Origin: a virus | Virus record (IMG/VR): IMGVR_UViG_3300030419_004857 | Coordinates: 97,266 to 161,265 of that record | Length of the DNA: 64,000 nt | Direction: 5' to 3' (one strand) | Shown here: positions 1-64,000 of the stretch, piece after piece | How positions within the stretch are numbered: the first letter of the stretch is position 1 | How the letters are laid out: every line of letters starts with the position of its first letter | Program-made: the position numbers and the translations under genes | The notes under the pieces: generated by a model | The model's database searches: none | The model's input: only the letters and a program-made list of their open reading frames with translations | What the model was told of the DNA's origin: nothing

Positions 1-468
1 TGGTATTAAGGAAGAGATTGAATCTATAATTAATACGCAATTTGGCGTCTGTTTAATGTAGGATTCTGCAATATTGAGATAATACTCTGCACTCATTGGC
101 TCTTCATGAGTTCCTACAACTTTTATCCCGTCTCGATTTAGTCCATGAACGCCTTCAAGATTCATAGCCTTTAGCCTACCTTCTGCGTTAAGGTAGATAA
201 TAGGTCTGCTACCATACTCTTTCTTTTGGCAGGTGGCGGCAAATTGTAATGCGGTAGTGGTTTTTCCACTTTTAGGGTCGCCGGTTAGAGTCACCCAACT
301 CCCCTCTTTAATTCCGCCCCCCAAAGCTAGATCCAGTGCGGGGCTAAGCGGAATAGTTTTGAAGTTCTTAATTTCTTCAAATACGTCAGACCCACTCCTA
401 ACCACCTCTCCGTATTTCTTAATGATCTCTTTGGTTGTAGGGTCTTCAAGAAAAGTTTGTTTAGCCAT
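1..468 (-). CDS. RecA/UvsX-type recombinase, N-terminal 156 residues (cut by window edge)
   Basis: Core ATPase of homologous recombination that would form filaments on single-stranded DNA in phage replication and repair. The reading frame is open from the ATG at 468 to the window edge, 156 codons. A Walker A motif GDPKSGKTT lies near residues 63-71 and a Walker B-like CVLIIDS near 144-150, spaced as in RecA, RadA and UvsX. The N-terminal stretch before the P-loop is short, as in UvsX and RecA. The ATG overlaps the stop codon of the preceding gene by 8 bases, suggesting translational coupling. The C-terminal half, including the DNA-binding loops, is outside the window, so RecA, UvsX and RadA cannot be separated. 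A DnaB-type helicase is less likely because nothing precedes the ATPase core. Confidence 0.8.
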   Translation of the reverse strand, partial: MAKQTFLEDPTTKEIIKKYGEVVRSGSDVFEEIKNFKTIPLSPALDLALGGGIKEGSWVTLTGDPKSGKTTTALQFAATCQKKEYGSRPIIYLNAEGRLKAMNLEGVHGLNRDGIKVVGTHEEPMSAEYYLNIAESYIKQTPNCVLIIDSISSLIP

Positions 469-877
469 CTAGTCCTCTTATCTTTTGAGTTAGTCCTTTT
501 TTTCCATAAGGCTTCATCGGCCTTTTATCGGTATTGTCTTCGTACTTGCCATCCTTCTTTGGTTGATTGTCTATCCTTTTTTGCTCTTGAACAATCAATC
601 CCTCCAAAGACTTTACCCTAAGAGAGTAGATACTTCTCCCTCTATCGGATTTTAATGCTCCTATGATGGCTTTGTCAGTATATTTTTTTAGGAGTTGGTA
701 AGCTTTGGTAACTTGGCTTTTAAACTTGGACTGCCATTTTTTAGTGTTCCATAGCTTATATCCGGGTCTGCCTTCGTTAAATCTTTCAGCCTCACGAAGA
801 CAAACCATTTCAGCAATATACTGAGCAGCGTTACAAGGTTGACCAGTGGTAACGTGCTTGTAGTTTTTATCAGTCAC
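461..877 (-). CDS. Basic hypothetical protein upstream of the recombinase
   Basis: 138 residues, strongly basic, with a lysine-rich charged C-terminus. The N-terminal part (residues about 15-75) is predicted helical and contains QYIAEMVCLREAERF and a WNTKKWQ segment. No known domain is recognised. It overlaps the recombinase start by 8 bases and the preceding gene by 8 bases, so it is co-translated with the recombinase. A role in DNA binding or recombination is possible from charge and position only. Confidence 0.75.
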   Translation of the reverse strand: MTDKNYKHVTTGQPCNAAQYIAEMVCLREAERFNEGRPGYKLWNTKKWQSKFKSQVTKAYQLLKKYTDKAIIGALKSDRGRSIYSLRVKSLEGLIVQEQKRIDNQPKKDGKYEDNTDKRPMKPYGKKGLTQKIRGLDG

Positions 878-1322
878 TCAAAATACCTTTTTTAGCAATC
901 AATGATTCTTCTGATTCAATGGGGTCTCTTAACTCAACAGTCTCTGGAACAAGTTCGGGAAGTCGCCACTTTCTTACTTGCAGAGTATCACCGTTTAGGG
1001 TTCCTATAATAAAAGAGTGTACGGTTTCGTCCCCGAACAAAAAGGCTCCCGCTCCCTTGCAAAAGAAATATCCGTCACAATTAGATTCTATAGATTTCAC
1101 ATTTCCTTTGTTCCTAATCTTCATATCCGTAATGTGTAAATCGTTTTCTTCACAATAAATTTTCAACCTTATCCATGCACTCTCTGGATAGACATTGGGT
1201 CTATAATCATCCTGATACACAGATTCTCCATTTGACAAAGTAACCATCCATATAGGATTAGAATCTGCATAAACGCTAACGTACTCATTTAGCTCTTTTG
1301 ATACAAGATCATTACTCATCAT
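870..1322 (-). CDS. Hypothetical protein
   Basis: 150 residues, mildly acidic and probably beta-rich, without signal peptide or membrane segment. Two start codons are adjacent (MM). It ends 8 bases inside the next gene and starts 11 bases inside the previous one, so it belongs to the recombinase operon. The centre holds a hydrophobic FFCKGAGAFLFG segment. No family recognised. Confidence 0.7.
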   Translation of the reverse strand: MMSNDLVSKELNEYVSVYADSNPIWMVTLSNGESVYQDDYRPNVYPESAWIRLKIYCEENDLHITDMKIRNKGNVKSIESNCDGYFFCKGAGAFLFGDETVHSFIIGTLNGDTLQVRKWRLPELVPETVELRDPIESEESLIAKKGILSD

Positions 1323-1632
1323 TCTTAGGGGTCCAAATGTGTCCGGTTCTGTCTATTTCGCTTGTTGTTTTTGTTGCGTCGGATAGTTCGGAAGCTGCTG
1401 GAGTCATAACGGAGACACCCTTTTTCCCCGTTGCGGTATTTGTTCCCATTAAGTTTCCAACAGTATGACCGTCTATTTTTTTTGAACCTTCTTCTTTTGT
1501 AGATGTCTTTAAATAGTTCTTGATAACTTTTTCAGACCTATTCAAATCTTCTGCAAACTCTTTTAAAGAAGCCTCGTTGTTATCCAGATAGAACTTCTCT
1601 GCCTTATTGAGGGGACCACTTTTTTTAGACAT
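1312..1632 (-). CDS. Hypothetical protein with N-terminal HTH-like segment
   Basis: 106 residues. Residues about 8-40 (FYLDNNEASLKEFAEDLNRS then KVIKNYLK) read like a short helix-turn-helix that chooses targets by 'stepwise' recognition helices, as in small phage regulators. The rest is Ser/Thr/Gly-rich and probably disordered. It overlaps both neighbours by about 10 bases. A DNA-binding role is a guess from the helix pattern. Confidence 0.65.
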   Translation of the reverse strand: MSKKSGPLNKAEKFYLDNNEASLKEFAEDLNRSEKVIKNYLKTSTKEEGSKKIDGHTVGNLMGTNTATGKKGVSVMTPAASELSDATKTTSEIDRTGHIWTPKNDE

Positions 1633-1921
1633 TTGTTATGTAACTCCTTTCGGCTCTCGTAAACGAGTTCTTGCTTTTTGTTTTTAAATAGTGAGAATAA
1701 AAATCGAAGGTTTCTTTTGTAACTAGCTTAAATGAAAAGAACGCAGACATGGATCGCTCTTTTCCACTATCAATACCTGTAGGGTCAAACATTCTATTGT
1801 TTAAAAACTTAATAAAGTATAGTGTTTTATTCGGATATTCCTTAATTTTTGCACAGCATTTCTGATCCTGTTCGTTGATTAGTTCACCATTCTTATCCAG
1901 ATGCGTTACAGCTTCCATCAT
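1625..1921 (-). CDS. Hypothetical protein
   Basis: 98 residues, mixed charge, with aromatic-rich segments (YFIKFLNNRMF, FFSFKLVTKETFDFYSHY). No domain recognised. It overlaps the next gene by 8 bases and lies 6 bases from the previous one in the same minus-strand run. Confidence 0.65.
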   Translation of the reverse strand: MMEAVTHLDKNGELINEQDQKCCAKIKEYPNKTLYFIKFLNNRMFDPTGIDSGKERSMSAFFSFKLVTKETFDFYSHYLKTKSKNSFTRAERSYITNV

Positions 1922-1927
1922 TATCCC

Positions 1928-2173
1928 CTAAGAAATATAAAGATGTGTTACTCCGCCTTCGTTGTAGTCCATATCTTTAATCGATCTTTCGACACATGGA
2001 CGTATGCGATATTCGCCTTCTAACACGGTTACCCAGCTTTCGCCACCGCAATCATCGACAGAGCAATGAGCTATGATTTTTTCAATTTTATCCGACTCAT
2101 GAGATTTTGCCATCTCAACCAATTCTGCTCCGCAATCGGCGCATTTTATAAATTTTATTAAACCGTCGTCCAT
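1928..2173 (-). CDS. Small zinc-ribbon protein
   Basis: 81 residues with two cysteine pairs: CADC near residues 11-14 and C...C in AHCSVDDCGG near residues 36-42, consistent with a structural zinc site. Its stop region abuts the next gene, and its ATG overlaps the stop of the FmdB-like gene by one base. The function is unknown; many phage zinc ribbons bind nucleic acid or RNA polymerase. Confidence 0.65.
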   Translation of the reverse strand: MDDGLIKFIKCADCGAELVEMAKSHESDKIEKIIAHCSVDDCGGESWVTVLEGEYRIRPCVERSIKDMDYNEGGVTHLYIS

Positions 2174-2505
2174 TATTGCTTTCCGGTCCTGACGTATCGG
2201 TGTTTTTGACCATCACTCATATTATTGATGTCGGAAGAGGTTGCGCCCCCAGATTTATGATACCAAACTTCCTCCTTTTTGTCAACCTTTTTATCCTGAC
2301 CGCCTCTCTTTTTTGCGTTCTGCTCTCCCAATTGTCCCAGAGTAGTCGCCTCTCCGTGAACAAAACCGCTAGTTCTCTCTATGACTCTTTGCAATTTGTG
2401 CTTCTTACATTCCGGGCATTTTTTTCGAGTTTTATACTCTCTCATCGGAATAACTTCGGAAAACCTGTGATCACAAGCATTGCATTTATATGCGTATTCT
2501 GGCAT
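2173..2505 (-). CDS. FmdB-family zinc-ribbon protein
   Basis: 110 residues. The first 45 match the FmdB/CxxC zinc-ribbon pattern: MPEYAYKCNACDHRFSEV, then CPECKK after about 22 residues, giving two CxxC knuckles. FmdB-like proteins are small putative regulators of unknown mechanism. The C-terminal 60 residues are charged and Gly/Ser-rich, probably disordered. It overlaps the next gene by one base and follows the membrane-protein gene after 1 base. Confidence 0.75.
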   Translation of the reverse strand: MPEYAYKCNACDHRFSEVIPMREYKTRKKCPECKKHKLQRVIERTSGFVHGEATTLGQLGEQNAKKRGGQDKKVDKKEEVWYHKSGGATSSDINNMSDGQKHRYVRTGKQ

Positions 2506-2506
2506 T

Positions 2507-2848
2507 TTACCGTCCTAAATAATACAATAAACAAAACTGTAATATTGACAATGTAATTGTAACAATCCAAGCATAACGTTTTTTCCAGTGGTATAAGAAT
2601 ATCAAAGCGCCTAAAGACGTGACTGTTCCCGCCATCTTGATGCCCATAAAAAGAGCCACATCGCCTTGATCTAATTCTATAAGATATCTACCAATGGGAT
2701 TTTCTTCGATTTGAGCTATGATATGTTGATTCTTAATACACCAATACAAATCTACCGAAGAAATCAAACCTATAGACAGCCACAAAAGAGCAAAATAATA
2801 CTTATGGTATTCCTTTGGTATTATGGGAGCTATATGAAATTTACTCAT
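2507..2848 (-). CDS. Small integral membrane protein, about three TM helices
   Basis: 113 residues. Hydrophobic segments at about 17-36 (YYFALLWLSIGLISSVDLYW), 64-84 and 92-111 predict three membrane helices. No conserved enzymatic residues are seen. The start overlaps the end of the PhoH gene by 8 bases. It resembles small DUF5658-like membrane proteins only in topology. Confidence 0.65.
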   Translation of the reverse strand: MSKFHIAPIIPKEYHKYYFALLWLSIGLISSVDLYWCIKNQHIIAQIEENPIGRYLIELDQGDVALFMGIKMAGTVTSLGALIFLYHWKKRYAWIVTITLSILQFCLLYYLGR

Positions 2849-3491
2849 CTTCCAGTCGATCCAAAACTTTAGCTATAATTTTATTCCTGATTATATCGCA
2901 TCTTTCTAATTCTACAAGCCCTACGCCTTTGAGATTGTCCAATCTGTCTAAACACTCTTCCAGCCCCCCTTTAAGGTTTTGTGGAAGATCAGACTGTTCT
3001 ATGTCGCCATTTATTACGCATTTAGATTGAGACCCCATCCTCGTAATCAACATCTTTATTTGTTCATACGTAGCGTTTTGTGCCTCATCTAGTATTATAA
3101 ACGAATTATGGAAATTTCTCCCACGCATATACTCAAGTGGGCAAATTTCTACATGCTTTTCCTTGATAAGTCTTTCTGTAACCTGTGTTGACAAGTACAT
3201 ATTCATTTCTTCAAAAATAGGAACGAGATATGGATGTATCTTGTCTTGAAAAGTTCCCGGTAGAAATCCCAACCCCTTACCCGATTCTACTACTGGTCTG
3301 GTAACTATTATTCTGTCTATTTTACCCTCCAGTATCTGCCCACAGGCCACTCCCACAGCTATGGTAGTTTTACCAGTTCCCGCTGGACCTATACATATTG
3401 TTATATCAGAATCAATCATTTCTCTGATATATTTTGCTTGATTTTCTGTTTTTGGTTTAAGTTTTCTACCAGCGCGTTTTTTTCTTTGCAT
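2841..3491 (-). CDS. phoH: PhoH-like ATPase
   Basis: 216 residues, the length of short phage PhoH proteins. Walker A GPAGTGKTT at residues 35-43, Walker B IILDEAQNA near 133-141, and the PhoH-type RGRNF and GDIEQSDLP motifs are visible. PhoH is a cytoplasmic RecA-fold ATPase, often found in phages; its role is unsettled (RNA-linked helicase or nuclease activity has been proposed). It lies between dut and a small membrane protein, 3 bases after dut. The assignment is secure; function is by family. Confidence 0.92.
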   Translation of the reverse strand: MQRKKRAGRKLKPKTENQAKYIREMIDSDITICIGPAGTGKTTIAVGVACGQILEGKIDRIIVTRPVVESGKGLGFLPGTFQDKIHPYLVPIFEEMNMYLSTQVTERLIKEKHVEICPLEYMRGRNFHNSFIILDEAQNATYEQIKMLITRMGSQSKCVINGDIEQSDLPQNLKGGLEECLDRLDNLKGVGLVELERCDIIRNKIIAKVLDRLEDE

Positions 3492-3494
3492 ATG

Positions 3495-3941
3495 TTATTT
3501 ACCTGATGAACCAAAACCGCCACTGCCTCTATCGGTTTCATTCAGGTCTACAACTTCCCGCAAATAAAAATTATCTACTTTTTGAATTAAAATTTGGGCT
3601 ATCCTGTCCCCTGAATTAATCGTATAGGGACGGTCGTTACTGTTATATAAACAAACCTTAATTTCTCCTCTGTATCCAGAGTCCACAACTCCAGCAAATC
3701 TATGGATGCCTTTTACACCCATAGAAGATCTATCCCAAATAAGACCAGCATGGTTTCTTGGTAAAGCCATGGCTATTCCAGTTGGGATCAATTTAGATTC
3801 TTTAGGATTTAAAATTATCTCCTTTTCGGTACAAACATACAAGTCAAAACCGGCGTCTGTTAAATTCGCTTTAGTGGGAATGGTTGCGTTTTGTTTTAGT
3901 CTTTGAACTTCAATCCCCCCCACCTCTGCTGAAATTGCCAT
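3495..3941 (-). CDS. dut: dUTP diphosphatase (dUTPase)
   Basis: 148 residues, normal for the trimeric dUTPase. The five conserved motifs are present: DAGFDLY, RSSMGVKG, GVVDSGYRGE with the catalytic Asp, GDRIAQILIQKV, and the C-terminal RGSGGFGSSGK that closes over the nucleotide. It hydrolyses dUTP to dUMP, feeding ThyX (53.2 kb) and keeping uracil out of viral DNA. It sits directly before nrdJ in transcription terms, 28 bases apart. Confidence 0.95.
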   Translation of the reverse strand: MAISAEVGGIEVQRLKQNATIPTKANLTDAGFDLYVCTEKEIILNPKESKLIPTGIAMALPRNHAGLIWDRSSMGVKGIHRFAGVVDSGYRGEIKVCLYNSNDRPYTINSGDRIAQILIQKVDNFYLREVVDLNETDRGSGGFGSSGK

Positions 3942-3969
3942 CCGTTATCGCTCCTTGCTTAAGTTTAGA

Positions 3970-6150
3970 TTATATTTCACACTTTCCTCCAGCACATGCT
4001 ATCTCATGTTCTGGCACTACATTATCTTCTTCCTCTATGCATTCGGTATAATCTACAGAAGAATAGGAGCGTTTAACGTCAACCCATTCTTTCCAATTGT
4101 AGACATCCTTCATGCAGTAAGTGAGACTTTTAATATCACCATCCATATACTTATCAGCAAATCTTTGACATCTATCGGCCCAATCCTTCTTGCCGTTACC
4201 TTTAACCTTTTGACCAAGACCCAGCAAGGCATCGCAAGCAGCCCACAGATTGTCTTCCCATAAGTTCAACGCAACTTCAATTAACCCACTAACAAATACG
4301 GCTCCGTCTCCATAATGAGACACCATTTCGCTAGGTAAGTAAATAGTGGTGAAAGGAGCTTGGGGATAGTCTTTATCCCCGCTCACTGGAAGAAGTGAAA
4401 CTCCACAGAAGTATCTACGATTCTTGTAGATGAATTTTTCTACTTCGTCCCACTCTTCTGGTTTAACATTAATAGTGTTTGATACATTATGCTGTAAATA
4501 CGATTGAACACAAAGAGAGTCGGTTTTTCCTACCATAACCCAATTTTGCTGGGTGCTCTTAACATAATTTAGAAGACCGATGGCGCTGATCTTGTTCTTT
4601 AATTTGGACCCGTCTGGAACCTCTATACAGAAGGATATCACATCATCAGAGTCATTAGCGGACCAGACTGATTCCTCACAGGCTCTAGGATTTGTCTTTC
4701 TGAAATGCTGGTAGATGTTTTCCATTTTATTAGCTTGCACACGTCTAATGTACCGCTTGGCGTGGTGTGGATGAATGCCGGAACTAGTACCAAGAATGCA
4801 TGAAGCCGTACCTTCTGGCTTGATACATGTTGCCCTAGCGGCTTGATTGATACCAATAATTTTAGCTATTTCTTTGTTCGCTTTCTTGACCTCTCTCGCT
4901 CCTTCTTTTTGTATATCTGGGTCAAGACAAATTTTATGTTGTTCCATTATGCCGGTCATTGAAACCCCAAGCAGAGCTTCACGCTTAAGGATCTTCTCTG
5001 TGATTTCTCCTAGATATGGCATGGATGTAAAGCCAGCTTGTAAAGTTCCTATTATGGATGCGGCTCTACAAGACTCTAGAAACTCTTTCTTAGTCTTGAT
5101 CTTGGCGCAATTGATTGTGCTAAGATTACAAGCTTGCCAGCCCGTTTCTCCGGTTTCGTCGTCGATTGGATAAAGTCCAATTTCAACACAAGGATTGACA
5201 ACAAATTCTGTAGAGTCTGCCCATACAAAACCCGGCTCTCCAAACTCCTTCACTGACTGCATCAAAGAAGAAAATTGTTCAGGAGTCGTTGAATCCCGTA
5301 GTAAAAGAGCAGAATTATTAGACCTGCCACGTTGAGGATTATCGTGAAACCAATTACCAGTCTTTGCCATTGCCATATCTTCATCGTCTGGCGAAAAAAC
5401 ACAAATCGTAGCACTTCTGCGTACACCGCCAGAAATAACAGCGTCAGCAGCATGCATAACAACATCGTAGACATGAATTGGCTCCAATTTCTTTACACTG
5501 AATAACGCCTCTTTTATAGCCTTGTCTAAAACCTTTTTGATATTAGTAAGGGCTTTTTTAAGAGGCTCTGGACCGGGAGCTTTTCCTGAACTGGAGCTAA
5601 GATAAGATCCGGCAGGTCTGATTTCAGAAAAATCAAAGTTTACATTCTTCCCTTCGTATTCAGGAAACAGGCCACTATCCACAAAATAGCTGCTGACTAA
5701 AACTCCAACTGCGTCAGACCATCCCTCAATAGTATCTGGTATTGTGTATTTTTTTGTGCCTTCTTTTTTAAGAATGATATCCGGTAATTTTTTTACGTGG
5801 TGTTTTTGAACCGAAAAGCCCACCCCGCAGCCACACAATAAAAGATACATGCATTCCTGAAAAAATCGTGGTCTATCGGAAAACGATGCAATGCAATTAT
5901 ATACTCTAGCGTTATGCTTAACTATTGGAGAGCCTCCAAACTGTAAGGCTCTTTGTGATCCTAGAACTCTCTTTTTATACATCATATCATATGCCCATTC
6001 GATTTCCCCATTTGCTTCTGGGTACTGAGCATACATCATGTTTTTAACTCTGTCTACTGACTCTTTCCAAGTCTCTCTTCTTTTTTTCTCTGGAATCCAC
6101 CTTGCGTATTTACCGACAAAGGTGTAATTTTGCAATTCCGTTAGCGACAT
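3970..6150 (-). CDS. nrdJ: Adenosylcobalamin-dependent (class II) ribonucleotide reductase
   Basis: 726 residues, the length of the monomeric class II enzyme that reduces ribonucleoside triphosphates. Visible motifs are CGCGVGFSVQ (N-terminal substrate cysteine region), NPCVEIG with the radical-site Cys/Glu, PEGTASCILGTSSGIHP, and the C-terminal redox pair in CAGGKC (Cys719, Cys724) that is re-reduced by thioredoxin. It requires B12 coenzyme and works with or without oxygen. The ATG overlaps the stop of the nuclease gene by one base. The thioredoxin-like protein at 11.5 kb is a plausible reductant. Confidence 0.93.
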   Translation of the reverse strand: MSLTELQNYTFVGKYARWIPEKKRRETWKESVDRVKNMMYAQYPEANGEIEWAYDMMYKKRVLGSQRALQFGGSPIVKHNARVYNCIASFSDRPRFFQECMYLLLCGCGVGFSVQKHHVKKLPDIILKKEGTKKYTIPDTIEGWSDAVGVLVSSYFVDSGLFPEYEGKNVNFDFSEIRPAGSYLSSSSGKAPGPEPLKKALTNIKKVLDKAIKEALFSVKKLEPIHVYDVVMHAADAVISGGVRRSATICVFSPDDEDMAMAKTGNWFHDNPQRGRSNNSALLLRDSTTPEQFSSLMQSVKEFGEPGFVWADSTEFVVNPCVEIGLYPIDDETGETGWQACNLSTINCAKIKTKKEFLESCRAASIIGTLQAGFTSMPYLGEITEKILKREALLGVSMTGIMEQHKICLDPDIQKEGAREVKKANKEIAKIIGINQAARATCIKPEGTASCILGTSSGIHPHHAKRYIRRVQANKMENIYQHFRKTNPRACEESVWSANDSDDVISFCIEVPDGSKLKNKISAIGLLNYVKSTQQNWVMVGKTDSLCVQSYLQHNVSNTINVKPEEWDEVEKFIYKNRRYFCGVSLLPVSGDKDYPQAPFTTIYLPSEMVSHYGDGAVFVSGLIEVALNLWEDNLWAACDALLGLGQKVKGNGKKDWADRCQRFADKYMDGDIKSLTYCMKDVYNWKEWVDVKRSYSSVDYTECIEEEDNVVPEHEIACAGGKCEI

Positions 6151-6548
6151 TATCTTTCCCTACCGTACTTTTTCTTAGTTGCGTGACCGTCCATTACCAT
6201 TCTTTCAGATATGTCTTCTCCGTCGACAAAAACATATCCTAAAACTCTATTGAAGGTAAACACATCTTTTATTTCTCCGTCTTCGTCTGCTGGAATGAAA
6301 AGAACAACATCCTTGTTAAACTTTTTTCTTCCGTAGTATAAAACTCTTTTCCCCAACAGATCTTCTATGTGGTGCTTGGCCGCTAAACCCTTCTCTTTTT
6401 CTTCTAGGTCTCCAGTTCGAGTTTCCGCACACCAGCAGTCCTTTAATCTCACTCTAATTGTTTTTTCTATTTTTAGATCTATCGTATCACCATCTACAAC
6501 ATTTACTACTTTTGCGTCTGTAACGATGCCTTTGGGTGGTTCTTGCAT
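6150..6548 (-). CDS. Staphylococcal-nuclease-like (SNase) protein
   Basis: 132 residues. Residues about 12-35 (VVDGDTIDLKI then IRVRLKD) match the Ca-binding Asp and catalytic Arg region of the thermonuclease fold. The later LGYVFVDGEDISERMVMDGH matches the second half. The usual length is about 140-150, so it is a minimal domain without signal peptide, probably intracellular. Its start overlaps the methyltransferase gene by 43 bases, which is long; an internal start is possible but would cut into the fold. Confidence 0.8.
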   Translation of the reverse strand: MQEPPKGIVTDAKVVNVVDGDTIDLKIEKTIRVRLKDCWCAETRTGDLEEKEKGLAAKHHIEDLLGKRVLYYGRKKFNKDVVLFIPADEDGEIKDVFTFNRVLGYVFVDGEDISERMVMDGHATKKKYGRER

Positions 6549-7174
6549 GATTGTAACCGTATATGAATTGTTGAGTCTGATTCTTCATTTTCATATCCTG
6601 TGATTAACGAGCCATCCCATTTGGTCCTGACATAATCTAGCAACTCATCTCTGTTGTAATAGTGTAGATTCGGATCTCTGTATTGAGTTTCTGTGGTATC
6701 ATCTAGGAAATTAAACGCGACATGTTTATTCGCTAGCTCACACAGATTTTCGATCCCTCTCCTTATGTGAGAGTTGTTATCGTCCACTTTTATGGTAAAA
6801 GTTCCGCTAGCAAAAACATAGTCCCACGAGGTTGGAAGTCCTGACACTCCGAATTCAGCCAGTCGAGACAGACTTCCGTTTAAGAAAGTTCCATCTGGAT
6901 TTTTTCTGCAAGCTTCTCTGATCATCATAGTGTTAATATCTATTCCAGTGTAAGAAACATCGGAATACTTTTGCAAGTAGCCCAAAAAATCTCCAACACC
7001 ACATCCCACGTCAAGTACAGAACAACCATCTAGGTCATGGTCTAGAACCAATTGGCTCCATCTGTTTTCTTGAGTGTCTTTACTGGCCCAGCCTACAAAT
7101 CTGCTATCTGATGAATCTGTAAGTATCAGATGTTTTCCGTAGTACTTTAATATCCTTTGGTAGTCTTCTATCAT
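6506..7174 (-). CDS. Class I SAM-dependent methyltransferase
   Basis: 222 residues from the ATG at 7174 (an in-frame TTG at 7183 would lie in a terminator T-run). Motif I VLDVGCGVGDFL near residues 55-66 binds S-adenosylmethionine; YTGIDINT and the later acidic loop fit motifs II and III. The substrate is unknown. The overall pattern resembles small Methyltransf_11/25 enzymes. No clear ribosome-binding site precedes the ATG. Confidence 0.8.
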   Translation of the reverse strand: MIEDYQRILKYYGKHLILTDSSDSRFVGWASKDTQENRWSQLVLDHDLDGCSVLDVGCGVGDFLGYLQKYSDVSYTGIDINTMMIREACRKNPDGTFLNGSLSRLAEFGVSGLPTSWDYVFASGTFTIKVDDNNSHIRRGIENLCELANKHVAFNFLDDTTETQYRDPNLHYYNRDELLDYVRTKWDGSLITGYENEESDSTIHIRLQSCKNHPKASLQTQK

Positions 7175-7181
7175 GGTACGC

Positions 7182-7210
7182 AAAAAGGTTCGCAGATTTC
7201 TGCGAACCTT
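7182..7210 (-). terminator. Rho-independent terminator after the dCMP deaminase unit
   Basis: A 12-bp inverted repeat (AAGGTTCGCAGA, its complement) separated by 2 bases and followed on the minus strand by five Ts. It lies downstream of the deaminase gene and just before the methyltransferase start, so read-through or a local promoter must supply the methyltransferase. Confidence 0.85.
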
Positions 7211-7270
7211 GTTAATCTTTACACTATAGTTTGTTTGATAAGCATGATGTTATTCCTTCGTTTGTATATG

Positions 7271-7276
7271 ATTATA
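7271..7276 (-). promoter_or_regulatory. Possible -10 box (TATAAT) in a non-coding gap
   Basis: In the gap of about 150 bases between the deaminase and methyltransferase genes the minus strand reads GTGTATAATCATATAC. A very similar GTGTATAATATAC occurs at 17346-17351 upstream of another gene. No consensus -35 box is found at the normal distance, so an activator- or alternative-sigma-dependent promoter is possible. Confidence 0.35.
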
Positions 7277-7327
7277 CACGAAAGCGGATCAATTCACTTT
7301 TAATTTTCTAGTTCTTGACCATATCAT

Positions 7328-7780
7328 TTAGGAAGGCAGATGTGGGTCAAGATAGGTAATTACAAGACCATTTTCGAGCAGATGGTTGTACACAATTTTG
7401 TCTTCTTCTGTTTCCCCGTGAGCTTTGGAACCTTTTGGGACGTACCACTCACGAACCCCCGTTTGCCACAAAAGTTTTGCACAAGTGGAGCAAGGCAGGT
7501 GTGTAATGTAAGCTTTGTAGCAGTCAATCTGTTTAACGACTAAATTGCTTACCGCGTTGGCTTCTGCATGTACTATGAACGGATACTTGTCAGGTCTGGT
7601 GGTGGGGAGATCGTCTTCTTTTACCGAAGAACAAAACCCATTATACCCAACCCCAACGATTATATTGGGGTTGCCAACTATCACACATCCAACTTTGGTT
7701 TCTGAATCATGACTGCGTATAGACGCATAATGCGCCATACCCATAAAGTACTCATCCCACGTTGGTCGATTCGTAACCAC
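7328..7780 (-). CDS. Deoxycytidylate (dCMP) deaminase
   Basis: 150 residues. The zinc-binding and catalytic motifs HAEANAV (about residue 73) and PCSTCAK (about 97) are intact. The N-terminus (PTWDEYFMGMAHYASIRS) is typical of dCMP deaminases, which make dUMP for thymidylate synthesis. Together with dut, nrdJ and thyX it completes a viral dTMP route. A terminator follows at 7.2 kb. The start overlaps a small basic frame by 29 bases. Confidence 0.92.
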   Translation of the reverse strand: MVTNRPTWDEYFMGMAHYASIRSHDSETKVGCVIVGNPNIIVGVGYNGFCSSVKEDDLPTTRPDKYPFIVHAEANAVSNLVVKQIDCYKAYITHLPCSTCAKLLWQTGVREWYVPKGSKAHGETEEDKIVYNHLLENGLVITYLDPHLPS

Positions 7781-7859
7781 GTTTTTGATTCCTTGTTCTT
7801 CTTTCCCTTTTTAGCTTCTTCTTGTCTCTTTTACTTTTACGTCTTACTGTTTTACCCAT
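7752..7859 (-). CDS. Very small Lys/Arg-rich protein
   Basis: A 35-residue frame from the ATG at 7859 to a TGA inside the deaminase gene. More than half of the first 27 residues are Lys or Arg. It resembles the basic protein at 39928-40113 in composition. It fills the gap between two genes, which argues for reality, but the overlap with the deaminase start is 29 bases and composition alone is weak evidence. Confidence 0.4.
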   Translation of the reverse strand: MGKTVRRKSKRDKKKLKRERRTRNQKRGYESTNVG

Positions 7860-7860
7860 T

Positions 7861-8220
7861 TTAAAAAGCTCTAATAAAATTGTTCGCTGTAACTGTTTTC
7901 ATTTGATTGAAGGAAAGTGGTTCAGATAAAATACATAGATCGTAGTCTCCGGTAGTTTCTTTAACCTGCTTTGGGGTTAAGGTCTCGTATTTTCCACGAA
8001 ACCCCATACACCGCACGGCGTATTTCATGATCTCTTCTTGATTGTTAGAAATTTCTAGGATTCTGTCAAGATGAGAAACCAGAACCCCCTCTTTGTCGAA
8101 AAATTTTTTCAGATATACACATTTGTATAATACATTTTTCTCGTGTCTTTTATCCACATAACCAACAAAACTAATTATGCGAGACAGCGGCTTTTTCCAA
8201 TCTCCTAGATCCTTGCTCAC
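7861..8220 (-). CDS. Hypothetical protein
   Basis: 119 residues, mixed charge, no signal peptide or membrane helix. Segments such as RIISFVGYVDKRHEKN and YDLCILSEPLSF suggest an alpha/beta fold, but no family is recognised. It lies 2 bases from the beta-propeller-like gene in the same operon. Confidence 0.65.
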   Translation of the reverse strand: MSKDLGDWKKPLSRIISFVGYVDKRHEKNVLYKCVYLKKFFDKEGVLVSHLDRILEISNNQEEIMKYAVRCMGFRGKYETLTPKQVKETTGDYDLCILSEPLSFNQMKTVTANNFIRAF

Positions 8221-8222
8221 GT

Positions 8223-9146
8223 CTAATCCTCCAAAATTTCTAAACCATGGACACAGTGTCTAATATCGTCGCTTAACTGAATTTCTTTTTCGAATTCGTT
8301 TGTCTTTATATTATACACCAAAATTCTGGCTGGAGAAGAACCCACGAGGACCGTGTCTCCAGAGCGGGCCAGACCCCTATTCCAGTTATTAGTGGCAATG
8401 TCGTCAAGATGATAAACAGCTTTTTTCATTCTCGGAAGCTTTATAAATTGAAAGATATTTCCATCTTTATCTTTAGAAATTCCCAAACAACTCCAGCTAG
8501 TGAGATTCGCCAACACCATATCATCATATTTATAAAAGTTGTGAATAAAACTCTTGCTTCTGTTCGGCATCATTGGCATAGCTCCGACCGCGTTCATAGT
8601 TTCAAAATCATACAAACAGCTAATCAAACCAGAAAAAACCAATCTTCCGCTATGTGAACAGATGGAGTTTATGTGATAATTATCATCTACTGGAGCACCA
8701 CCGGGTTCTATCTCTCTTAATCCGGTCAAAACTTTATGATCTTGCATGCTCTCACCCAAGACCTCCCAAAATCCCTTGAGATTAAAATCTAAATCCAAAC
8801 ATGCAATAGCATCATACGAAGTTGAAGTCGCCCATATTTGATCTCTAAAAACACAGATTTCATGTATAGATCTTAAAACCGACTCGTCTTTATGACTGCG
8901 TTTTATTTCAAACGTTTGTCTATCTAGCTCCAAAAATCCGGTAGAGTTTGAGACAATTATCCTGTCGTCTAAGACGGCTATGCCTCTAAGACCCCGTTCG
9001 CCCCCTCTTTCATTTTCGTTGGTAAAATCTTCGTCGTATTCCATATAGTGAAGAATTTCTTCAGTATCAGTGTCTATGACATAGAATCCACCATGTATAT
9101 CGCCGGGCTTTGCGGCTCTCACCACTGTGGTGCATACAATTTTCAT
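8223..9146 (-). CDS. Beta-propeller-like protein of unknown function
   Basis: 307 residues. It shows repeated short blade-like units (GFYVIDTDTEEILHY, GIAVLDDRIIVSNS, IWATSTSYDAIACLDLDFN, NTVLVG-type strands). The pattern is typical of six- or seven-bladed propellers related to DUF4915 and similar families sometimes found beside glycosyltransferases. No catalytic residues can be named. It overlaps the GNA1-like gene by 4 bases, placing it in the surface-sugar group. Confidence 0.6.
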   Translation of the reverse strand: MKIVCTTVVRAAKPGDIHGGFYVIDTDTEEILHYMEYDEDFTNENERGGERGLRGIAVLDDRIIVSNSTGFLELDRQTFEIKRSHKDESVLRSIHEICVFRDQIWATSTSYDAIACLDLDFNLKGFWEVLGESMQDHKVLTGLREIEPGGAPVDDNYHINSICSHSGRLVFSGLISCLYDFETMNAVGAMPMMPNRSKSFIHNFYKYDDMVLANLTSWSCLGISKDKDGNIFQFIKLPRMKKAVYHLDDIATNNWNRGLARSGDTVLVGSSPARILVYNIKTNEFEKEIQLSDDIRHCVHGLEILED

Positions 9147-9589
9147 AATACCTTTTTCATCCCGTTATCTATTTTTATAAATCCAAACTGGTTATAAAAG
9201 GGTATATTCTTGTCAGAGCAATTCAAAATGACTTTGTAACACTTTTGCTGTTTTGCAGTCTTGATAAGACTCTTGATAAGCAAGCTTCCTATTCCAGCCC
9301 CTCTATGAGATCTTAAAACAACCACATCTTCAATGTGACCCGCAAACTTGCCGCTAATTTTTTGTTCAGTTAAAAGAGAAGCAGTTCCTACAATGTGTGA
9401 GCCAGAACTAGCTACGACTATATGATAGCTATCATTATCAATAAAGTCATTCCATAGTTTGTCAAAGTTTTTATCTATTTTGTCTTCGTACCATTCTGTC
9501 AAATCCACATTTAACGAAGGAGATAATTCATTAAGTAATTTGAAGTAATGGATGTCAAGATCGGGTCTTTGTAAATTTCTAATCTTCAT
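9143..9589 (-). CDS. GNAT acetyltransferase resembling glucosamine-6-phosphate N-acetyltransferase (GNA1)
   Basis: 148 residues, the length of GNA1. The acetyl-CoA pyrophosphate loop is RSHRGAGIGSLLI. It is preceded by GHIEDVVVL and followed by CYKVILNCSDKN and IPFYNQFGF, an arrangement very like GNA1, which makes GlcNAc-6-phosphate from GlcN-6-phosphate. Bacteria normally use GlmU instead. The substrate enzyme GlmS is encoded at 37.4-39.2 kb. A generic GNAT with another amine substrate is the alternative. The start overlaps the adjacent glycosyltransferase-like gene by 11 bases. Confidence 0.75.
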   Translation of the reverse strand: MKIRNLQRPDLDIHYFKLLNELSPSLNVDLTEWYEDKIDKNFDKLWNDFIDNDSYHIVVASSGSHIVGTASLLTEQKISGKFAGHIEDVVVLRSHRGAGIGSLLIKSLIKTAKQQKCYKVILNCSDKNIPFYNQFGFIKIDNGMKKVL

Positions 9590-10457
9590 GGAATGTTACC
9601 ATGAATTCTTGAAACGGTTTAGAAATGTGTTTGAAATCAAACTGTTTATAATCAATTGTTTTACCCTTCAAATATCTTTCGTTAATGTCCTCGTCAGTTA
9701 TTCCCGGTTCAATTTCATCCTCTTTGACTCCCTTGTCATGTATACGATTTATACTGTTATGTATGACCATGCTGTATTCTGGACAGGACATTAAGTAAGG
9801 AACCTTTTTTGATAAATTCCCTTCATATAACATTTTTTGTAGAGTCACTTCGAAATCTGCTTTGCCATAAATTGGAGTCGATGACTCTAGGACATCTTTC
9901 AAAACAGAGCTTCTGTATATATGTCCATTTGTAGAAAAAGGAATTGCAAAGTTTGTGTATGGCTCAATTAACGTAGCATCCCACGCCAAAAATTTGTCCA
10001 GAACAAACTCGCCCTCAGATGGAATGTCAGCAAAATAGTCTTCGTTCTCGTATGGGTTCTGTATTACGGTATTATTTCCCAATCTCAAGGAGAGGGTACA
10101 CGGGTTGTATTTGGAAAATAATTCGAAAACGATCCGGTAAGATAGATCATTGGAAAACAAAACATTTTGGTCGTTAAAGATACATGTTAACAATCTAGCG
10201 TTTTTTAGGTAGAAGAGCAGATCGTCACTAAGATTTGTAGACTCTCTTTCGGCCCATCTTACGGGGTATTTATGACTGTATCTATGTTTTTGATAAAATC
10301 TTTGTTGGGCTACCATGTAACCCTTTTGTAGCTCTGGACTGGAGTATTTATAAAGAACAGTAATGTCAAAAAGGTTTCTTCCATTTTGATACAGACTGTC
10401 TAGTAGTAGGTTTAGTTGGGCTGGCTTGTCTTCTGAGACGATAACTGTGCTAATCAT
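9579..10457 (-). CDS. Glycosyltransferase-like protein, paralogue 1 of 3
   Basis: 292 residues from MISTVIVSED, a start that matches the starts of its two paralogues (19592-20482 and 20482-21330). All three share an N-terminal ISxxI-SKDxxxQLxLLLDS pattern, an ITVLYK/Y-S-S-E-GY segment, and a later FGYPFS-DGHIYR-like block. The N-terminus resembles a GT-A nucleotide-binding fold, but the usual DxD is not obvious in this copy. It probably adds a sugar to a glycan or to virion or host surface material. It starts 1 base after the stop of the epimerase gene. Confidence 0.6.
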   Translation of the reverse strand: MISTVIVSEDKPAQLNLLLDSLYQNGRNLFDITVLYKYSSPELQKGYMVAQQRFYQKHRYSHKYPVRWAERESTNLSDDLLFYLKNARLLTCIFNDQNVLFSNDLSYRIVFELFSKYNPCTLSLRLGNNTVIQNPYENEDYFADIPSEGEFVLDKFLAWDATLIEPYTNFAIPFSTNGHIYRSSVLKDVLESSTPIYGKADFEVTLQKMLYEGNLSKKVPYLMSCPEYSMVIHNSINRIHDKGVKEDEIEPGITDEDINERYLKGKTIDYKQFDFKHISKPFQEFMVTFHED

Positions 10458-10458
10458 A

Positions 10459-11451
10459 TCAGACGATTTCACCATTAGGTAGTTCGCTCTTGCGTGTTTT
10501 CATGACAGAGCTTCGTGTTTGTTCAACCCAATCTATCGTCTGCTTTAAACCATCTTCTATAGAAGTTTTAGCCTCGAATCCAAGTTTCTGTTTGCATTGA
10601 GAAACGTCTAGATATTTTCTTGGTTGTCCTTCGGGTGGCTGGTCATGCCACACCAGTTTTCCTTCATAGTTCATTATCTCGCATACTTTTGTAATCAAAT
10701 CTCTGATATTAACTTCAACCCCGTTTCCTACATTAATTATGTCTGATCCATGAAATCCTTCCATAGCAAAAATTATACTTTCAACAGCATCGTCAACATA
10801 TAAAAATTCTCTACTCGTTTGATCATGATTCCATACGGGAAATTCTTTTGTACCTTCTTGAATATTATACTTAACTCTAGTGATAATATCTGGAATTATA
10901 CGATTCCATCTGGGATCAATTTTATCTTCGGGACCATATATTGTTGGAAATATCAGTGACGTAGCACTGAACCCGAACTGTTTACCGTAAGCTGCTACAA
11001 GCTCCATTAGGGAGCGCTTCGCCACACCATAGGACCATAGAAACGGATCTGGAGGACCGTTCCATAAATCCGTTTCCTTAAAAGGAATGGGACATGTGTC
11101 TGGATAACTAATTATGGGGGCAGACATAATAAATTTAAGGCAATTGTAATGTCTTGCCTCTTCTATTACTTTAAGTCCCATATTCAAATTTTCATATATG
11201 AATCCGCCGGGATAACGAGCGGAGGCTTCAAAACCACCAGTCCTTGCGGCTAGGTGAATTACTATCTCTGGCTGTATACGCTGAAACAACCATCCGACAG
11301 TAGACTCCTCCCCCAAATCAGTGCCGCTTCTAGTACCACCCACAGCGAAGACATGTTCATATCCCCTGTGTTTTAGAACATTGTAGAGACGGGTTCCCAA
11401 AAAGCCCTTGCCGCCCGTTATAAGAATCCTGTGGTGCTTTTGAATTTCCAT
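10459..11451 (-). CDS. NAD-dependent epimerase/dehydratase, GDP-L-fucose synthase-like
   Basis: 330 residues. The Rossmann motif GGKGFLGTRLYN starts near residue 13, and the catalytic YxxxK is in YGVAK near 142-146. The region PDCP-like followed by LWNGPPDP resembles GDP-fucose synthase (WcaG), which epimerises and reduces GDP-4-keto-6-deoxymannose. A related copy is at 23694-24617. No GDP-mannose 4,6-dehydratase is visible in this window, so the substrate may come from the host. It overlaps the thioredoxin stop by one base. Confidence 0.82.
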   Translation of the reverse strand: MEIQKHHRILITGGKGFLGTRLYNVLKHRGYEHVFAVGGTRSGTDLGEESTVGWLFQRIQPEIVIHLAARTGGFEASARYPGGFIYENLNMGLKVIEEARHYNCLKFIMSAPIISYPDTCPIPFKETDLWNGPPDPFLWSYGVAKRSLMELVAAYGKQFGFSATSLIFPTIYGPEDKIDPRWNRIIPDIITRVKYNIQEGTKEFPVWNHDQTSREFLYVDDAVESIIFAMEGFHGSDIINVGNGVEVNIRDLITKVCEIMNYEGKLVWHDQPPEGQPRKYLDVSQCKQKLGFEAKTSIEDGLKQTIDWVEQTRSSVMKTRKSELPNGEIV

Positions 11452-11777
11452 TATAGCTCTTCTAAGAAAGTTACCAATTCTTCTGGTGGCATATTGTTAG
11501 CCTTCTTTTTGACGTTATGTTCTTCATCCATGATAACCACCGTGGGATATCTCTCTATTTGGAATTCTGATATCAAGTGCTGGTTTTCTGGATTGTCTAG
11601 AAAAAGAAAATGCGGTTTTCCACCGTAATAAGCTTTGGACGCCTTGACAACTTTGCCATCTGTCCAAACCTGATCCTTCATTTGTTTACAGTGTGGACAC
11701 CAGTTAGTAACAAAAACTACTATTTGATGTTTTTTCTTTTTACAGCCTGACCCAAACAGTTTGTCAAACATATCCAA
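11451..11777 (-). CDS. Thioredoxin-like protein
   Basis: 108 residues, the size of a single thioredoxin domain. The active site WCPHC has Cys27 and Cys30, with IERYPTVVIMD providing the cis-proline. CPHC is a DsbA/glutaredoxin-like active site, more oxidising than the classical CGPC. No signal peptide is seen, so it is probably cytoplasmic. It could reduce the class II ribonucleotide reductase. It sits 1 base after the exported protease gene. Confidence 0.82.
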   Translation of the reverse strand: MDMFDKLFGSGCKKKKHQIVVFVTNWCPHCKQMKDQVWTDGKVVKASKAYYGGKPHFLFLDNPENQHLISEFQIERYPTVVIMDEEHNVKKKANNMPPEELVTFLEEL

Positions 11778-11778
11778 C

Positions 11779-12693
11779 CTATTTCAAAAGAGTTGGGAAC
11801 CTAATACTATCTTTGGTTGTTATAGATTTTCCATCGGTTTTAGACGGAGTGCCACCTTCAGTTGGTAGCGATACAATGTCCTTTAGGGAAGGAACATCTG
11901 TGGTCGTATCTATAGCCCACAAGATAGACTCTTTTTTTGCCCACGTTCTCATACGTCGAACTGGGACAATAAAGTTAAAGGTTTCTCCAGCACCTCTTAC
12001 AAGCATTCCTACATATTGGCCAGCCTTATCTCCAGACCTCTCACTTAGAAAGACACCGCCACCGCTTGAACCGGGAAATGCCGTCACGGTGGTCTGATCG
12101 AAGACAACGCCGTCTCCTGAGCCTAAATCAAGAACTCTACCGACTTGAGAACAAATACCTCGCGTCATCGAATTACTTCCGACTTGGCCTAGTAATGAGC
12201 CTACATGATATAATTCAGTACCCACAGTGGTTGGAGTATTTTCTGCATAGAAGGTGGTGGTTTTAGTGATAAAGCCCTTCTTTCTCACCATAAGCAAGGC
12301 AAGATCTTCACCGTTTTCTGAATCACTGTATTTGATAACCTTGGCGTCCATTTTCAGTTCGCCAACACGCCTCCCATCTTCTATAAGCTCCTTAACAATC
12401 TGAGCGTCCTTGAATTCAACCACAGTTGTGGTCCGACCATCCTTTATCACCTTTCTAACGGATCTTAGATTGTCTACAACGTGTCCAGCAGTCCAGACGA
12501 AATTAATTTTTTCTACTCTGCCGGGTGAGACTAGAACATCTCTAGTAATCAGAACACCGGAGCCTTCCCCAAGGCCAGACTTTACTGTTACAGATACGTC
12601 CTGTAAGTGTTGGTAAAGCTGCTTGTCCGCTGAGAATGCGGAGGAGCCGAGGACAAAGAGTAATACAATAGTACCTAAGATCGCTTTTTTCAT
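11779..12693 (-). CDS. Exported trypsin-like serine protease
   Basis: 304 residues from the ATG at 12693, chosen because GGAAGG lies just upstream and the protein then begins with a clear signal peptide (MKKAILGTIVLLFVLGSSA, cleavage about residue 22-24). The catalytic triad candidates are His in WTAGHVV, Asp in ENGEDLALL and Ser in FPGSSGGGVF, so it is a complete chymotrypsin/HtrA-type domain. No PDZ domain follows. It would act in the periplasm or outside the cell. It follows a terminator and is in tandem with a second exported protease. Confidence 0.82.
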   Translation of the reverse strand: MKKAILGTIVLLFVLGSSAFSADKQLYQHLQDVSVTVKSGLGEGSGVLITRDVLVSPGRVEKINFVWTAGHVVDNLRSVRKVIKDGRTTTVVEFKDAQIVKELIEDGRRVGELKMDAKVIKYSDSENGEDLALLMVRKKGFITKTTTFYAENTPTTVGTELYHVGSLLGQVGSNSMTRGICSQVGRVLDLGSGDGVVFDQTTVTAFPGSSGGGVFLSERSGDKAGQYVGMLVRGAGETFNFIVPVRRMRTWAKKESILWAIDTTTDVPSLKDIVSLPTEGGTPSKTDGKSITTKDSIRFPTLLK

Positions 12694-12717
12694 GGTTTCC
12701 TTCCTTAGTGTCATTGG

Positions 12718-12751
12718 GGAAAAAATAAGGGGTTTTTGTCCAGAACCCCTT
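12718..12751 (-). terminator. Rho-independent terminator
   Basis: Stem AAGGGGTT/AACCCCTT (8 bp) with a 9-base loop, followed on the minus strand by ATTTTTT. It ends the transcript of the 12769-13557 gene before the protease gene. Confidence 0.85.
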
Positions 12752-12768
12752 AACTGGCGTTTATTTTA

Positions 12769-13557
12769 CTAAACGGTTTCACCACCCTGCATTCTACGCT
12801 CTAGCTCACGCTGGGGCGAGTTTCCATCATTTTCCGCAACGCCGGGGGCAACCTGAACGTTGGGAGTAGAGATAGCACGCAGTTCATCTTCTGTAAATTC
12901 ACTACCAAGGGCCGGATGCTTGATCCATTCGATGGTTGGAATATGACTAACATCATAGTTGGCAAAATGCTCTGCTGTCAGATAGTACGGGTTTTCATCA
13001 TCGAAAACTGCATGAGCTTCGACAACAGGAACCCTGAATAATTCAACAGCCATAAGACGATAAGCCTCACGGAAAAGCTTCTTCATTTCTACAGCGGTAG
13101 AATCACTCCAGTCATTAGCCCAAGTGTTCTCGGAAAGCTGAGCAATGTCACTCATGCCCTGAAGGCATAGCTCAATCCATCTTCGGCAATAGTCATTCTT
13201 AACATCAAAATAACGAACTGGATAAATCTTGAAGGCTCTACGCTCGTGTGTAATATGGTGAGCTTCGAGTCTTTCCATGTTATCCGGCTTAGTGTTTGTG
13301 TCAATTAGATTGCACAGACGAACAAACATATTGTGATGATGCTTGACGGCAGATAGTGTCGGCGGGCCGGGAACGAAGCAGTCAGTACGTACACTGAAAG
13401 CCTGAAGATGTTCTCCAACCTTTTCAAACAGCCTAGCCATTGCCATGTTATAGGTTTCTTTGTTGTCTCCAACATTAGGAATGCCCCACTTGACCCCCTC
13501 AAACATGTAGGGAAGTATGGCGTCGTGAGTCGGAATTACCAAATTTTCGTTAGACAT
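12769..13557 (-). CDS. Hypothetical protein, possibly structural
   Basis: 262 residues, soluble, no signal peptide. It is rich in His, Tyr and Trp in the centre (HHITHERRAFKIYPVRYF, WIELCLQGMSDIA) and has a disordered Gln/Asn/Pro-rich tail. It is flanked by a terminator and lies 19 bases from the large exported protease. Codon composition is slightly richer in G and C than neighbours, as is often seen in abundant proteins. A virion role is only a guess. Confidence 0.6.
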   Translation of the reverse strand: MSNENLVIPTHDAILPYMFEGVKWGIPNVGDNKETYNMAMARLFEKVGEHLQAFSVRTDCFVPGPPTLSAVKHHHNMFVRLCNLIDTNTKPDNMERLEAHHITHERRAFKIYPVRYFDVKNDYCRRWIELCLQGMSDIAQLSENTWANDWSDSTAVEMKKLFREAYRLMAVELFRVPVVEAHAVFDDENPYYLTAEHFANYDVSHIPTIEWIKHPALGSEFTEDELRAISTPNVQVAPGVAENDGNSPQRELERRMQGGETV

Positions 13558-13576
13558 AGTAGATCACCCACTTTCT

Positions 13577-15565
13577 TTATTCGATATTAAATTTTTCTTT
13601 AAGTCTCTGACGTAATAGCGTATCAATTTGATTCATTGTCATAGTTTGGTCATTTTGATATTCGTTGACCAACTCTCCAAATATAGTCATGATTTGTTCA
13701 GCAGTAGCTTGTTTTCTGGTGCTGAACGGAACATTCAAAAATTGTGGTGGCAATCCATGCGCCGCAACAACTTGTTGGTAATGAGGTTCAACAACCGGAA
13801 GTCCTCCATAGGGAGCAAATCCGGGGTGAAGACCTCCTTGTTGTAAATCCTTGTCGATATCATTGGTTGTTTTGCCCTGCGGCAATGATTCTAGGGGCAT
13901 TACATACTCGTTGTCGTGCGAATGTTTATGGTTATGAATATGTTCATGCTCATGTATATGTTTTTCGACCTCTGAACACCCAGAGGCGTCTCCATCTATA
14001 TTATACCCCTCTTCTCGATCATTGTCAATTTCTTTTTCGTCTTCTTCTTCTTTTCTTCGTCTTCGTCTCCTATTTAGTAGGAATGGAACGCCATATTTAA
14101 GAGCAAGCATTCCTAAGCTTGCTCCACCGAGGGTAAAACTGACATTCTCAACCGTATTGCCATTTCCTCCAGTCACATCATCCATGTAATGTCCAGAGCC
14201 TTCTTTAAGATTTGATATCTCTCCATCTTTTTCTACAATAAATCCTAACAACTGGTCTATTCTAGATTTTAAAGTATCTTTTTGGCCTTCAACAGTTCCC
14301 AAAAGATCTCTCAACCCGTTTACCTCATTTTGAGAGTCCAATAGACTGCTGTTAGTTCCACTAAGCTCAGCCTTTAAGCTTTCAGACAAAGCCTCTAGAT
14401 TTGTAAGCTTCTCTTTTAGCTCGGTAATCTTATCAAGGTACTCCTGACGCTCTTTGTCAAAATCAGGTGGGGGATCAACAGGATCGCCGGGATCAGGTCT
14501 TCCCGGCCAACCGTTAAATCCACCACCGTTGTCAGGAGGTTGAGGGTTTGGGTTTGGGTTTGGGTTCGGTGGTGGACAACGGTTAAATGGACACCACGGG
14601 AACAGACCATTACCTTCGTATAGCTCTCCAACTCTTATTCCACCGTAGTATCTTGCAGTATCTGCAATACCACCATCCTGAAACTTGAGTTCGGGGCAAA
14701 ACATAAATTCACCCTTCTTGGTTCTCCTGAGACCACCATCTTTTGGTATGACAACATGGTCACTAATCTTGTGCCCACAGTGCGGACAAACCTGATTCAA
14801 TCTTTCTTTTGCGGATTTTTTAGTCTCGTCTTTCTCATAAACAACATTATATGAAGCCTCTATAGGATGTCCCTGACCGTCACCTTCTATGATAGCATAA
14901 ATCTGTTTTAGAGATAGGCCAGCACCATAATCTGTAGGACCATCGTCAGTCCAAGCACCGTCGCCAACTCTCCAAGCAAGAAGGATACCTATTCTGGTTT
15001 GTAGTTCTCCTTCGCTATCTTTAACATTAATAAGTACGCCGCTGCCAGATTGCCCACCGATAGGAGCGGCATTGAAACTAACAGTGGCTCCATGATTTCT
15101 AATAACCCTGCCCTTCCAAGAGCAAGCCCATTGTGCAGAGGGGCATCCGCCAGCTATAACAAGATCGTTGGCCTTTATCGGTGTTCCCTTTGGAGCTAGA
15201 GGAATAACTCTGGGAGGATAATGACCAAAATACTTTTTCTTAACTGATATAATAGACAGATCTAAAGCTGTTCCATCTTCATAAGCAGTATACTCTGTCT
15301 TAAAAGGAATCATTGCGGATTTATAGCCGTCTTGAAAGAACTCTACATGGCCTCTTCTGGCTCGACCTACAACGTGTCCGTTTGTTAGGATATAGTACTT
15401 GTCTTCATCTTCTTGGAAGACCGTGCCTGAACCTCTACCCTCACTGGTATTAACCCTACATACTCCTTCCAAAGCCTCGTCCATCGTAAGCGGTTTGGCA
15501 AAACCTAAAGCTGGGAAGAGCGTCATTATTGCCAAAACTACAACAGCTTGTATTAGTTTTTTCAT
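13577..15565 (-). CDS. Large exported trypsin-like protease with Pro-rich, coiled-coil, TM and His-rich regions
   Basis: 662 residues. In order: signal peptide (residues 1-23); trypsin-like domain with His in ILTNGHVV, Asp in ALDLSIISV and Ser in GGQSGSGVL (residues about 30-240); a CPHCGH zinc-like knuckle near 267; a Pro/Asn repeat PNPNPNPNPQP near 338; coiled coil about 370-460; a hydrophobic segment about 478-495; an Arg cluster; and a His-rich stretch HIHEHEHIHNHKHSH near 545 that could bind metal. The layout suggests a membrane-anchored protease with a cytoplasmic C-terminal region. No known protein with this combination is recalled. Confidence 0.8.
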   Translation of the reverse strand: MKKLIQAVVVLAIMTLFPALGFAKPLTMDEALEGVCRVNTSEGRGSGTVFQEDEDKYYILTNGHVVGRARRGHVEFFQDGYKSAMIPFKTEYTAYEDGTALDLSIISVKKKYFGHYPPRVIPLAPKGTPIKANDLVIAGGCPSAQWACSWKGRVIRNHGATVSFNAAPIGGQSGSGVLINVKDSEGELQTRIGILLAWRVGDGAWTDDGPTDYGAGLSLKQIYAIIEGDGQGHPIEASYNVVYEKDETKKSAKERLNQVCPHCGHKISDHVVIPKDGGLRRTKKGEFMFCPELKFQDGGIADTARYYGGIRVGELYEGNGLFPWCPFNRCPPPNPNPNPNPQPPDNGGGFNGWPGRPDPGDPVDPPPDFDKERQEYLDKITELKEKLTNLEALSESLKAELSGTNSSLLDSQNEVNGLRDLLGTVEGQKDTLKSRIDQLLGFIVEKDGEISNLKEGSGHYMDDVTGGNGNTVENVSFTLGGASLGMLALKYGVPFLLNRRRRRRKEEEDEKEIDNDREEGYNIDGDASGCSEVEKHIHEHEHIHNHKHSHDNEYVMPLESLPQGKTTNDIDKDLQQGGLHPGFAPYGGLPVVEPHYQQVVAAHGLPPQFLNVPFSTRKQATAEQIMTIFGELVNEYQNDQTMTMNQIDTLLRQRLKEKFNIE

Positions 15566-15570
15566 GACCT

Positions 15571-16224
15571 TTACCAGTCCTTACTGATGGTGAATTGATA
15601 CTTGAAAAGTGCTGACCTAGCTAAATCAGCGGGCGTAACAGCCGTGTCTGCTAAGTACGGCACTGGATCTACATACGCTTTGCGGTAAGCATAAGCGACA
15701 GCAGTGCTGCACACGAAGACATTTGTTGGTTCTTCATCCTTGATATTCTGTTTTGCTAACCTACAGAACGGTAAATAGTGCTTAGCTAATTTCATGAAGT
15801 TTTTCCAGCCATAGGGTAGGCCGGTAAGATCTAGCATAACATCCGAAACCGAATGAGCGACAGATTCACTAAAGATATCTATTTGCTCTTTTTCCTCATA
15901 TGCAACCTTTATAGATCTTTGCTCTTCATTACTAGGCCAGCCGCTAAATTTATTGTGGTGCAATATATGAGCCGGTCTGAATACATCAATATTATCCGGG
16001 TGTGTTTCAACTTGACTCTTTAGAGAAACAGATCTAGCGCCTTTAAATTCTCTAAATTCTACACACTCCAAATTTCTTCCATCCCAATGGGCCATAGCCG
16101 CATGACTATGAACACCGCTCCCATATCTTTTTATCAACCAAGAAATTAGTCCCTCACCACGAAAGAGAAGCACGTCTGCCTCTTTGATGTACGTCTTGGC
16201 TTCGTGATAAGGAACTAAAATCAT
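15571..16224 (-). CDS. YiiX/NlpC-P60-like papain-fold hydrolase
   Basis: 217 residues. ADVLLFRGEGLISWLIKRYG then HSHAAMAHWDGR gives the conserved His of the permuted NlpC/P60 (YiiX/YebB) family. FVCSTAVAYAYRKA near residue 165 gives the nucleophilic Cys. Such enzymes cut peptide or amide bonds, and some act on lipids. No signal peptide is present. It lies 5 bases upstream (in transcription) of the large exported protease and after a small membrane protein, so a role at the envelope or in lysis is plausible but inferred. Confidence 0.7.
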   Translation of the reverse strand: MILVPYHEAKTYIKEADVLLFRGEGLISWLIKRYGSGVHSHAAMAHWDGRNLECVEFREFKGARSVSLKSQVETHPDNIDVFRPAHILHHNKFSGWPSNEEQRSIKVAYEEKEQIDIFSESVAHSVSDVMLDLTGLPYGWKNFMKLAKHYLPFCRLAKQNIKDEEPTNVFVCSTAVAYAYRKAYVDPVPYLADTAVTPADLARSALFKYQFTISKDW

Positions 16225-16226
16225 TA

Positions 16227-16547
16227 CTATTTTTCTTCCAGCTTTTTGTCTATTCTATCTAATATGTCAGCAATTCTCCTTTGATCATTGACTATTTGCG
16301 TCATGATTTGCTGCATATCTTTTTGAACTTCTGCCCAGCTTCTGGGCACATAAACTAGCGGAGTCCCGTCTGAGTCTTGTCTGGATATAACTTTATAAGT
16401 ATGTTGCATCCAGTCTCGCTCTTCATCCATAAGAACAGATTTTGGCGGAACAGATTTTAAAATTAGAATTTCAATGACCTTCCCTAAACCCATAACTATG
16501 GCAACTATAGCTGCCAACGCCGGAATCGAAAGAATGTCTACATCCAT
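16227..16547 (-). CDS. Small membrane protein
   Basis: 106 residues from the ATG at 16547 (GGAG 9 bases upstream). A longer frame starting at 16604 would run through a terminator hairpin and is rejected. One N-terminal membrane helix (SIPALAAIVAIVMGLGKVIE, residues about 6-28) is followed by a charged cytoplasmic tail with a C-terminal coiled coil (VNDQRRIADILDRIDKKL). The topology resembles some phage holin or spanin-type accessory proteins, but no family is recognised. Confidence 0.6.
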   Translation of the reverse strand: MDVDILSIPALAAIVAIVMGLGKVIEILILKSVPPKSVLMDEERDWMQHTYKVISRQDSDGTPLVYVPRSWAEVQKDMQQIMTQIVNDQRRIADILDRIDKKLEEK

Positions 16548-16567
16548 CAATTTATTCTCCAGAAAAG

Positions 16568-16600
16568 GGTCAGGGGGCCACGCTTGTGACCCCCATGACC
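16568..16600 (-). terminator. Strong hairpin, probable terminator
   Basis: Inverted repeat GGTCA-GGGGG-CAC with a 4-base loop lies directly after the 16617-17276 gene on the minus strand and is followed by CTTTTC. The T-run is poor, so termination efficiency is uncertain. Confidence 0.6.
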
Positions 16601-16616
16601 ACAAAAAAATTATGGA

Positions 16617-17276
16617 TTAGCCACCAGTGACAGCACTGTAATCCATGAGGTTTTCAACTCCCGTGCCGTCGCCACTTACAGAAGCGCCGTCAAAGTTTAC
16701 GAAGTTGATAAGTACTGCAAACTCGCCCGGAATAGCTCTGCTTGCTGCGGCAGCACTATCAGCAGATGCGCCTCCACCAACCGGATTGATATAGGTAGAC
16801 TTCGTACCCTTGCCGGTTCTAGTGCCGCTAAGAGCGCCCGTACCGAATATATCAAGGATCGTGTCGGCCCAAGTACCATATTGGTAATTGCTTTCAGTAC
16901 TATGAATGTTTCCAGCGGGACGACTTGTGCCATCGGAGCCGAGGACATTCAGAATATCTGCGGTAGCCGCCTTGCCACCAATAAGTGTTTGCACTCCGCG
17001 AGCCAAAAAGCCACTGTTGGCTTTTGTTCTTGAGACTGCATGACCGCTTGGGTTGTAAGCAAGGTCTTGACTTGAAACAGTTTTGTCTACCCAAGTCGAA
17101 TCAAATACTAGTGAACCATAAGAATCAGCACCATCTACTAAGGAGATGATATCTTTGTTTGTCCACCTAGAACTAGAGATGGTTCCGCCATGTGCAATTA
17201 CGCCACTGTCGGAATCTCCGCTAACTCCAGTTACAACGCCGCCTGTAGCCGTCTGTGTATGTGTGCTCGTAGCCAT
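16617..17276 (-). CDS. Gly/Ser/Ala-rich protein, possible virion component
   Basis: 219 residues, low in charged residues and rich in Gly, Ser, Thr and Ala (TATGGVVTGVSGDSDSGVI, GGGASADSAAAASRA), predicted beta. It is a single-gene unit: about 90 non-coding bases with a TATAAT-like site upstream, AGAAAGG before the ATG, and a hairpin downstream. This isolation suggests high, separately controlled expression, as for structural proteins. No family is recognised. Confidence 0.6.
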   Translation of the reverse strand: MATSTHTQTATGGVVTGVSGDSDSGVIAHGGTISSSRWTNKDIISLVDGADSYGSLVFDSTWVDKTVSSQDLAYNPSGHAVSRTKANSGFLARGVQTLIGGKAATADILNVLGSDGTSRPAGNIHSTESNYQYGTWADTILDIFGTGALSGTRTGKGTKSTYINPVGGGASADSAAAASRAIPGEFAVLINFVNFDGASVSGDGTGVENLMDYSAVTGG

Positions 17277-17345
17277 GATATTGCCTTTCTATAAGCAATG
17301 ATCGATTCCTTTATTTCCTATTTATTGATAGTCCAGTCCTTGTAT

Positions 17346-17351
17346 ATTATA
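17346..17351 (-). promoter_or_regulatory. Possible -10 box upstream of the Gly/Ser-rich gene
   Basis: The minus strand reads GTGTATAATATAC, nearly the same as the site at 7271-7276. No consensus -35 box is present. AATAAATAGG, a little like a T4 late-promoter element, lies 20 bases further downstream. Confidence 0.35.
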
Positions 17352-17364
17352 CACCATAAAGAAA

Positions 17365-17883
17365 TTATTCTGACACATACTCTTTTAGCTTTTCGAGAGC
17401 GGATATGATGTATCTTCTTGCAGTTTCCCTACTGTAGTTGTTTTTTTTGCCTATTTCTTCCATTGTGAGGTTGTCAAAAAACCTTTGTTTGATTACAGTT
17501 CTTAATCTAGGGTGTAACTTTTGTAAAAGATCCTTGATTTCTGCTATTTCTACATCATTGCAAACGCCGTAATTCTCTTGGTATTCGACAGATTTCTTAT
17601 GTTTGTTGATGGAATAAAGCTGTTTTTTGCACTCCCAGTCTGCACGCTTATAAAGAAAAGAGGTGAACTTGCCACCCTTCTCGGGGTCAAAAGCTTTTAA
17701 AGCTTCCCAGAGCGCTATTAATTTGCATCTTTCTAGTTCGTCTGCTGGAATAGATTTGACATATCTAGAACATGCCTTGTTAAGAATATTGATATTGTTT
17801 CTGTCCTTAGAAGCTTCATCAAATTCTTTGTTTCCTATGGGGGTGAGCATATTTATCCTTCCTAAGACCTCCTTATAAGTCAA
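17365..17883 (-). CDS. RNA polymerase sigma-70-family factor (short)
   Basis: 172 residues. Residues about 40-95 look like region 2 (CKLIALWEALKAFDPEKG, FTSFLYKRADWECKKQL). Residues about 115-170 are region 4 with a helix-turn-helix (LTMEEIGKKNNYSRETARRY). Region 1 and most of region 3 are missing, as in ECF and phage late sigma factors. It would redirect host RNA polymerase to viral promoters. It overlaps the preceding gene by 11 bases. Confidence 0.85.
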   Translation of the reverse strand: MTYKEVLGRINMLTPIGNKEFDEASKDRNNINILNKACSRYVKSIPADELERCKLIALWEALKAFDPEKGGKFTSFLYKRADWECKKQLYSINKHKKSVEYQENYGVCNDVEIAEIKDLLQKLHPRLRTVIKQRFFDNLTMEEIGKKNNYSRETARRYIISALEKLKEYVSE

Positions 17884-18502
17884 ACCCTCTTTGTATTATA
17901 GATCCGCCAAACTTCTCTTTATCCGCTTCATACCCAAAAAGAGTTTCTAGGTAGTCTCCGTCATTTGCATCGTTTGTGCTGGCGTAATCTATTTCTCCTT
18001 CTGGACTTACATATATAGCCCAATACTTATCAGAAGAAATTATATTCTTAATAAGAGCGACGGCGTCCTCTACATCCTGAGTCATGTCATCGTCTTTAGC
18101 GGGTTTTTTCTTTTTGGTCTTTGAGAGATCACATATAGATTTCTCTAGCTTGTGTCTCACATTTTTAAAATCAAAAAGCTTGCCCACACCAACGAAAAAT
18201 CTGTATCTGCTCAAGACCATCAAAAGTTCTATACCTCTGATTTTCTCGATTTTTTCTTGCACACTTTTGGTAATATCAAAATTTGTATGCCCAGTCCAGC
18301 AATCAAGCTGTTTAATGGGATTTGCTTTATCGTGAAGCTGAAAAATGCCAATCGGAGTGCTAACCAGTTTTGGAATTTTTTTCATCAAAGCCATGGCATC
18401 CGACGCTAACTCTTCATCCTCGTCGTCTATCTCTAACATTTCTGCTATTTCTTGCTCTATTAGATCGGCGTCCCATTTTTCCCACGCTATAACCTTTTTC
18501 AT
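17873..18502 (-). CDS. Hypothetical protein
   Basis: 209 residues with an acidic N-terminus (EQEIAEMLEIDDEDEELASD), a central helical part and a basic KTKKKKPAKDDD linker. No catalytic motif is recognised. It is transcribed just before the sigma factor with an 11-base overlap, so a role in transcription control is possible from position only. Confidence 0.65.
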   Translation of the reverse strand: MKKVIAWEKWDADLIEQEIAEMLEIDDEDEELASDAMALMKKIPKLVSTPIGIFQLHDKANPIKQLDCWTGHTNFDITKSVQEKIEKIRGIELLMVLSRYRFFVGVGKLFDFKNVRHKLEKSICDLSKTKKKKPAKDDDMTQDVEDAVALIKNIISSDKYWAIYVSPEGEIDYASTNDANDGDYLETLFGYEADKEKFGGSIIQRGFDL

Positions 18503-18535
18503 TATTAAGCCCTCTTGGGGGTAATCGAAGACGCA

Positions 18536-18949
18536 TTATTCACTCGCTTCTTGTATGTTTCTAGCCACGTCTGTTGGTCTTACCACTAAATCATCACTAT
18601 CTTCTTTTGTCTGATCAAGGGAAAATAAAGACAACGCCTCCTTGGCTCGCTCTTCTTCCCAATGTGCCAAATGCCTCAATATATCTATGTATAATTCTGA
18701 GCGGTCTTTATTGGAACATTCTTGCTGTAAAAATTTTAAAGTATCTTCTTGAAGAGATCCAATAGATACACTATGTAACAATTCGGCAAATCGCAAGTGG
18801 TCTCCGTCTCCAGAAGACCACTCGCAATCTACCCAAATCGTATTATCTTTATCAACAACGTAAGTTAAAGACGCAATGATACCCTCCATGGTATCCTCAT
18901 CCTTTTTTTTGCGCCAAAAGGCTCTTGTAAACAAATTTAAAAATTTCAT
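18536..18949 (-). CDS. Hypothetical protein
   Basis: 137 residues. Basic N-terminus (FLNLFTRAFWRKKKD) followed by alpha/beta sequence and an acidic tail. No family recognised. It overlaps the small upstream gene by 4 bases. Confidence 0.65.
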   Translation of the reverse strand: MKFLNLFTRAFWRKKKDEDTMEGIIASLTYVVDKDNTIWVDCEWSSGDGDHLRFAELLHSVSIGSLQEDTLKFLQQECSNKDRSELYIDILRHLAHWEEERAKEALSLFSLDQTKEDSDDLVVRPTDVARNIQEASE

Positions 18950-19137
18950 CCAATATCCTTAATACAGTTTAGGCAACTATCTGCATGCTCATAATCTTGA
19001 AGTGCATTAATTGCTTCTTCTACGATATTAGAATGATCTCCAATACCTATGAAATTTAGAGTATACAGTTGATACCTAACAAGAGCTTCCTCTCTCTTAG
19101 CTTCAAAATGTTTAATAACAGCCTTCTTAGCATCCAT
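18946..19137 (-). CDS. Small helical hypothetical protein
   Basis: 63 residues, mainly helical, with a C-terminal CLNC pair. ATGA-type overlap with the next gene supports reality. No family recognised. Confidence 0.6.
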   Translation of the reverse strand: MDAKKAVIKHFEAKREEALVRYQLYTLNFIGIGDHSNIVEEAINALQDYEHADSCLNCIKDIG

Positions 19138-19165
19138 GTTTTTTCCTCACGTGGTTGTAAAAAAA

Positions 19166-19339
19166 TTAAGCAGCCCTTAGACTATCGCCAACAATCCAAG
19201 CACCACCCAGAAGCACTACGTGGTTAACTTGCTCCGCTGATAGGCCAAGACCCAGACCGTCAAAAATGACGAAAGCAACGCCACCAATGGCGAGCCAAAA
19301 TCTACGAGATCCAAAAAGTGATTGTATCTTGTTCAGCAT
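19166..19339 (-). CDS. Small membrane protein
   Basis: 57 residues from the ATG at 19339, chosen because GGAGG lies 7 bases upstream; the longer frame from 19399 has no such site. One or two hydrophobic segments (FWLAIGGVAFVIFDGLGLGL and VVLLGGAWIVGDS). The pattern GSRRFW followed by a hydrophobic stretch is like small holin-type proteins, but this is not proven. Confidence 0.6.
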   Translation of the reverse strand: MLNKIQSLFGSRRFWLAIGGVAFVIFDGLGLGLSAEQVNHVVLLGGAWIVGDSLRAA

Positions 19340-19407
19340 CATCAGTCCTCCATCTAAAGTAAAGAAACAACAAAATAACACCAACTGGTGTTTGTTCACT
19401 CGTTCAC

Positions 19408-19614
19408 TCAGCCCTTACATCCGCACACGCCGCCAGACAAACATACACAGTTATCACCACATGCACAGTCATCACAAACGCAAGCAGTCTTGTCCCCAGC
19501 GTGTGGGCAAACATGACTGTGTCCCAAAAGTGGACACCAGTGTAATGAATAACCAATTCCCACGCCGATTAAAAGGCATAGCCAATGATTCTTAATTAGA
19601 TCTAGCATATTCAT
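19408..19614 (-). CDS. Small membrane-anchored Cys-rich protein
   Basis: 68 residues. An N-terminal membrane helix (about residues 8-26) is followed by a tail with about eight cysteines in CxxC-like spacing (VCDDCACGDNCVCL, CGCKG). The tail could bind metal or form disulfides outside the membrane. The start overlaps the glycosyltransferase-like gene by 23 bases. Confidence 0.6.
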   Translation of the reverse strand: MNMLDLIKNHWLCLLIGVGIGYSLHWCPLLGHSHVCPHAGDKTACVCDDCACGDNCVCLSGGVCGCKG

Positions 19615-20482
19615 GCTCCTTCTGTAAAAATTTAAAACTTAATGGTATCTCATTGTGACACCACGACACGTTTTGGAACATAGGTTCCAAAGCATTTAAA
19701 TCAATAACCTCTCCATCAAGATAACGTTTGTTCAAATCACTCTCAGTATGTGGGTTAATTTGTCCTGAAATCATTGGTGGATCTTGAACACAGTTGCAAG
19801 GAATGCTAAAAAGAACATTCTGTCTGTATGCCACCATATGATCTCCGAGACTGTTGGTTTCGTCAAAAACTTTTCCACCTCTCCTTGTTCTTCCAGCTAA
19901 TATTCCCTCCCACTGTCTTAAATAATCAAACTCATACTTCGTAGTTAATTCCGCTAATTCGCCGCCCCTATAAATATGACCGTCTAACGAAATAGGATAT
20001 CCGTAATTCAATTTTGAATCCCATTCTAGCCAATTCCATTTAACAAAATGAGGACTAACGACGGGGTTCTGTAAGTAGTATTTATATTTTGGTTGTAGGT
20101 AATCTTGTACTGCGGTGTTCAACCCCATGCGAAAAGAAAAACAAAACACGTCATCTTCAAATTGTTGTTCAATCAATCCTGCCCCACTAGGAAGCTTCTT
20201 ATAAAAAATACAGTCGTCTACAATCCCGCAGATATAGCCAGCACTATAATCAATAATAGTTCCAATAAAGTCTTTTGTAAAGTCTTTTTCTCTTTGCCAC
20301 TCGATATTTTCCAAAATTTTTTCTTCTTGTAGTTTTATATATCCAGCTTCATATTCGTCATTGGATGCAGTATATAGGATATGAATTTTTGTAAAGACAT
20401 CGTTCGTATTTTGTTTGATACTTTCTAATAACAATCTAAGCTGACAAGCTCTGTCTTTTGACGGCACTAAAGCGTTTATCAT
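19592..20482 (-). CDS. Glycosyltransferase-like protein, paralogue 2 of 3
   Basis: 296 residues, starting INALVPSKDRACQLRLLLES. It contains GIVDDCIFY, a DD-type acidic motif near residue 90 that may be the metal-binding site of a GT-A fold, and YGYPISLDGHIYR near 190. It is adjacent to and related to paralogue 3 (stop and start overlap by one base), pointing to tandem duplication. The acceptor is unknown. Confidence 0.65.
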   Translation of the reverse strand: MINALVPSKDRACQLRLLLESIKQNTNDVFTKIHILYTASNDEYEAGYIKLQEEKILENIEWQREKDFTKDFIGTIIDYSAGYICGIVDDCIFYKKLPSGAGLIEQQFEDDVFCFSFRMGLNTAVQDYLQPKYKYYLQNPVVSPHFVKWNWLEWDSKLNYGYPISLDGHIYRGGELAELTTKYEFDYLRQWEGILAGRTRRGGKVFDETNSLGDHMVAYRQNVLFSIPCNCVQDPPMISGQINPHTESDLNKRYLDGEVIDLNALEPMFQNVSWCHNEIPLSFKFLQKEHEYARSN

Positions 20483-21330
20483 TAATTTTCCGATTCAAAG
20501 TGATATTGAATTTCTTGATGACATCCTTTCACATTGGAAAAATCCATAGCGTCCAGATCTATGAATTGCCCAGATAAAAATAATCTGTTCAGTTCTCTTA
20601 ATTCAACTCCATAAACCTCTCCAGCTTTATTCTTTGATGATCCAACAATGTTTATAGGGTCGTTTACAACAACGCTTTCATTAAGACAGGCCATAAAAGG
20701 GGGTGAAGTTTGTCGATTAAAACTATCGGATTTCTCAAAATTGTTGGGAGTATCAAAGTCGTATGTCATCATTTTCAAGATTCGTTTTGTTTTGTATATG
20801 TGACCATCAACAGAAAAGGGATAGCCAAAATTGGTATTGTTGGGAATTTTAGTCCAATCCCAGACTACATACTCGCCATTATTTACTATTATTTTTTCCT
20901 TGGGAAGAGGGCATATTGTTTGATTGTACTGACTTTGTACTGTTGTATTTGACCCAAGTCTTAATGAAAGACATAATAACAGATCCTTTTTATCATTAAA
21001 ATGCTCGAACAGTGTGTCAACAGAATTTATAGAAATATCTATTCTTCTATAAACAATGTCATCGTCAGTAAAAAAGCAAACATATTTGTCTGACTGGTTG
21101 ATTGCTTCTAATGTTATCTTTTTGAAATCTGAAGGAGGTGTTTGTTGTTTAATCCATCGTATATTTTTGTGCTGACTTTGTAGTAGATCATATCCCTCTT
21201 GAAATTCATTATCGGATGCGCTATAAATTATTGTTATATCAAAAAGATGAGAACAATTTTTTCTTATACTATCTAAAAGCAAGTTGAGTTGACTGGCTCT
21301 GTCTTTGGAAAAGATAATAGCAGATATCAT
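20482..21330 (-). CDS. Glycosyltransferase-like protein, paralogue 3 of 3
   Basis: 282 residues, starting ISAIIFSKDRASQLNLLLDS. CFFTDDDIVYRR near residue 90 is a clear DDD motif at the position of the GT-A DxD; FGYPFSVDGHIYKT near 180 is shared with the paralogues. This copy best supports the glycosyltransferase reading for the whole family. It follows the 21333-21662 gene by 2 bases. Confidence 0.68.
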   Translation of the reverse strand: MISAIIFSKDRASQLNLLLDSIRKNCSHLFDITIIYSASDNEFQEGYDLLQSQHKNIRWIKQQTPPSDFKKITLEAINQSDKYVCFFTDDDIVYRRIDISINSVDTLFEHFNDKKDLLLCLSLRLGSNTTVQSQYNQTICPLPKEKIIVNNGEYVVWDWTKIPNNTNFGYPFSVDGHIYKTKRILKMMTYDFDTPNNFEKSDSFNRQTSPPFMACLNESVVVNDPINIVGSSKNKAGEVYGVELRELNRLFLSGQFIDLDAMDFSNVKGCHQEIQYHFESEN

Positions 21331-21332
21331 TA

Positions 21333-21662
21333 TTACTCCTTTGGAACACAGTTTCCATCTTTCTCTACGTATCCTTCGTTACAATTGGGTGGATAGCCAG
21401 CCTTATCATCGGCATAAGATTCTGATACTTTATTTAAAATATGATCTGGCATTTTTGATGCTTCAATAAGATCTTGCGCTCGCTGCGTTAGAAAGTAATG
21501 ATGTTTTTTATATTCGGCGCTTGACATAGTACCATCTCTCCATTGACTATGGCAAAACGCCACCCTTTGTTGTTGATTTGGAAACTTGTTTTTGGATTCT
21601 CTACTAGCCATACATCTTGATATAAATTTAGACTGTCTCTCGCCTTCACGGGGATGTGGCAT
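21333..21662 (-). CDS. Phage protein with conserved Cys-containing N-terminal motif
   Basis: 109 residues. The N-terminal block FISRCMASRE then FPNQQQRVAFCHSQW is a pattern I recall from many phage proteins of unknown function, often near head or protease genes. The C-terminus holds a CNEGYVEKDGNCV loop with a likely disulfide. It overlaps the GT4-type gene by 17 bases. Confidence 0.65.
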   Translation of the reverse strand: MPHPREGERQSKFISRCMASRESKNKFPNQQQRVAFCHSQWRDGTMSSAEYKKHHYFLTQRAQDLIEASKMPDHILNKVSESYADDKAGYPPNCNEGYVEKDGNCVPKE

Positions 21663-22734
21663 TGATAATCTCCTTGGCTGTATTCTCCCAAGAATACTTT
21701 TTAGCGGTCTCTATGCCGCCGGAATTTGTATGTAGATTTCCAGATTGTTTGAGGTCATGAATCATGCGCAGATGTTCTACTAAAGAGTTAAATTGTGCGT
21801 CTTCAATTTTGGCCCAGTTGCCTTGTCCAAAAAACCACTTGCCGTCCTGTGCTGGTTCAACACCGTCTGTGTCTATCAGAAGACAATTATTGTTATTGCA
21901 AAATTCAGTATGCGCGGAATAATTGGTGGCTATCACCTGTTTTCCGCAACTCATCATCTCCAGTAACTCTAAATTCCAACCTTCTGCTCTAGCAGGAAAC
22001 ACTCCACAATCTGTTTGTATCATAATATTATACACATCATTTTGCGTTTGCTGCCTCGGAATCATTCTAATCTTATTACCCAATCCAGACTCCTTGTACA
22101 TCATCTCCCAATTGGCGTTTTCTTCCCTAGAATAGAAAGGGTTTTCGCACATCATCCATAGTTCAACATCGTCTTCTTCTCCAAAGGCTTCATTAAAAGC
22201 TTTAACAAGTATATCATGCCCTTTTCTTACTTCCCACTTGCCACAATTGAAGAAGACCGTCTCTTTTCTGGGGGAAGGTGCTTCTCTGAAAATATCTCTG
22301 TCTACTCCTAAAGGTATAATATGAGTATTAAGGGCTATGTTGTCATTTTTATATTGATTATACAAATTGGTAACTACAACATCTTTTGCCCACTGACTGC
22401 AAACAAAGATCTTATCTAGGTAGTCTAGGTGGTGCATCTCTTGGGCGGTGAACGTGTCCAGTTCAAAAATGGGAAATCCTATGTGTTGTCCCCTGCCGAT
22501 GAATTCAGCCATTGCATGTTGATGCCATATGCGTATACATGGGGCATGAAAATCAGGAACCCCGGCGTTGTTCACACAGGATTGTAATACGTTAGAGTAT
22601 TCGGGAGGGGCTTCTACGTGTCCTATGGTAAATAGACTTACATCATGCTCCAATTCTGACAAAGCCTTAACAATATTAAGACCCGCTATACCGTAGCCCA
22701 ACTGGTTAATGGGCGATATGACGTTTAGATTCAT
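21646..22734 (-). CDS. GT4-type glycosyltransferase
   Basis: 362 residues. The N-terminal INQLGYGIAGLNIVKAL is the acceptor-side glycine loop. VFFNCGKWEVRKGHDILVKA marks the GT-B linker, and EGWNLELLEMMSCGKQVIAT is the donor-binding E-x7-E motif of family GT4. It transfers a sugar from a nucleotide sugar to an unknown acceptor. It overlaps the exostosin-like gene by 29 bases. Confidence 0.85.
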   Translation of the reverse strand: MNLNVISPINQLGYGIAGLNIVKALSELEHDVSLFTIGHVEAPPEYSNVLQSCVNNAGVPDFHAPCIRIWHQHAMAEFIGRGQHIGFPIFELDTFTAQEMHHLDYLDKIFVCSQWAKDVVVTNLYNQYKNDNIALNTHIIPLGVDRDIFREAPSPRKETVFFNCGKWEVRKGHDILVKAFNEAFGEEDDVELWMMCENPFYSREENANWEMMYKESGLGNKIRMIPRQQTQNDVYNIMIQTDCGVFPARAEGWNLELLEMMSCGKQVIATNYSAHTEFCNNNNCLLIDTDGVEPAQDGKWFFGQGNWAKIEDAQFNSLVEHLRMIHDLKQSGNLHTNSGGIETAKKYSWENTAKEIINATSP

Positions 22735-23659
22735 CTATTTGTTCCTTCCAGTACGATAATTTTGCCCGACTTAGATCATATTCCATATTTTGAAACTTTT
22801 CATGCTGATCTTGTAAAAAGTTATAGTTGATTTGATTCCAGTTGTCAATAATTAATATTGGCAAATCTCTTAAATATTGTGTGGTTGGAGAATTCAAAAC
22901 TATGGGAATGCAGCCTACATAAATAGCCTCCAACGTTCGATAACAATCCACTCCGTTTCCCGCAGGACATACAACAAAAGCATGTTGGGCTAATTCATCT
23001 AAAAACTCAGAAAATTCCTTTGGCTCTTCTACGATTGTCATCCAGTGGGTTTTATTGGATTTAAAAGCTTGTAGCAGACCGTGTCTCTCTACGGTATAAT
23101 TTTGCCAATTGATATACAACCAGTTTTGTTTTTCGTTTCCAGCATATTTTTTGGTTTTAGATATTTCTTCGCTGGCATCTTTTCCCACACCAAGCGGAAT
23201 GCCTTGAATTCTTTTGTCATAGGTCATGGAGTTGACTAAAAACCACTTCTTTACGTTTGGGGGAATCTCATTAAAAGTAGCTCTGGTATGCGCATAACAT
23301 CTAACCGAGTACATATCCTCTATATCGCATTGATCTCGGTCACAGGGGGCGGGAATTTCTAAAGAATTATATTCCAAGCGGGGAATAATTGATTGAGCAT
23401 ACGTAGAAAGCCATTTTAACATATCCATGCAAACCGGATATTCTTTTTGGAGAGCCACTCCATAATCACTGAATCCACTTATGACAACATACTCATTGTT
23501 GGTGTGGCTACATTTATCAAAAAATTCTGTAATATGTTCTATATTACAATATACAACTCCAGATTCTGGAATGGAGTCATCTTTGTGATCAATCTCATAA
23601 TTACAATCTCCAAGATCCATCCACGACTTCACCGTTATAATATCATCTTTTGAAATCAT
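22706..23659 (-). CDS. Exostosin-like (GT47-type) glycosyltransferase
   Basis: 317 residues. The C-terminal HAFVVCPAGNGVDCYRTLEA then GCIPIVL is the conserved donor-binding block of exostosin-like and related transferases. The N-terminal half is less clear. It is part of the glycan group with the GT4 and fucose-synthase-like genes. GT47-like proteins are common in eukaryotes and large viruses, less so in bacteria. Confidence 0.7.
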   Translation of the reverse strand: MISKDDIITVKSWMDLGDCNYEIDHKDDSIPESGVVYCNIEHITEFFDKCSHTNNEYVVISGFSDYGVALQKEYPVCMDMLKWLSTYAQSIIPRLEYNSLEIPAPCDRDQCDIEDMYSVRCYAHTRATFNEIPPNVKKWFLVNSMTYDKRIQGIPLGVGKDASEEISKTKKYAGNEKQNWLYINWQNYTVERHGLLQAFKSNKTHWMTIVEEPKEFSEFLDELAQHAFVVCPAGNGVDCYRTLEAIYVGCIPIVLNSPTTQYLRDLPILIIDNWNQINYNFLQDQHEKFQNMEYDLSRAKLSYWKEQIDESKRHIAH

Positions 23660-23693
23660 TTATCAGACTCGCTGACTCATTGAGCTATGAACA

Positions 23694-24617
23694 CTAAAAA
23701 TATAGTTTTTGGGTTTTCTCTAAGTAGCTTACAGTCTTCTCTAAGCCGGATTTTAATTCCGTTTTTGCTTCAAAACCCAAAAGCTCTTTTGCTTTAGAGA
23801 CATCTAAACATCGTCTCGGTTGTCCATCCGGCTTTGTTGTATCATACTCGATTTTACCATCAAAATTCATTATATCTGCTATCATCTCTACGAGGTCGCA
23901 GATTTTTATTTCTTTTCCTGTTCCAATATTAATCGGATCTGGTGGAACATCTTTTTCTACTGCGAACCGGACTGCCTCCGCACAATCTTCAACGTACAAA
24001 AATTCTCTGGACGCTTGTCCGGTTCCCCACAGTGTAATACTCTTTTCGTTATTACGGATAGCATGTTTTACTTTTAGTATTAATGCAGGAATTACATGTC
24101 CGCTGGTGAGATTAAAATGATCATATGGACCATACATATTTACTGGCAATAAATTGACACCGTTGAATCCATACTGTTCATGATATGTTTCTATTAACTT
24201 CATTAGAGCCTTTTTGGCTATACCATATGGAGCATTGGTTTCTTCTGGATAGCCATTCCATAATTCCGATTCTTGAAATGGAACCGGAGTAAACTTGGGG
24301 TAGGAACATACTGTACCTAGAAGAACAAACTTCTTAATCCCGTGTGTGTGGGAGCTATGGATTAGATTCGTTCCCATGATTAGGTTTTCATACATAAACT
24401 TACCGGGGTTTTCTTTGTTTGCTCCTATGCCTCCAACAGAACCGGCTGTGTGTACCACCACGTCTGGCTCTGCATCTTCTAATAGTTGATCGCACAGTTG
24501 TTGATTTCTCAGATCGTAAAATCCAGAACCAACCCCGTAGGCTTCATAAGATTCTTTAAGGATAGGTTCTAAATTCCTACCTAAAAATCCAGTTACACCT
24601 GTTATTAATATTTTCAT
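23694..24617 (-). CDS. NAD-dependent epimerase, GDP-L-fucose synthase-like (second copy)
   Basis: 307 residues. Rossmann motif GVTGFLGRNL near residue 7, catalytic YGIAK near 138, and a SYPKFTPVPFQE segment shared with GDP-fucose synthases. It is clearly related to the 10459-11451 protein along its full length, so the two either descend from duplication or were acquired separately for different sugars. An in-frame ATG at 24617 is the only good start. Confidence 0.83.
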   Translation of the reverse strand: MKILITGVTGFLGRNLEPILKESYEAYGVGSGFYDLRNQQLCDQLLEDAEPDVVVHTAGSVGGIGANKENPGKFMYENLIMGTNLIHSSHTHGIKKFVLLGTVCSYPKFTPVPFQESELWNGYPEETNAPYGIAKKALMKLIETYHEQYGFNGVNLLPVNMYGPYDHFNLTSGHVIPALILKVKHAIRNNEKSITLWGTGQASREFLYVEDCAEAVRFAVEKDVPPDPINIGTGKEIKICDLVEMIADIMNFDGKIEYDTTKPDGQPRRCLDVSKAKELLGFEAKTELKSGLEKTVSYLEKTQKLYF

Positions 24618-24698
24618 ACTGACTCAGAGGCTAACGCAAAGAAGCGGGTAAATTGGGCAGAGACAAAAAAATAAAAAGGGCTAAATAAAAAGAAGAAA

Positions 24699-24929
24699 CT
24701 ACTTACCACTTTCAGAAAAACGTTTTTCAACAAAATTCCAGTCAACATTGTTATATACTTCTTTGACACAGGAAACAAAAAAAGGATGAGATTTTTTAGC
24801 TTCTAGACATAACATACGAAAATGAGGTTGTATAGATTTGACCGGACCATTCAACCCCTGTTTATCCACATAATCGCAAACTATACTGGTAGCCCTATTG
24901 GGAAAACTAGACACTGAAACTTTTTCCAC
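24699..24929 (-). CDS. Hypothetical protein
   Basis: 76 residues if translation begins at GTG 24929, which has AGGAGG 8 bases upstream; ATG 24950 is the alternative. Mixed charge, with SCVKEVYNNVDWNFVEKRF at the end. The start overlaps the IscA-type gene, so the AGGAGG lies inside its Gly-Cys-Gly codons and could be coincidental. No family recognised. Confidence 0.5.
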   Translation of the reverse strand: MEKVSVSSFPNRATSIVCDYVDKQGLNGPVKSIQPHFRMLCLEAKKSHPFFVSCVKEVYNNVDWNFVEKRFSESGK

Positions 24930-25242
24930 AGCCGCATCCTCCTGTTGCATTTGGATTTTCAAAAACAAAACCGCGCTTCATTAAATCTTCATACCAATCA
25001 ATCGTAACGCCTTGAATAAAAGGCTCACTCCTTTTATCCACTACTATTCCTATACCCGCTTGTGAATACATGCTATCATTGTTAACTGAATATTCTGATT
25101 CTTCTATAAAGCCCATGTTATATTCAAATCCAGAACATCCTCCACCAACGACACTAACCCGAAGCAACCTATTGGTTGCCTCGGGCGTGTCGTTCATGAG
25201 TTTTTTTAATTCTTTAACTGCTGCTTCAGTTAAAGTTATCAT
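24907..25242 (-). CDS. A-type Fe-S carrier protein (IscA/ErpA/HesB family)
   Basis: 111 residues, normal length. The three cluster-binding cysteines are present: Cys36 in GGGCSGF and Cys103/Cys105 in GGCGCGK. These proteins deliver Fe-S clusters to target enzymes. None of the recognisable enzymes in this window needs a cluster in an obvious way, so the target may be a host protein. It overlaps the DUF1501 gene by 4 bases (ATGA). Confidence 0.92.
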   Translation of the reverse strand: MITLTEAAVKELKKLMNDTPEATNRLLRVSVVGGGCSGFEYNMGFIEESEYSVNNDSMYSQAGIGIVVDKRSEPFIQGVTIDWYEDLMKRGFVFENPNATGGCGCGKSFSV

Positions 25243-26477
25243 AGAATGACCTTTGCATCACTCTCTACGAAGTATCTTGGACGACCAGCAAAGTCAATCT
25301 TCTGAGTTTGAGGATCAATTCCAAGATGAGCAAACAAAGTAGCAGTAACATCCTTTGGGCCAAATGGGTCGCTCTTTGGAGTTTCCACCTTGGAAGTGGA
25401 TTCTCCAATTACCCTGCCCATATCGAAGTCCCCACCGCTGAACATAAGAGGACTAAGCTGGGGCCAGTGATCCCTACCACCATTTTTGTTAACACGGTAG
25501 GTTCGACCAAACTCTCCTGTCACAACTAGCAACACATCCTTGCTCATACCCCTGTCCTCTAGGTCATCAATAAAGGTGGACAAAGCGTGGTCAAGTGGCG
25601 GCATTCTTCCATCAAGAGACTTAGCGATATTGCTATGCATGTCCCAGCCTCCATAATGGAGCGTAACAAACCTAGTTCCATTTTCAACTAGGCGTCGGGC
25701 TAGAAGCATTTGTTCTCCCAATCCCTTGCCGTATCTATTACGGTTTGCTTCTGGTTCTTTTTTGAGATCAAAAGCCTCGCTAGCCTTGCCTAGAATTAGG
25801 CCATAAGACTGCTTACGCAAATCCGGCCAGATTTCAAGGTCGTTCTCAATCTTCAACCTATCCAGCCCACCGATAAGATCTCGCCTTTGAAGGAAGCGGT
25901 TGTTCTCCACTCTGGACTGAAGGTTTTTCACGCCTTCTCCACTTGCTTCGTATGGCTTATACTGACCACCAAGCCAAGCGGGTCCGTCAAAAGTGATACC
26001 ATTGATCTTTACATAGCTTGGCATACCATTAATAGGATGGTTTGTTCCGTACATAGAAGATACAATAGAACCATATGAAGGTTCGGTCTGCATTGACTGT
26101 GGGGTATTATCAGTTGAGTTATGACCAGTCATTACCCAATGAGTGCCAGTTCTGTGACTAGAATTTCTGTGAGCAAATGATCTAACAATAGCAATCTTAT
26201 CTGACCTAGTAGCCAGCTTGAGGAAGTTGCCACCAAGCAAGAAATCTCCCTTGGTCATAATTGCCCCATTGGTAGACCGCACTCCAACTGGAGCAGAGGG
26301 CTTGGGGTCAAAAGTTTCAATATGAGTTGCGCCCCCACCTAGCCACAACCAAACTACTGACTTTTCACCAGTAGGAAGATTGGCCGCATTAGCATCTGTT
26401 AGACCTACAGAAGAAAGAGCGGCGCTAATTCCTCCAACTTTCATAAAATCGCGTCTATTGAATTGAACATTAAACAT
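25239..26477 (-). CDS. DUF1501 protein with Tat signal
   Basis: 412 residues. The N-terminus NRRDFMKVGG is a twin-arginine motif followed by a hydrophobic stretch and an Ala-x-Ala cleavage site near residue 33. The body has DUF1501 hallmarks: HIETFDPKP, GGWDMHSNI, PPLDHAL, VTGEFGRTYRVNKNGGRDHWP and LGIDP. The domain is related to sulfatases/alkaline phosphatases and is very abundant in Planctomycetes. It would be folded in the cytoplasm and exported. It is shorter than typical family members (about 430-480). A phage-encoded copy is unexpected. Confidence 0.88.
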   Translation of the reverse strand: MFNVQFNRRDFMKVGGISAALSSVGLTDANAANLPTGEKSVVWLWLGGGATHIETFDPKPSAPVGVRSTNGAIMTKGDFLLGGNFLKLATRSDKIAIVRSFAHRNSSHRTGTHWVMTGHNSTDNTPQSMQTEPSYGSIVSSMYGTNHPINGMPSYVKINGITFDGPAWLGGQYKPYEASGEGVKNLQSRVENNRFLQRRDLIGGLDRLKIENDLEIWPDLRKQSYGLILGKASEAFDLKKEPEANRNRYGKGLGEQMLLARRLVENGTRFVTLHYGGWDMHSNIAKSLDGRMPPLDHALSTFIDDLEDRGMSKDVLLVVTGEFGRTYRVNKNGGRDHWPQLSPLMFSGGDFDMGRVIGESTSKVETPKSDPFGPKDVTATLFAHLGIDPQTQKIDFAGRPRYFVESDAKVIL

Positions 26478-26727
26478 TGGGCTTCTCCTTGGTATACCAA
26501 TTTAGACGGCTTGTATTGTAACGCTTAGGATCTGCAAGACCGTTATCTAGTCTATTCTTATCCGTTATATAGTAACCATGCTCATCCTGTATCACAACTT
26601 TATTTTCGTCATTAAGTTCTTCGGTCTTTTCTTCATCGACCATTGACTCATGACTGCCATACCTTGTAGGATATGTGTAAGGTTCTGGCTTTTTGATAAT
26701 CCTTTTCTGTCTAAGCTGTCGTACCAT
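26470..26727 (-). CDS. Hypothetical protein
   Basis: 85 residues, highly charged, with a basic N-terminus (RQKRIIKKPE) and a central EEKTEELNDENK stretch, probably extended. It overlaps the DUF1501 gene by 8 bases and its upstream neighbour by 17. No family recognised. Confidence 0.6.
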   Translation of the reverse strand: MVRQLRQKRIIKKPEPYTYPTRYGSHESMVDEEKTEELNDENKVVIQDEHGYYITDKNRLDNGLADPKRYNTSRLNWYTKEKPNV

Positions 26728-27277
26728 TTTTTACTCCATATACTTTTTCAAAATCAAAGAATCTCCATCTATCTAAATGATCCACAGTTTCGGAAGAATC
26801 TATTTCTCTAAGGTAGGCTAGAAGGTCTGCCCAAGTAGAAAAGATTAACTCGTGGGGTATAACCCCAAACAACCAATTAGGTAAACTGTTCTTTCCCTGC
26901 TCACATTTGATAAGCACTGGCTTCTTTTGGAAGACTGCCATAAATGCTTCATGGTAAGAACCACACATATGAACATCTACATCTAAATCCATAACCAGAA
27001 AATGTGCAATATCCACCATTCTCAAATCAACTGCACAAATTGGTTTCATAATTTCAGAAACCTTGGCGTAGTTGCCCACTTCTTTATAATAGTTGATGGC
27101 ATTTCTTGTGGTTTCATCTTCTGGGGCGAAGTCACTAGGTTTGTTGCAAGGGTTGTATACCCCAACACCCAAGTCGTAAAGATGGGGAGTAATCCATTCC
27201 CTCCAAGCAACCCCGCCATCCTCGACGCGATCCATAGCGCCGCATAAGTAACAAGTCATACCTTTTAATCTGTTCAT
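26711..27277 (-). CDS. Nucleoside 2-deoxyribosyltransferase-like protein
   Basis: 188 residues from the ATG at 27277 (GAGGCG upstream); the longer frame from 27337 runs through a terminator. YLCGAMDR at residues 9-16 and the later VDIAHFLVMDLDVDVHMCGSYHE, with an Asp and Gly-Ser-x-x-Glu, fit the PF05014-type fold that exchanges or removes nucleobases. Phage members are known and may modify nucleotide pools. The specificity cannot be read. Confidence 0.65.
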   Translation of the reverse strand: MNRLKGMTCYLCGAMDRVEDGGVAWREWITPHLYDLGVGVYNPCNKPSDFAPEDETTRNAINYYKEVGNYAKVSEIMKPICAVDLRMVDIAHFLVMDLDVDVHMCGSYHEAFMAVFQKKPVLIKCEQGKNSLPNWLFGVIPHELIFSTWADLLAYLREIDSSETVDHLDRWRFFDFEKVYGVKNGTTA

Positions 27278-27293
27278 TTTATATCGCCTCGTA

Positions 27294-27345
27294 AAATAAA
27301 AAGCACCCCTCTTTGGCTTGATCGAGGGTGAGACCAAAGAGGGGT
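27294..27345 (-). terminator. Rho-independent terminator
   Basis: A 12-bp stem (ACCCCTCTTTGG and complement) with a 17-base loop is followed on the minus strand by GCTTTTTATTTT. It ends the rII/RuvA-C-like unit. Confidence 0.85.
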
Positions 27346-27354
27346 ACTGAACAT

Positions 27355-27858
27355 TTAACCTTTCTTATAAAGATCTTTTAATAGGCTTTCTACATTATAA
27401 TATTTCTTAGATTTGACGGCTTCATTGACCATCCTAGTAGCTTCCGCTTTAGAGTGACCCATTGATCTCAAAGTTTCAACAGCATCTTCAATCACAGTTT
27501 TTGGAGTGGAAATCTTGTCCTTAACTTCTTCCTTTTTAAGAACGTGTTTGACAACCCACTCTCTAGCTCTGTGATCTCCTCCTTTAGCATCGTCAATAGC
27601 CATCCTACAAATCTCGTCCCAATCATCCTCACTAAATGGCTTCCTACTTTTCTTCCTAACTGTTGCAACTGTTTTTACTACAGGAGTAGCAGGAACAGCA
27701 GCAGGAGTAGGAGTGGCGTAGCTTACAGCATCCTCATCATCATCTACGAACACCTTTAGAAAGCCAACACGAAAATTATAAGCGATGATTAGCACAAATA
27801 TAATACCATAAATAGCCTGTTCACCATTAAAGTTTGGAGTATAGGCGAGCATGGTCAT
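27355..27858 (-). CDS. Membrane-anchored protein with C-terminal RuvA-C/UBA-like domain
   Basis: 167 residues. A membrane helix at about residues 15-35 is followed by a Pro/Ala/Val-rich linker and a charged helical region. The last 45 residues (DAVETLRSMGHSKAEATRMV and following) look like the three-helix C-terminal domain of RuvA. RuvA-C contacts RuvB; here it could recruit a replication or recombination protein to the membrane. It follows the rIIB-like gene by 9 bases. Confidence 0.6.
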   Translation of the reverse strand: MTMLAYTPNFNGEQAIYGIIFVLIIAYNFRVGFLKVFVDDDEDAVSYATPTPAAVPATPVVKTVATVRKKSRKPFSEDDWDEICRMAIDDAKGGDHRAREWVVKHVLKKEEVKDKISTPKTVIEDAVETLRSMGHSKAEATRMVNEAVKSKKYYNVESLLKDLYKKG

Positions 27859-27867
27859 AGGACTACC

Positions 27868-28734
27868 TTAGTTAAGACCGGGATTATAACCTTCGTCGTT
27901 CCAGTCTTGCTCATCATATTCCTCAACATCCTCATTACGATGCATAAGGGTGGTCATGAAGTTAGCGAAGTCGTCCTGACTCCATTCTTGGCTATTCTGG
28001 TGATGGACAGGTTGCTCAAGTTTTCCCTCGTAATCAGCAACCACTTCGTATGCACAAGTACGAACCTTCTGGCACTCACAATCGAGAGGCACAGAAACAA
28101 CATCCTTGGGGTTCACCTTGACGATAACCACTTTATCATCGGTCTCTGGATCACCATTAATACGACTATAGCCTTCCACATACTCGATTGCACCACAGTG
28201 AAGACCTTCGCTGCAACCAACGTCACAGTTGTCGTTCACCTTACGGCGCTTCATGCCTACTTGCTGACCAACACTATTATCAATAGTGCCAGACCACTTA
28301 TCCTTGTAGTCATGGGTTACAGCCTTGTATGCCAGAAAACATCCATCATCAGTAATAGGCAGATTCTTATGCTCAAGGAAGGAGTACAATTCCTCCACAG
28401 CACGATTGCTGGGATTCTCAAGTACGTTGGCCAAGAAATTAAGCATAGGCTTGAAAGGGAAGCCATCCCTCATCATTTGCATAACACGATCAGTTAGCGC
28501 GTTATGAATCTCCTCTCCGTCATACTGAAGGATGCCATCCTTAATATCAACTTTTCCCTCAGTATAATTGAGGATAGACTTAGGGATGTCGAGCAACGGG
28601 ATCAAAGTAGCTTCATCGTTGTTACCAAGGCATTCCTTAATTGCCATGTAATTAGGATGGTCATGTCCAACTGTGTGACTTTCGTTGTTCACAACGATTG
28701 TCATAGTTCCGTTACCGCTTACAATGTAATTCAT
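27868..28734 (-). CDS. rIIB: rIIB-like protein
   Basis: 288 residues from ATG 28734 (a TTG at 28740 is also in frame; AAAGGT lies upstream). The pattern PFKPMLNFLANVLENPSNRA and FLEHKNLPITDDGCFLAYKA, then KWSGTIDNSVGQQVGM, matches rIIB-type proteins of T4-like phages. In T4, rIIA and rIIB act with the membrane in exclusion of other phages and in lysis timing. The gene neighbours rIIA as in T4, separated by one small gene. Confidence 0.82.
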   Translation of the reverse strand: MNYIVSGNGTMTIVVNNESHTVGHDHPNYMAIKECLGNNDEATLIPLLDIPKSILNYTEGKVDIKDGILQYDGEEIHNALTDRVMQMMRDGFPFKPMLNFLANVLENPSNRAVEELYSFLEHKNLPITDDGCFLAYKAVTHDYKDKWSGTIDNSVGQQVGMKRRKVNDNCDVGCSEGLHCGAIEYVEGYSRINGDPETDDKVVIVKVNPKDVVSVPLDCECQKVRTCAYEVVADYEGKLEQPVHHQNSQEWSQDDFANFMTTLMHRNEDVEEYDEQDWNDEGYNPGLN

Positions 28735-28752
28735 TTTCAATACCTTTTTAAG

Positions 28753-28974
28753 TTACGCAGACTGACAAACCTTAAGACCGACAACCTTGCTCACACTAAA
28801 TGACTTAGTATCTACATCATTTTCGATGGTAAAAAACGGGCCTTGGGGACCAACCCCAAAGTCAACCAACTCACCATGACGAGGCTTATCATTATAGGTG
28901 AACTCAATGTCACTGTTAATGGCCTTACCCAAAACATCCTTCAATTCACTAAAACTCTTTCCACTAATTCTCAT
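28753..28974 (-). CDS. Small hypothetical protein between rIIA and rIIB
   Basis: 73 residues from ATG 28974 (AAGGA upstream; an upstream TTG is less likely). Beta-rich, including DIEFTYNDKPRHGELVDFG and GPQGPFFTIENDVDTKSF, like a small SH3-type fold. It overlaps the rIIA-like stop by 11 bases. Unknown function. Confidence 0.6.
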   Translation of the reverse strand: MRISGKSFSELKDVLGKAINSDIEFTYNDKPRHGELVDFGVGPQGPFFTIENDVDTKSFSVSKVVGLKVCQSA

Positions 28975-31168
28975 CTTTACTTTCCTTCTCAATAAGGTCT
29001 ACATATCGTGCCAAATCTTTGATAGCTTCACTCGGCTTATCGAAATGATTTGAACCAAAGCTACGGCACACAGCTTTGACAAGGGGATACTTCTCCCACA
29101 ATGCCTTCTCCGCTTTGTTAAAATCCTCCTTACTAATACCGTTATTGATTTTCTCTACTTTTATTTCCGCACAGTTCACCAATGTCTTAACTGCTTTATA
29201 TTCTTCACTCTCCTCTACCTTTTCGGATTCATAGAGCTTCATGAAGTTCTTGAGGTCGTTATCTGTCTCAGTTAGCTTGCTGAGTGTCAAGGCATCTTCA
29301 TAATCAATATTATGATTCTGATAACGGAACAGGTCGGAACGACCCTCTCTCATTCCAATTATAGTGCGATAGCCTTTGTTGTCAAGATAATCTTCGGCAA
29401 TTTCTTCAGCTTTGTCAAAGATATTGACCCAAACACCAGCCGCTTCCAGATCACGAAACTTCTTACTGTTCTTAACTGCTGTCTTAACACCATAGATTTT
29501 ATCAATACTAATACCGAGTTTGGCACACTTATCAATAATAGTCTGGAGAACCTCACATCTGTTGCTATAATCACCCCACTGTTTCTTAGGGTTCTTAAAC
29601 TTGTACCTATTGATCTCTACAAAGTAGCCACCTTCCTTAAGATCTTTAGTCACATCATCCCAGTTGTCATTAGGCTTTCCCCACATTGAAGTGTTACCAT
29701 TCCAAACAGCAATCTTAGTTCTAGCTTCAGTGTCGGAGTAAGAACTAGAGTTATCCGGCCTAGGCAAATCAGATGCCAGATAAATATCACTATCCTTACA
29801 TCCCAGAGTATCCTTGAGTTCTTGGATAGCAGTATCATCACCCTTAACAAGATAGACCCTAAAGCCTGTGTCAGAACCTCCCCATCTGTTGTGGGTAGTA
29901 TTGTCCTTAACAAGTTGCTTGGTCCTACCGATAGCACCACGCTTAAGGTCATCTACATAGATAACATAATTACCCTTGGGAGCAATACCAGTTTTGCCAT
30001 CTCTTTGGACTGCTTCTTTCCATCCGTCCCTGTAGAACATCACTACACTAAGACCATCAATATGCCCTGTGCTAATGTGATAACCCCACTGGGTACTCTC
30101 AGGGAATAGCTTATGACCCTTCCATACAGCATTTTCTTTGTCGATGCTTTGACCGATTCTACCTAGCTGACGATCTGAGTCACAAATCTCAACGAATTGC
30201 TTCCTAGCATCCCAGAGGGTTTCAGCATCCTCAATTGACTTCTCGACAATACCAGCGGCCTGTTCGAGAACTTGCTCGCACTTTCTAATGATAGCCTTCT
30301 GAGTGTAGTCATTATAGCTAAGAGATTCACGAGAAGGCGTGATATTAATTTCACCAATGTCAAAGAACAAATCTGTCTTCGACATCAATACTGACTTAAT
30401 CTCATTAGGAAAATCACCCATAGCGTCTTGGTCGATTTCGTAGCAGACTTGACCCATGATAGCACTGGCATAATAATTAGTTCCACTACCATCGTGAACA
30501 GACCAGCCGTCACCTTCAAGGAGATACTTGACTGGTTCGAGTTCAATCTTCTGACCAGAGACTTTAGGCTTAACTTTGAAGTAGGTGTAAATCTCAGTAG
30601 CTTCTTCAGCAAACCTGTCGAAGTCATTATCATAAGTATGAGACTGCACAGGGAAGCTAACCCTCAAGCCGTTAGGTTCACTGGTATCCTTTTCATTAAG
30701 CATGGCAAACACAGGTTCTTCACGCTCATTCTTATACGCTGTATAGGTACGATGCTTACCGTTATAAAATGACTCAACAGAAAAGCTATCGTTATAAGCG
30801 AAGGGTGACTTACTACCAAGACCCATGCACCCAACAGCATCATTACTATCGGTTCGATTAGACCGAAAATAGGTAGTATACAGATCCATACAATCTTCAT
30901 GAGAAAGACCTGTACCAAAATCCCGAATAGAAAAATGGGGTTCCATCGAATTAGGCAAGTGAACCTCGAAGGGAACGTCTGTCTTTCCAGCATCGACGTG
31001 AGAGTCGTAAGCATTTGTGCTAAGTTCACGAACAACCGCTCTAATCTTGTTGGCATACAAGCCATCAGAAAGAATGGAGAAGGCTTTTGCTGTAGCGTCA
31101 ATAGTGTAATTCGATTCCTCGAAGTTACCGGACCTTCCAATTACATTAACATTTTTGTCCAACTTCAT
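28964..31168 (-). CDS. rIIA: rIIA-like GHKL ATPase
   Basis: 734 residues from ATG 31168 with GAGGGA upstream (a TTG at 31195 is a weaker alternative). The Bergerat ATP-binding fold is visible: ELSTNAYDSHVDAG (motif N with Glu/Asn), IRDFGTGLSHED (motif G1) and GCMGLGSKSPFAY (motif G2). This is typical of T4 rIIA-type proteins. A strong promoter lies upstream at 31213-31240. It starts the rII unit that ends at the terminator at 27.3 kb. Confidence 0.88.
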   Translation of the reverse strand: MKLDKNVNVIGRSGNFEESNYTIDATAKAFSILSDGLYANKIRAVVRELSTNAYDSHVDAGKTDVPFEVHLPNSMEPHFSIRDFGTGLSHEDCMDLYTTYFRSNRTDSNDAVGCMGLGSKSPFAYNDSFSVESFYNGKHRTYTAYKNEREEPVFAMLNEKDTSEPNGLRVSFPVQSHTYDNDFDRFAEEATEIYTYFKVKPKVSGQKIELEPVKYLLEGDGWSVHDGSGTNYYASAIMGQVCYEIDQDAMGDFPNEIKSVLMSKTDLFFDIGEINITPSRESLSYNDYTQKAIIRKCEQVLEQAAGIVEKSIEDAETLWDARKQFVEICDSDRQLGRIGQSIDKENAVWKGHKLFPESTQWGYHISTGHIDGLSVVMFYRDGWKEAVQRDGKTGIAPKGNYVIYVDDLKRGAIGRTKQLVKDNTTHNRWGGSDTGFRVYLVKGDDTAIQELKDTLGCKDSDIYLASDLPRPDNSSSYSDTEARTKIAVWNGNTSMWGKPNDNWDDVTKDLKEGGYFVEINRYKFKNPKKQWGDYSNRCEVLQTIIDKCAKLGISIDKIYGVKTAVKNSKKFRDLEAAGVWVNIFDKAEEIAEDYLDNKGYRTIIGMREGRSDLFRYQNHNIDYEDALTLSKLTETDNDLKNFMKLYESEKVEESEEYKAVKTLVNCAEIKVEKINNGISKEDFNKAEKALWEKYPLVKAVCRSFGSNHFDKPSEAIKDLARYVDLIEKESKDEN

Positions 31169-31212
31169 TTCTTTTCCCTCGATCAACAAAAACAAAAATT
31201 CAACCCGTGTGA

Positions 31213-31240
31213 ATTATAGCCGACAATCAGGATTTGTCAA
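31213..31240 (-). promoter_or_regulatory. Sigma70-type promoter for the rII unit
   Basis: On the minus strand, TTGACA (31235-31240), a 16-base spacer and TATAAT (31213-31218): a perfect consensus in both boxes, placed about 45 bases before the rIIA start. Confidence 0.88.
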
Positions 31241-31718
31241 CACCGCCTTCCTTCGATTTTAGAAATTTTTTAATTGGCCTAACCAAATAATGTCCGATGA
31301 ACCCACCTATCCTTGGCATACCAAGAGAGGTTCTGATATAGTTTTCCAGTCTGGTTAACGGACATATCTCTCTAGTGAATGTAACCGTAAGGATAAAACT
31401 GTTGAGAGGCATCCATACTAAAAGTGGATACAAGAATGGTAAGATAAAAAAGGCAACAATATTTACAGCTATAACAAAAGCGTGAAAAGTTACTAATGAA
31501 TAAAAGAAAATCTTCTTTGCGAGATCTTTTTTCCTGCTTCCGGTTCTATCTTTATAAAGCTCCCTAAGCATCTCAAGGCTAACTTTTAGTGAATCATTGT
31601 CAGTATGTTGACCGATTTCTTGTTCCAATCTCGCAGTAAGTTCTCTGGCATCGTCTGCATCCAGAAAATCATCCATTATTTCTACAATACTGTTGGCTTC
31701 TTGTACACTAGTAGGCAT
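31227..31718 (-). CDS. Membrane protein with DUF2784-like motif
   Basis: 163 residues. Helical N-terminus, then two membrane segments (FYSLVTFHAFVIAVNIVAFF and FLYPLLVWMPLNSFIL). CPLTRLENYIRTSLG and GGFIGHYLVRPI resemble the conserved core of DUF2784 membrane proteins. The function is unknown. Its 3' end overlaps the rII promoter. Confidence 0.6.
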   Translation of the reverse strand: MPTSVQEANSIVEIMDDFLDADDARELTARLEQEIGQHTDNDSLKVSLEMLRELYKDRTGSRKKDLAKKIFFYSLVTFHAFVIAVNIVAFFILPFLYPLLVWMPLNSFILTVTFTREICPLTRLENYIRTSLGMPRIGGFIGHYLVRPIKKFLKSKEGGVDKS

Positions 31719-31750
31719 TTTGTGACCTCTCTACCTTTACGTTTTAATTA

Positions 31751-32590
31751 CTAGATAATTGCTCTACCTTTTAGACTCTCCCAATCCTTCTCTGGTCTAG
31801 CCATGAGATTAGTATTCCAAGCTCCCTGTACGGTATTAGCCTTTATGCATAAAGTTTGAGCAAGATGCATTAGGGCATTTATATCTTTGGGGAAACAGCT
31901 TCCACCAAATCCGTAGTGGCCGTCAGGTCCGGGTACGGACCAATGTGTGTTTCCTAGACGCTCATCATGTAAAGCATATTCTGCTACTTTATCGTAATCT
32001 ATATCTAGGCTTTCACAGATGGCATACATTTCATTTGCAAACGAAACTTTAACTGCAAGAAATGAATTGGTTAAATACTTTACCATTTCTGCTACCGTTG
32101 AGTCTGTTTTAATAATATGTGCGCTGGGAAATATTCTGGAATAAAACTGTTTCAGTCTTGTTGTTGCTGGTCTGGGACCACCCAGAATAACTCGTGTGGT
32201 ATTTTGAAAATCTTCTTCAGCATTACGTTCAAGCAAAAATTCTGGATTAAAAACTATCTGTGAATCTTGACATAATTCTTGTAATGACTTTGTTGTGTTT
32301 GGTGGGATGGTAGATTTGATTGCAATAATATTCTTTCTTCCGGTACTACAGGCTTGCTTCACAACTTCTTCCACTATGGAAACATCACAAGAGCCGTCTT
32401 CCTTCATGGGGGTTGGAACACAAACAAATAGTAATTCACAAACTCTAGACAGATCAAAAACATTTTTATGAGTAGATAAATCTGTACGCATCTTATCGTA
32501 AGTGTAAACCTTATAATGTGGAGAAAAACTGCTGGCTAAAGCACTTCCCACAAACCCCTGTCCAATTATTCCGACGTTCTGTATTTTCAT
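31751..32590 (-). CDS. UDP-sugar dehydrogenase-like protein, C-terminally short
   Basis: 279 residues. N-terminal NAD-binding motif GQGFVGSAL near residue 9, CVPTPMKEDGSCD, then VFNPEFLLERNAEEDF, and the catalytic Cys in GFGGSCFPKD near residue 244. UDP-glucose, UDP-GlcNAc and UDP-ManNAc dehydrogenases normally have about 400-450 residues. Here the C-terminal nucleotide-sugar domain is missing. It may be a compact active form, or act in another oxidation. It overlaps the aminotransferase by 4 bases. Confidence 0.82.
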   Translation of the reverse strand: MKIQNVGIIGQGFVGSALASSFSPHYKVYTYDKMRTDLSTHKNVFDLSRVCELLFVCVPTPMKEDGSCDVSIVEEVVKQACSTGRKNIIAIKSTIPPNTTKSLQELCQDSQIVFNPEFLLERNAEEDFQNTTRVILGGPRPATTRLKQFYSRIFPSAHIIKTDSTVAEMVKYLTNSFLAVKVSFANEMYAICESLDIDYDKVAEYALHDERLGNTHWSVPGPDGHYGFGGSCFPKDINALMHLAQTLCIKANTVQGAWNTNLMARPEKDWESLKGRAII

Positions 32591-33792
32591 AGTTCTGTTA
32601 CCGCCTCTTTTATAAAAGAGATTGCATGATTAGCATCTTCAATAGAAAACGTAAGAGGAGGCCGAAGTCTTATTGATCTTTTTCCAGATTTTAAAACGAG
32701 CATATTTTTCGAGAGCTTAGATATAACAAGATCTCTAACATATTCCTCAGAAAGATCGAATGCTATCATTAATCCTCTACCACGAACATTATCTATTACT
32801 GGCAGCTTTCTTAACTCCCAAAGTAAATGTCTTCCAATATCTTCTGCATTGTTAATTAAATTATTTTTCTGAATTGCATCTATTATGTATCTCGATCTAA
32901 TCATATCTACTATATTGCCACCCCAAGTAGAATTAATCCTACCACTGGTGTTAAAAACATTGTCCTTAACCTCATCTATTCTCTCAGTTGAACAAAATCC
33001 ACACACCTGAGTTTTCTTACCAAAGCACATAATATCTGGAACAATATTAAAATGTTCGTATGCCCACATTTTACCAGTTAGCCCCATACCCGTCTGTACT
33101 TCATCAAATATAAGTAAGCAATCATTGTCGTCTGCTATACGTCTAAGATTAGTAAAAAACTCTAGAGGAAAATGATTGTCGCCGCCCTCCCCTTGTATGG
33201 GTTCTATAATAATAGCAGCTACTTCACTATGAATACGTTTTTCTATATCTTTCCAATCAGGCTCTACCGTTGTCCATCTAAACTTGGGGAATAGAGCAGT
33301 TTTTTCTGGGGTAGTATTAGTCAGGGACAGAGTATACCCCGTCCTTCCATGAAAAGCATTCTTAAGATGGAAGACATCTAGATTGTTAATGTCGACTGTG
33401 TGGCTGTAGTTTAACTTTTTAGCTTTCCAGTCAAAGGCAGCTTTCAATGCATTCTCTACAGCCAACGCCCCACCATCTATAAAGAAATAGTGTTTGAAGT
33501 CTGGAGTAATCTCAGAGAACTTGTCAACAAAATCGGCGTACTCCTCTGAGTACATATCGCTATTGGCCAATTTAATCCTGCCTGAAATACCCATTTCGTT
33601 TTGAGCTTTCAGCAGCGCCGGATGTCTCCATCCTAATGGTTGGCTGGCAAACTGTGAATAACAATCAAGATATTTATTACCATCAGTATCAACCACCCAA
33701 GATCCTTCACTGGACATTGGGTCAACGACAACATGAAATCCGTCTGTTAATATATGTTTTGAAAGCCTGTCTATAACTTGAGAGTTAGACAT
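32587..33792 (-). CDS. lat: Class III aminotransferase, L-lysine 6-transaminase-like
   Basis: 401 residues. ILTDGFHVVVDPMSSEGSWV and YLDCYSQFASQPLGWRHPAL closely follow the N-terminus of lysine 6-aminotransferase. LLIFDEVQTGMGLTGKMWAY carries the PLP-contacting Asp, and MCFGKKTQVCGFC the Schiff-base Lys region. The reaction would move the epsilon amino group of lysine to 2-oxoglutarate, giving aminoadipate semialdehyde. The aldehyde dehydrogenase two genes away can oxidise that product. Ornithine or GABA transaminase is the alternative. Confidence 0.85.
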   Translation of the reverse strand: MSNSQVIDRLSKHILTDGFHVVVDPMSSEGSWVVDTDGNKYLDCYSQFASQPLGWRHPALLKAQNEMGISGRIKLANSDMYSEEYADFVDKFSEITPDFKHYFFIDGGALAVENALKAAFDWKAKKLNYSHTVDINNLDVFHLKNAFHGRTGYTLSLTNTTPEKTALFPKFRWTTVEPDWKDIEKRIHSEVAAIIIEPIQGEGGDNHFPLEFFTNLRRIADDNDCLLIFDEVQTGMGLTGKMWAYEHFNIVPDIMCFGKKTQVCGFCSTERIDEVKDNVFNTSGRINSTWGGNIVDMIRSRYIIDAIQKNNLINNAEDIGRHLLWELRKLPVIDNVRGRGLMIAFDLSEEYVRDLVISKLSKNMLVLKSGKRSIRLRPPLTFSIEDANHAISFIKEAVTEL

Positions 33793-34577
33793 TTTACTGC
33801 TCCTCCAGCCTTCATAAATTCTGACATGTTACACCAATGGGCATTATACTGGCTTCCAAATGAATCAATTCCTTCAATACAAGGTGTTATTACATTGTTG
33901 TTAACTTCAACAGTATTACATATAAACTGTTCGGCTTCGGGGTTGCTCACATTTAGTATATCCACAGGTTTTCCGCTGAATAAACATCTCTCAAATATAG
34001 ACTTCATCATTTTGTCAGCAGATTCTTCAGAAAATGCATCACGATGATAAACAATTCTATCATTCATAGGAAAGAAACACGTATCTAAATGATAAAAATT
34101 CGGATTTACTAGTTCGCAAGAAACATAATCAACACCTAATGCATTAGCAATTATTTTGTGGGACTTTTTGCTTGTCCTAAAACCATATCCCAGATATAGA
34201 ACATCGTTAAAGAAAAGAGCGTCTCCAGCACCCTCAAAATAGATATCTTTTGGTAACTCGACTACACGATAGCCGTTATTAAGAAACCATTTCTTAAAAA
34301 GAACACTCTCCCCCTGTCTCTCTTTATGTTTATTGTTTGATAGTATAACAACATTATCCATTACTAATCCAGCATTAGCGGTAAAAACCATATCTGGAAA
34401 ATGCGGATGTGGTTTTATTAAACGAACCCTAGCTCCCAGATCAGTTATAGTATCATATAATATCTCCCACTGATCTTTTGCTAGATCGGTGTCTGGCTCA
34501 TTGTGTATATCCATCCAAGCGTTGATTTCGTAATCAACATTATAATGCTCTGGTGAACACATTAAGAATTCTGGCAT
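33771..34577 (-). CDS. Amidinotransferase-fold hydrolase (DDAH/arginine deiminase-like)
   Basis: 268 residues. Motifs are PDMVFTANAGL, FEGAGDALF, FYHLDTCF with the catalytic His, and a C-terminal GGAVKCLTLKL with the nucleophilic Cys263. This is the arrangement of dimethylargininase and related arginine/ornithine-converting enzymes. It would release citrulline plus an amine, or convert another guanidino compound. It overlaps the aminotransferase by 22 bases and lies 4 bases from the aldehyde dehydrogenase, so it belongs to the same amino-acid cassette. Confidence 0.85.
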   Translation of the reverse strand: MPEFLMCSPEHYNVDYEINAWMDIHNEPDTDLAKDQWEILYDTITDLGARVRLIKPHPHFPDMVFTANAGLVMDNVVILSNNKHKERQGESVLFKKWFLNNGYRVVELPKDIYFEGAGDALFFNDVLYLGYGFRTSKKSHKIIANALGVDYVSCELVNPNFYHLDTCFFPMNDRIVYHRDAFSEESADKMMKSIFERCLFSGKPVDILNVSNPEAEQFICNTVEVNNNVITPCIEGIDSFGSQYNAHWCNMSEFMKAGGAVKCLTLKL

Positions 34578-34581
34578 CCAG

Positions 34582-36075
34582 CTACTCCGATCCAGTATTC
34601 ATTCCTTGTGGAAAGTTTAGGCTATCGCCGTGATTGACAGTCCAAGCAACTTCATGAGTAACGGATCTGAAAGTTCGAGCAGCACTAGGCTGTCCGTTGC
34701 CAGACTTCTTTACTCCACCAAAACCCAAATGGCTCTCAGCAGCAATGCTGCCACCATTCCAATAACCCAAACCAAAATCACATTGGTTGCGAATTCTTCT
34801 AGCAACCTTGAAATCATTTGTTAGAACCCCCAAAGACAATCCATAATCAGTATCATTATAAATATTAATGGCTTCTGTTACGGTGTCGTAAGGAATGATT
34901 GCAACGTGTGGTCCAAAGACTTCATTCTTTAGGTATGGAGCATCTCTCCACTCTGTCTTATAAACTGTTGGAGTCATAAATAACCCGTTTGGGTCAGATC
35001 TAACCCCAGCCAATAAAACATCAACATTGTTGTCAGTGAAGACCATGCTGTTAAAATGTTCAACTTTATCCAACCCCTGTTTGTTTACAAGGGGTCCGTA
35101 AAAAGTCTCGGGATCAAATGGGTCTCCTGTTTTGAGCATAGCACTTCTTGCTGCAAACTCTTCTGCAAATGGTTTATATAAAGATCTATGAATAATCATT
35201 CTACCGGCAGAAACACATCTCTGTCCTGACAATTTGTAAGCGCTAGCTAGACAAGCAGCCATAGCCATATCAAAATTGGCATCTTCATGCACAATTACAG
35301 CAGACTTACTGCCCATCTCACACGAGCAAGTCTTGTGCCAACTTTCTGCACATACTTTTCGGACGTGCATTCCCACTTCTGCACTACCAGTAAAACACAC
35401 ATGATCTACTGGTTGGTGAATTATCCAGTTGCCAGTTTTTCCATCTCCTTGTAGAAGATTAAAAACACCGGGTGGAAATCCCGCATCGTGATATAGCTGT
35501 GCTGTTATTTGACCAATTAGAGGAACATCCTCACTAGGTTTTAGAATTACAGTATTACCCTCAACAAGAGCAGGACCAGCGCACCAAAAACCGCCAATCG
35601 CAAAAGGAAAATTAAAAGGCGCAATAATTGCAACGACTCCTTTTGGCTTCCTAAGCATGTACGCATCTTTTTCCGGCAATTCTGAAGCAATTGCTTCACC
35701 ATAAGGCATTCTCCCTGTACCAAAAGCATATTGTGCCATATGCAGAGCTTCATTTACCTCTGCAATAGATTCATTTAAAACCTTTCCAGTTTCTACACTG
35801 ATAGCTTTCGCTATATAATCTCTTCTTTCCTCTATAAGATTAGCTAGATTAAGAAAGTATTCCGCTCTTTGAACTCTACTATACTCTCTCCAACCTAAGA
35901 AAGCCTCTTTAGCAAAATGATAAGTGCTTTCTATCTCGGCTAATTGGGCTTTAGGAACATCTCCTATGACTTCTTGGGTGGCTGGATTAATAGTCTTAAA
36001 AGAATCCTTTTCGCTTCCATCACTCCAACATCCGTTAATGTAATGCTTTCCCTTGGTAATAAGATCTGTAGTCAT
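34582..36075 (-). CDS. NAD(P)-dependent aldehyde dehydrogenase (aminoadipate-semialdehyde type likely)
   Basis: 497 residues, full length. APFNFPFAIGG, the cofactor loop VCFTGSAEVG, the catalytic Glu in CEMGSKSAVIV and Cys in KLSGQRCVSAGR, and NEVFGPHVAIIPY are intact. Next to lysine 6-transaminase the natural substrate would be 2-aminoadipate semialdehyde, giving 2-aminoadipate. Succinylglutamate-semialdehyde or another aldehyde cannot be excluded. It is part of a run with the VOC protein 2 bases upstream. Confidence 0.88.
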   Translation of the reverse strand: MTTDLITKGKHYINGCWSDGSEKDSFKTINPATQEVIGDVPKAQLAEIESTYHFAKEAFLGWREYSRVQRAEYFLNLANLIEERRDYIAKAISVETGKVLNESIAEVNEALHMAQYAFGTGRMPYGEAIASELPEKDAYMLRKPKGVVAIIAPFNFPFAIGGFWCAGPALVEGNTVILKPSEDVPLIGQITAQLYHDAGFPPGVFNLLQGDGKTGNWIIHQPVDHVCFTGSAEVGMHVRKVCAESWHKTCSCEMGSKSAVIVHEDANFDMAMAACLASAYKLSGQRCVSAGRMIIHRSLYKPFAEEFAARSAMLKTGDPFDPETFYGPLVNKQGLDKVEHFNSMVFTDNNVDVLLAGVRSDPNGLFMTPTVYKTEWRDAPYLKNEVFGPHVAIIPYDTVTEAINIYNDTDYGLSLGVLTNDFKVARRIRNQCDFGLGYWNGGSIAAESHLGFGGVKKSGNGQPSAARTFRSVTHEVAWTVNHGDSLNFPQGMNTGSE

Positions 36076-36077
36076 TA

Positions 36078-36578
36078 TTATAATCCTTTCGTACTATTCA
36101 TTAAGTCCCGAACTGAATTTTGACAGAACCCTTTAGATCCTCTCTCAATTAGTTCTATAATTATTCCACCCATGTAGTCTAATGGCTTAGTAAAAATTTG
36201 CCTGAGATCATCGTCTGGACAATCAATAATATCATCTGTTAGAAACTCGACTGTTCCTTTACTTCTCCAATCGTTAACTATACTGTCTATGTCTTTAACT
36301 TTATAAGCTATATGATGCACACCTCCAACCCCTCCCCTAGCTTCAACCCAGTCACCAACAATTGATCCGGGGGTTCCATCAGAAATAAAAATTTCTGGAC
36401 CTTCACGAACTAAAACAATTGGAAGAAGAGGAGGAATAAGAGCATAACATTCTGCCTTAGAGCCATCATCAAAATCTATATCAAACTCCGCTCCAACTTC
36501 ATAGTTGAGCATTGATTGAAAAAAATTAACAGCCTTATGTCTGTCTGCAACTCTAAGAGCAATATGATCCAGTTTCAT
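36078..36578 (-). CDS. VOC-family (glyoxalase/dioxygenase fold) protein
   Basis: 166 residues. Starts LDHIALRVADRHKAVNFF and has GVHHIAYKV and GIIIELIERGSKGF, giving His, His and Glu metal ligands (residues about 4, 75 and 128) in two beta-alpha-beta-beta-beta units. The C-terminal half is like hydroxyphenylpyruvate dioxygenase. Its linkage to the lysine cassette suggests it acts on a keto acid or aldehyde, but this is inferred. Confidence 0.78.
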   Translation of the reverse strand: MKLDHIALRVADRHKAVNFFQSMLNYEVGAEFDIDFDDGSKAECYALIPPLLPIVLVREGPEIFISDGTPGSIVGDWVEARGGVGGVHHIAYKVKDIDSIVNDWRSKGTVEFLTDDIIDCPDDDLRQIFTKPLDYMGGIIIELIERGSKGFCQNSVRDLMNSTKGL

Positions 36579-36979
36579 AGCGGGTTTCCGTACCTATCCT
36601 TTCCCTCAAGATTGTCTATTTCTTCCCACACTTCTTCCCATCCGGTTTCGTCATCCCCTCTAACCCTAGCCGCTTTATCGTCTATATATATAGCACCGGC
36701 TGGCTTGCCCATCCAAGCATAGGTATATTTAACACCATGCTTCTCAAGCCAGTCGGTCCACTCTCTGTAACCCCTTTCGTACTGACGATGGATATTGCCA
36801 TTCTCTCTATCGCCGTAACGGGCTGTATATAGAACAACCTCAAAACCCATGTCGTATAGTTTATTAACTTGTTCTATACCATGAGGTAGAGGATCAGCCT
36901 TAGCGTATTCACCGCCATGCTTTTTTCCTGCTATCACTCCGTCACAATCTACGATTAATCTTTTCGCTGAATCTGGCAT
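36575..36979 (-). CDS. HAD-superfamily phosphatase-like protein
   Basis: 134 residues. LIVDCDGVIAG at residues 8-18 has the Asp-x-Asp nucleophile pair; VVLYTARYGDREN is motif II and GAIYIDDKA motif IV. The size and pattern match small phosphatases often annotated as capsule-biosynthesis phosphatases. It overlaps the VOC gene by 4 bases. Confidence 0.8.
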   Translation of the reverse strand: MPDSAKRLIVDCDGVIAGKKHGGEYAKADPLPHGIEQVNKLYDMGFEVVLYTARYGDRENGNIHRQYERGYREWTDWLEKHGVKYTYAWMGKPAGAIYIDDKAARVRGDDETGWEEVWEEIDNLEGKDRYGNPL

Positions 36980-37049
36980 TGTTTTCTCCTATGGTGAGAT
37001 TTCCACATAAGATAGTAACTAAACCATTCAAAAAAAACAAATCAAATAG

Positions 37050-37123
37050 TACCCTCGGCAGGACTCGAACCTGCAACCTACGGTTTAGAAGACCGTTGCT
37101 CTGTCCTGTTGAGCTACGAAGGC
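37050..37123 (-). tRNA. tRNA-Arg (anticodon UCU)
   Basis: 74 nt. Acceptor GCCTTCG/CGAGGGT (with wobble pairs), D-arm GCTC, anticodon arm ACGGT-CTTCTAA-ACCGT with TCT, T-arm GCAGG-TTCGAGT-CCTGC, discriminator A; CCA is not encoded. It reads AGA (and AGG), common in this AT-rich DNA. Confidence 0.95.
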
Positions 37124-37389
37124 CCGTCGAAGCCTCCGTTTTCCTTATATTCATCTATAATTGTGTCAGTAGATACCATAGTGTCATTGACCGTATCTAA
37201 AATAAAAGGTTCTCGATTAGAGGGAAAGCCTCGTTCGTTAACTATAAACGCCTCTCCTAAAGTAACATTTCTACCTGTCTCGTGATAAGTTTTTGTAGCT
37301 TTATATACCGCCAGAAGACAGGCTTTGTTTGGGTCGTTGGCTTGAACTACTTCTTGTAAAGTTCCGGTCTCTACATAGTATTTTGGCAT
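37114..37389 (-). CDS. Hypothetical protein, PKYYV-type
   Basis: 91 residues. The N-terminus PKYYVETGTLQEVVQAND followed by KACLLAVYKAT resembles small proteins I recall from planctomycete genomes, where they are of unknown function. The C-terminus reads 10 bases into the tRNA-Arg gene. It follows glmS with a one-base stop/start overlap. Confidence 0.65.
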   Translation of the reverse strand: MPKYYVETGTLQEVVQANDPNKACLLAVYKATKTYHETGRNVTLGEAFIVNERGFPSNREPFILDTVNDTMVSTDTIIDEYKENGGFDGPS

Positions 37390-39185
37390 TAGACAGTTAC
37401 ACTCTTTGCTAGGTTACGAGGACGGTCAGGATTAAGCCCTTTTTCAACAGCCACATAATACGCAAGTAGCTGTAGTACAACATTTGCTGAAAGCGGTTCC
37501 ATCGCAGGATTATGCAGAGCATATGTTTGAAAAGTCCAGTCTGCAACTTCTTTAACTCTATCATAATTAACAGGGCTGGTAATAGCAAACACTTTTCCGT
37601 TTCTAGATTTAACTTCTCTCATATTAGAAATAATTGCATCCATGCCAAAAGAGCCAGTAACAGTAAATATACTTGGAGTCTCTTCGTCAACTAAAGCGAT
37701 GGGTCCATGTTTCATTTCTGCCGCTGGCATACCCTCCGCATGGATATAGCTAACCTCCTTCAACTTAAGCGCACCCTCTAAAGCTATTGGATAGTCCCAA
37801 TGTCTGCCCAAAAATAGAGCATTATCATATTGAGATACAATCTTTGCAATAGTTGATATGTCTTGTTCACGGTCAAGCACATGTTTAATTCCATTGGCTA
37901 AGGCGTATTGGTAGTCTAATACTTTAAGCTCGTTTTCTTCAGATTCAGATGACCAGTGCCAAGCAAGTTCCCATAATGCATAACAAGTTAGAGTAAAGGT
38001 TTTAGTGGCCGCAACTCCTCGTTCAATGTTTGCACCAATATCAATCGTATTGAAGAAAGAATTGCCAAGATGGGAGAAGGGTTGATTTGTAACTATAAAT
38101 ATACTGTCCGATCTCTCATTATGAGATGCACGAATAATATCTTTAGTTTCTCCACTTTGACTTATGTAGATTCTAGTTTCTTTAGGATCTTTAAGCGTTG
38201 CGTTAATAGCCTCGCTTCCGTAAGTTACCTTAGTGGGGATCTTTGCGAGTTCCTCAAACCAAACCTTTGCCCACATAGCTGCATAATAGCTACTACCACA
38301 ACCAATTAGATGTAGCCTCTTTGGACGAAACGGAGGATGGTACATAGGGTAATTGCCCATGTCCTCCATGAGAGAATATTGTTCTTTAATTTCCTTAAGC
38401 ATATAATGCTCTTCGGACATTTTAGCGTCTTCAGACTCTTCTGGAATTACAACTACTCGGTTTGGAGGGCTATTATAATTTCTTACAGAAGATATAATTC
38501 CAGAGGAAGACACACATGCTGTTGAGTTGGTTAATACTTCAGCCTCCTTTGCCATTCCAGATATTGCATAAGAATCACTACTGATATATCCATTGTTAGT
38601 GACAAGCAATGATTTATCACCTTTGCTTGCACAAAAAATGTGATCCGGTAGCTTTGAGAACGACACTAAGAAGGCATTGTCGCCTTCAAGATTTTGAATT
38701 ACTGAGTTGACTATCATTAGATAGTCTTCTGTAGAGATGGTAGGTTTTTTACGCAGAGGCTTAGTAAAACGATCCTCACTTTCAGCGACCATCCAATGCT
38801 GCGTTGTTCGCACCTTTAATTGCTGAACAATATATTTTGTATCCAACATATCTGCTGGAGAATTATCTACAGTTCCATTATGAACTACAAATATAGTCTC
38901 TTGATTATCATGTTGCGGATGAGCATTTCCTTTAGTGACCTCTCCGTGGGTTGCCCATCTGGTATGACCTATTGCGGAATTATAATTATAATCCTTAAGT
39001 GTGTCTGCGTAAGCATCAAGCCTAGTGTTTTGAGATATAATTCCAACATCTCTACAGAGAAGTTTGGAACCCTCTTTAAACGCGCAAAAGCCGTAGCTGT
39101 CATAGCCACGGTATTCCATTCGTTTCATTCCTGTTATAACCGATTCAACAGGATTGTCTCCTACGCACCCGATCACACCGCACAT
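37389..39185 (-). CDS. glmS: Glutamine--fructose-6-phosphate aminotransferase (GlmS)
   Basis: 598 residues, full length. Cys2 in MCGVIGCVG is the N-terminal nucleophile of the glutaminase domain; YRGYDSYGFC and GHTRWATHG line its pocket. The C-terminal sugar-isomerase domains have CGSSYYAAMWAK, SQSGETKD and the terminal ARNLAKSVTV. It makes glucosamine-6-phosphate, the entry to amino-sugar synthesis. The GNA1-like acetyltransferase at 9.1 kb could use this product. Confidence 0.95.
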   Translation of the reverse strand: MCGVIGCVGDNPVESVITGMKRMEYRGYDSYGFCAFKEGSKLLCRDVGIISQNTRLDAYADTLKDYNYNSAIGHTRWATHGEVTKGNAHPQHDNQETIFVVHNGTVDNSPADMLDTKYIVQQLKVRTTQHWMVAESEDRFTKPLRKKPTISTEDYLMIVNSVIQNLEGDNAFLVSFSKLPDHIFCASKGDKSLLVTNNGYISSDSYAISGMAKEAEVLTNSTACVSSSGIISSVRNYNSPPNRVVVIPEESEDAKMSEEHYMLKEIKEQYSLMEDMGNYPMYHPPFRPKRLHLIGCGSSYYAAMWAKVWFEELAKIPTKVTYGSEAINATLKDPKETRIYISQSGETKDIIRASHNERSDSIFIVTNQPFSHLGNSFFNTIDIGANIERGVAATKTFTLTCYALWELAWHWSSESEENELKVLDYQYALANGIKHVLDREQDISTIAKIVSQYDNALFLGRHWDYPIALEGALKLKEVSYIHAEGMPAAEMKHGPIALVDEETPSIFTVTGSFGMDAIISNMREVKSRNGKVFAITSPVNYDRVKEVADWTFQTYALHNPAMEPLSANVVLQLLAYYVAVEKGLNPDRPRNLAKSVTV

Positions 39186-39595
39186 ACCACATCTCCATTT
39201 TTATCCGACCACCAAATATCATCTACTCCGATGGCAGACAATACTGTTTGACAATCACCACACGGCTTGGAATTTCTCAGAATACATCCTCTTGACACTC
39301 TTAAAGATACTAAACTAAATGAACTATCTATTTGAGTCTTTCCCCATGCTTTTTGTACTGCATTGATCTCTGCGTGAATATACGGATACTTGATGCGGTG
39401 ATGGGTTTTAAATCTTTTAGCAAAGTACAAAGCCTTAGCGCAAGGTTTATCTTCACAATTCTGACCGATAGATATCAGCCTGTTCTTTTTCCACAAGAAG
39501 GAAAAATGAAAAGCCTTACATTTTTTAGCACTATATCGTTCGGGAAAAAGTTGACAGGCTATCTGAACAGACTTATCAATGTTCTTCTGATTCAT
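39173..39595 (-). CDS. Cytidine/deoxycytidylate deaminase-fold protein (second deaminase)
   Basis: 140 residues. IHAEINAVQ and CGDCQTVLSAIG give the zinc ligands (His, Cys, Cys) and the catalytic Glu. A third Cys pair (SRGCILRNSKPCGDC) adds cysteines near the site. It differs strongly from the dCMP deaminase at 7.3 kb, so it may act on another base or on nucleic acid. The start overlaps the HNH gene by 20 bases, and its 3' end overlaps the glmS start by 13. Confidence 0.78.
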   Translation of the reverse strand: MNQKNIDKSVQIACQLFPERYSAKKCKAFHFSFLWKKNRLISIGQNCEDKPCAKALYFAKRFKTHHRIKYPYIHAEINAVQKAWGKTQIDSSFSLVSLRVSRGCILRNSKPCGDCQTVLSAIGVDDIWWSDKNGDVVCAV

Positions 39596-39944
39596 TATAA
39601 TGAAGCTCTCTATGACAATTAGCGCAAAGAAGCATACACTTTTCGGCTTCTTTTACAAGTGTTTCAAATTTACACCTCATCTTACTTCCAGACAGTCTGA
39701 ATTCTTTTTCCTCTGGATTTATGTGATGAAAGTCTAAAGCGGCTGGGCATCTGTCATATCCACACAACTTACACTTACCGCCAAGATGTTCAACTAGCCT
39801 TTTTTTTCGAATCCGACCTAAAGTAACACCGAATATCCGATGGCATTCTTTACACCATACCGTGAGTCCGTCTGATTGGCTTCTGTTTTTAGAAAACTTA
39901 GCAGTCGTTTTTTCTTCACCACACTTACTACACTTCTTTATCAT
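39576..39944 (-). CDS. HNH endonuclease
   Basis: 122 residues. A CxxC...CxxC zinc finger (CSKCGEEK, CKECHR) is followed by CKLCG, the HNH core LDFHHINPEEK, and CANCHRELH. The type is a homing-like or phage HNH enzyme, compact and free-standing. It sits within a run of small genes rather than in an intron, so it may be an intronless homing endonuclease. Confidence 0.85.
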   Translation of the reverse strand: MIKKCSKCGEEKTTAKFSKNRSQSDGLTVWCKECHRIFGVTLGRIRKKRLVEHLGGKCKLCGYDRCPAALDFHHINPEEKEFRLSGSKMRCKFETLVKEAEKCMLLCANCHRELHYNESEEH

Positions 39945-40113
39945 TCTTAGGGTTCCTAATGGGAGTTATTCTTTCTCTAGCGTCCCATTGAATTCTCTCA
40001 ACTTCTTTTTTTAGTTTTCTCTCTTCTCTTAAACTCTTGCGCCTATCTAGAACCTTTTTCTTCGCTAATCGTTCGCGCTGTTTTTTCTTCTTTTGCTTTC
40101 TTTTCAATGTCAT
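39928..40113 (-). CDS. Lys/Arg/Glu-rich small protein
   Basis: 61 residues, about half Lys, Arg or Glu, predicted to be one long charged helix. Overlaps both neighbours by 4-17 bases. Possibly nucleic-acid binding. A shorter protein of similar composition is at 7752-7859. Confidence 0.6.
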   Translation of the reverse strand: MTLKRKQKKKKQRERLAKKKVLDRRKSLREERKLKKEVERIQWDARERITPIRNPKNDKEV

Positions 40114-40595
40114 CCCTGTCCTCCCAAATCTAGCTCAAACGGATTATCTGGATCATTATGTGTTTTTAAATCTTCATCTTTATGGTTGTAGTCTTTGGAA
40201 TGAATAACTAAGTCACTACTACTTTGAACCTTTGCTCCTCCAAGATTCCATTTTAAACCAACACCATACTTTTCACAAAACTTAACCTCTGGAACATTAT
40301 TAGAAATCCTATCTCCACCGTTTCCAAAATAGCATGGTCGTAATCGGTCTAATGCATCACACACAGTCCCATCAGAGTCGTCAACCGAAACAACATGATG
40401 AACATCGGCAAATGCCTCTAGGATAGCTTTACGCTCTTCAAAAGTCATAAAGGCGTACCCCTTCTTACGAACCAACCATTCGTCACTGTTTAAAATAACA
40501 ATAACGCTACCATATTTAGCAGCATCTTTAATCATATTTAAGTGGCCGACATGAACGGGGTCAAAGCCTCCACTAATAGCTATAGTTTTATTCAT
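40110..40595 (-). CDS. Cytidylyltransferase-family nucleotidyltransferase (RfaE/HldE-C-like)
   Basis: 161 residues. GGFDPVHVGHLNMI carries the HxGH nucleotide-binding motif; FMTFEERKAILEAF and the later YFGNGGDR fit the ADP-heptose/glycerol-phosphate nucleotidyltransferase fold. The activated sugar or polyol is not known. It probably supports glycan assembly. It overlaps the basic protein by 4 bases. Confidence 0.8.
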   Translation of the reverse strand: MNKTIAISGGFDPVHVGHLNMIKDAAKYGSVIVILNSDEWLVRKKGYAFMTFEERKAILEAFADVHHVVSVDDSDGTVCDALDRLRPCYFGNGGDRISNNVPEVKFCEKYGVGLKWNLGGAKVQSSSDLVIHSKDYNHKDEDLKTHNDPDNPFELDLGGQG

Positions 40596-40610
40596 TTACA
40601 CCACCTAATT

Positions 40611-40871
40611 TTAAAAGTCAAAGAAGGCAATGCATTGCTCACCTTCTTCTGTAAACCTCATGCTTGCAGCCTTATTCATAAACTTTAGTAGCTCATCAGG
40701 CTCCAAACCAAAGATGATCCCTTCGTCTTCGGTATATCTTTTTTCAAAACTTGTAACTTGGATAGGACCAGTTTTGCTGTGGGATGCACTTGCCAACCAG
40801 ACGACATTAGACGCATCCATATCCATCTGAAAGAAAACTGTTACATCATTTTTGAATTTAATCTCGGGCAT
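40611..40871 (-). CDS. Hypothetical protein
   Basis: 86 residues starting at ATG 40871 (PEIKFKNDVTVFFQMDMDAS). A frame reading further upstream runs into the tmRNA and is rejected. Beta-rich, acidic C-terminus (EEGEQCIAFFDF). It follows the tmRNA by 17 bases. No family recognised. Confidence 0.65.
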   Translation of the reverse strand: MPEIKFKNDVTVFFQMDMDASNVVWLASASHSKTGPIQVTSFEKRYTEDEGIIFGLEPDELLKFMNKAASMRFTEEGEQCIAFFDF

Positions 40872-40888
40872 TTTTAATTCCTTTAAAG

Positions 40889-41228
40889 TGGAGGCGGCGG
40901 GAATCGAACCCGCGTCCTGTATAGTTTCCACAACAGCTTCTACATGGTTAGTTTATTGTATTCGCACAACAAACAAGGCTAGCCTGATAAGTTCGGTTGG
41001 TATGCTCAGACGGCCCATATCCAACCTAGAGTGTATTATTAAGGAAACACACTAAAACCTTTTTTGGTCTGATTGGTTAATAAGGCTCAGACCGACCCCA
41101 AGCTACACTAGGCAGCTAACGCATACTGCTTTTCGGCAGTTACTTTTTGGTCAGCTTTTATAGTGGCCAACTGACCAACCACTCCATGCAACTATTACTT
41201 CTGCTACCAGTCGAAACCAATCGCCCCC
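40889..41228 (-). ncRNA. ssrA: Transfer-messenger RNA (tmRNA)
   Basis: 340 nt. The 5' end GGGGGCGATTGGTTTCGAC pairs through 7 bases with the 3' end CGCCTCC, and the T-arm GGTTCGATTCCC-type and discriminator A form the tRNA-like part (CCA not encoded). The tag frame at 41108-41155 reads ADQKVTAEKQYALAA then TAG, ending in the YALAA degron of bacterial tmRNA. The intervening sequence has several hairpins fitting pseudoknots. It rescues stalled ribosomes and tags proteins for proteolysis. Phage-encoded tmRNA is known but uncommon. Confidence 0.95.
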
Positions 41229-41234
41229 CTTGTA

Positions 41235-42257
41235 TTAAATACTTGTAATAAACGGCGGGAGTCCCGCCCCTAGAGCTAATGCTACATCTATCTCTGCGGC
41301 ACTATCAACTATATCTTCATTAAGAAGTCTATCGGCTTCTTCAAGCATAGGTGACATTAACCTATCTTTAATTACACTAGACGATTCCCTAACCTTTCCC
41401 GGCACAGAAAATCTACCAGCCCTTTTACCTGATATAACATCGTAGCTATAAAATCCTCTATGTGACTTTCTTCCGAAGTCTTTATTTTTGTATAGTTGAT
41501 GGCATACGCTATTATCAGAAACGGTTATGTGGTCATATGCTTTTGCTATACTTTGAGATCCGTGGTAGATAACATCAAGACCAACGAGATCACATAGTTC
41601 TGCTGGACCCATAGGCCAACCGTGATTTTTCATAACCGTATCTATATGAGAATAGTCATGACCTTCTGAGACCATCTTATCAAACTCAATAAGATAAGGC
41701 ATTAACATTCTATTGACTACAAAACCGCTACAGTCATTGCAAATCAGTGGCACTTTTCCTATAGCTAAAGATGTCTTACATAGAATAGCTACGGTTTCTT
41801 CTGAGGTAGATGAACCTGAAACTACTTCGACGAGAGGCATTTTAGATACAGGATTAAAGAAGTGCATTCCTCCAAAATTGCTTCTGGATGATATGTCTTC
41901 TACTTTAAATGTTGAAGTGTTTGTAGCAACAAACTGATCCACACACTTGGAAACAACTTCTCTCTTTAATGAAAGAACCTCTGGAACTGCCTCTATAACA
42001 AGATCGGAAGATTCAATTGCCTCTGATAGATCAGTTGTGGTTCTGATTAATGGAATATCTTCGGCTAACTTAAATTGACCTACATCTATATCATATAGGT
42101 TGACATTAATAGACGCCTTCTCAGCCAAAACAGAAGCAATACCCATACCCATAGCACCTGCTCCAAGAACAGCAACGGTTTTTGGGATATCGGCGTTGGC
42201 AGAAATTTTTTCTGCTTTGGATATGAGACCTGAATAAAATTTACTATTATCTGACAT
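41235..42257 (-). CDS. 3-hydroxyacyl-CoA dehydrogenase, equal to the C-terminal half of FadB/FadJ
   Basis: 340 residues. NAD-binding motif VAVLGAGAMGMGIA near residue 29, catalytic His in GMHFFNPVSKMPLVEVV with its Glu, and VNRML. The second domain ends in DVALALGAGLPPF, the FadB/FadJ-type end (ALGLGFPPF). It oxidises 3-hydroxyacyl-CoA to 3-ketoacyl-CoA with NAD. The enoyl-CoA hydratase half of FadJ is encoded separately at 50.0-51.0 kb. The tmRNA follows by 6 bases. Confidence 0.9.
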   Translation of the reverse strand: MSDNSKFYSGLISKAEKISANADIPKTVAVLGAGAMGMGIASVLAEKASINVNLYDIDVGQFKLAEDIPLIRTTTDLSEAIESSDLVIEAVPEVLSLKREVVSKCVDQFVATNTSTFKVEDISSRSNFGGMHFFNPVSKMPLVEVVSGSSTSEETVAILCKTSLAIGKVPLICNDCSGFVVNRMLMPYLIEFDKMVSEGHDYSHIDTVMKNHGWPMGPAELCDLVGLDVIYHGSQSIAKAYDHITVSDNSVCHQLYKNKDFGRKSHRGFYSYDVISGKRAGRFSVPGKVRESSSVIKDRLMSPMLEEADRLLNEDIVDSAAEIDVALALGAGLPPFITSI

Positions 42258-42411
42258 TTTTAACCTTGTGTGGAGTATCTTTCCAGAGTAAATAATTTAC
42301 CACTCCCCAGATCGCAAAGTAGTTGGCTTGATCTACATCTCTAAGAGCAAACGATATCATCGCCATACTCCAGCATAAAATATACGCAACATGTAAACAC
42401 GTCTTTAACAT
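42247..42411 (-). CDS. Small membrane protein
   Basis: 54 residues from ATG 42411 to the TAA at 42247, overlapping the dehydrogenase start by 11 bases. Starts LKTCLHVAYILCWSMAMISF, a single membrane helix, and continues NYFAIWGVVNYLLW, possibly a second. Lies between the tRNA-Ile and the dehydrogenase. Confidence 0.5.
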   Translation of the reverse strand: MLKTCLHVAYILCWSMAMISFALRDVDQANYFAIWGVVNYLLWKDTPHKVKNVR

Positions 42412-42418
42412 TATTAAG

Positions 42419-42490
42419 TACCCCCGGTGAGAGTCGAACTCACGTTACCGCTTTATAAGAACGGCGTTCTAACCGTTGAACTACGGGGGC
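42419..42490 (-). tRNA. tRNA-Ile (anticodon UAU)
   Basis: 72 nt. Acceptor GCCCCCG/CGGGGGT, D-arm GTTC, anticodon loop CTTATAA with TAT, T-arm GTGAG-TTCGACT-CTCAC, discriminator A; CCA not encoded. It reads AUA, a codon rare in GC-rich hosts. Anticodon TAT rather than CAT means no tRNA-Ile lysidine synthetase is needed. Confidence 0.93.
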
Positions 42491-42495
42491 AAGCC

Positions 42496-42699
42496 TTATG
42501 CCTTATCCCTATCTATACGGTTCAATATTTCCCGTAGTTCGTCGGTAGTCATTATTACGCTCTGCTTGCTCAATATTTTGGTATCATCAAACCATGTCTG
42601 AATAAAAGACACTTCTTTATTACCCTCGGAAGTAAAGGCTTTGGTTTCCCAATGAAAGCTACCCATGCCTTCGTCACATTTATATATTAACCGTCCCAT
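42496..42699 (-). CDS. Small hypothetical protein, paralogue of 45026-45262
   Basis: 67 residues from ATG 42699 (upstream extensions lie within the aldolase gene). The C-terminal TKILSKQSVIMTTDELREIL resembles TVTQSIFDG...SSITLSTEEYNKII in the protein at 45.1 kb. Likely a small beta/alpha protein. Unknown role. Confidence 0.6.
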   Translation of the reverse strand: MGRLIYKCDEGMGSFHWETKAFTSEGNKEVSFIQTWFDDTKILSKQSVIMTTDELREILNRIDRDKA

Positions 42700-43654
42700 G
42701 AAGTTCGCCTTGTGTTGATAGACTGCATTGAATTGCTCTTCCCAACAAAGCGTCCTTCGCATCTTCCTTATTACCTTCGGCCCAATACTTTAGAGCATTG
42801 TGTTGTAATTCTCTCCCAAATGAGAACGACATATACCAAGGTAAATCATTTTCATTATTAATAGCATTAAGATTTTCCACCGCAACTCCATCATCCTGTC
42901 CACCACTAAGAAAAGCAATTATCGGAACGGCAGATGGAACTGTTCGCTTGAACGACCTCACAGTAAATTCCGCAGTAACGCTTGGATCATTCTTTATACC
43001 TGAAGCATACCCATTTAGAATCATGTTAGGTTTAAGTATCATATATTCCAACTTAACCTTTTCATAGAACATGGCATCAAATACATGATGCAACACTCTT
43101 TCAGTTACATCGGCAGCTTCATCTATACAATGAAATCCATCCATTATGATTTCTGGTTCGACAATAGGGACAACACCTTCAAGCTGGCACTTTTTAGCAT
43201 ACCTAGCAAGGTTCCAAGCGTTAGCGAGAATACAAGAACCACTATCATCAACATTAATAATAGCACGCCACTTGGCGAATTCGGCCCCCAAGTCTTTATA
43301 GAGGCTGAGTCTTTCTGTAAGTCCATCCAGCCCCTCCGTTAGTTTACATCCTACGCCATATGGTTTAGCCCCCGTGTCAACTTTAATACCCAGCGTAATC
43401 CCCTTTTCCCTTAAAGGTTGTACGGTGGGTTCACCATCCATAATATGTTTTAAGGTTTCCTCATACAAGATAACACCACTAATATAGTCCTCTAGAGCTT
43501 CTGTGGAAAACAGCGTGTGCCTATAATTATGCCTAGTTCCCGGCGTGGAGTCTACACCAACGGAATCAAACCTTTTTTTGATTGTTGGGCTACTCTCATC
43601 TGCTGCCAGAATACCCTTTCCATTCACGCTGAGTTTTTCAATGATGTCTTGCAT
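42680..43654 (-). CDS. Class I fructose-bisphosphate aldolase
   Basis: 324 residues. Near-classical eukaryotic-type class I sequence: GKGILAADESSPTIKKRF, the Schiff-base lysine in EYMILKPNMILNG near residue 205, and SGGQDDG in the phosphate site. It cleaves fructose-1,6-bisphosphate to DHAP and GAP and needs no metal. Eukaryotic aldolase A is about 363 residues; bacterial class I members are similar in length to this one. Viral class I aldolase is unusual. A terminator lies just upstream. Confidence 0.9.
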   Translation of the reverse strand: MQDIIEKLSVNGKGILAADESSPTIKKRFDSVGVDSTPGTRHNYRHTLFSTEALEDYISGVILYEETLKHIMDGEPTVQPLREKGITLGIKVDTGAKPYGVGCKLTEGLDGLTERLSLYKDLGAEFAKWRAIINVDDSGSCILANAWNLARYAKKCQLEGVVPIVEPEIIMDGFHCIDEAADVTERVLHHVFDAMFYEKVKLEYMILKPNMILNGYASGIKNDPSVTAEFTVRSFKRTVPSAVPIIAFLSGGQDDGVAVENLNAINNENDLPWYMSFSFGRELQHNALKYWAEGNKEDAKDALLGRAIQCSLSTQGELHGTVNI

Positions 43655-43679
43655 TTTTATTTAATCCGTTGAAAATAAT

Positions 43680-43723
43680 GGCCGACAACACCAGTAGTTT
43701 GTGGACTACTGATGCTGTCAGCC
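43680..43723 (-). terminator. Long inverted repeat, probable terminator
   Basis: An imperfect 18-bp stem (GGCTGACAGCATCAGTAGT against its near complement) with a 6-base loop follows the 43750-44055 gene on the minus strand. There is no clean T-run, so it may be a processing or stabilising hairpin. Confidence 0.6.
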
Positions 43724-43749
43724 AACAGGTAGAACGCTAGCCTCCGTTT

Positions 43750-44055
43750 CTAGACCTCAAGAACCTGACGAATCTTACCCCTAAGAACTTGGTAGTTTCC
43801 ACGATTTGAAGAAGCCGTAGTAGCTCCAACAATACTATCCTTAAGAGAAGTAGTCACACCCAGCTTCTTTGCAGCTTGAGTAGTGGTTCCATTACCGAGT
43901 CCCGATGAACGACAAACGGCAGTAAGAGGATTAAACTTCTTTCCACGAGTCTTGCCATTTTTGGCAGTACCAACAATCTTCTTTCCCTCTACTGTCCATG
44001 TGTAGGCAGTAGTTGTCTTATTAAGGGCCATCAAAAATTGTGTCTCAGTCATCAT
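43750..44055 (-). CDS. Hypothetical protein
   Basis: 101 residues, Lys/Thr/Gly-rich, few acidic residues. Starts METQFLMALNKTTTAYTW-like (Met-Met start). Basic composition suggests nucleic-acid or virion association. Preceded by a GGAGGAAAG site. It overlaps the coiled-coil protein by 11 bases. Confidence 0.6.
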   Translation of the reverse strand: MMTETQFLMALNKTTTAYTWTVEGKKIVGTAKNGKTRGKKFNPLTAVCRSSGLGNGTTTQAAKKLGVTTSLKDSIVGATTASSNRGNYQVLRGKIRQVLEV

Positions 44056-44197
44056 TACTTTCCTCCGGGTTATTTCCTAGTTCTTTTTCGCAATCAGCGA
44101 TATGGGCTTGCAGAGTAGCTACTTGCTTCTCTAATTCCAAGACCTTTTGTTTGCAATGCTCAATATAAGCATTAGCCATCTCTTCTTTACTCGGCAT
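44045..44197 (-). CDS. Small coiled-coil protein
   Basis: 50 residues from ATG 44197, with an excellent ribosome-binding site AGGAGG 8 bases upstream. Heptad-type sequence YIEHCKQKVLELEKQVATLQ predicts a coiled coil. Overlaps the next gene by 11 bases. Confidence 0.7.
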   Translation of the reverse strand: MPSKEEMANAYIEHCKQKVLELEKQVATLQAHIADCEKELGNNPEESNDD

Positions 44198-44225
44198 CAC
44201 GTTCCTCCTTTACCTGTTTACTTAG

Positions 44226-44543
44226 TTAATATTTCTTAACAATTTTAGGATTAGCAGATAGGCGGTTGTTTTTACCTACCGTAACAAAAAAAGAGTCTGT
44301 TATCTTAAAGCCGGGAACAACCTTGTCAGTGCTATTGTAGAATTTGCACCATACATTTACTCGCCAGTAGTTATCCCACAGATGGTTTGCATCAACTCTA
44401 AAAAAGCCTTTTGGTTTCCCTAGTCTTGATATAATCTTTTTCTTTATCTGCTCCTCTAGTTCAGAGTTATCTCCTTTTGAGCTTGGTACATCCTGATGCA
44501 TTGAGTTCACACTTTTTTCAAGAACTTGAGTTTGCACATTCAT
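44226..44543 (-). CDS. Hypothetical protein
   Basis: 105 residues, Lys-rich, with IIKRLGKPKGFFRVDANHLW-like basic and aromatic content. The N-terminal 30 residues are polar. It is transcribed from a recognisable promoter at 44598-44626. Unknown function. Confidence 0.65.
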   Translation of the reverse strand: MNVQTQVLEKSVNSMHQDVPSSKGDNSELEEQIKKKIISRLGKPKGFFRVDANHLWDNYWRVNVWCKFYNSTDKVVPGFKITDSFFVTVGKNNRLSANPKIVKKY

Positions 44544-44597
44544 TCTCTCTTTCCCAAATAAACAATCCTGTTTTAGAGACTATCCCGCTCTATCACA

Positions 44598-44626
44598 ATG
44601 ATACGCTTTTGATGGGAAAATGTCAA
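44598..44626 (-). promoter_or_regulatory. Sigma70-type promoter
   Basis: Minus strand TTGACA (44621-44626), 17-base spacer, TATCAT (44598-44603). It would drive the gene ending at 44226 and genes beyond it. Confidence 0.75.
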
Positions 44627-44643
44627 CACTTTTTTAATTTTTT

Positions 44644-44859
44644 TTATTCTGCAAAAGACTCTTCCTCGGTAGAAATAACATTAAATGAGTCCTTAACGTA
44701 TCTACTATCATTCACGCCTCCTTCTGGAATGTCTATATCTGATATTAGATCCTCCAGAAGATAGTCTTCACTATAAAGATTTTCATCTTCATCTGTTTCT
44801 TCTGGAACTAAAACAGTACAGTCGTAGCTCACGGTGTATCGAACCTTATAAGTCCTCAT
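44644..44859 (-). CDS. Small acidic protein
   Basis: 71 residues, acidic (EETDEDENLYSEDYLLEDLI), probably beta-rich at the N-terminus (YKVRYTVSYDCTVLVPEE). The ATG overlaps the stop of the upstream gene (ATGA), supporting it. Acidic phage proteins often mimic DNA or bind host proteins. Confidence 0.65.
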   Translation of the reverse strand: MRTYKVRYTVSYDCTVLVPEETDEDENLYSEDYLLEDLISDIDIPEGGVNDSRYVKDSFNVISTEEESFAE

Positions 44860-45023
44860 AGATTATACTCCCAGATCAACCAGCCAATACCAAGACCTAC
44901 ACCGAGTATGAGAAGATTGTAAAAACTTATAGTTAACATATCAAGTATATCATATCTTCTAAACTTTGGCTCCACTTTAAGTTCTCCCGTCTCTTTAGTA
45001 AGTATCTTGTTTTTATCCACCAC
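44856..45023 (-). CDS. Small single-TM protein (GTG start)
   Basis: 55 residues starting at GTG 45023 (or 45020), with AGAGGAG upstream. Polar N-terminus, then a hydrophobic helix ISFYNLLILGVGLGIGWLIW. Stop overlaps the next start as ATGA. Topology suggests membrane anchoring with a cytoplasmic N-terminus. Confidence 0.6.
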   Translation of the reverse strand: MVDKNKILTKETGELKVEPKFRRYDILDMLTISFYNLLILGVGLGIGWLIWEYNL

Positions 45024-45025
45024 GT

Positions 45026-45262
45026 CTACTCCTCTAGCTTATACAGATTTAAGAAGCGCTTAAAATATATCGCATTAGCTATGTTAATAATCTTGTTATA
45101 TTCTTCTGTTGATAGTGTAATGCTGGAGTGAGTTAGAACTTCAGAGCCATCAAAGATGGATTGAGTTACCGTCAGGCTGGCATCATCCATATCAAAAAAG
45201 GCCACTGTCTCAGTTTCCCTATTGGTTTTCTTAGACTTGTCTTTTTCATCGTATATAATCAT
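45026..45262 (-). CDS. Small hypothetical protein, paralogue of 42496-42699
   Basis: 78 residues from ATG 45262, overlapping the GMP-reductase stop (TAATG). Mixed charge, with TETVAFFDMDDASLTVTQSI and SSITLSTEEYNKIINIANAI. Clear similarity in the last part to the 42.5-kb protein. Unknown function. Confidence 0.65.
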   Translation of the reverse strand: MIIYDEKDKSKKTNRETETVAFFDMDDASLTVTQSIFDGSEVLTHSSITLSTEEYNKIINIANAIYFKRFLNLYKLEE

Positions 45263-46305
45263 TAGTAGTGAACCCTTCCAACTCTTACGAAAGTTGCGCA
45301 TTTTGGAAAGTCTTTTAGATTTCTTGCACCTACATAAGCACAGGCGCTTCTTAAGCCTCCTGTAATTTGTTGGACAATATTAGAGACCGGTCCTTTATAA
45401 TCTACAAACATGGACTTACCTTCTGATGTTCTATAATTTCCTACGCCACCATTGTGTGCATCCATAGCATCTTCGCTAGACATTCCATAAAACTTTAAAG
45501 ACTTATTTTCTCCTTCATATTCCCATTTGCCTTCACATTCCTCGGTCCCGGCAAACATGCTTCCAAGCATAACAAAATCGGCCCCAGCGGCAAAAGCCTT
45601 AACGACATCGCCAGATGTCCTGCATCCGCCATCTGCACAGATATGACCGTTTAGACCATGAGCCGCATCCGCACATTCTATAATAGCTGACAACTGAGGA
45701 TAACCGCAACCTGTTACCATTCTAGTTGTGCATACACTACCCGGCCCGATACCAATTTTAACTATGTCGGCCCCACCACTGATTAGTAGTTCGCTTACCA
45801 TCTCTGGCGTACACACGTTTCCAGCCATAATTACAGACTCTGGAAACATCTCTCTAATACGTTTAACGTGATCTACAAAAACTTTTTGATAGCCGTTTGC
45901 CACATCAATACATATTTTATGTATGCCAAGACCCTCTTCCTCTATATCTGGAAGTTGATCATCAACCTCTAGCAGTTTATCAACCTCTTCTTCTTTTATA
46001 CCCAAAGTGTAGAATGTATTTCGTCTGGGGTGAAAAGTAAAGTAGTCTACTAAATCGTCTACCTCGTAGAATTTATGAAGACAGGTTTGCATTCCGTAGT
46101 CATGTAGGCTGTCAGACATTTCCATAGTGCCTACAGTGTCCATGTTAGCGGCAACAATAGGAACAACAAGCTCTTTTACTGGCACATGAAGATAGTGATA
46201 TTCTTTTCGGATATCCACTCTAGACCTACTGGTAAGAGTAGACCTTTTCGGCCTGATAAGAACATCATCAAAATCCAGCTTAATTCCGTCCGCTATGATA
46301 ACCAT
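45262..46305 (-). CDS. guaC: GMP reductase
   Basis: 347 residues. LDFDDVLIRPKRSTLTSRS at the N-terminus, GIGPGSVCTTRMVTGCGYPQ with the catalytic Cys, KFYGMSS and GGLRSACAYVGA. The lack of CBS domains and the sequence favour GMP reductase over IMP dehydrogenase. It converts GMP to IMP, recycling purines toward adenine nucleotides. It lies in a tight run with the small zinc-metalloprotease-like gene. Confidence 0.9.
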   Translation of the reverse strand: MVIIADGIKLDFDDVLIRPKRSTLTSRSRVDIRKEYHYLHVPVKELVVPIVAANMDTVGTMEMSDSLHDYGMQTCLHKFYEVDDLVDYFTFHPRRNTFYTLGIKEEEVDKLLEVDDQLPDIEEEGLGIHKICIDVANGYQKVFVDHVKRIREMFPESVIMAGNVCTPEMVSELLISGGADIVKIGIGPGSVCTTRMVTGCGYPQLSAIIECADAAHGLNGHICADGGCRTSGDVVKAFAAGADFVMLGSMFAGTEECEGKWEYEGENKSLKFYGMSSEDAMDAHNGGVGNYRTSEGKSMFVDYKGPVSNIVQQITGGLRSACAYVGARNLKDFPKCATFVRVGRVHY

Positions 46306-46308
46306 TCT

Positions 46309-46566
46309 TTATTTCCTCCAACCTAATCTCCAAAGCACGGTAGCAATTTCACTTGCCGTCTGTTCAACCCATTCTTCATCCTTCCACCAGTCAGCAGCGT
46401 GAAGTAGTTCATGTAATAGTGTATCTAGCTCCTCTTTACCTTCTATATCCTTAGATATTTTTATCTTCTTTTCGGGTATATGTGGGGCGTCACATTTTCC
46501 TAAATATTTTCCCTTCATTTTGGAAAAGATTAAGTCCCAATACTTTCCGCCTACTTTTATTCTCAT
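46309..46566 (-). CDS. Small HExxH metalloprotease-like protein
   Basis: 85 residues. LDTLLHELLHAADWW holds an HELLH motif with a following Glu-containing stretch (EEWVEQTASEIATVL). Zinc metallopeptidase or SprT-type fragment; too short for most known families, so a minimal domain. It overlaps the acyl-CoA dehydrogenase by 4 bases. Confidence 0.65.
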   Translation of the reverse strand: MRIKVGGKYWDLIFSKMKGKYLGKCDAPHIPEKKIKISKDIEGKEELDTLLHELLHAADWWKDEEWVEQTASEIATVLWRLGWRK

Positions 46567-48422
46567 ACTTGTTCATCGTATCTCATAAGTATAGAATCAT
46601 ATGCGTTTCCATTCTGGGGATTTGCTAGAGTTTTACCAAGAGATACGCTCTTTCTAATTTGAAGATCCGTTGGGTGACTGCCTGTTATTTTATTTTTTAG
46701 GTTCTCGCAAGATACATCCGCTATAGCGGCCATTAGTGGGTCTGCTTTAGCAAAGGTATAGCAGACTGTAACCATCATAGTCACTAAATGTTGTATTCTT
46801 CGAGAAAGAATAGACATTCTGCATTGCTTATCCGCTAATCCTAGTTGGTATTTACGCATAAGACCGCTAATTTCTAAAGCGGATCGTTGAAGACCTCGAA
46901 TGGCATAGTTCGCGTGATCTATTATATTACTATTGAATCCTATTGGACGAATTCCCCTCTTGGGAAGGATGGTTTCTTTGATTAGCCACTCGGCATAGGG
47001 CGTGAATGTTTTATAGTTCTTTATTATATCTATAGGGCTTAAACTCTTCTTACCTAGACCGGACATTAACTTTCCAACAGGTTCAAAGAAGGTGGAGCCA
47101 TGATCTTTTACCAGACTTTTGAAAAAGGCCATATTTAACATATCGCCCTCGCCCTCATAAATTAGCGGGGCAAGAACATCGTGAATGTTGTCACCTACTA
47201 CATGACCACCCAAAAAGGATCTTCCGCCATGAGTTTTCATGCAAAGGTCTATAGCCGCTTCTTTCTGACACTCAGACCCAAAAGTTTTGGCTATAATACA
47301 TTCTAATTCTCCTCTGTAACCTTTGTCAATAAGACCTGAACACCAAGCAACAAGGGCATCTGAGGATAGTATATATCCAGCTAGCCTAGCGATACGCTCC
47401 TGCACTAACTCTCTGTTCTTAATCGACTGCCCATATGTTGATCTGTAGCTTGCCCAAGGTATCATAGATTCTAACATTGTCTTCATGCAGCCTGACGCAT
47501 TAGCACACAAAGAAATTCTACCTAAGTTTAACCCATGATATGCTACAGTCAAACCATCGCCCCTGTCCAACTCTATTAAGTTTTCTTTAGGGACTCTATG
47601 ATTCGTAAAGATTAGTGAATTGTTATTTAATCTTCTAAGAGCATGAATTTTATAGTGTCCAATTCTAAAAGTGTCAGTATCGCCGTCAGGGATTTCTACC
47701 AATAGAACTTGTGGCTTATTGTTTATTTGGCATACAACAGAAACAAGTCCTCCATAGTGGACGTTTGTGATAAATAGCTTTGTTCCATTCAGGATGTAAT
47801 GATCCCCATCCAATTTAGCATATGTTTTCAACGCTGTCAAGTCTGATCCTGCACATGGTTCGGTTAAAGCAAAAGCAGAAAGAAAAGTTCCATCAGCAAG
47901 TCCCGGCAAATACTTTTCTTTTTGATATTCATTTCCAAATGTTCTAACGGGATCTACTGATCCTATGCAGCCGTGAATCGAACACATACCAGCCACGCTA
48001 GGTTCAATCCTAGCCATCTCTGTAAGAAAGGATGAAAACTCTGAAAATGATAGGGCTGGTTTATTTGGCAATGGAACCAGTAAGCCGTAATAGCCACTAT
48101 CAGATAATGCTTGAATCACCTCTTTGGTTAACTTATCTTCGGATGTATACATCGCATCATCTGACTGATATTTTTTTACAATATCAATACAGTTGTTGAG
48201 CATGGTAGAGTTCGGTCTGTGAAAATCAAACTCAAAGAATTCCCTAGTAGGGAACTCTCGGCTCCATACAGCTTTAAATGCTGGACTATTCTTGGTTTGA
48301 TGCTTATCATCAAACAGTTCCTCTACCTGATCGTCTGCTATATCTACCTTGCCTATACTGGTAGACTCTGCTGCGGTCTTACCGCTTAACTCCATAGCAG
48401 TTTCAGCAAAAGATTTACTCAT
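46563..48422 (-). CDS. Acyl-CoA dehydrogenase with C-terminal extension
   Basis: 619 residues. Core motifs: FALTEPCAGSDLTALKTYAK (FAD/substrate site), FITNVHYGG, and IYEGEGDMLNMAF with the catalytic Glu. A 100-residue N-terminal extension and a C-terminal domain of about 150 residues resemble longer FadE-type and VLCAD-type enzymes. It makes trans-2-enoyl-CoA from acyl-CoA with FAD, step one of beta-oxidation, passing electrons to ETF or the respiratory chain. It overlaps the metalloprotease-like gene by 4 bases. Confidence 0.9.
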   Translation of the reverse strand: MSKSFAETAMELSGKTAAESTSIGKVDIADDQVEELFDDKHQTKNSPAFKAVWSREFPTREFFEFDFHRPNSTMLNNCIDIVKKYQSDDAMYTSEDKLTKEVIQALSDSGYYGLLVPLPNKPALSFSEFSSFLTEMARIEPSVAGMCSIHGCIGSVDPVRTFGNEYQKEKYLPGLADGTFLSAFALTEPCAGSDLTALKTYAKLDGDHYILNGTKLFITNVHYGGLVSVVCQINNKPQVLLVEIPDGDTDTFRIGHYKIHALRRLNNNSLIFTNHRVPKENLIELDRGDGLTVAYHGLNLGRISLCANASGCMKTMLESMIPWASYRSTYGQSIKNRELVQERIARLAGYILSSDALVAWCSGLIDKGYRGELECIIAKTFGSECQKEAAIDLCMKTHGGRSFLGGHVVGDNIHDVLAPLIYEGEGDMLNMAFFKSLVKDHGSTFFEPVGKLMSGLGKKSLSPIDIIKNYKTFTPYAEWLIKETILPKRGIRPIGFNSNIIDHANYAIRGLQRSALEISGLMRKYQLGLADKQCRMSILSRRIQHLVTMMVTVCYTFAKADPLMAAIADVSCENLKNKITGSHPTDLQIRKSVSLGKTLANPQNGNAYDSILMRYDEQV

Positions 48423-48622
48423 TTTTCTCCTTCATCTTCCAACCAAGGAACTTTTTGACCATTGTGATCCACTTGAATAAAACCACACCCCTCACACAAA
48501 ACTGTGACTACAAGACCTTGTTCAACTTCTTCTTTTGTAAGAAGTCCAGCAAAATCACACTCGGCCTCATTAGTCTTACTACCAAACAAAAAATTACTAC
48601 AATCCAAACAGAAATCAGCCAT
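48419..48622 (-). CDS. Small cysteine-rich protein
   Basis: 67 residues. FCLDCSNF at the N-terminus and CEGCGFIQVDHNGQKVPW further on give a CxxC/CxxC pair likely to bind zinc. It overlaps the acyl-CoA dehydrogenase by 4 bases. Small conserved phage-type protein of unknown role. Confidence 0.65.
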   Translation of the reverse strand: MADFCLDCSNFLFGSKTNEAECDFAGLLTKEEVEQGLVVTVLCEGCGFIQVDHNGQKVPWLEDEGEK

Positions 48623-48624
48623 AA

Positions 48625-49245
48625 CTAGTCTCTCCTAGCTGTGAATACGAAAACATCCATGTAGTTTTCGTCGATTCCCTCAACATCTCTAGATATAGAA
48701 TTGCCGTCGTGCCATACTTCTCTATCATTAAATACAACAACTTCTCCCGGCTTCATTAACATACTCCAGACGGGATGCTCATCTTTATCGTCAAATACTA
48801 ACAGTTCGCCCCCGCACACATTGTGTCTGGCTATAGAAAATATACCAACAGCATCATACCCATCTTGATGTGGACCTTCTGGGGATAATTCAGCCATCAC
48901 AGAACTATGAGGAACCGTAACTCTCATTTGATGAACTTCCACGTTCTCCACGTCGAGATCGCCAGCCTGTCTAAATAGACCTAACATTTTTTTGAAGCAT
49001 TTGGTATTAACTACAGATTCTTGAATCGGCTCGAACTCTCTAGCTATATCCCCCTGATACTTATTATAGTCAGAGGATTGAGTAAATATACTTCCATCTA
49101 CAGGTGAGCCTAGAAAATCTATAACAGAATATCGTCTAAGTCTAAATTCACTATCTTTATGTCCCGTGTGTGGAAGATCATTAAATGATGACCTAACTTC
49201 ATCAACTAATTCGTCAGGTAGTCTATCTAAGATAAGTTTATGCAT
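48625..49245 (-). CDS. 2-oxoglutarate/Fe(II) dioxygenase (PF10014-like)
   Basis: 206 residues. PEGPHQDGYDAVGIFSIARHNVCGGELLVF carries the His-x-Asp metal pair, and VVVFNDREVWHDGN gives the second His and nearby Arg. The family includes amino-acid hydroxylases such as L-isoleucine dioxygenase. It would hydroxylate a free amino acid or similar substrate. Whether this links to the lysine cassette at 32-36 kb is not shown. Confidence 0.8.
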   Translation of the reverse strand: MHKLILDRLPDELVDEVRSSFNDLPHTGHKDSEFRLRRYSVIDFLGSPVDGSIFTQSSDYNKYQGDIAREFEPIQESVVNTKCFKKMLGLFRQAGDLDVENVEVHQMRVTVPHSSVMAELSPEGPHQDGYDAVGIFSIARHNVCGGELLVFDDKDEHPVWSMLMKPGEVVVFNDREVWHDGNSISRDVEGIDENYMDVFVFTARRD

Positions 49246-49249
49246 TTTT

Positions 49250-49456
49250 CTACTCCATTATACTGTCGTGATAGTAACACACCAGTTCCCACCCTCTAAG
49301 ATTTTTTAACTCTTTTTGAAATTTAGATATTCCTACTATAAACCTATGACTTACCCACTCTTTTCTTAGTTCGATTGGTAATGTAAGAAAAGAATTTATG
49401 CCTTTGGTTTTTCTCTGGAAAAGAGCATATACTACAACTATATCTTCTCTAGCCAT
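49250..49456 (-). CDS. Hypothetical protein
   Basis: 68 residues, basic, with a hydrophobic start (REDIVVVYALFQRK). Overlaps the next gene by 8 bases. Unknown function. Confidence 0.6.
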   Translation of the reverse strand: MAREDIVVVYALFQRKTKGINSFLTLPIELRKEWVSHRFIVGISKFQKELKNLRGWELVCYYHDSIME

Positions 49457-49736
49457 CTACCCCGTCGCTTGAAGGAATATCTATACCTAATTCTTCTATA
49501 CAATACTTATTAAGTGCTTCTCTTGCTTCTTTTTCTGTGTTGTATGGTCCGTAAGAATCCAACCAAATCTCATCCCAGAAATACCAACCTGCTTCTCTAT
49601 TTTCCGGTCTAGCATATTCAACATGGTCGTGAGGTATAAACTCTTTTAAGTTTAACTTTTCTCTAAACTCTTTCTTTTCCTCGTCACTTAATCTAATGTA
49701 TCTATACCAGCACTCTTTAGTTGCCTGACTGTTCAT
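49449..49736 (-). CDS. Small protein with GWYFW...GPY motif
   Basis: 95 residues. GWYFWDEIWLDSYGPYNTEK and EAREALNKYC parallel the protein at 53.6-53.8 kb (GWYYFYGGQLWGPYDSKEE). The shared element is an aromatic-rich strand followed by a short helix. Unknown function. Overlaps both neighbours by 8-20 bases. Confidence 0.6.
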   Translation of the reverse strand: MNSQATKECWYRYIRLSDEEKKEFREKLNLKEFIPHDHVEYARPENREAGWYFWDEIWLDSYGPYNTEKEAREALNKYCIEELGIDIPSSDGVDG

Positions 49737-50013
49737 GGGTCATCTCATTTATGTCTAATTGTTTTTCTAAAGATTTATACATAAGGTTGCATGATATTTT
49801 AGCAATAGCCACACACTCCTCTCTCCTCTCTAGATCATCCTCCCCCATATAATCGGCTACAGCTTCAATAAACGAATACAGTACAATAGCTAACGACGGA
49901 TTATCTTTTTCTAAAGCAGAGGCAAATTCCTCTAGACCAAACATTTCATGCTTAGCATAAACCTCGTCTATTATACTCTCTACAGTTATACCTTTAACGT
50001 ATGGTAATTTCAC
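49717..50013 (-). CDS. Hypothetical helical protein
   Basis: 98 residues, acidic, predicted mostly helical (DEVYAKHEMFGLEEFASALE, LYSFIEAVADYMGE). Overlaps the enoyl-CoA hydratase-like gene by 4 bases and the neighbour by 20. No family recognised. Confidence 0.6.
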   Translation of the reverse strand: MKLPYVKGITVESIIDEVYAKHEMFGLEEFASALEKDNPSLAIVLYSFIEAVADYMGEDDLERREECVAIAKISCNLMYKSLEKQLDINEMTHEQSGN

Positions 50014-50975
50014 CCTCTTTCTCCGTTAAGGAACTTCTGTACCAGTTCTCTGCATTCGTCGCTCCTGACCAGTGGAATAAAAGCCTTACGCTCCATTTCC
50101 AGTGACTCATGCCTATGCATCGTTCTAGTTTTCTTTAGCACCTCTAAGGCTTTATAAGGAGAGGGGTACTTATTAGGGTCGCCAAACATCTTCTTCTGCT
50201 TCTTTTTGATGCTATACTTAACAAGTGGATAAGTTATACTGGCTCGGAACCTACCCATGCTGGTGGGGTTGATTTTATCATTCCTAATTTGCCAGAGAAG
50301 AATATTATTATTACTGAGATCGTTAATAACTTTACGGGCAGTATTCATAGCTTCGCTGTACTCTACTATACTATCAACCAGACCAATTTTCAATGCCTCT
50401 TTTTGTTTTACATTCCTTCCCGTACAAATAAGTTCAATAGCCTTGGTGGGATCAATGATTCGAGGCAGTCTGGTAGTCCCTCCCCATGAAGGCAAAATGC
50501 CTAGCTTAACTTCTGGCAACGCCAGCTTGGTAAGTTGTAGGGTAGTGTACTCTGGATTTTCTGGAACAGGGTCTTTAACCAAAATCCTAGTGGTACAAGC
50601 TAGAGCTAATTCTAGCCCTCCACCCATCGTTGTTCCCTTGATTATCGAGCAGGTAGGTATAGGTAAGTCTTCAATTCGGTTGAGTACATCTTGTCCCTCA
50701 GTTAAGAACCCATTTATTGTTTCATCATCTGCATCGTGTGCTGTAACAAATATTTTAATGTTAGCACCAACTATAAATGTTGACTTGTTGCTGCTAAATA
50801 TAACACCTTTGTAATCCCCTTTTTCCGCTACACCAACAAGAACCTCTAATTCCTGAAGGGTTTGCGTGTCAAGAAAATTATATGGTCTTTTCATATGGTC
50901 AAAGACGATATGCATAATATCATTGTGTCTATACGCTTTAAAATTTTCTAATGTTTCGCCTTTAAGTAACATCAT
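50010..50975 (-). CDS. Enoyl-CoA hydratase/isomerase, equal to the N-terminal half of FadB/FadJ
   Basis: 321 residues. GANIKIFV is the oxyanion-hole loop; PTCSIIKGTTMGGGLELALAC and PEVKLGILPSWGGTTRLPRI match FadJ-type hydratases. After residue about 260, KYPSPYKALEVLKKTRT and ERKAFIPLVRSDECRELVQKF match the linker that in FadB/FadJ joins hydratase to dehydrogenase; here the protein ends. It hydrates trans-2-enoyl-CoA. It pairs functionally with 41235-42257. The start could be either of two adjacent ATGs. Confidence 0.9.
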   Translation of the reverse strand: MMLLKGETLENFKAYRHNDIMHIVFDHMKRPYNFLDTQTLQELEVLVGVAEKGDYKGVIFSSNKSTFIVGANIKIFVTAHDADDETINGFLTEGQDVLNRIEDLPIPTCSIIKGTTMGGGLELALACTTRILVKDPVPENPEYTTLQLTKLALPEVKLGILPSWGGTTRLPRIIDPTKAIELICTGRNVKQKEALKIGLVDSIVEYSEAMNTARKVINDLSNNNILLWQIRNDKINPTSMGRFRASITYPLVKYSIKKKQKKMFGDPNKYPSPYKALEVLKKTRTMHRHESLEMERKAFIPLVRSDECRELVQKFLNGERG

Positions 50976-51198
50976 CTTTATGTCCCCATTTATTCACTAT
51001 GCGTTTTGCCATAGCTTTTGTATCGTACCACTCTAGCATATTGTTGAGTCTATATGATACGTCGGCCATCTCATCTTGAATTTTATTGTGGCGATCCTGC
51101 CAAGGCTTATTAGATTGTTTGATTAGTTCTCCAGCTAATTCTATTAGTTCTTCGGCTAACTTTTTAGCATCATGTTTCCAATCTTCATTATTATGCAT
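50962..51198 (-). CDS. MazG-like protein
   Basis: 78 residues from ATG 51198, which follows the upstream stop with a short overlap; an ATG at 51213 is also possible. AEELIELAGELIKQSN and IQDEMADVSYRLNNM carry the ExxE...ExxD metal-binding pattern of MazG-type nucleotide pyrophosphohydrolases, in a minimal one-domain form. It may clean up non-canonical nucleotides. Confidence 0.65.
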   Translation of the reverse strand: MHNNEDWKHDAKKLAEELIELAGELIKQSNKPWQDRHNKIQDEMADVSYRLNNMLEWYDTKAMAKRIVNKWGHKDDVT

Positions 51199-51406
51199 TA
51201 TGCCTAAAGCCAATCTTTACAGTGTTGTTTTTAACATCAGTGGTAATGATCTCCTCTGGACGCACCCATTCGTTAGTCCTAGATTTACCATTCCACCAAC
51301 AACATTTATACTGAATCAAATCCTCAGATAAAATACTAACAGCAGTTACTCTGGCTTTGATATCATCACAAAGAATAACCTCTGTTCCCGGTTTATAAAC
51401 TTCCAT
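51191..51406 (-). CDS. Hypothetical protein
   Basis: 71 residues, beta-rich, starting EVYKPGTEVILCDDIKARV, with a CCWWNGKSRTNEW segment. Unknown function. Overlaps the MazG-like gene by 8 bases. Confidence 0.6.
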   Translation of the reverse strand: MEVYKPGTEVILCDDIKARVTAVSILSEDLIQYKCCWWNGKSRTNEWVRPEEIITTDVKNNTVKIGFRHNA

Positions 51407-51419
51407 CTTTATCTCCCCC

Positions 51420-51515
51420 TTAATCTATTTCTTCGAGCCAACCAAAATAGTCAGCCAGAAATGCAAACGTCCAAAGTCCAGCAAGACCACCTATAATTAA
51501 TACCCAGTCATTCAT
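51420..51515 (-). CDS. 31-residue membrane peptide
   Basis: Starts ATG 51515: NDWVLIIGGLAGLWTFAFLA is one membrane helix, followed by a short acidic tail, ending at TAA 51420. GGGGGAG lies before the downstream gene's start. Overlaps the next frame by 8 bases. Small but consistently spaced within the gene run. Confidence 0.5.
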   Translation of the reverse strand: MNDWVLIIGGLAGLWTFAFLADYFGWLEEID

Positions 51516-51684
51516 AGCTATCTTCCATTTGCATTTCTATCCAGTCTTGTTGAAATACCATCTCGTCTGCTTCATACTCTCGCATCAACTGATCCATAGC
51601 GAGTTCTTCTAATCCTGTGTTATCAAGAGACATAACGATCTTCCTGCACAGTTCACGCACATTTTCTTCAGTATAATCAGCCAT
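51508..51684 (-). CDS. Small acidic protein, paralogue of 53224-53466
   Basis: 58 residues from ATG 51684: ADYTEENVRELCRKIVMSLD and an ADEMVFQQDWIEMQME tail. The N-terminus parallels [20 protein letters not shown] at 53.4 kb. Overlaps the upstream gene by 8 bases. Confidence 0.6.
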   Translation of the reverse strand: MADYTEENVRELCRKIVMSLDNTGLEELAMDQLMREYEADEMVFQQDWIEMQMEDSYE

Positions 51685-51880
51685 TGTTAATATCCTCTGC
51701 AATTTCACGGTCAACTTGAAAACTACCATCAACATAACTACTTTTGCTAGGCAAAGGAAAGTCGTTATCCTCTACTTTTTCAATTGCCTCGTCGAGATTT
51801 CTAGCAGCAACCTCAACAGTTCCATAAACCTCCCAACTACAGGGAATCTCATACCAATGCAAGTTATGCAAGTTACTCAT
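51677..51880 (-). CDS. Hypothetical protein
   Basis: 67 residues, acidic; HWYEIPCSWEVYGTVEVAAR and EKVEDNDFPLPSK. Overlaps the next gene by 8 bases. Unknown. Confidence 0.55.
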   Translation of the reverse strand: MSNLHNLHWYEIPCSWEVYGTVEVAARNLDEAIEKVEDNDFPLPSKSSYVDGSFQVDREIAEDINNG

Positions 51881-51895
51881 TTTTAACTCCTTTCA

Positions 51896-52180
51896 TCACC
51901 AAGGAAGGTTATCATCAGAACCTAACATTTCATTACAGTCTTCGTCTGGGAATCCTACCTGTGGACATTCAACATGGGCATACTTTTCTTCAATATGCTT
52001 AACAAAAGCTAGAGCATCTTTAAGAGCTACAACGGCCCTCCTTGTAGGTGTAGTAGCCTTTTCGTATGCTTCTACTGTGGTGCTTTCACCGGGTGCAATT
52101 TCTTGCAGAGCATCACAGATTAGTTTGTCAATAGACCCTAGCATAACCTTTGTTCCGTAAGCACAATCACTCATCTTCAA
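51896..52180 (-). CDS. Hypothetical protein
   Basis: 94 residues, starting KMSDCAYGTKVMLGSIDKLI and containing ATTPTRRAVVALKDALAFV. Acidic C-terminus. ATG 52180 overlaps the zinc-knuckle gene by 14 bases; an internal ATG 6 bases on is possible. No family recognised. Confidence 0.6.
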   Translation of the reverse strand: MKMSDCAYGTKVMLGSIDKLICDALQEIAPGESTTVEAYEKATTPTRRAVVALKDALAFVKHIEEKYAHVECPQVGFPDEDCNEMLGSDDNLPW

Positions 52181-52430
52181 AATCCTTTAGAACATAGGAC
52201 TTGGCAATATCTTCAATTCTTCTAATTGCTTCCCACAAATCACTCTTATCTGGTTCATGGTCAGGGGGAAGACTGTCTAGTTTATTGATAATGCTAACAA
52301 TGTCGGCCATCTTAAATTTCGCAACCATATTTAAACCTTCTGAACTAGGTTCTGGTGGCGGTGCTAATACACAGTCAACTAAAGTATGTCCCGTACTTCC
52401 ACACCATGCACACATTGGAGCGTCACTCAT
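52167..52430 (-). CDS. Protein with a CCHC zinc knuckle
   Basis: 87 residues from ATG 52430 (AGGAGATTGAAA upstream). MCAWCGSTGHTLVDC has C-x2-C-x4-H-x4-C, the retroviral-type zinc knuckle that binds single-stranded nucleic acid. The rest is an acidic helical segment. Such knuckles are rare in bacteria and phages, so this is of interest for RNA or DNA binding. Confidence 0.65.
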   Translation of the reverse strand: MSDAPMCAWCGSTGHTLVDCVLAPPPEPSSEGLNMVAKFKMADIVSIINKLDSLPPDHEPDKSDLWEAIRRIEDIAKSYVLKDFEDE

Positions 52431-52432
52431 TT

Positions 52433-52603
52433 TCAATCTCCTGTAGTTACATCCCAATCATCAATAAGTTTAGTTTCAGATTCATCTTCCTTCAAAAAAA
52501 ATGCACATTCATGGCATCTGTAAACTACATTATCGTCGTCATAACATTTATAAACAACTCCTGTGATTTTGTTACAGTCTTCACAAACAGGCAAATTACT
52601 CAT
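52433..52603 (-). CDS. Small zinc-ribbon protein
   Basis: 56 residues from ATG 52603: [10 protein letters not shown] and [11 protein letters not shown] form a CxxC...CxxC ribbon of about 20-residue spacing. Acidic tail. It ends 2 bases before the zinc-knuckle gene start, and its own start overlaps ThyX by 8 bases. Confidence 0.65.
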
Positions 52604-53261
52604 CTTCAACCTCCTTGAAGTCTAACGCTTCAGCCGTGATGGGAAATTCAATATTAAATATACTCTTTATTTCTTCTGCAATGTCTCTATGTTCTTTCTG
52701 TGTTGAGGGATCTGTTCTTAACTTTATATAATGTATCCAGCTACGCACAGTTCCATTCATATACATCCTTGTCTTGGTGCTTAGTGGTAATAGGAATCTA
52801 GCACATTCCTTGGCTATTCCTTTTTCCAGTGCCTTCTTATACAGACGCTCACTGTCATCCTGTACAGAAAGCATAGCAAGTCTATACCAATCTTTATCAT
52901 CATCACTAAGATCGTCTAAAGAATTCTGCCTATTTTTCTTGTCCTGTCTTCTTGGAGGATTATACTCAAACCCTAATGCCTCTGCGTACCTCTGACTAAA
53001 TTCTTGAAAGGAAAAGCTACGATGTCTAAGTATCTGAGCAGCTATACCTCTAGTGGTTTCAATTTCCACTACCATGTTAGCCATCTCAAATATAGACCAG
53101 TGGCCGTACTTAATACAATAAGACAGAAGTTTAGATACATCTGGGTTATCTTGATTTGCAGGATTACTGACTCTGGCACAATAGCCAATAATATTCTCTG
53201 CATTGGGAGTTACTGATATTAGTTTAACTCTCAAAATCTTCTCCTTCGTATCCACCTTCAT
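52596..53261 (-). CDS. thyX: Flavin-dependent thymidylate synthase (ThyX)
   Basis: 221 residues from ATG 53261, the usual ThyX length. The signature [14 protein letters not shown] is intact, with the nearby FSQRYAEA. It methylates dUMP to dTMP using FAD, NADPH and methylene-tetrahydrofolate. It acts after dUTPase and dCMP deaminase. The start overlaps the neighbour by 38 bases; the longer frame upstream is unlikely because it lacks homology. Confidence 0.92.
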
Positions 53262-53466
53262 GCCTAAACAATCTAAGATCAGGATGGCTAATATCTTCTT
53301 CATCAAGACCAAAGTAGGTATGCCAGTCTTCATGAAACCCTTCTTCGTTGACTTCATATCCTTCACGGATATAATGATAAGCTAAATCAAGCAATTGCTC
53401 CTGATCCATAGACTCAACAACATAATTAGCTAGCTCGGTCATTTTCTCACTGGTGTATTCCGCCAT
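53224..53466 (-). CDS. Small acidic protein, paralogue of 51508-51684
   Basis: 80 residues from ATG 53466 (AAGGAG upstream). [20 protein letters not shown] and ADY-type start are shared with the 51.5-kb protein; the acidic tail ([20 protein letters not shown]) is unique. Overlaps thyX by 38 bases. Confidence 0.6.
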
Positions 53467-53496
53467 TATGCTCTCCTTAGTTACTAATGTTAAAGA

Positions 53497-53601
53497 AAAC
53501 CCCGCCAGACTAAAGAAGAAACACAAATGGGTACGTTAGCCTAGACGATATTTCGCGCCTATAAAGTTAACTTACATACTTGAATTAATCTGACGGGGTT
53601 T
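53497..53601 (-). repeat. Inverted repeat with a long loop
   Basis: Arms AAACCCCGCCAGA (53497-53509) and TCTGACGGGGTTT (53589-53601), 13 bases with one mismatch, enclose about 79 bases between two genes. On the minus strand the right end is followed by TTTTCTTT, as in a terminator with an extended loop, or a structured leader. Confidence 0.55.
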
Positions 53602-53758
53602 GTTCTCTCTGTTCAGCTTCCTCTTTACTATCGTATGGTCCCCACAATTGACCACCATAAAAATAGTACCAACCTTTGCCATTATATCCAGCAGTACCAC
53701 ATTCAGGATAGCTATTCCCAGTAAACGCTGGGTCCATACGATAATAATCTACGCTCAT
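53585..53758 (-). CDS. Small protein with GWYYF...GPY motif
   Basis: 57 residues from ATG 53758 (overlapping the preceding TGA as ATGA). GKGWYYFYGGQLWGPYDSKEE resembles the protein at 49.4-49.7 kb. The 3' end is inside the inverted repeat. Unknown role. Confidence 0.6.
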   Translation of the reverse strand: MSVDYYRMDPAFTGNSYPECGTAGYNGKGWYYFYGGQLWGPYDSKEEAEQREQTPSD

Positions 53759-53970
53759 AGTACCACCGGGATCTCCAGACACTTACCAACCTTATAAGCA
53801 TAAGTATCGGCAGTCATCTTATTGAATGTTTCATAACGAAGGGGAAAATGTTTGTATGCACCCAAACGTCCTTCGTCTGGATTCTTAGCAAACAACTTAA
53901 TATGGTAGTAGGGCTTATCGTGCTTGTAATGCTTCTCAACTTTAACGTAACTATCTTTGACTTTACTCAT
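53755..53970 (-). CDS. Small basic protein
   Basis: 71 residues from ATG 53970, basic and aromatic (YVKVEKHYKHDKPYYHIKLF). Overlaps the following ORF by ATGA and the previous by 8 bases. Unknown. Confidence 0.6.
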   Translation of the reverse strand: MSKVKDSYVKVEKHYKHDKPYYHIKLFAKNPDEGRLGAYKHFPLRYETFNKMTADTYAYKVGKCLEIPVVL

Positions 53971-54442
53971 CTTCAATATCTCCTACAATGTTTTTAATAG
54001 CGTCCCAATCAATGGTTTCTACTTTTTCAACCTTCTTCTTAGCTACAGCTTTTTGCCTCCTCTTTCTCTTGAACTTAGGAGTAGCCAGTTTAACCTTATA
54101 TGGCCGTCTGATTATAGTATCCACAACAGGACTAGGATATTCATCTCCAGTAATACGAATAGTAGATTTCGACCCAAATAAACCTCCCGGCCAGCAATGG
54201 ATTACATCCATCTCTATTCCATCCTCACCATCGAATATACCTATTACCTTCCATTTTCCTCTCATTGTGTCCAAGCTGACTTTCACACCATCTTTATTAA
54301 CCCAGTAAGTTCCTTTACTTACCTTAATGATATCACCAACCACAATTTGAACTCTAGGGCTGAGTTGGTAATTCTCCAACACTTCTCTTGTTTCAATATA
54401 TCCCCAACCATGAGGATTATCTTTAGTCGGCGGAACTGGCAT
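53963..54442 (-). CDS. Hypothetical basic protein
   Basis: 159 residues, beta-rich in the first 100 (QIVVGDIIKVSKGTYWVNKD, KWKVIGIFDGEDG), then a Lys/Arg-rich segment (KFKRKRRQKAVAKKKVEK) and an acidic tail. SH3-like beta barrel plus basic tail suggests nucleic-acid binding. It overlaps the sigma-like gene by 20 bases. Confidence 0.65.
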   Translation of the reverse strand: MPVPPTKDNPHGWGYIETREVLENYQLSPRVQIVVGDIIKVSKGTYWVNKDGVKVSLDTMRGKWKVIGIFDGEDGIEMDVIHCWPGGLFGSKSTIRITGDEYPSPVVDTIIRRPYKVKLATPKFKRKRRQKAVAKKKVEKVETIDWDAIKNIVGDIEDE

Positions 54443-54980
54443 AACTACTGATTACCTTTTTAAGATTCTTAAGAGCATTAGAGATTGATTGCTGAACAGC
54501 CTGTCTTGTTACCCTATACTGGGTAGCAATCTCTTGATACGTCCTTCCGTAGATGTACCTTTCTCTCATATACCTACGTTGGATTTTATTAATGCACTTA
54601 TTGCTCAAAATGTCTTCTACAAGTTCAGCGGATAGCTCATGATCTCTTTCTTTTTTGTAACTTTCATCTGTTAAAATAACACCAGATTCTTCTCTATCAC
54701 TTTCGATTTGATTGATTGCAATATGTTTATGCTTGGATGCTTTCTTACGTTTCTTGTAGATATCAAGAACAGCATACTTACCATAGTTGATTCTATGTGT
54801 TAGTCTGGAAGCACCTTTATTGGGATCATATTTCCACTCGGCAAGCATAATATTATGTGCTACATCAGCAACAGCGTCATCATCCTTGAGCATATTAAAA
54901 TCGCCCCATTTAATGATAACATACCTAGCCTCTTTCAAATAATCTTTTAGTGTTCTCAACTGGTTCATAAGGTTATCCAT
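54423..54980 (-). CDS. Sigma-factor-like protein (HTH region 4)
   Basis: 185 residues. ADVAHNIMLAEWKYDPNKGA and LTHRINYGKYAVLDIYKKRK resemble region 2; NKIQRRYMRERYIYGRTYQE and IATQYRVTRQAVQQSISNAL carry a region 4 helix-turn-helix. A second sigma-like factor is at 17.4-17.9 kb. It sits first but one in the large leftward gene run, close to its promoter, so early or middle expression is likely. Confidence 0.75.
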   Translation of the reverse strand: MDNLMNQLRTLKDYLKEARYVIIKWGDFNMLKDDDAVADVAHNIMLAEWKYDPNKGASRLTHRINYGKYAVLDIYKKRKKASKHKHIAINQIESDREESGVILTDESYKKERDHELSAELVEDILSNKCINKIQRRYMRERYIYGRTYQEIATQYRVTRQAVQQSISNALKNLKKVISSYASSAD

Positions 54981-55119
54981 TATCCGATCTAGGGACCATA
55001 TTAGGGTTAGTTCCTTCTGTCATCCAACGTATCAATTCTTCATTCAATAACTCCTCTGGTGCTATTTCTTTCTCCTCTTTTCTCTTGTTTTCTCCCTCGG
55101 TTTTTGTTTTTTCTTTCAT
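54973..55119 (-). CDS. Small charged protein
   Basis: 48 residues from ATG 55119, mainly Lys and Glu (KEKTKTEGENKRKEEKEIAP) with a helical centre. Ends 8 bases inside the sigma-like gene. First gene of the leftward run after the divergent promoter region. Confidence 0.55.
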   Translation of the reverse strand: MKEKTKTEGENKRKEEKEIAPEELLNEELIRWMTEGTNPNMVPRSDNG

Positions 55120-55360
55120 TGTAGTGTCTCGCAGAATAGAGTTATACTTACTATAAGAGGGGTAAACCCTATTAAGAATACACTATATATACAGTATATC
55201 GTATAAAACAGTAATCGTTAGGTTTAGTGTAATTGTCAAAATTAACCACAGTGGGGTACAATAAGTGGGATACGCGCCCAAAAGGTATATAACTGGCGGT
55301 TTTTTTGTGTATTTACTGCCCAAAAGGTCTTATGTTGTGTTGTATTCTGTTCTCCCACCT

Positions 55361-55389
55361 ATTTTATCGGCATTTCTCGGGGTTGTCAA
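55361..55389 (-). promoter_or_regulatory. Sigma70-type promoter for the large leftward run
   Basis: Minus strand TTGACA (55384-55389), 17-base spacer ending GCCGA, TAAAAT (55361-55366). The spacer-to-box junction contains CCGATAA, as in several promoters to the right. It would read toward the genes at 55119 and beyond, with a leader of about 240 bases. Confidence 0.75.
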
Positions 55390-55433
55390 GAACTTTTCGG
55401 GCCTTTCTCAGAAGTTTTTCCAGATTTTCTGGA

Positions 55434-55461
55434 TTGACACGCCGCATACTGACGATATAAG
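55434..55461 (+). promoter_or_regulatory. Rightward sigma70-type promoter
   Basis: TTGACA (55434-55439), 16-base spacer, TATAAG (55456-55461) on the plus strand, toward the exported-protein gene. Confidence 0.6.
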
Positions 55462-55521
55462 TAACATAAGCGGGGCGTTCTGTCTCGCTATTCTCCACAA
55501 CATCCAATTTCAATCTTAGTA

Positions 55522-55550
55522 TTGACAAAACGGCACATATCTTCTATATT
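55522..55550 (+). promoter_or_regulatory. Second rightward sigma70-type promoter
   Basis: TTGACA (55522-55527), 17-base spacer, TATATT (55545-55550), about 150 bases before the gene start. Tandem promoters suggest the plus-strand gene is strongly or flexibly expressed. Confidence 0.7.
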
Positions 55551-55703
55551 TATTAGAAAGGAGAGGGGTAATGCCTTGACAGGAAACAAGCGTTGGTTAC
55601 ATTACTCTAATACATACCTTGAAACACAAAATCACTGACTTTCGCATGTGAGCGCAAAGAAGGTGGAAAGTTTACGTATTACACCATTAACTGGAGGTAC
55701 ATG

Positions 55704-56063
55704 ATGTACGTTAAGATGATTATCGCCGCATTAATTATGATGTGTGGTTCTACTGTGTCAAATGCCGCTGAATGGGTTCTTATCGACCCGCCTACTTATG
55801 TGAGTAGAGACTGCAACAACTGTACGATTACGTTCAGCAAGGGTGGCTATACTATTACTACCATTGACGGTCTATGTGTATTAAAGAAAGGTACATATGG
55901 TATTATCAACGGGAGTGGCGCGCTCTTGCATAATATAGTTCCGCCCTATTGTCACTGTGGATGCAATCATTATAGTCACCAGCACAGTTACCTATTCCAA
56001 AGGCCACGCTGGTCACACTATTCTATTTTCCACTATAGACGATACCGGAGATGCGTCAGGTAA
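55704..56063 (+). CDS. Small exported Cys/His-rich protein (only plus-strand gene)
   Basis: 119 residues from the second of two adjacent ATGs (GGAGG 6 bases upstream). Signal peptide (YVKMIIAALIMMCGSTVSNA) with cleavage near residue 22. The mature part has CNNCTITF and a CHCGCNHYSHQHSY cluster with six or more Cys/His, possibly metal-binding, and a basic aromatic tail. A terminator follows. Exported and oppositely oriented, so probably an independent, separately regulated function. Confidence 0.75.
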   Translation: MYVKMIIAALIMMCGSTVSNAAEWVLIDPPTYVSRDCNNCTITFSKGGYTITTIDGLCVLKKGTYGIINGSGALLHNIVPPYCHCGCNHYSHQHSYLFQRPRWSHYSIFHYRRYRRCVR

Positions 56064-56083
56064 CTTCTAACTATTCTATTAAG

Positions 56084-56122
56084 AATCCTCGGTAGGGATA
56101 ACACCTTGCCGGGGATTTTTTT
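56084..56122 (+). terminator. Rho-independent terminator of the exported-protein gene
   Basis: Stem ATCCTCGGTAGG with its near complement CCTTGCCGGGGAT and loop gataaca, followed by seven Ts on the plus strand. Confidence 0.8.
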
Positions 56123-56210
56123 ATACTGACTCACGCCGCGTACTTAAACACCTCCTATAGGAGAAACTGGATCATTTACCTAGTACATTACGATGCTATT
56201 AAATATTTTT

Positions 56211-56288
56211 CACTGGCCCAGCGCTTCCCGCGCACGAGCGGGCTAGCTCTCGTAGGACGAGGCTGGTACGCCCCGTTCTACCTTAACC
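56211..56288. repeat. Intergenic repeat element, copy A
   Basis: About 78 bp. Read on the minus strand it begins GGTTAAGGTAGAACGGGGCG and ends GGGCCAGTGAAAAATATTT, matching the ends of copies B-E, with different interior hairpins. It lies beyond a minus-strand terminator. Confidence 0.65.
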
Positions 56289-56311
56289 TATAGGTTGTCA
56301 AGACCTATATT

Positions 56312-56344
56312 AAAAAAAACCCGCCCCGGCGAACCGGAGCGGGC
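56312..56344 (-). terminator. Rho-independent terminator of the DUF932 unit
   Basis: Hairpin with CCCGC-CCGG stem and CGAA loop, followed by eight Ts on the minus strand. The same CCGG-CGAA-CCGG loop is used at 61.34 kb. Confidence 0.88.
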
Positions 56345-56367
56345 TTCTTACTAATAGCAGTTGTTGG

Positions 56368-56445
56368 TTAGTCTTCAGATAATGCGTATCCTATAACGAA
56401 GCTACCAAGTCCTATTAGTGCGACCATACAAATTATCATCTCCAT
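56368..56445 (-). CDS. 25-residue membrane peptide
   Basis: From ATG 56445: EMIICMVALIGLGSFVIGYA is one membrane helix, ending in a short acidic tail. GGGGGG precedes the start by 8 bases. It follows the DUF932 gene before the terminator. Confidence 0.45.
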   Translation of the reverse strand: MEMIICMVALIGLGSFVIGYALSED

Positions 56446-56460
56446 GATGTTGACCCCCCT

Positions 56461-57717
56461 CTAAGCGGCCAACACCGCCTTGCTGGAAAAGATTCGGGCA
56501 AAGTCATCGTCCTCGTATTCCGCAGCGCGGTTACAAACACGATCCCACTGGTTGTCGTTGTAGTTGACCAACTTGCCACCAAGCTGATCGAACTTCACCC
56601 AGTTGTCATTTCCAAGGAACTGACCAGCGCGGGTGACACTGTTGACAACCCCGAACAGGTTACGATTCTCGCCGGGAGTCTTCGACTCGAACATAACCCA
56701 TGCTTCGAGAACGGCAGTCGCTTCACGCTTCTGCAACTTCTCGATGTCGGAAACCGCAGCGATAACCGACTTCATCGTGTTGCCTTCGTTCTCCTTCAGG
56801 CGAACACCCAGCAGTCTCTCAATACCAGCGGGGAGCAGGGGAATCTGCACCTCGATGTTATTGCGAATCTTCTTGGAAAGCTGATCGAGGTCGATGTCAC
56901 CGATGTGGCGAACACGAATCTCACTACCCTTAGTTTGTCCCCAGATGCATCCGTTCATGCAGATGGCTCGGAACAGACTGGGCATCGACAACACGTTGCG
57001 TTTGCCGATCTCACAGTTTCCAATGCTCACCATCCCGCCGTAATCGGAATCCTCTTCCTCGCGGATGGTATCGGGAATCAGGACGTTGCCGTAAATAGTA
57101 TCGGCATTGCCACGCCAGTGGCTCAGACGGCCACTCGGGATAATATCCTCGATCTGCTCCAAGTACCAACGATTGTCAACCTCGGCGTATTTCTCACTGA
57201 GGAAAGCACGCATCGTGCCATCGTCGTAGGTGCGAACCTTGTACTTGGTATCAGGCTTGTCCTCACGGATTCGACGGAACCCGTTTTCGATAATAGCCTG
57301 AATCGTCTCAGCATCCTGATAGTCACGCTTGTAACGAGTCTCCTCTTTGGCGTTGACCTGATCCTCAGTCAGCCAGCGAGTAAAACCCGTGCCTTTGCCC
57401 TCGCACAACTTCGCTGTCATTTGTGAGAGCGCATGGTTGTTAGGAACAAAGTTCTGATCGTCAACAGAGACGACAAACCGGGGTTTGCCATCAACGTCCT
57501 CGATTCCGAATTCCAACTCCGAAACTGGAACAAGGTAGTCCTGACGATGGCCTTGCTCGGCCTCCAACAATTCCATCCCCTGATCGTAGCTGATCGTCTT
57601 GGGATACCAGTGCTTTGACACATGGCCGAACCCCTCATCAGAGGCAACGCCTTGCTGGTCATAAACCCACTGGCCTTCTTGGTTCGCTCCGTCATACGCT
57701 TCAATTCTTTCGTTCAT
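56461..57717 (-). CDS. DUF932-like phage protein
   Basis: 418 residues from ATG 57717, selected because a promoter's -10 box (57755-57760) lies inside the longer frames. Sequence features such as SLFRAICMNGCIWG, YAEVDNRWYLEQIE and the C-terminal WVKFDQLGGKLVNYNDN are consistent with DUF932/TIGR03299-type phage and plasmid proteins of unknown function. GGAG precedes the ATG by 8 bases. GC-rich codon use contrasts with the genes left of 55 kb. It is in a unit of its own, with promoter and terminator. Confidence 0.78.
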   Translation of the reverse strand: MNERIEAYDGANQEGQWVYDQQGVASDEGFGHVSKHWYPKTISYDQGMELLEAEQGHRQDYLVPVSELEFGIEDVDGKPRFVVSVDDQNFVPNNHALSQMTAKLCEGKGTGFTRWLTEDQVNAKEETRYKRDYQDAETIQAIIENGFRRIREDKPDTKYKVRTYDDGTMRAFLSEKYAEVDNRWYLEQIEDIIPSGRLSHWRGNADTIYGNVLIPDTIREEEDSDYGGMVSIGNCEIGKRNVLSMPSLFRAICMNGCIWGQTKGSEIRVRHIGDIDLDQLSKKIRNNIEVQIPLLPAGIERLLGVRLKENEGNTMKSVIAAVSDIEKLQKREATAVLEAWVMFESKTPGENRNLFGVVNSVTRAGQFLGNDNWVKFDQLGGKLVNYNDNQWDRVCNRAAEYEDDDFARIFSSKAVLAA

Positions 57718-57754
57718 CTTCGTCACTCCAAAAGTCTGGTTTCTGTACTTGTTC

Positions 57755-57783
57755 ATAGTAACATAAGTAGCCAAGAAAGTCAA
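57755..57783 (-). promoter_or_regulatory. Sigma70-type promoter for the DUF932 gene
   Basis: Minus strand TTGACT (57778-57783), 17-base spacer, TACTAT (57755-57760), about 40 bases before the start. Confidence 0.75.
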
Positions 57784-57837
57784 GAGAAAAGCAGGGCCAC
57801 CCCGTAGGGTGACCCCACTTTCTCCCGCGACGGATGA

Positions 57838-58143
57838 CTACTCCGAAGCGGTCTCGGCCTCGTCACTGTCGGCCATCAGGCTTGCGAGGTAATCGCCAGC
57901 CAAGGCAGCAGCCTCGTCGTAAGACGAACCGCTCCGACCCTGCCTCTTGAGCTTGGGCAGTTTGATGCCCCGCTCTGCGAGTGCGGGAGTCAGCGCGTTC
58001 TTCTTCTGACGCGCCTGTTCAACCGACCGACCCAACTCATCAGCAACGTCGGCAATTGTGCCGCCGTTCTGGTGAACCTTGACATACGCCTCAACGAATG
58101 CCGTTGCCGAAATCGCCTCTGCTCGTTGCTTCTTCTCACTCAT
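57838..58143 (-). CDS. Small HTH-containing protein
   Basis: 101 residues from ATG 58143; the longer frame is excluded by the promoter -10 box. VHQNGGTIADVADELGRSVE and a following KKNALTPALAE segment look like a helix-turn-helix. C-terminus acidic. Possible regulator of neighbouring promoters. Confidence 0.7.
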   Translation of the reverse strand: MSEKKQRAEAISATAFVEAYVKVHQNGGTIADVADELGRSVEQARQKKNALTPALAERGIKLPKLKRQGRSGSSYDEAAALAGDYLASLMADSDEAETASE

Positions 58144-58207
58144 GTTTTCATCTCCGTTCGCTTCCAAAGTCTTGCCGGTGAAACACTCACCAACTCTCAA
58201 TGTCTCC

Positions 58208-58235
58208 ATTATATGTTATCGTCACGATATGTCAA
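58208..58235 (-). promoter_or_regulatory. Sigma70-type promoter with palindromic spacer
   Basis: Minus strand TTGACA (58230-58235), 16-base spacer TATCGTGACGATAACA, TATAAT (58208-58213). The spacer contains the palindrome TATCGT-G-ACGATA, a candidate operator. Confidence 0.88.
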
Positions 58236-58274
58236 GAGTCTTTAGCCCCGTTTGGCAAAAAAACGAAATTTTTT

Positions 58275-58359
58275 TCACTGACTGGCACACAAGGCGACCC
58301 CGTGACATGATCGGCGTGGGTTAGCAGGGACGGCTTACATCGCCGCGTTTTACCCGAAC
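58275..58359. repeat. Intergenic repeat element, copy B
   Basis: About 85 bp. Minus strand begins GTTCGGGTAAAACGCGGCG and ends TGTGTGCCAGTCAGTGAAAA. It shares about 30 near-identical bases with copy E at the CCAG end. It lies between the small peptide gene and the promoter at 58208. Confidence 0.7.
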
Positions 58360-58445
58360 TATCTCGAAAAGTACCGCATATATAGTTCGAATGCATAAAG
58401 ACCTACATAGGCCCACGCTGCTATAATTATCAAGAGGTCTCGCAT
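58359..58445 (-). CDS. 28-residue membrane peptide
   Basis: From ATG 58445: RDLLIIIAAWAYVGLYAFEL then YMRYFSR, one hydrophobic helix with basic ends. It overlaps the upstream gene by 16 bases in another frame. Ends exactly at repeat copy B. Confidence 0.5.
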   Translation of the reverse strand: MRDLLIIIAAWAYVGLYAFELYMRYFSR

Positions 58446-58870
58446 AGCTCACCTTCCGGCTCTAGGGCCATCACTGTCGGGGCGTTCCGATCATTGTCCT
58501 TATACATAGCAACGTAGTTTGCTCTATATACCGGGATCGGATGCTGATCATCACACACACCAGTCCGCTCTACAAACGTCTCGTGCTTATAAGGGTTATA
58601 CATCACCCACACCTGTTTATCGTAGAACCCATTCCACACCATCCGGTCAACGCTACACGGATCTTCCAACAGGTAACCGCTCACACCGGCGTGGACGTTC
58701 TTCTTTCCTTCACGTCGAACCCTCGCCTGTCCAGCCTTGCCGACGAGGAACTTACAATCCCGCAACGATAGCAGGTGGGCGTGGTCCACGATAAGCCCGG
58801 ACTGTCTCACACTCCACAGTTTCCGGTGGAGATTCCAGTAGACATAAACCCGCTTATTATAGTCGATCAT
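58430..58870 (-). CDS. Hypothetical phage protein
   Basis: 146 residues, basic, starting IDYNKRVYVYWNLHRKLWSV, with LLSLRDCKFLVGKAGQARVR and REGKKNVHAGVSGYL. I have the impression of this pattern in many phages, without a function. Followed by the zinc-binding gene with 4-base overlap. Confidence 0.7.
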   Translation of the reverse strand: MIDYNKRVYVYWNLHRKLWSVRQSGLIVDHAHLLSLRDCKFLVGKAGQARVRREGKKNVHAGVSGYLLEDPCSVDRMVWNGFYDKQVWVMYNPYKHETFVERTGVCDDQHPIPVYRANYVAMYKDNDRNAPTVMALEPEGELCETS

Positions 58871-59067
58871 TCCTCATCCCCGAACAGGTTATCAAAACAC
58901 GGGCCGCACATCCCACTTATGAGAACTTCCCGTTCATCCGCCGACAGGTAGGGCATGGCGTTCTGAATCAGTTCGCCATTCTCCCAAGCTTCATAGTCCT
59001 CCGCTTGGACCTGCATTTCCACCTGCCCCTTGCACCGGTTACACGTTGCCCACAATTTCGTCATCAT
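58867..59067 (-). CDS. Small zinc-binding protein
   Basis: 66 residues; CNRCKGQVEM near residue 9 and CGPCFDNLFGDE near 54 form two CxxC pairs. Overlaps the Gp88-like gene by 4 bases. Unknown role. Confidence 0.65.
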   Translation of the reverse strand: MMTKLWATCNRCKGQVEMQVQAEDYEAWENGELIQNAMPYLSADEREVLISGMCGPCFDNLFGDEE

Positions 59068-59867
59068 TTCGTCACCTTCCTAGAATAAGAACCTTTACCC
59101 TTCAACTCTCGCAACGCCGTCGCCGCTTCCGTTCCTTTGGGCTGTGTCCCGTGCAGCAGCAGAGCGAAACTCTGGTCCCGCAAGCTAGGCCGAGCAGCGT
59201 GGGAATCGTCGTGGTCAATTTCCGCTCCAAGACGATCCGCTTCCGCTTCCGAGAACACAACCGTGGCAGACCGCAAACCCTCCGTGGCAATCAAGTGATC
59301 GTCACGTCCACCATAGGATGCCGTCAATACCATATTCTCTGGGATATTATCCCGATTGTCAACCCAGTATTTTAGGCTTTTGGTGTAGGCATAGAACAGT
59401 CTATCGGGATGCGTTTCGGCAATAAACATCCACGCCTTGAAATAGCTCGCGTTGAAGAAATCACCCGCAACGTGAATCCGACAGATGCCGAGATTCTCGG
59501 GCATTGAATCCCTGAGCATATCGGACATATGCCAATCGTTGCCGGGATGCTCACTCAACTGCCGGAAGTTGTGGGATCGGGAATTGTACACGTTGGTGTA
59601 TTGGGCTTCCTGCGATGCCGAGAAACAACGGAACTTCGTATTCGGCCCATCGACAACTTTCCGCTTGCCGCTATAATCAACAGTCACAGCTTTCGATAGG
59701 CACTCGTTAGCAAACGGGCACGAGTGTCCCGACAACAGGTCAAGACTATAGATCTTGCGTCCACCTTCAAGGTACGCCGCCAGTTCAGGAACTTCCGACA
59801 TTGCGTGTGTCTTGGCGTTGGCTCGGGAGTAGTTGACGGTTTCCAGCGGATAGATTGATTGTGCCAT
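59064..59867 (-). CDS. Gp88-like phage protein
   Basis: 267 residues from ATG 59867 (the -10 box of the promoter is at 59901-59906). Conserved-looking blocks: SLDLLSGHSCPFANECLSK, FRCFSASQEAQYTNVYNSR, and GICRIHVAGDFFNASYFKAW. These resemble the phage Gp88 (PF17338) family, whose function is unknown. Several cysteines (CPFANEC, RCF) could bind metal. Probably expressed early from its own promoter. Confidence 0.75.
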   Translation of the reverse strand: MAQSIYPLETVNYSRANAKTHAMSEVPELAAYLEGGRKIYSLDLLSGHSCPFANECLSKAVTVDYSGKRKVVDGPNTKFRCFSASQEAQYTNVYNSRSHNFRQLSEHPGNDWHMSDMLRDSMPENLGICRIHVAGDFFNASYFKAWMFIAETHPDRLFYAYTKSLKYWVDNRDNIPENMVLTASYGGRDDHLIATEGLRSATVVFSEAEADRLGAEIDHDDSHAARPSLRDQSFALLLHGTQPKGTEAATALRELKGKGSYSRKVTK

Positions 59868-59900
59868 TGTGTGCCCTTGTGTTGTGTTTGTTACTCCCCC

Positions 59901-59928
59901 ATTATATACAGTTATCGGCACATGTCAA
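59901..59928 (-). promoter_or_regulatory. Sigma70-type promoter with 16-base spacer
   Basis: Minus strand TTGACA (59923-59928), 16-base spacer containing CCGATAA, TATAAT (59901-59906). Confidence 0.88.
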
Positions 59929-59969
59929 CCCCCAACTCCAACAAAATCCGACATCCCACCAAAATATTT

Positions 59970-60048
59970 CGCTGGCCCACCGTGGCCCTTCACGGCGAGC
60001 GGCAAGGATGTGGCGCGACACATCCGCCGCTGCGTTTTACCCGAACCG
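59970..60048. repeat. Intergenic repeat element, copy C
   Basis: About 79 bp. Minus strand begins CGGTTCGGGTAAAACGCAGC and ends GGGCCAGCGAAATATTTTGG. Interior hairpin GCGGCGGATGTGT/ACATCC. Downstream of the 48-residue gene and upstream of the 59901 promoter. Confidence 0.7.
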
Positions 60049-60195
60049 CTACTTACCCTCCCCTCGCATTTTTTTCCAAGTTGTCTTGTCGCAGAACGCC
60101 CACCCGTCCGCGACCAATTTCTTGATAGCATCCCACTGGGCCTTAGTGGAATCCTTCACCCGCTTGAACTCGTCGCCCTTACGCAATGTCTTCAT
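60049..60195 (-). CDS. Small basic phage protein
   Basis: 48 residues from ATG 60195: KTLRKGDEFKRVKDSTKAQW followed by a basic C-terminus. I recall similar small phage proteins. It ends next to repeat copy C. The 50-residue gene upstream overlaps it by 17 bases. Confidence 0.75.
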   Translation of the reverse strand: MKTLRKGDEFKRVKDSTKAQWDAIKKLVADGWAFCDKTTWKKMRGEGK

Positions 60196-60331
60196 TCGTC
60201 ATCTCCCTAAGTTCTTGGTTATCATCAACCATCATGCCGGTGAAGATTACCACCTCACCCTCGGTATCCTCACCAACGTGGCACAGCGGAAAGTGTTTCA
60301 ACGCAATCCTGAAAACGTCATCAAGCGTCAT
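60179..60331 (-). CDS. Small phage protein
   Basis: 50 residues from ATG 60331: TLDDVFRIALKHFPLCHVGE, EGEVVIFTGMMVDDN. Small alpha/beta domain. Overlaps the 60321-60854 gene by 11 bases and the 48-residue gene by 17. Confidence 0.7.
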   Translation of the reverse strand: MTLDDVFRIALKHFPLCHVGEDTEGEVVIFTGMMVDDNQELREMTNEDIA

Positions 60332-60854
60332 CAAAGTCAAGCTCCTTCTGTCCGGGCAACGGGTACGGGAACTGATCGCTAGGTGCGGAATCTTCTTCCA
60401 TCACCTTACGCTCATCTTCCCAAAGTTTCGGATCATCACGGTAGTCAACGTGTTCGAGACTAGAAATCATCCGGTTGCCAAGGCTATTCTCGTTAGCTTC
60501 CGGGTTGACCAGTTGCGAAGCCAGATTGATGAAATCCAGCACTTCCTGAATGGTCATGTATCCGCACACGTCATCGTAGAAAGTTTCCACGTCCTCGCTA
60601 CCGATAGGCCCGGTGAATCCCGGCACGCCAACCCAAGACAGGTTGCTACCAGTAAGGTAGGCAGCACACTCAGCGAGGTTGGAACCCCAGAATTCCCCAT
60701 TCGCAGCCGCCTTGGCGGGGGCGTCGAATCCCGCATTCCTCACCTCTTGGTCGGCGTAGTTCCCCGGTCCAAACTGAACCGAAACGGTAACGCCGTTGGG
60801 CAGATCCAGATGGAATCCCTTGCCTTCAGTAATCCGCATAGCCTTGTCGCGCAT
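60321..60854 (-). CDS. Hypothetical phage protein
   Basis: 177 residues from ATG 60854, with GGGAG 9 bases upstream; ATGs at 60863 and 60875 are alternatives. The first 40 residues include GKGFHLDLPNGVTVSVQFGP; the C-terminus is acidic and Pro-rich. No family recognised. A promoter lies at 60923-60951. Confidence 0.7.
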   Translation of the reverse strand: MRDKAMRITEGKGFHLDLPNGVTVSVQFGPGNYADQEVRNAGFDAPAKAAANGEFWGSNLAECAAYLTGSNLSWVGVPGFTGPIGSEDVETFYDDVCGYMTIQEVLDFINLASQLVNPEANENSLGNRMISSLEHVDYRDDPKLWEDERKVMEEDSAPSDQFPYPLPGQKELDFDDA

Positions 60855-60922
60855 GTCATTCATCTCCCTATTCATTCCAACCAAGCCAGTCAGCTAACCA
60901 ACAAACGAAACCCAATAACACT

Positions 60923-60951
60923 AGTATACAGGCAAACGATCCCCATGTCAA
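60923..60951 (-). promoter_or_regulatory. Sigma70-type promoter
   Basis: Minus strand TTGACA (60946-60951), 17-base spacer, TATACT (60923-60928), about 70 bases before the 60854 start. Confidence 0.8.
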
Positions 60952-61157
60952 CATAGCTGCTCCATAATTGCGGTGCGATTCTGTGACGACCGTGTCCGGT
61001 TGCGTTTAGTTCGCCTGTCCTTGTGCTTTCCCGCTCCCGCCTTATTGACGGAATGAATCCTTCCAACCTTCCACGGCTCGTCGTCAAGTGTGATCGTGAT
61101 GCAGTCAGCACCAAACTCGATCATTCCACGGTTCATCTTCTTCGTCTTGCGTTTCAT
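60948..61157 (-). CDS. Small basic protein
   Basis: 69 residues. Lys/Arg-rich ends (KRKTKKMNRG, RTKRNRTRSSQNRT) with a central EFGADCITITLDDEPWKVGR. Likely nucleic-acid binding. Promoter directly upstream. Confidence 0.65.
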   Translation of the reverse strand: MKRKTKKMNRGMIEFGADCITITLDDEPWKVGRIHSVNKAGAGKHKDRRTKRNRTRSSQNRTAIMEQLC

Positions 61158-61186
61158 GTCTTGCTCCGTCGTTGCGTTACTCCTCC

Positions 61187-61214
61187 ATTATAGTATATTA
61201 TCGTCCAATGTCAA
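61187..61214 (-). promoter_or_regulatory. Sigma70-type promoter with 16-base spacer
   Basis: Minus strand TTGACA (61209-61214), 16-base spacer containing CGATAA, TATAAT (61187-61192). Confidence 0.88.
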
Positions 61215-61251
61215 CACCGATCTTGAGGTTTTCTCGATTTATTTTCTGACT

Positions 61252-61328
61252 CACTGGCACGGGGGTTGCTTCTCTTCGAGCGGCGAGCTTGTGGAAAGAC
61301 AAGCTCGCCGCGCAGTTTTACCCCATCC
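61252..61328. repeat. Intergenic repeat element, copy D
   Basis: About 77 bp. Minus strand begins GGGGTAAAACTGCGCGGCG and ends CCCGTGCCAGTGAGTCAGAAA. Interior perfect hairpin GCGGCGAGCTTGT/ACAAGCTCGCCGC. It lies between a minus-strand terminator and the promoter at 61187. Confidence 0.7.
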
Positions 61329-61331
61329 AAT

Positions 61332-61365
61332 AAAAAACCCCCGCACCGGCGAACCGGAACGGGGG
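61332..61365 (-). terminator. Rho-independent terminator
   Basis: Hairpin CCCCCG-CCGG with CGAA loop, followed by six Ts on the minus strand. It ends the unit that begins at the promoter 62300-62327. Confidence 0.9.
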
Positions 61366-61604
61366 CCAGCGACTGAGGAAAGGGCGAAACTCCAAGCCGC
61401 TGTATGTAATATGGGTGGGCGGGACTTACAATATTACCCGCATCTTTTCGGGGTTGGATATGGCAACGGGTTTGACCCGCTTCCCTACTTCCGAACCACT
61501 TCGCACAGCCTCACCCAGTCGGGCCTACTCTGTGCTTGGTGTGCGTTACCGTCTCCAACTGGCTCCGGTTATTCCGCCACCACCCTAAACGGGGAGCTAC
61601 CCCG
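61366..61604 (-). other. 240-base non-coding stretch, possible structured 3' RNA
   Basis: No convincing gene. Transcribed from the same unit as the gene ending at 61605 and ending in a strong terminator. It holds several G/C-rich complementary segments (for example GCGGGT...ACCCGC near 61440-61480 and GGCGGG...CCCGCC). It may be an untranslated structured RNA. RNase P-like features were looked for and not found convincingly. Confidence 0.35.
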
Positions 61605-61781
61605 CTACTTAGTTTCCTCCAATGTCACTTTGATCTTCTGAGGTGCGTTCTTGCCGAGAATGTACTTCTGGATGTAGATGGTATTGACCACTGGGGCCAC
61701 CCCCTCATCCGGCGTCTCGCTATATCGCACCGTGTTCTTGGTTTCCTTTTCCAGTTCAAACGTCGCGGTTGTCGTCTTCAT
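61605..61781 (-). CDS. Small hypothetical protein
   Basis: 58 residues from ATG 61781: TTTATFELEKETKNTVRYSE and YIQKYILGKNAPQKIKVTLE. Beta-strand-rich, probably a small fold. It lies 2 bases after the 61784 gene. Confidence 0.75.
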   Translation of the reverse strand: MKTTTATFELEKETKNTVRYSETPDEGVAPVVNTIYIQKYILGKNAPQKIKVTLEETK

Positions 61782-61783
61782 GC

Positions 61784-61963
61784 TTACGCCCTTCGCAGGT
61801 TACTAATCTTGGGTTGTGAGAACGTCTTGTGTGTCCCATCGTCTTGTGCGATGATGACATAGACGCCTTTGGGACCATTCCCAACCTTCTCAATGCGACC
61901 ACTCCGAGCCTTGTCGTGGTAGTCAAACTTCACGCTCGCGCCTCTTCCAATGTACGTCGTCAT
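61784..61963 (-). CDS. Small basic protein
   Basis: 59 residues from ATG 61963: TTYIGRGASVKFDYHDKARS, KGVYVIIAQDDGTHKTFS. Short beta-barrel-like sequence. ATGA overlap with the 61960-62265 gene supports it. Confidence 0.7.
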   Translation of the reverse strand: MTTYIGRGASVKFDYHDKARSGRIEKVGNGPKGVYVIIAQDDGTHKTFSQPKISNLRRA

Positions 61964-62265
61964 TCAACCGTCTCCTCTTCACCAAACAAACTTGCCATTT
62001 CAGCCGCAGCCATCTGCGACTTGATCATCCTGTACACCACGCCGACCACAGCCATACCCGCTGCGGTTCGTGCCGCTTCCGCTTCCTCGCTTTCCATACC
62101 AGTAGTGAGGAAGTTGGTCAGCAGGAAGCTGATAGCCGCCAGCAGATCGGGTTGCTCTCGGAGCAACTCCTCAGTAATTTCCAGTGCGAAGTTGCCGAAG
62201 TCCTGTTGTGTGGATTTCTCCATCACAGCAATCGTACACTCTCGCGTCACTCTCGGAATCGTCAT
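61960..62265 (-). CDS. Hypothetical helical protein
   Basis: 101 residues, mostly helical, Glu/Ala/Met-rich (ESEEAEAARTAAGMAVVGVV). First gene of a unit behind the promoter 62300-62327. Slightly hydrophobic centre, but no clear membrane helix. Confidence 0.65.
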   Translation of the reverse strand: MTIPRVTRECTIAVMEKSTQQDFGNFALEITEELLREQPDLLAAISFLLTNFLTTGMESEEAEAARTAAGMAVVGVVYRMIKSQMAAAEMASLFGEEETVE

Positions 62266-62299
62266 CTCGTCGCCTTTCTGTTTGCCGTTTCGATATCCA

Positions 62300-62327
62300 A
62301 TTATACCACAGGTGCTGTGGTTGTCAA
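62300..62327 (-). promoter_or_regulatory. Sigma70-type promoter with palindromic spacer
   Basis: Minus strand TTGACA (62322-62327), 16-base spacer ACCACAGCACCTGTGG, TATAAT (62300-62305). CCACAG-CAC-CTGTGG is a perfect palindrome and a candidate operator. Confidence 0.9.
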
Positions 62328-62330
62328 GCC

Positions 62331-62534
62331 CTAATAACAGCCTTCGCTTTCCCCGTGCCAGATTTCGTCAGCGATTGCGAGGGCGTCGTCCTCGTCCTCG
62401 ACATCCGCCACGCATTCGTAAACGAAGTCTTCCGGGCCATCCGCCACGGGTCGCCACACCTCAAACACCCCACCGTATCGGGGGCAGTAGACAACCTGAA
62501 TGCCATCAATCTCGTAAACCACTTCGCCGTGCAT
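62331..62534 (-). CDS. Small acidic protein, paralogue of 63502-63789
   Basis: 67 residues from ATG 62534: HGEVVYEIDGIQVVYCPRYG and FEVWRPVADGPEDFVYECVA, acidic C-terminus. The EIDGIQVVY...YEVW...CVAD core matches the protein at 63.5-63.8 kb. Its own promoter is at 62567-62594. Confidence 0.7.
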   Translation of the reverse strand: MHGEVVYEIDGIQVVYCPRYGGVFEVWRPVADGPEDFVYECVADVEDEDDALAIADEIWHGESEGCY

Positions 62535-62566
62535 CTCGTTCTCCCTTTCGTTTGCGTTACTCCCCC

Positions 62567-62594
62567 ATTATAGTATATTATCGGCATATGTCAA
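62567..62594 (-). promoter_or_regulatory. Sigma70-type promoter with 16-base spacer
   Basis: Minus strand TTGACA (62589-62594), 16-base spacer TATGCCGATAATATAC, TATAAT (62567-62572). The clearest example of the CCGATAA spacer class. Confidence 0.9.
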
Positions 62595-62634
62595 GGCCAC
62601 TCTCCACTAAATCCGGCACTTTCTCAAAAAAATC

Positions 62635-62720
62635 CGCTGGCTGGCACACAAGCCGACCCCGCGACATCAAGCGGCGCGGTTGTCCAAAGACACCGCGCCG
62701 TCCCGTTTCACCCGAACCGG
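62635..62720. repeat. Intergenic repeat element, copy E
   Basis: About 86 bp. Minus strand begins CCGGTTCGGGTGAAACGGGA and ends TGTGTGCCAGCCAGCGGATT. Interior hairpin GGCGCGGTGTC/ACCGCGCC. The CCAG-end half is nearly identical to copy B. Confidence 0.7.
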
Positions 62721-62815
62721 GTATATAAAACAACCGCCACTCCCGGCCCCGATGAAATATATAAGTATATAAAACAGGGCGACCAACTCGGGAGCAGCGG
62801 CTATATATAATAAAG

Positions 62816-62889
62816 CGAGGACGGCGGGATTCGAACCCGCAACCACCGGATAGACAATCCGACACTCTAGCCTGTTGAGTTACGTCCCC
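62816..62889 (-). tRNA. tRNA-Asp (anticodon GUC)
   Basis: 74 nt. Acceptor GGGGACG/CGTCCTC, D-arm ACTC, anticodon loop TTGTCTA with GTC, T-arm GCGGG-TTCGAAT-CCCGC, discriminator G as expected for Asp. The 37th base T is unusual (a purine is normal). CCA not encoded. Confidence 0.88.
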
Positions 62890-63083
62890 GGATCTATAGC
62901 AGGTGGCAAGCCTTTCCACTTTTCACCCTTCACGCTAGAAGGCTTTGACTGGGCTGCTATATGTAAGGTACTAGCCCTATTTATCTCCACCCCTTCTCGG
63001 GGTTTGTAGGCGTGGCTAGATTTACGGCTGTGCCGCTCTGACGCCTCGTTGTTCACTGGTATACACCAGCTACATAAAAGTGC
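62890..63083 (-). other. Non-coding stretch between the two tRNA-like genes
   Basis: About 190 bases with short hairpins, including CCCC-GAGAA-GGGG and GGCGT...ACGCC. No gene is convincing; it is probably part of the tRNA transcript. Confidence 0.4.
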
Positions 63084-63229
63084 TGCCCCCGGAGGGATTC
63101 GAACCAAACGCCGCCGGGACGTTTACGGGGTGAAAAAGTGTGTACACACTTACCGGTATCTGTACTGGACACCGGCCCGCCACGATTCTACGGCTTACAG
63201 CCGCGCTCATGCCACCGAGCTACAAGGGC
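63084..63229 (-). tRNA. Aberrant tRNA-like gene, 146 nt
   Basis: Minus strand begins GCCCTTGTAGCTCGGTGGCA and ends GGTTCGAATCCCTCCGGGG. The acceptor 5' GCCCTTG pairs with 3' CGGGGGC over 7 positions (two wobble), and there is a D-arm and a T-loop TTCGAAT. The only plausible anticodon loop is CTGTAAG (GUA, Tyr). Between anticodon and T-arm lie about 65 extra bases forming three hairpins, one followed by TTTTT. The T-stem keeps only 2 pairs. It could be a pseudogene or an unusual RNA. Confidence 0.5.
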
Positions 63230-63265
63230 TTCACTTGTTTCAATTGTAAAAGAACGCTGTATTAT

Positions 63266-63319
63266 CTCCCCCCGGCGGGAGTCGGCTAGCACCTACCAAT
63301 TGGTTACCGCCGGGGGGAG
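63266..63319. repeat. Perfect 13-bp hairpin
   Basis: CTCCCCCCGGCGG (63266-63278) and CCGCCGGGGGGAG (63307-63319) with a 28-base loop containing GGCTAGCACC. Very stable, G/C only; no T-run on either side. It lies in the leader of the tRNA transcript from the 63401 promoter. Confidence 0.7.
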
Positions 63320-63400
63320 TTGTTGTGCCGCGTTTATACCCAGTCGGTGGCTGTTAGGCTTTCACTTCACCGATAGGGAGCGGCGTTGTTTCGTGCGTGT

Positions 63401-63429
63401 ATTTTACCAGACACGCGGCTGGTTGTCAA
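63401..63429 (-). promoter_or_regulatory. Sigma70-type promoter for the tRNA region
   Basis: Minus strand TTGACA (63424-63429), 17-base spacer with CCAG...CTGG ends, TAAAAT (63401-63406). Confidence 0.78.
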
Positions 63430-63442
63430 GGTTTCTTTTCCA

Positions 63443-63490
63443 TCATCCGCAAAGAATTGCGAGAATGACCAACCACAGTGGCACGTCCAT
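63443..63490 (-). CDS. 15-residue hydrophobic peptide
   Basis: From ATG 63490: DVPLWLVILAILCG, behind an excellent ribosome-binding site (AGGAGG, 7 bases upstream), ending at TGA 63443. Extremely short, so confidence depends on the strong start signal only. Confidence 0.45.
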   Translation of the reverse strand: MDVPLWLVILAILCG

Positions 63491-63501
63491 TGTCGTTCCT
63501 C

Positions 63502-63789
63502 CTAAAAGTCAATTCCACTTTCGAAATAATCAGGGAACAGCGAGGTTGCCGAGTCAACGTCGAGAGGCGGCATCTCAGTCGAACCCGATTCCCCCGTCTC
63601 ACGCAGCTTTGCGATATGGATATCTTTGGCCTCGTCAATCGCCTCCTGCTGGTCGGGCGTGTCTGCCACACAATCCCAGAGGACGGCTTCCCCGTCTTGC
63701 TCAACCCGCTGCCACACTTCGTAAACAGCGTACTTCGGAGACCAGACCACTTGAATTCCGTCGACCATCCATACCACGTCGCTTGTCAT
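63502..63789 (-). CDS. Small acidic protein, paralogue of 62331-62534
   Basis: 95 residues from ATG 63789 (the promoter lies upstream of it). TSDVVWMVDGIQVVWSPKYA, YEVWQRVEQDGEA and LWDCVADTPDQQEA share the core of the 62.3-kb protein. Extra acidic tail. Promoter at 63821-63848. Confidence 0.7.
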   Translation of the reverse strand: MTSDVVWMVDGIQVVWSPKYAVYEVWQRVEQDGEAVLWDCVADTPDQQEAIDEAKDIHIAKLRETGESGSTEMPPLDVDSATSLFPDYFESGIDF

Positions 63790-63820
63790 TGTTCTTCCTT
63801 CGTTGTGTTGTATGTTCCCC

Positions 63821-63848
63821 ATTATAATATATTATCGACATTTTGCAA
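63821..63848 (-). promoter_or_regulatory. Sigma70-type promoter with 16-base spacer
   Basis: Minus strand TTGCAA (63843-63848), 16-base spacer containing CGATAA, TATAAT (63821-63826). Confidence 0.8.
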
Positions 63849-64000
63849 CCCCAATCTGCACATTATTCCGGAATTTTATCAAAGTTTTTTTTGTCGTAAG
63901 TCCTTATGCGGTAACGAGTTATGGGTCGCCGGTCTGCCCGGCAGCCGGGCCCGTGTCAAGCCGTATTCTGGTTTTCCGGCACGATTATCAGGATCGGCTT
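63849..64000. other. Right edge, no gene seen
   Basis: About 150 bases. It starts AT-rich and becomes G/C-rich with small palindromes (GCCGGTCTGCCCGGC). It occupies the position where a repeat element would be expected, but the conserved ends are not seen. Confidence 0.3.

Follow-up and report, generated by a model that had tools for sequence, protein, structure and literature searches.

Integron attC sites are hairpin sites that lie between the genes of a one-strand array, have a variable interior and can fold as single strands. REP elements, which are associated with RAYT transposases, have a short box (GTAG) 5' of an intergenic hairpin, occur in many copies per genome and possibly play a role at mRNA 3' ends. 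The promoter-early stem-loops (PeSLs) of T4-type phages are reportedly the subject of Arbiol et al. 2010 (Genome Biol Evol 2:140) and Comeau et al. 2014 (Genome Biol Evol 6:1611), and are referred to in PMC4503421. The ESAS of cluster K mycobacteriophages are 17-bp inverted repeats with a spacer of mostly 4-13 bp, which occur at many intergenic sites of the non-structural half and almost always point the same way; their arms have a consensus, and a 13-bp GGGATAGGAGCCC box lies 3' of the arms, at start codons (PMC3203893). The element that we describe here is most like a PeSL-type punctuation element, although its hairpin is not a terminator.

The repeat array and its copies in the window

The window is a stretch of 64,000 nucleotides that forms the last 64 kb (97266-161265) of G000, an IMG/VR record of 161,265 bases. 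A preliminary description had placed in it five structured intergenic repeats, A-E, in a single orientation. All five are present at these positions on the minus strand, and all are scored (20.3-50.5 bits) by R1, a covariance model made from 34 hand-picked copies (alignment A2). As C, D and E belong to the training alignment, only A and B, which were kept out of it together with the copies of records G004-G008, are independent recoveries. The relevant features are the following:

56211..56285, minus strand: copy A, with box GGTAGAAC at 56275-56282, a degenerate hairpin region and a GGGCCAGTGA tail; R1 20.3 bits, fold z -1.8
58208..58235, minus strand: sigma70-type promoter after B
58275..58357, minus strand: copy B, box and tail retained, hairpin decayed; R1 21.1 bits, fold z +0.8
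59901..59928, minus strand: sigma70-type promoter after C
59970..60044, minus strand: copy C, box, hairpin and tail; R1 49.4 bits (training copy), fold z -1.6
60075..61226, minus strand: module X, between D and C, a promoter and small genes; BLAST match to L010 4927-6092, order swapped relative to L010
61187..61214, minus strand: sigma70-type promoter after D
61252..61325, minus strand: copy D, box, perfect 13-bp hairpin and tail; R1 45.3 bits (training copy), fold z -3.8
61277..62265, minus strand: module Y, between E and D (later genes, terminator, D); BLAST and ORF matches to L010 6635-7678, swapped relative to L010
62567..62594, minus strand: sigma70-type promoter after E, TTGACA-N16-TATAAT
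62635..62715, minus strand: copy E, box, hairpin and tail; R1 50.5 bits (training copy), fold z -2.7

As described before, each of the copies B-E has a sigma70-type promoter downstream of it (score 10.6 on the analysis's own scale), and A lies past the last terminator, adjoined by a DUF932 gene that served as the lead to related records. Copy D begins 9 nt after the T-run of a terminator, E lies downstream of tRNA-Asp, and C resembles the copy at L010 6190, which is the one downstream of the same module X in that locus. When the copies are folded alone as RNA, D and E are better than all shuffles, C and A are marginal and B is unstructured; A and B therefore look like degenerate members of the family.

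The view that the repeats occur only to the right of 56 kb proved to be an effect of the window, since 16 more copies, again on the minus strand, lie beyond the contig join in the first 7.1 kb of G000 (contig ~0.7-7.1 kb), which brings its total to 21. The two ends of G000 share a 155-bp repeat (92%) and nothing more, and because both fall in one element zone they suggest a genome that is circular or circularly permuted and was broken inside the repeat zone. The GC content of this zone is ~0.51-0.55, versus ~0.40 over most of the remaining record, and six consecutive units of ~160-195 bp each are without convincing genes. R1 matched nothing else in the window, nor in those parts of the contig that lie outside the accessory region. 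All 21 copies are confined to one accessory region, and a packaging or replication signal, as had been considered, finds no specific support.

Anatomy and covariation of the element

The core element is ~58 nt long and consists, read in the direction of transcription, of a 5' box (TNRGGTARRAC, mostly followed by GAG) and a hairpin directly after it. The GGT of the box is invariant by construction of the search; the T at -3, a position that played no part in picking copies, is present in 64/65 boxes. The hairpin arms are mostly 12-18 bp, with the arm end GCNGCTY, and the loop holds GTMTCA or GTCYTA. Of the two conserved ends reported earlier, the 5' box is the universal one, whereas this phage shares the 3' end (GCCAG...GAAA) with a few relatives only; the tail GTGAGYCAG occurs in many G000 copies and in only a few of the relatives. 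The arms differ freely in sequence between copies, but pairing is kept, and what they form is one main covarying hairpin and not several unrelated ones.

In an alignment of 30 long-type copies, 93.7% of the cells pair, and 122 cells have changed on both sides, compared with 36.6 +/- 4.6 after shuffling. The covariation score is 0.583, versus 0.139 +/- 0.017 for shuffled alignments and at most 0.135 for slid pairings. The covariance check that the preliminary description had proposed thus returned both covariation and many further copies, and not the lack of both. Within one genome, element cores that are 90-97% alike can have unrelated flanks on both sides, so that the core acts as a unit with sharp limits, which either disperses or undergoes conversion.

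The distance between the box and the loop half-site falls into two classes, 11-16 and 23-27 (means 13.9 and 23.8). Their difference of 9.9 bp can reflect about one helical turn of DNA, and two subfamilies that differ in stem and loop length fit equally well. We rejected a pseudoknot or fixed box-loop pairing: TARRAC and GTCYTA are partly complementary, but their variable letters do not change together in copies compared by eye.

With regard to the strand that folds, G.U pairs exceed A.C pairs by 15:3 on the 30-copy alignment and one lineage in it retains a G.G mismatch, which speaks for the sense strand as the one that folds. In a stricter count over 39 distinct stems there are 12 G.U versus 5 A.C (p 0.14), which is not significant alone, and the p-values for strand are optimistic because the copies are related to each other. 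It should also be noted that wobble pairs are rarer in the element stems (2%) than in a set of 16 terminators taken from these phages (10%). On balance the folding strand is probably the sense strand, which fits RNA or single-stranded DNA.

Distribution in related phages

R1 detects copies in nine viral records (G000, 21; G001, 10; G002, 3; G003, 8; G004, 3; G005, 2; G006, 6; G007, 2; G008, 11), and G000 additionally holds one partial match on the reverse strand. A specific-pattern search added two more viral records with 2 copies each. The family thus comprises 70 copies in 11 viral records, 49 of them outside G000 in ten related contigs, and within each record the copies are on a single strand, always the coding strand. 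In 257 Gb of prokaryote genomes the specific pattern occurs in one contig, PBOB01000075.1, titled as a Tara Red Sea MAG. It matches G000 2813-10572 with 99.88% identity and without gaps; it comes from this very phage and documents the array separately, and it has probably been mis-binned into a prokaryote MAG.

No copies were found outside the lineage with specific patterns, nor in 15 other records that share the DUF932 gene. No convincing new phage emerged from two further collection patterns aimed at other subtypes: R1 gave weak scores to the loci from the first, and matches of the second outside the already known contigs were left unscored by R1. Among 50,697 annotated phage records, neither a near nor a distant match was found at the nucleotide level, and the large terminase is ~23% identical to that of the nearest isolate. 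Rfam 15 gave no match either, for the window at the gathering threshold and for part of the element zones at a relaxed E-value. The element is absent from the Rfam descriptions and from the literature examined.

Genomic context

The elements stand between small genes of the accessory region, and 16/65 boxes start at most 20 nt after the upstream stop codon. About 10 copies begin within 14 nt of a T-run of the terminator kind. A sigma70-type promoter comes after each of B-E and after most of the copies in G001. Several hairpins in G003, G005 and G006, however, end 11-13 nt before a start codon without an intervening promoter, so that the position upstream of a promoter is not constant in the family. 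A role as a transcription insulator, proposed from the sequence, is possible, and these same copies limit it. For 18/65 boxes, TTGACA is present within the preceding 26 nt (~1.5% expected), and nine copies are followed at a distance of 25-45 nt by a TGAGAC-GTCTCA palindrome; the element is therefore part of a composite regulatory strip.

Three candidate functions were rejected. The hairpin is not an intrinsic terminator, as no U-tract follows it and true terminators stand alongside. The nearby TTGACA and the box do not form a sigma70 promoter, their spacings (mainly 3, 7 and 15 nt) being too variable for a core promoter. Finally, hairpin promoters of an N4-type virion RNA polymerase were considered, and the 2908-aa protein in question is a tape measure.

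Module shuffling and recombination genes

The order in G000 is tRNA-Asp, E, Y, D, X, C, GP88, whereas in G001 (L010) it is tRNA-Asp, element, module X, element, module Y, element, GP88. Homology between the two extends 2-3 nt beyond the hairpins of E and D, stops there and restarts just before the promoters, and the element travels with the upstream module. In a second rearrangement, between G003 and G006, units made of an element plus its downstream gene have moved; the breaks fall at elements and, in addition, at a promoter. Both rearrangements have breaks at elements; as some breaks fall at promoters too, the element is not the sole junction. Modules have to break between genes in any case.

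Genes for a tyrosine recombinase/integrase (PF00589), present in 14/14 control genomes, and for a Y1 (RAYT) transposase (PF01797), present in 5/14, are absent from the nine records, several of which are fragments. No serine recombinase/resolvase was found in the records searched. Integron, serine-recombinase and Y1-transposase systems were accordingly rejected, as the corresponding gene was not found. A RecA/UvsX homologue is present in 4/9 records. Homologous exchange at repeated intergenic sequences fits this pattern, since no site-specific recombinase of three common kinds was found, yet RecA-family proteins were; such exchange is also what was proposed for PeSLs.

Comparison with known systems

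Like the PeSLs, the element is a stem-loop that is present in many copies in a plastic accessory region; in B-E and most G001 copies it lies beside strong sigma70-type promoters, and it may be associated with module shuffling as they are. It differs from them in that its hairpin is not an intrinsic terminator, as the PeSL stem-loop is, and separate terminators adjoin it; in having a conserved box on its 5' side and arms that covary freely; and in its position directly before a start codon, without a promoter, in some relatives.

The element shares with ESAS the occurrence of inverted repeats at many intergenic sites in one orientation. However, its arms vary, its box is 5' and different, and most copies lie away from start codons: the 13-bp GGGATAGGAGCCC start-codon sequence does not occur in the element consensus, and in place of a shared 17-bp arm consensus the arms differ freely with pairing retained. 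Like attC (compare PMC6393395), it is a hairpin site within a one-strand gene array, with a variable interior and possible single-strand folding. In contrast to attC, no integrase gene was found, there are no paired R boxes (the box has no complement at the element's 3' end that would correspond to R'/R'' core sites), the units carry promoters, and the sense strand is favoured, whereas attC favours the bottom strand. Finally, it resembles REP elements in the short conserved box 5' of an intergenic hairpin, the many copies per genome and a possible mRNA 3' role; unlike them, it has no RAYT gene that we found, its box is TNRGGTARRAC and not GTAG, and it is restricted to one phage region, co-oriented. 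By the tests made, the element is not an ESAS, attC or REP.

Discussion

The preliminary description had proposed a mobile element, an RNA-level element or a protein-binding spacer. This was broadly right, given the bounded core, the covarying hairpin and the location at unit boundaries, and each of the three may be the molecular function. We give about an even chance to the view that the family is a lineage-specific, ~58-nt punctuation element of the PeSL kind, which would stand between transcription units and provide junctions for shuffling as well. The sense strand, transcribed or single-stranded, would fold into the hairpin, and a phage or host factor would read the box, the stem base and the loop; the arms would be free in sequence provided that they pair, with a semi-conserved loop. 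Such reading may set the boundary between neighbouring units, through 3' end formation or protection or through insulation. As box and stem are common to many copies, these would also serve as recombination junctions, with the phage RecA/UvsX homologue probably driving recombination among copies and thereby shuffling accessory modules. This view is supported by the 70 copies on one strand per record, the covariation, the T at -3 of the box and the G.U excess, and further by the swaps in two phage pairs, the alike cores with unrelated flanks, and a RecA-family gene in four records with no integrase, Y1 transposase or resolvase found. It is weakened by the varying location relative to promoters, the breaks at promoters, the weakness of the G.U excess in the stricter count and the few wobbles.

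Alternatively, the transcribed box and hairpin may bind a protein or nuclease as an intercistronic element at the RNA level (a 3' stabiliser, a processing site or an antitermination/put-like signal), without a role in recombination, breaks occurring there merely because it is intergenic. We regard this as rather unlikely, if worth serious thought. It would account for the constant use of the coding strand, the 15:3 ratio and the retained G.G mismatch, as well as for the boxes close to stop codons and the hairpins 11-13 nt before start codons. However, few transcripts would arrive at the copies that begin close to terminator-like T-runs, and wobble pairs are few and an Rfam match is lacking.

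A site in duplex DNA for a phage regulator or insulator protein, with box TARRAC and loop GTMTCA/GTCYTA as inverted half-sites and the hairpin arising from repeated half-sites and template switching, is improbable. The spacing classes about one helical turn apart, the nearly all Watson-Crick stems and the TGAGAC-GTCTCA palindromes agree with it; the classes are equally explained by two subfamilies, though, strong covariation is also seen in the arms beyond the half-sites, where duplex binding would not require it, and the promoter spacing is not fixed.

Still less probable is an attC-like site for site-specific recombination of cassettes, recognised in the form of a folded single strand. One-strand gene-element arrays, the sharply bounded core and the G000/G001 pair, in which the element accompanies the upstream module and its 3' edge is where homology ends, would suit such a site, but in G003/G006 it is the downstream gene that the element accompanies, promoters are the place of some breaks, and neither a tyrosine or serine recombinase, a Y1 transposase nor attC-style paired R boxes were found. 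We hold just as slim the chance of a phage cassette system in which a recombinase of an undescribed kind would recognise the box-plus-hairpin site as a folded strand, so that the site bounds and mobilises cassettes of accessory genes, integron-like without the integron integrase. Lastly, a selfish MITE- or REP-like miniature repeat without function for the phage, which the near-identical cores with unrelated flanks in one genome, the REP-style box and the degenerate copies A and B might recall, is hardly credible in view of the missing Y1/RAYT transposase, the strict orientation, the intergenic placement, the compensatory changes that imply selection on pairing, and the lack of copies outside the lineage in specific-pattern searches.

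The reshuffling of small accessory genes in large phages has so far mostly been ascribed to chance or homologous exchange. The element may help to explain how accessory genes are rearranged in the phages of a little-known large marine lineage, and the ~70 copies, the covariance model and the natural swaps let the PeSL idea be tested outside the T4-type phages.

Surroundings of the element copies

In L005, a sequence stretch with coordinates of its own, positions 5200-7100 are made up of units of ~160-195 bp in tandem, each carrying one element and often the palindrome TGTWGCATAATGCWACA; no convincing genes were found in these units. The array adjoins the divergent point of the genome. L005 also carries two genes:
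L005:7370-7825, minus strand, gene for an HNH_3 endonuclease, bordering the element zone
L005:8245-8787, plus strand, phage gene with sigma-70 region 2, the first in the divergent plus-strand block
In the related viral records G003-G008, DNA resembling the HNH_3-containing stretch of L005 is placed just ahead of the element zones.

Directly 5' of the terminator preceding copy D of the element lies a full-length match to the manA RNA family (RF01745; window 61409-61606, minus strand, 24.9 bits), and a second one is present elsewhere (L193:1462-1662, minus strand, 31.1 bits), both scoring below the cut-off of 55.2 bits.

Phage-borne metabolic genes and a matching MAG contig

The phage carries a metabolic gene cluster, whose span includes a tmRNA:
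Window 32587-50975, aminotransferase III, aldehyde dehydrogenase, GATase+SIS, IMPDH/GMP reductase, acyl-CoA dehydrogenase, 2OG-Fe dioxygenase and enoyl-CoA hydratase
Window 40886-41271, tmRNA

The prokaryote-set contig PBOB01000075.1 (L194), which is 99.88% identical to the phage, is titled as belonging to an Acidiferrobacteraceae MAG of the Tara Red Sea set. Its presence in this MAG is probably due to mis-binning, or else may hint at the host.
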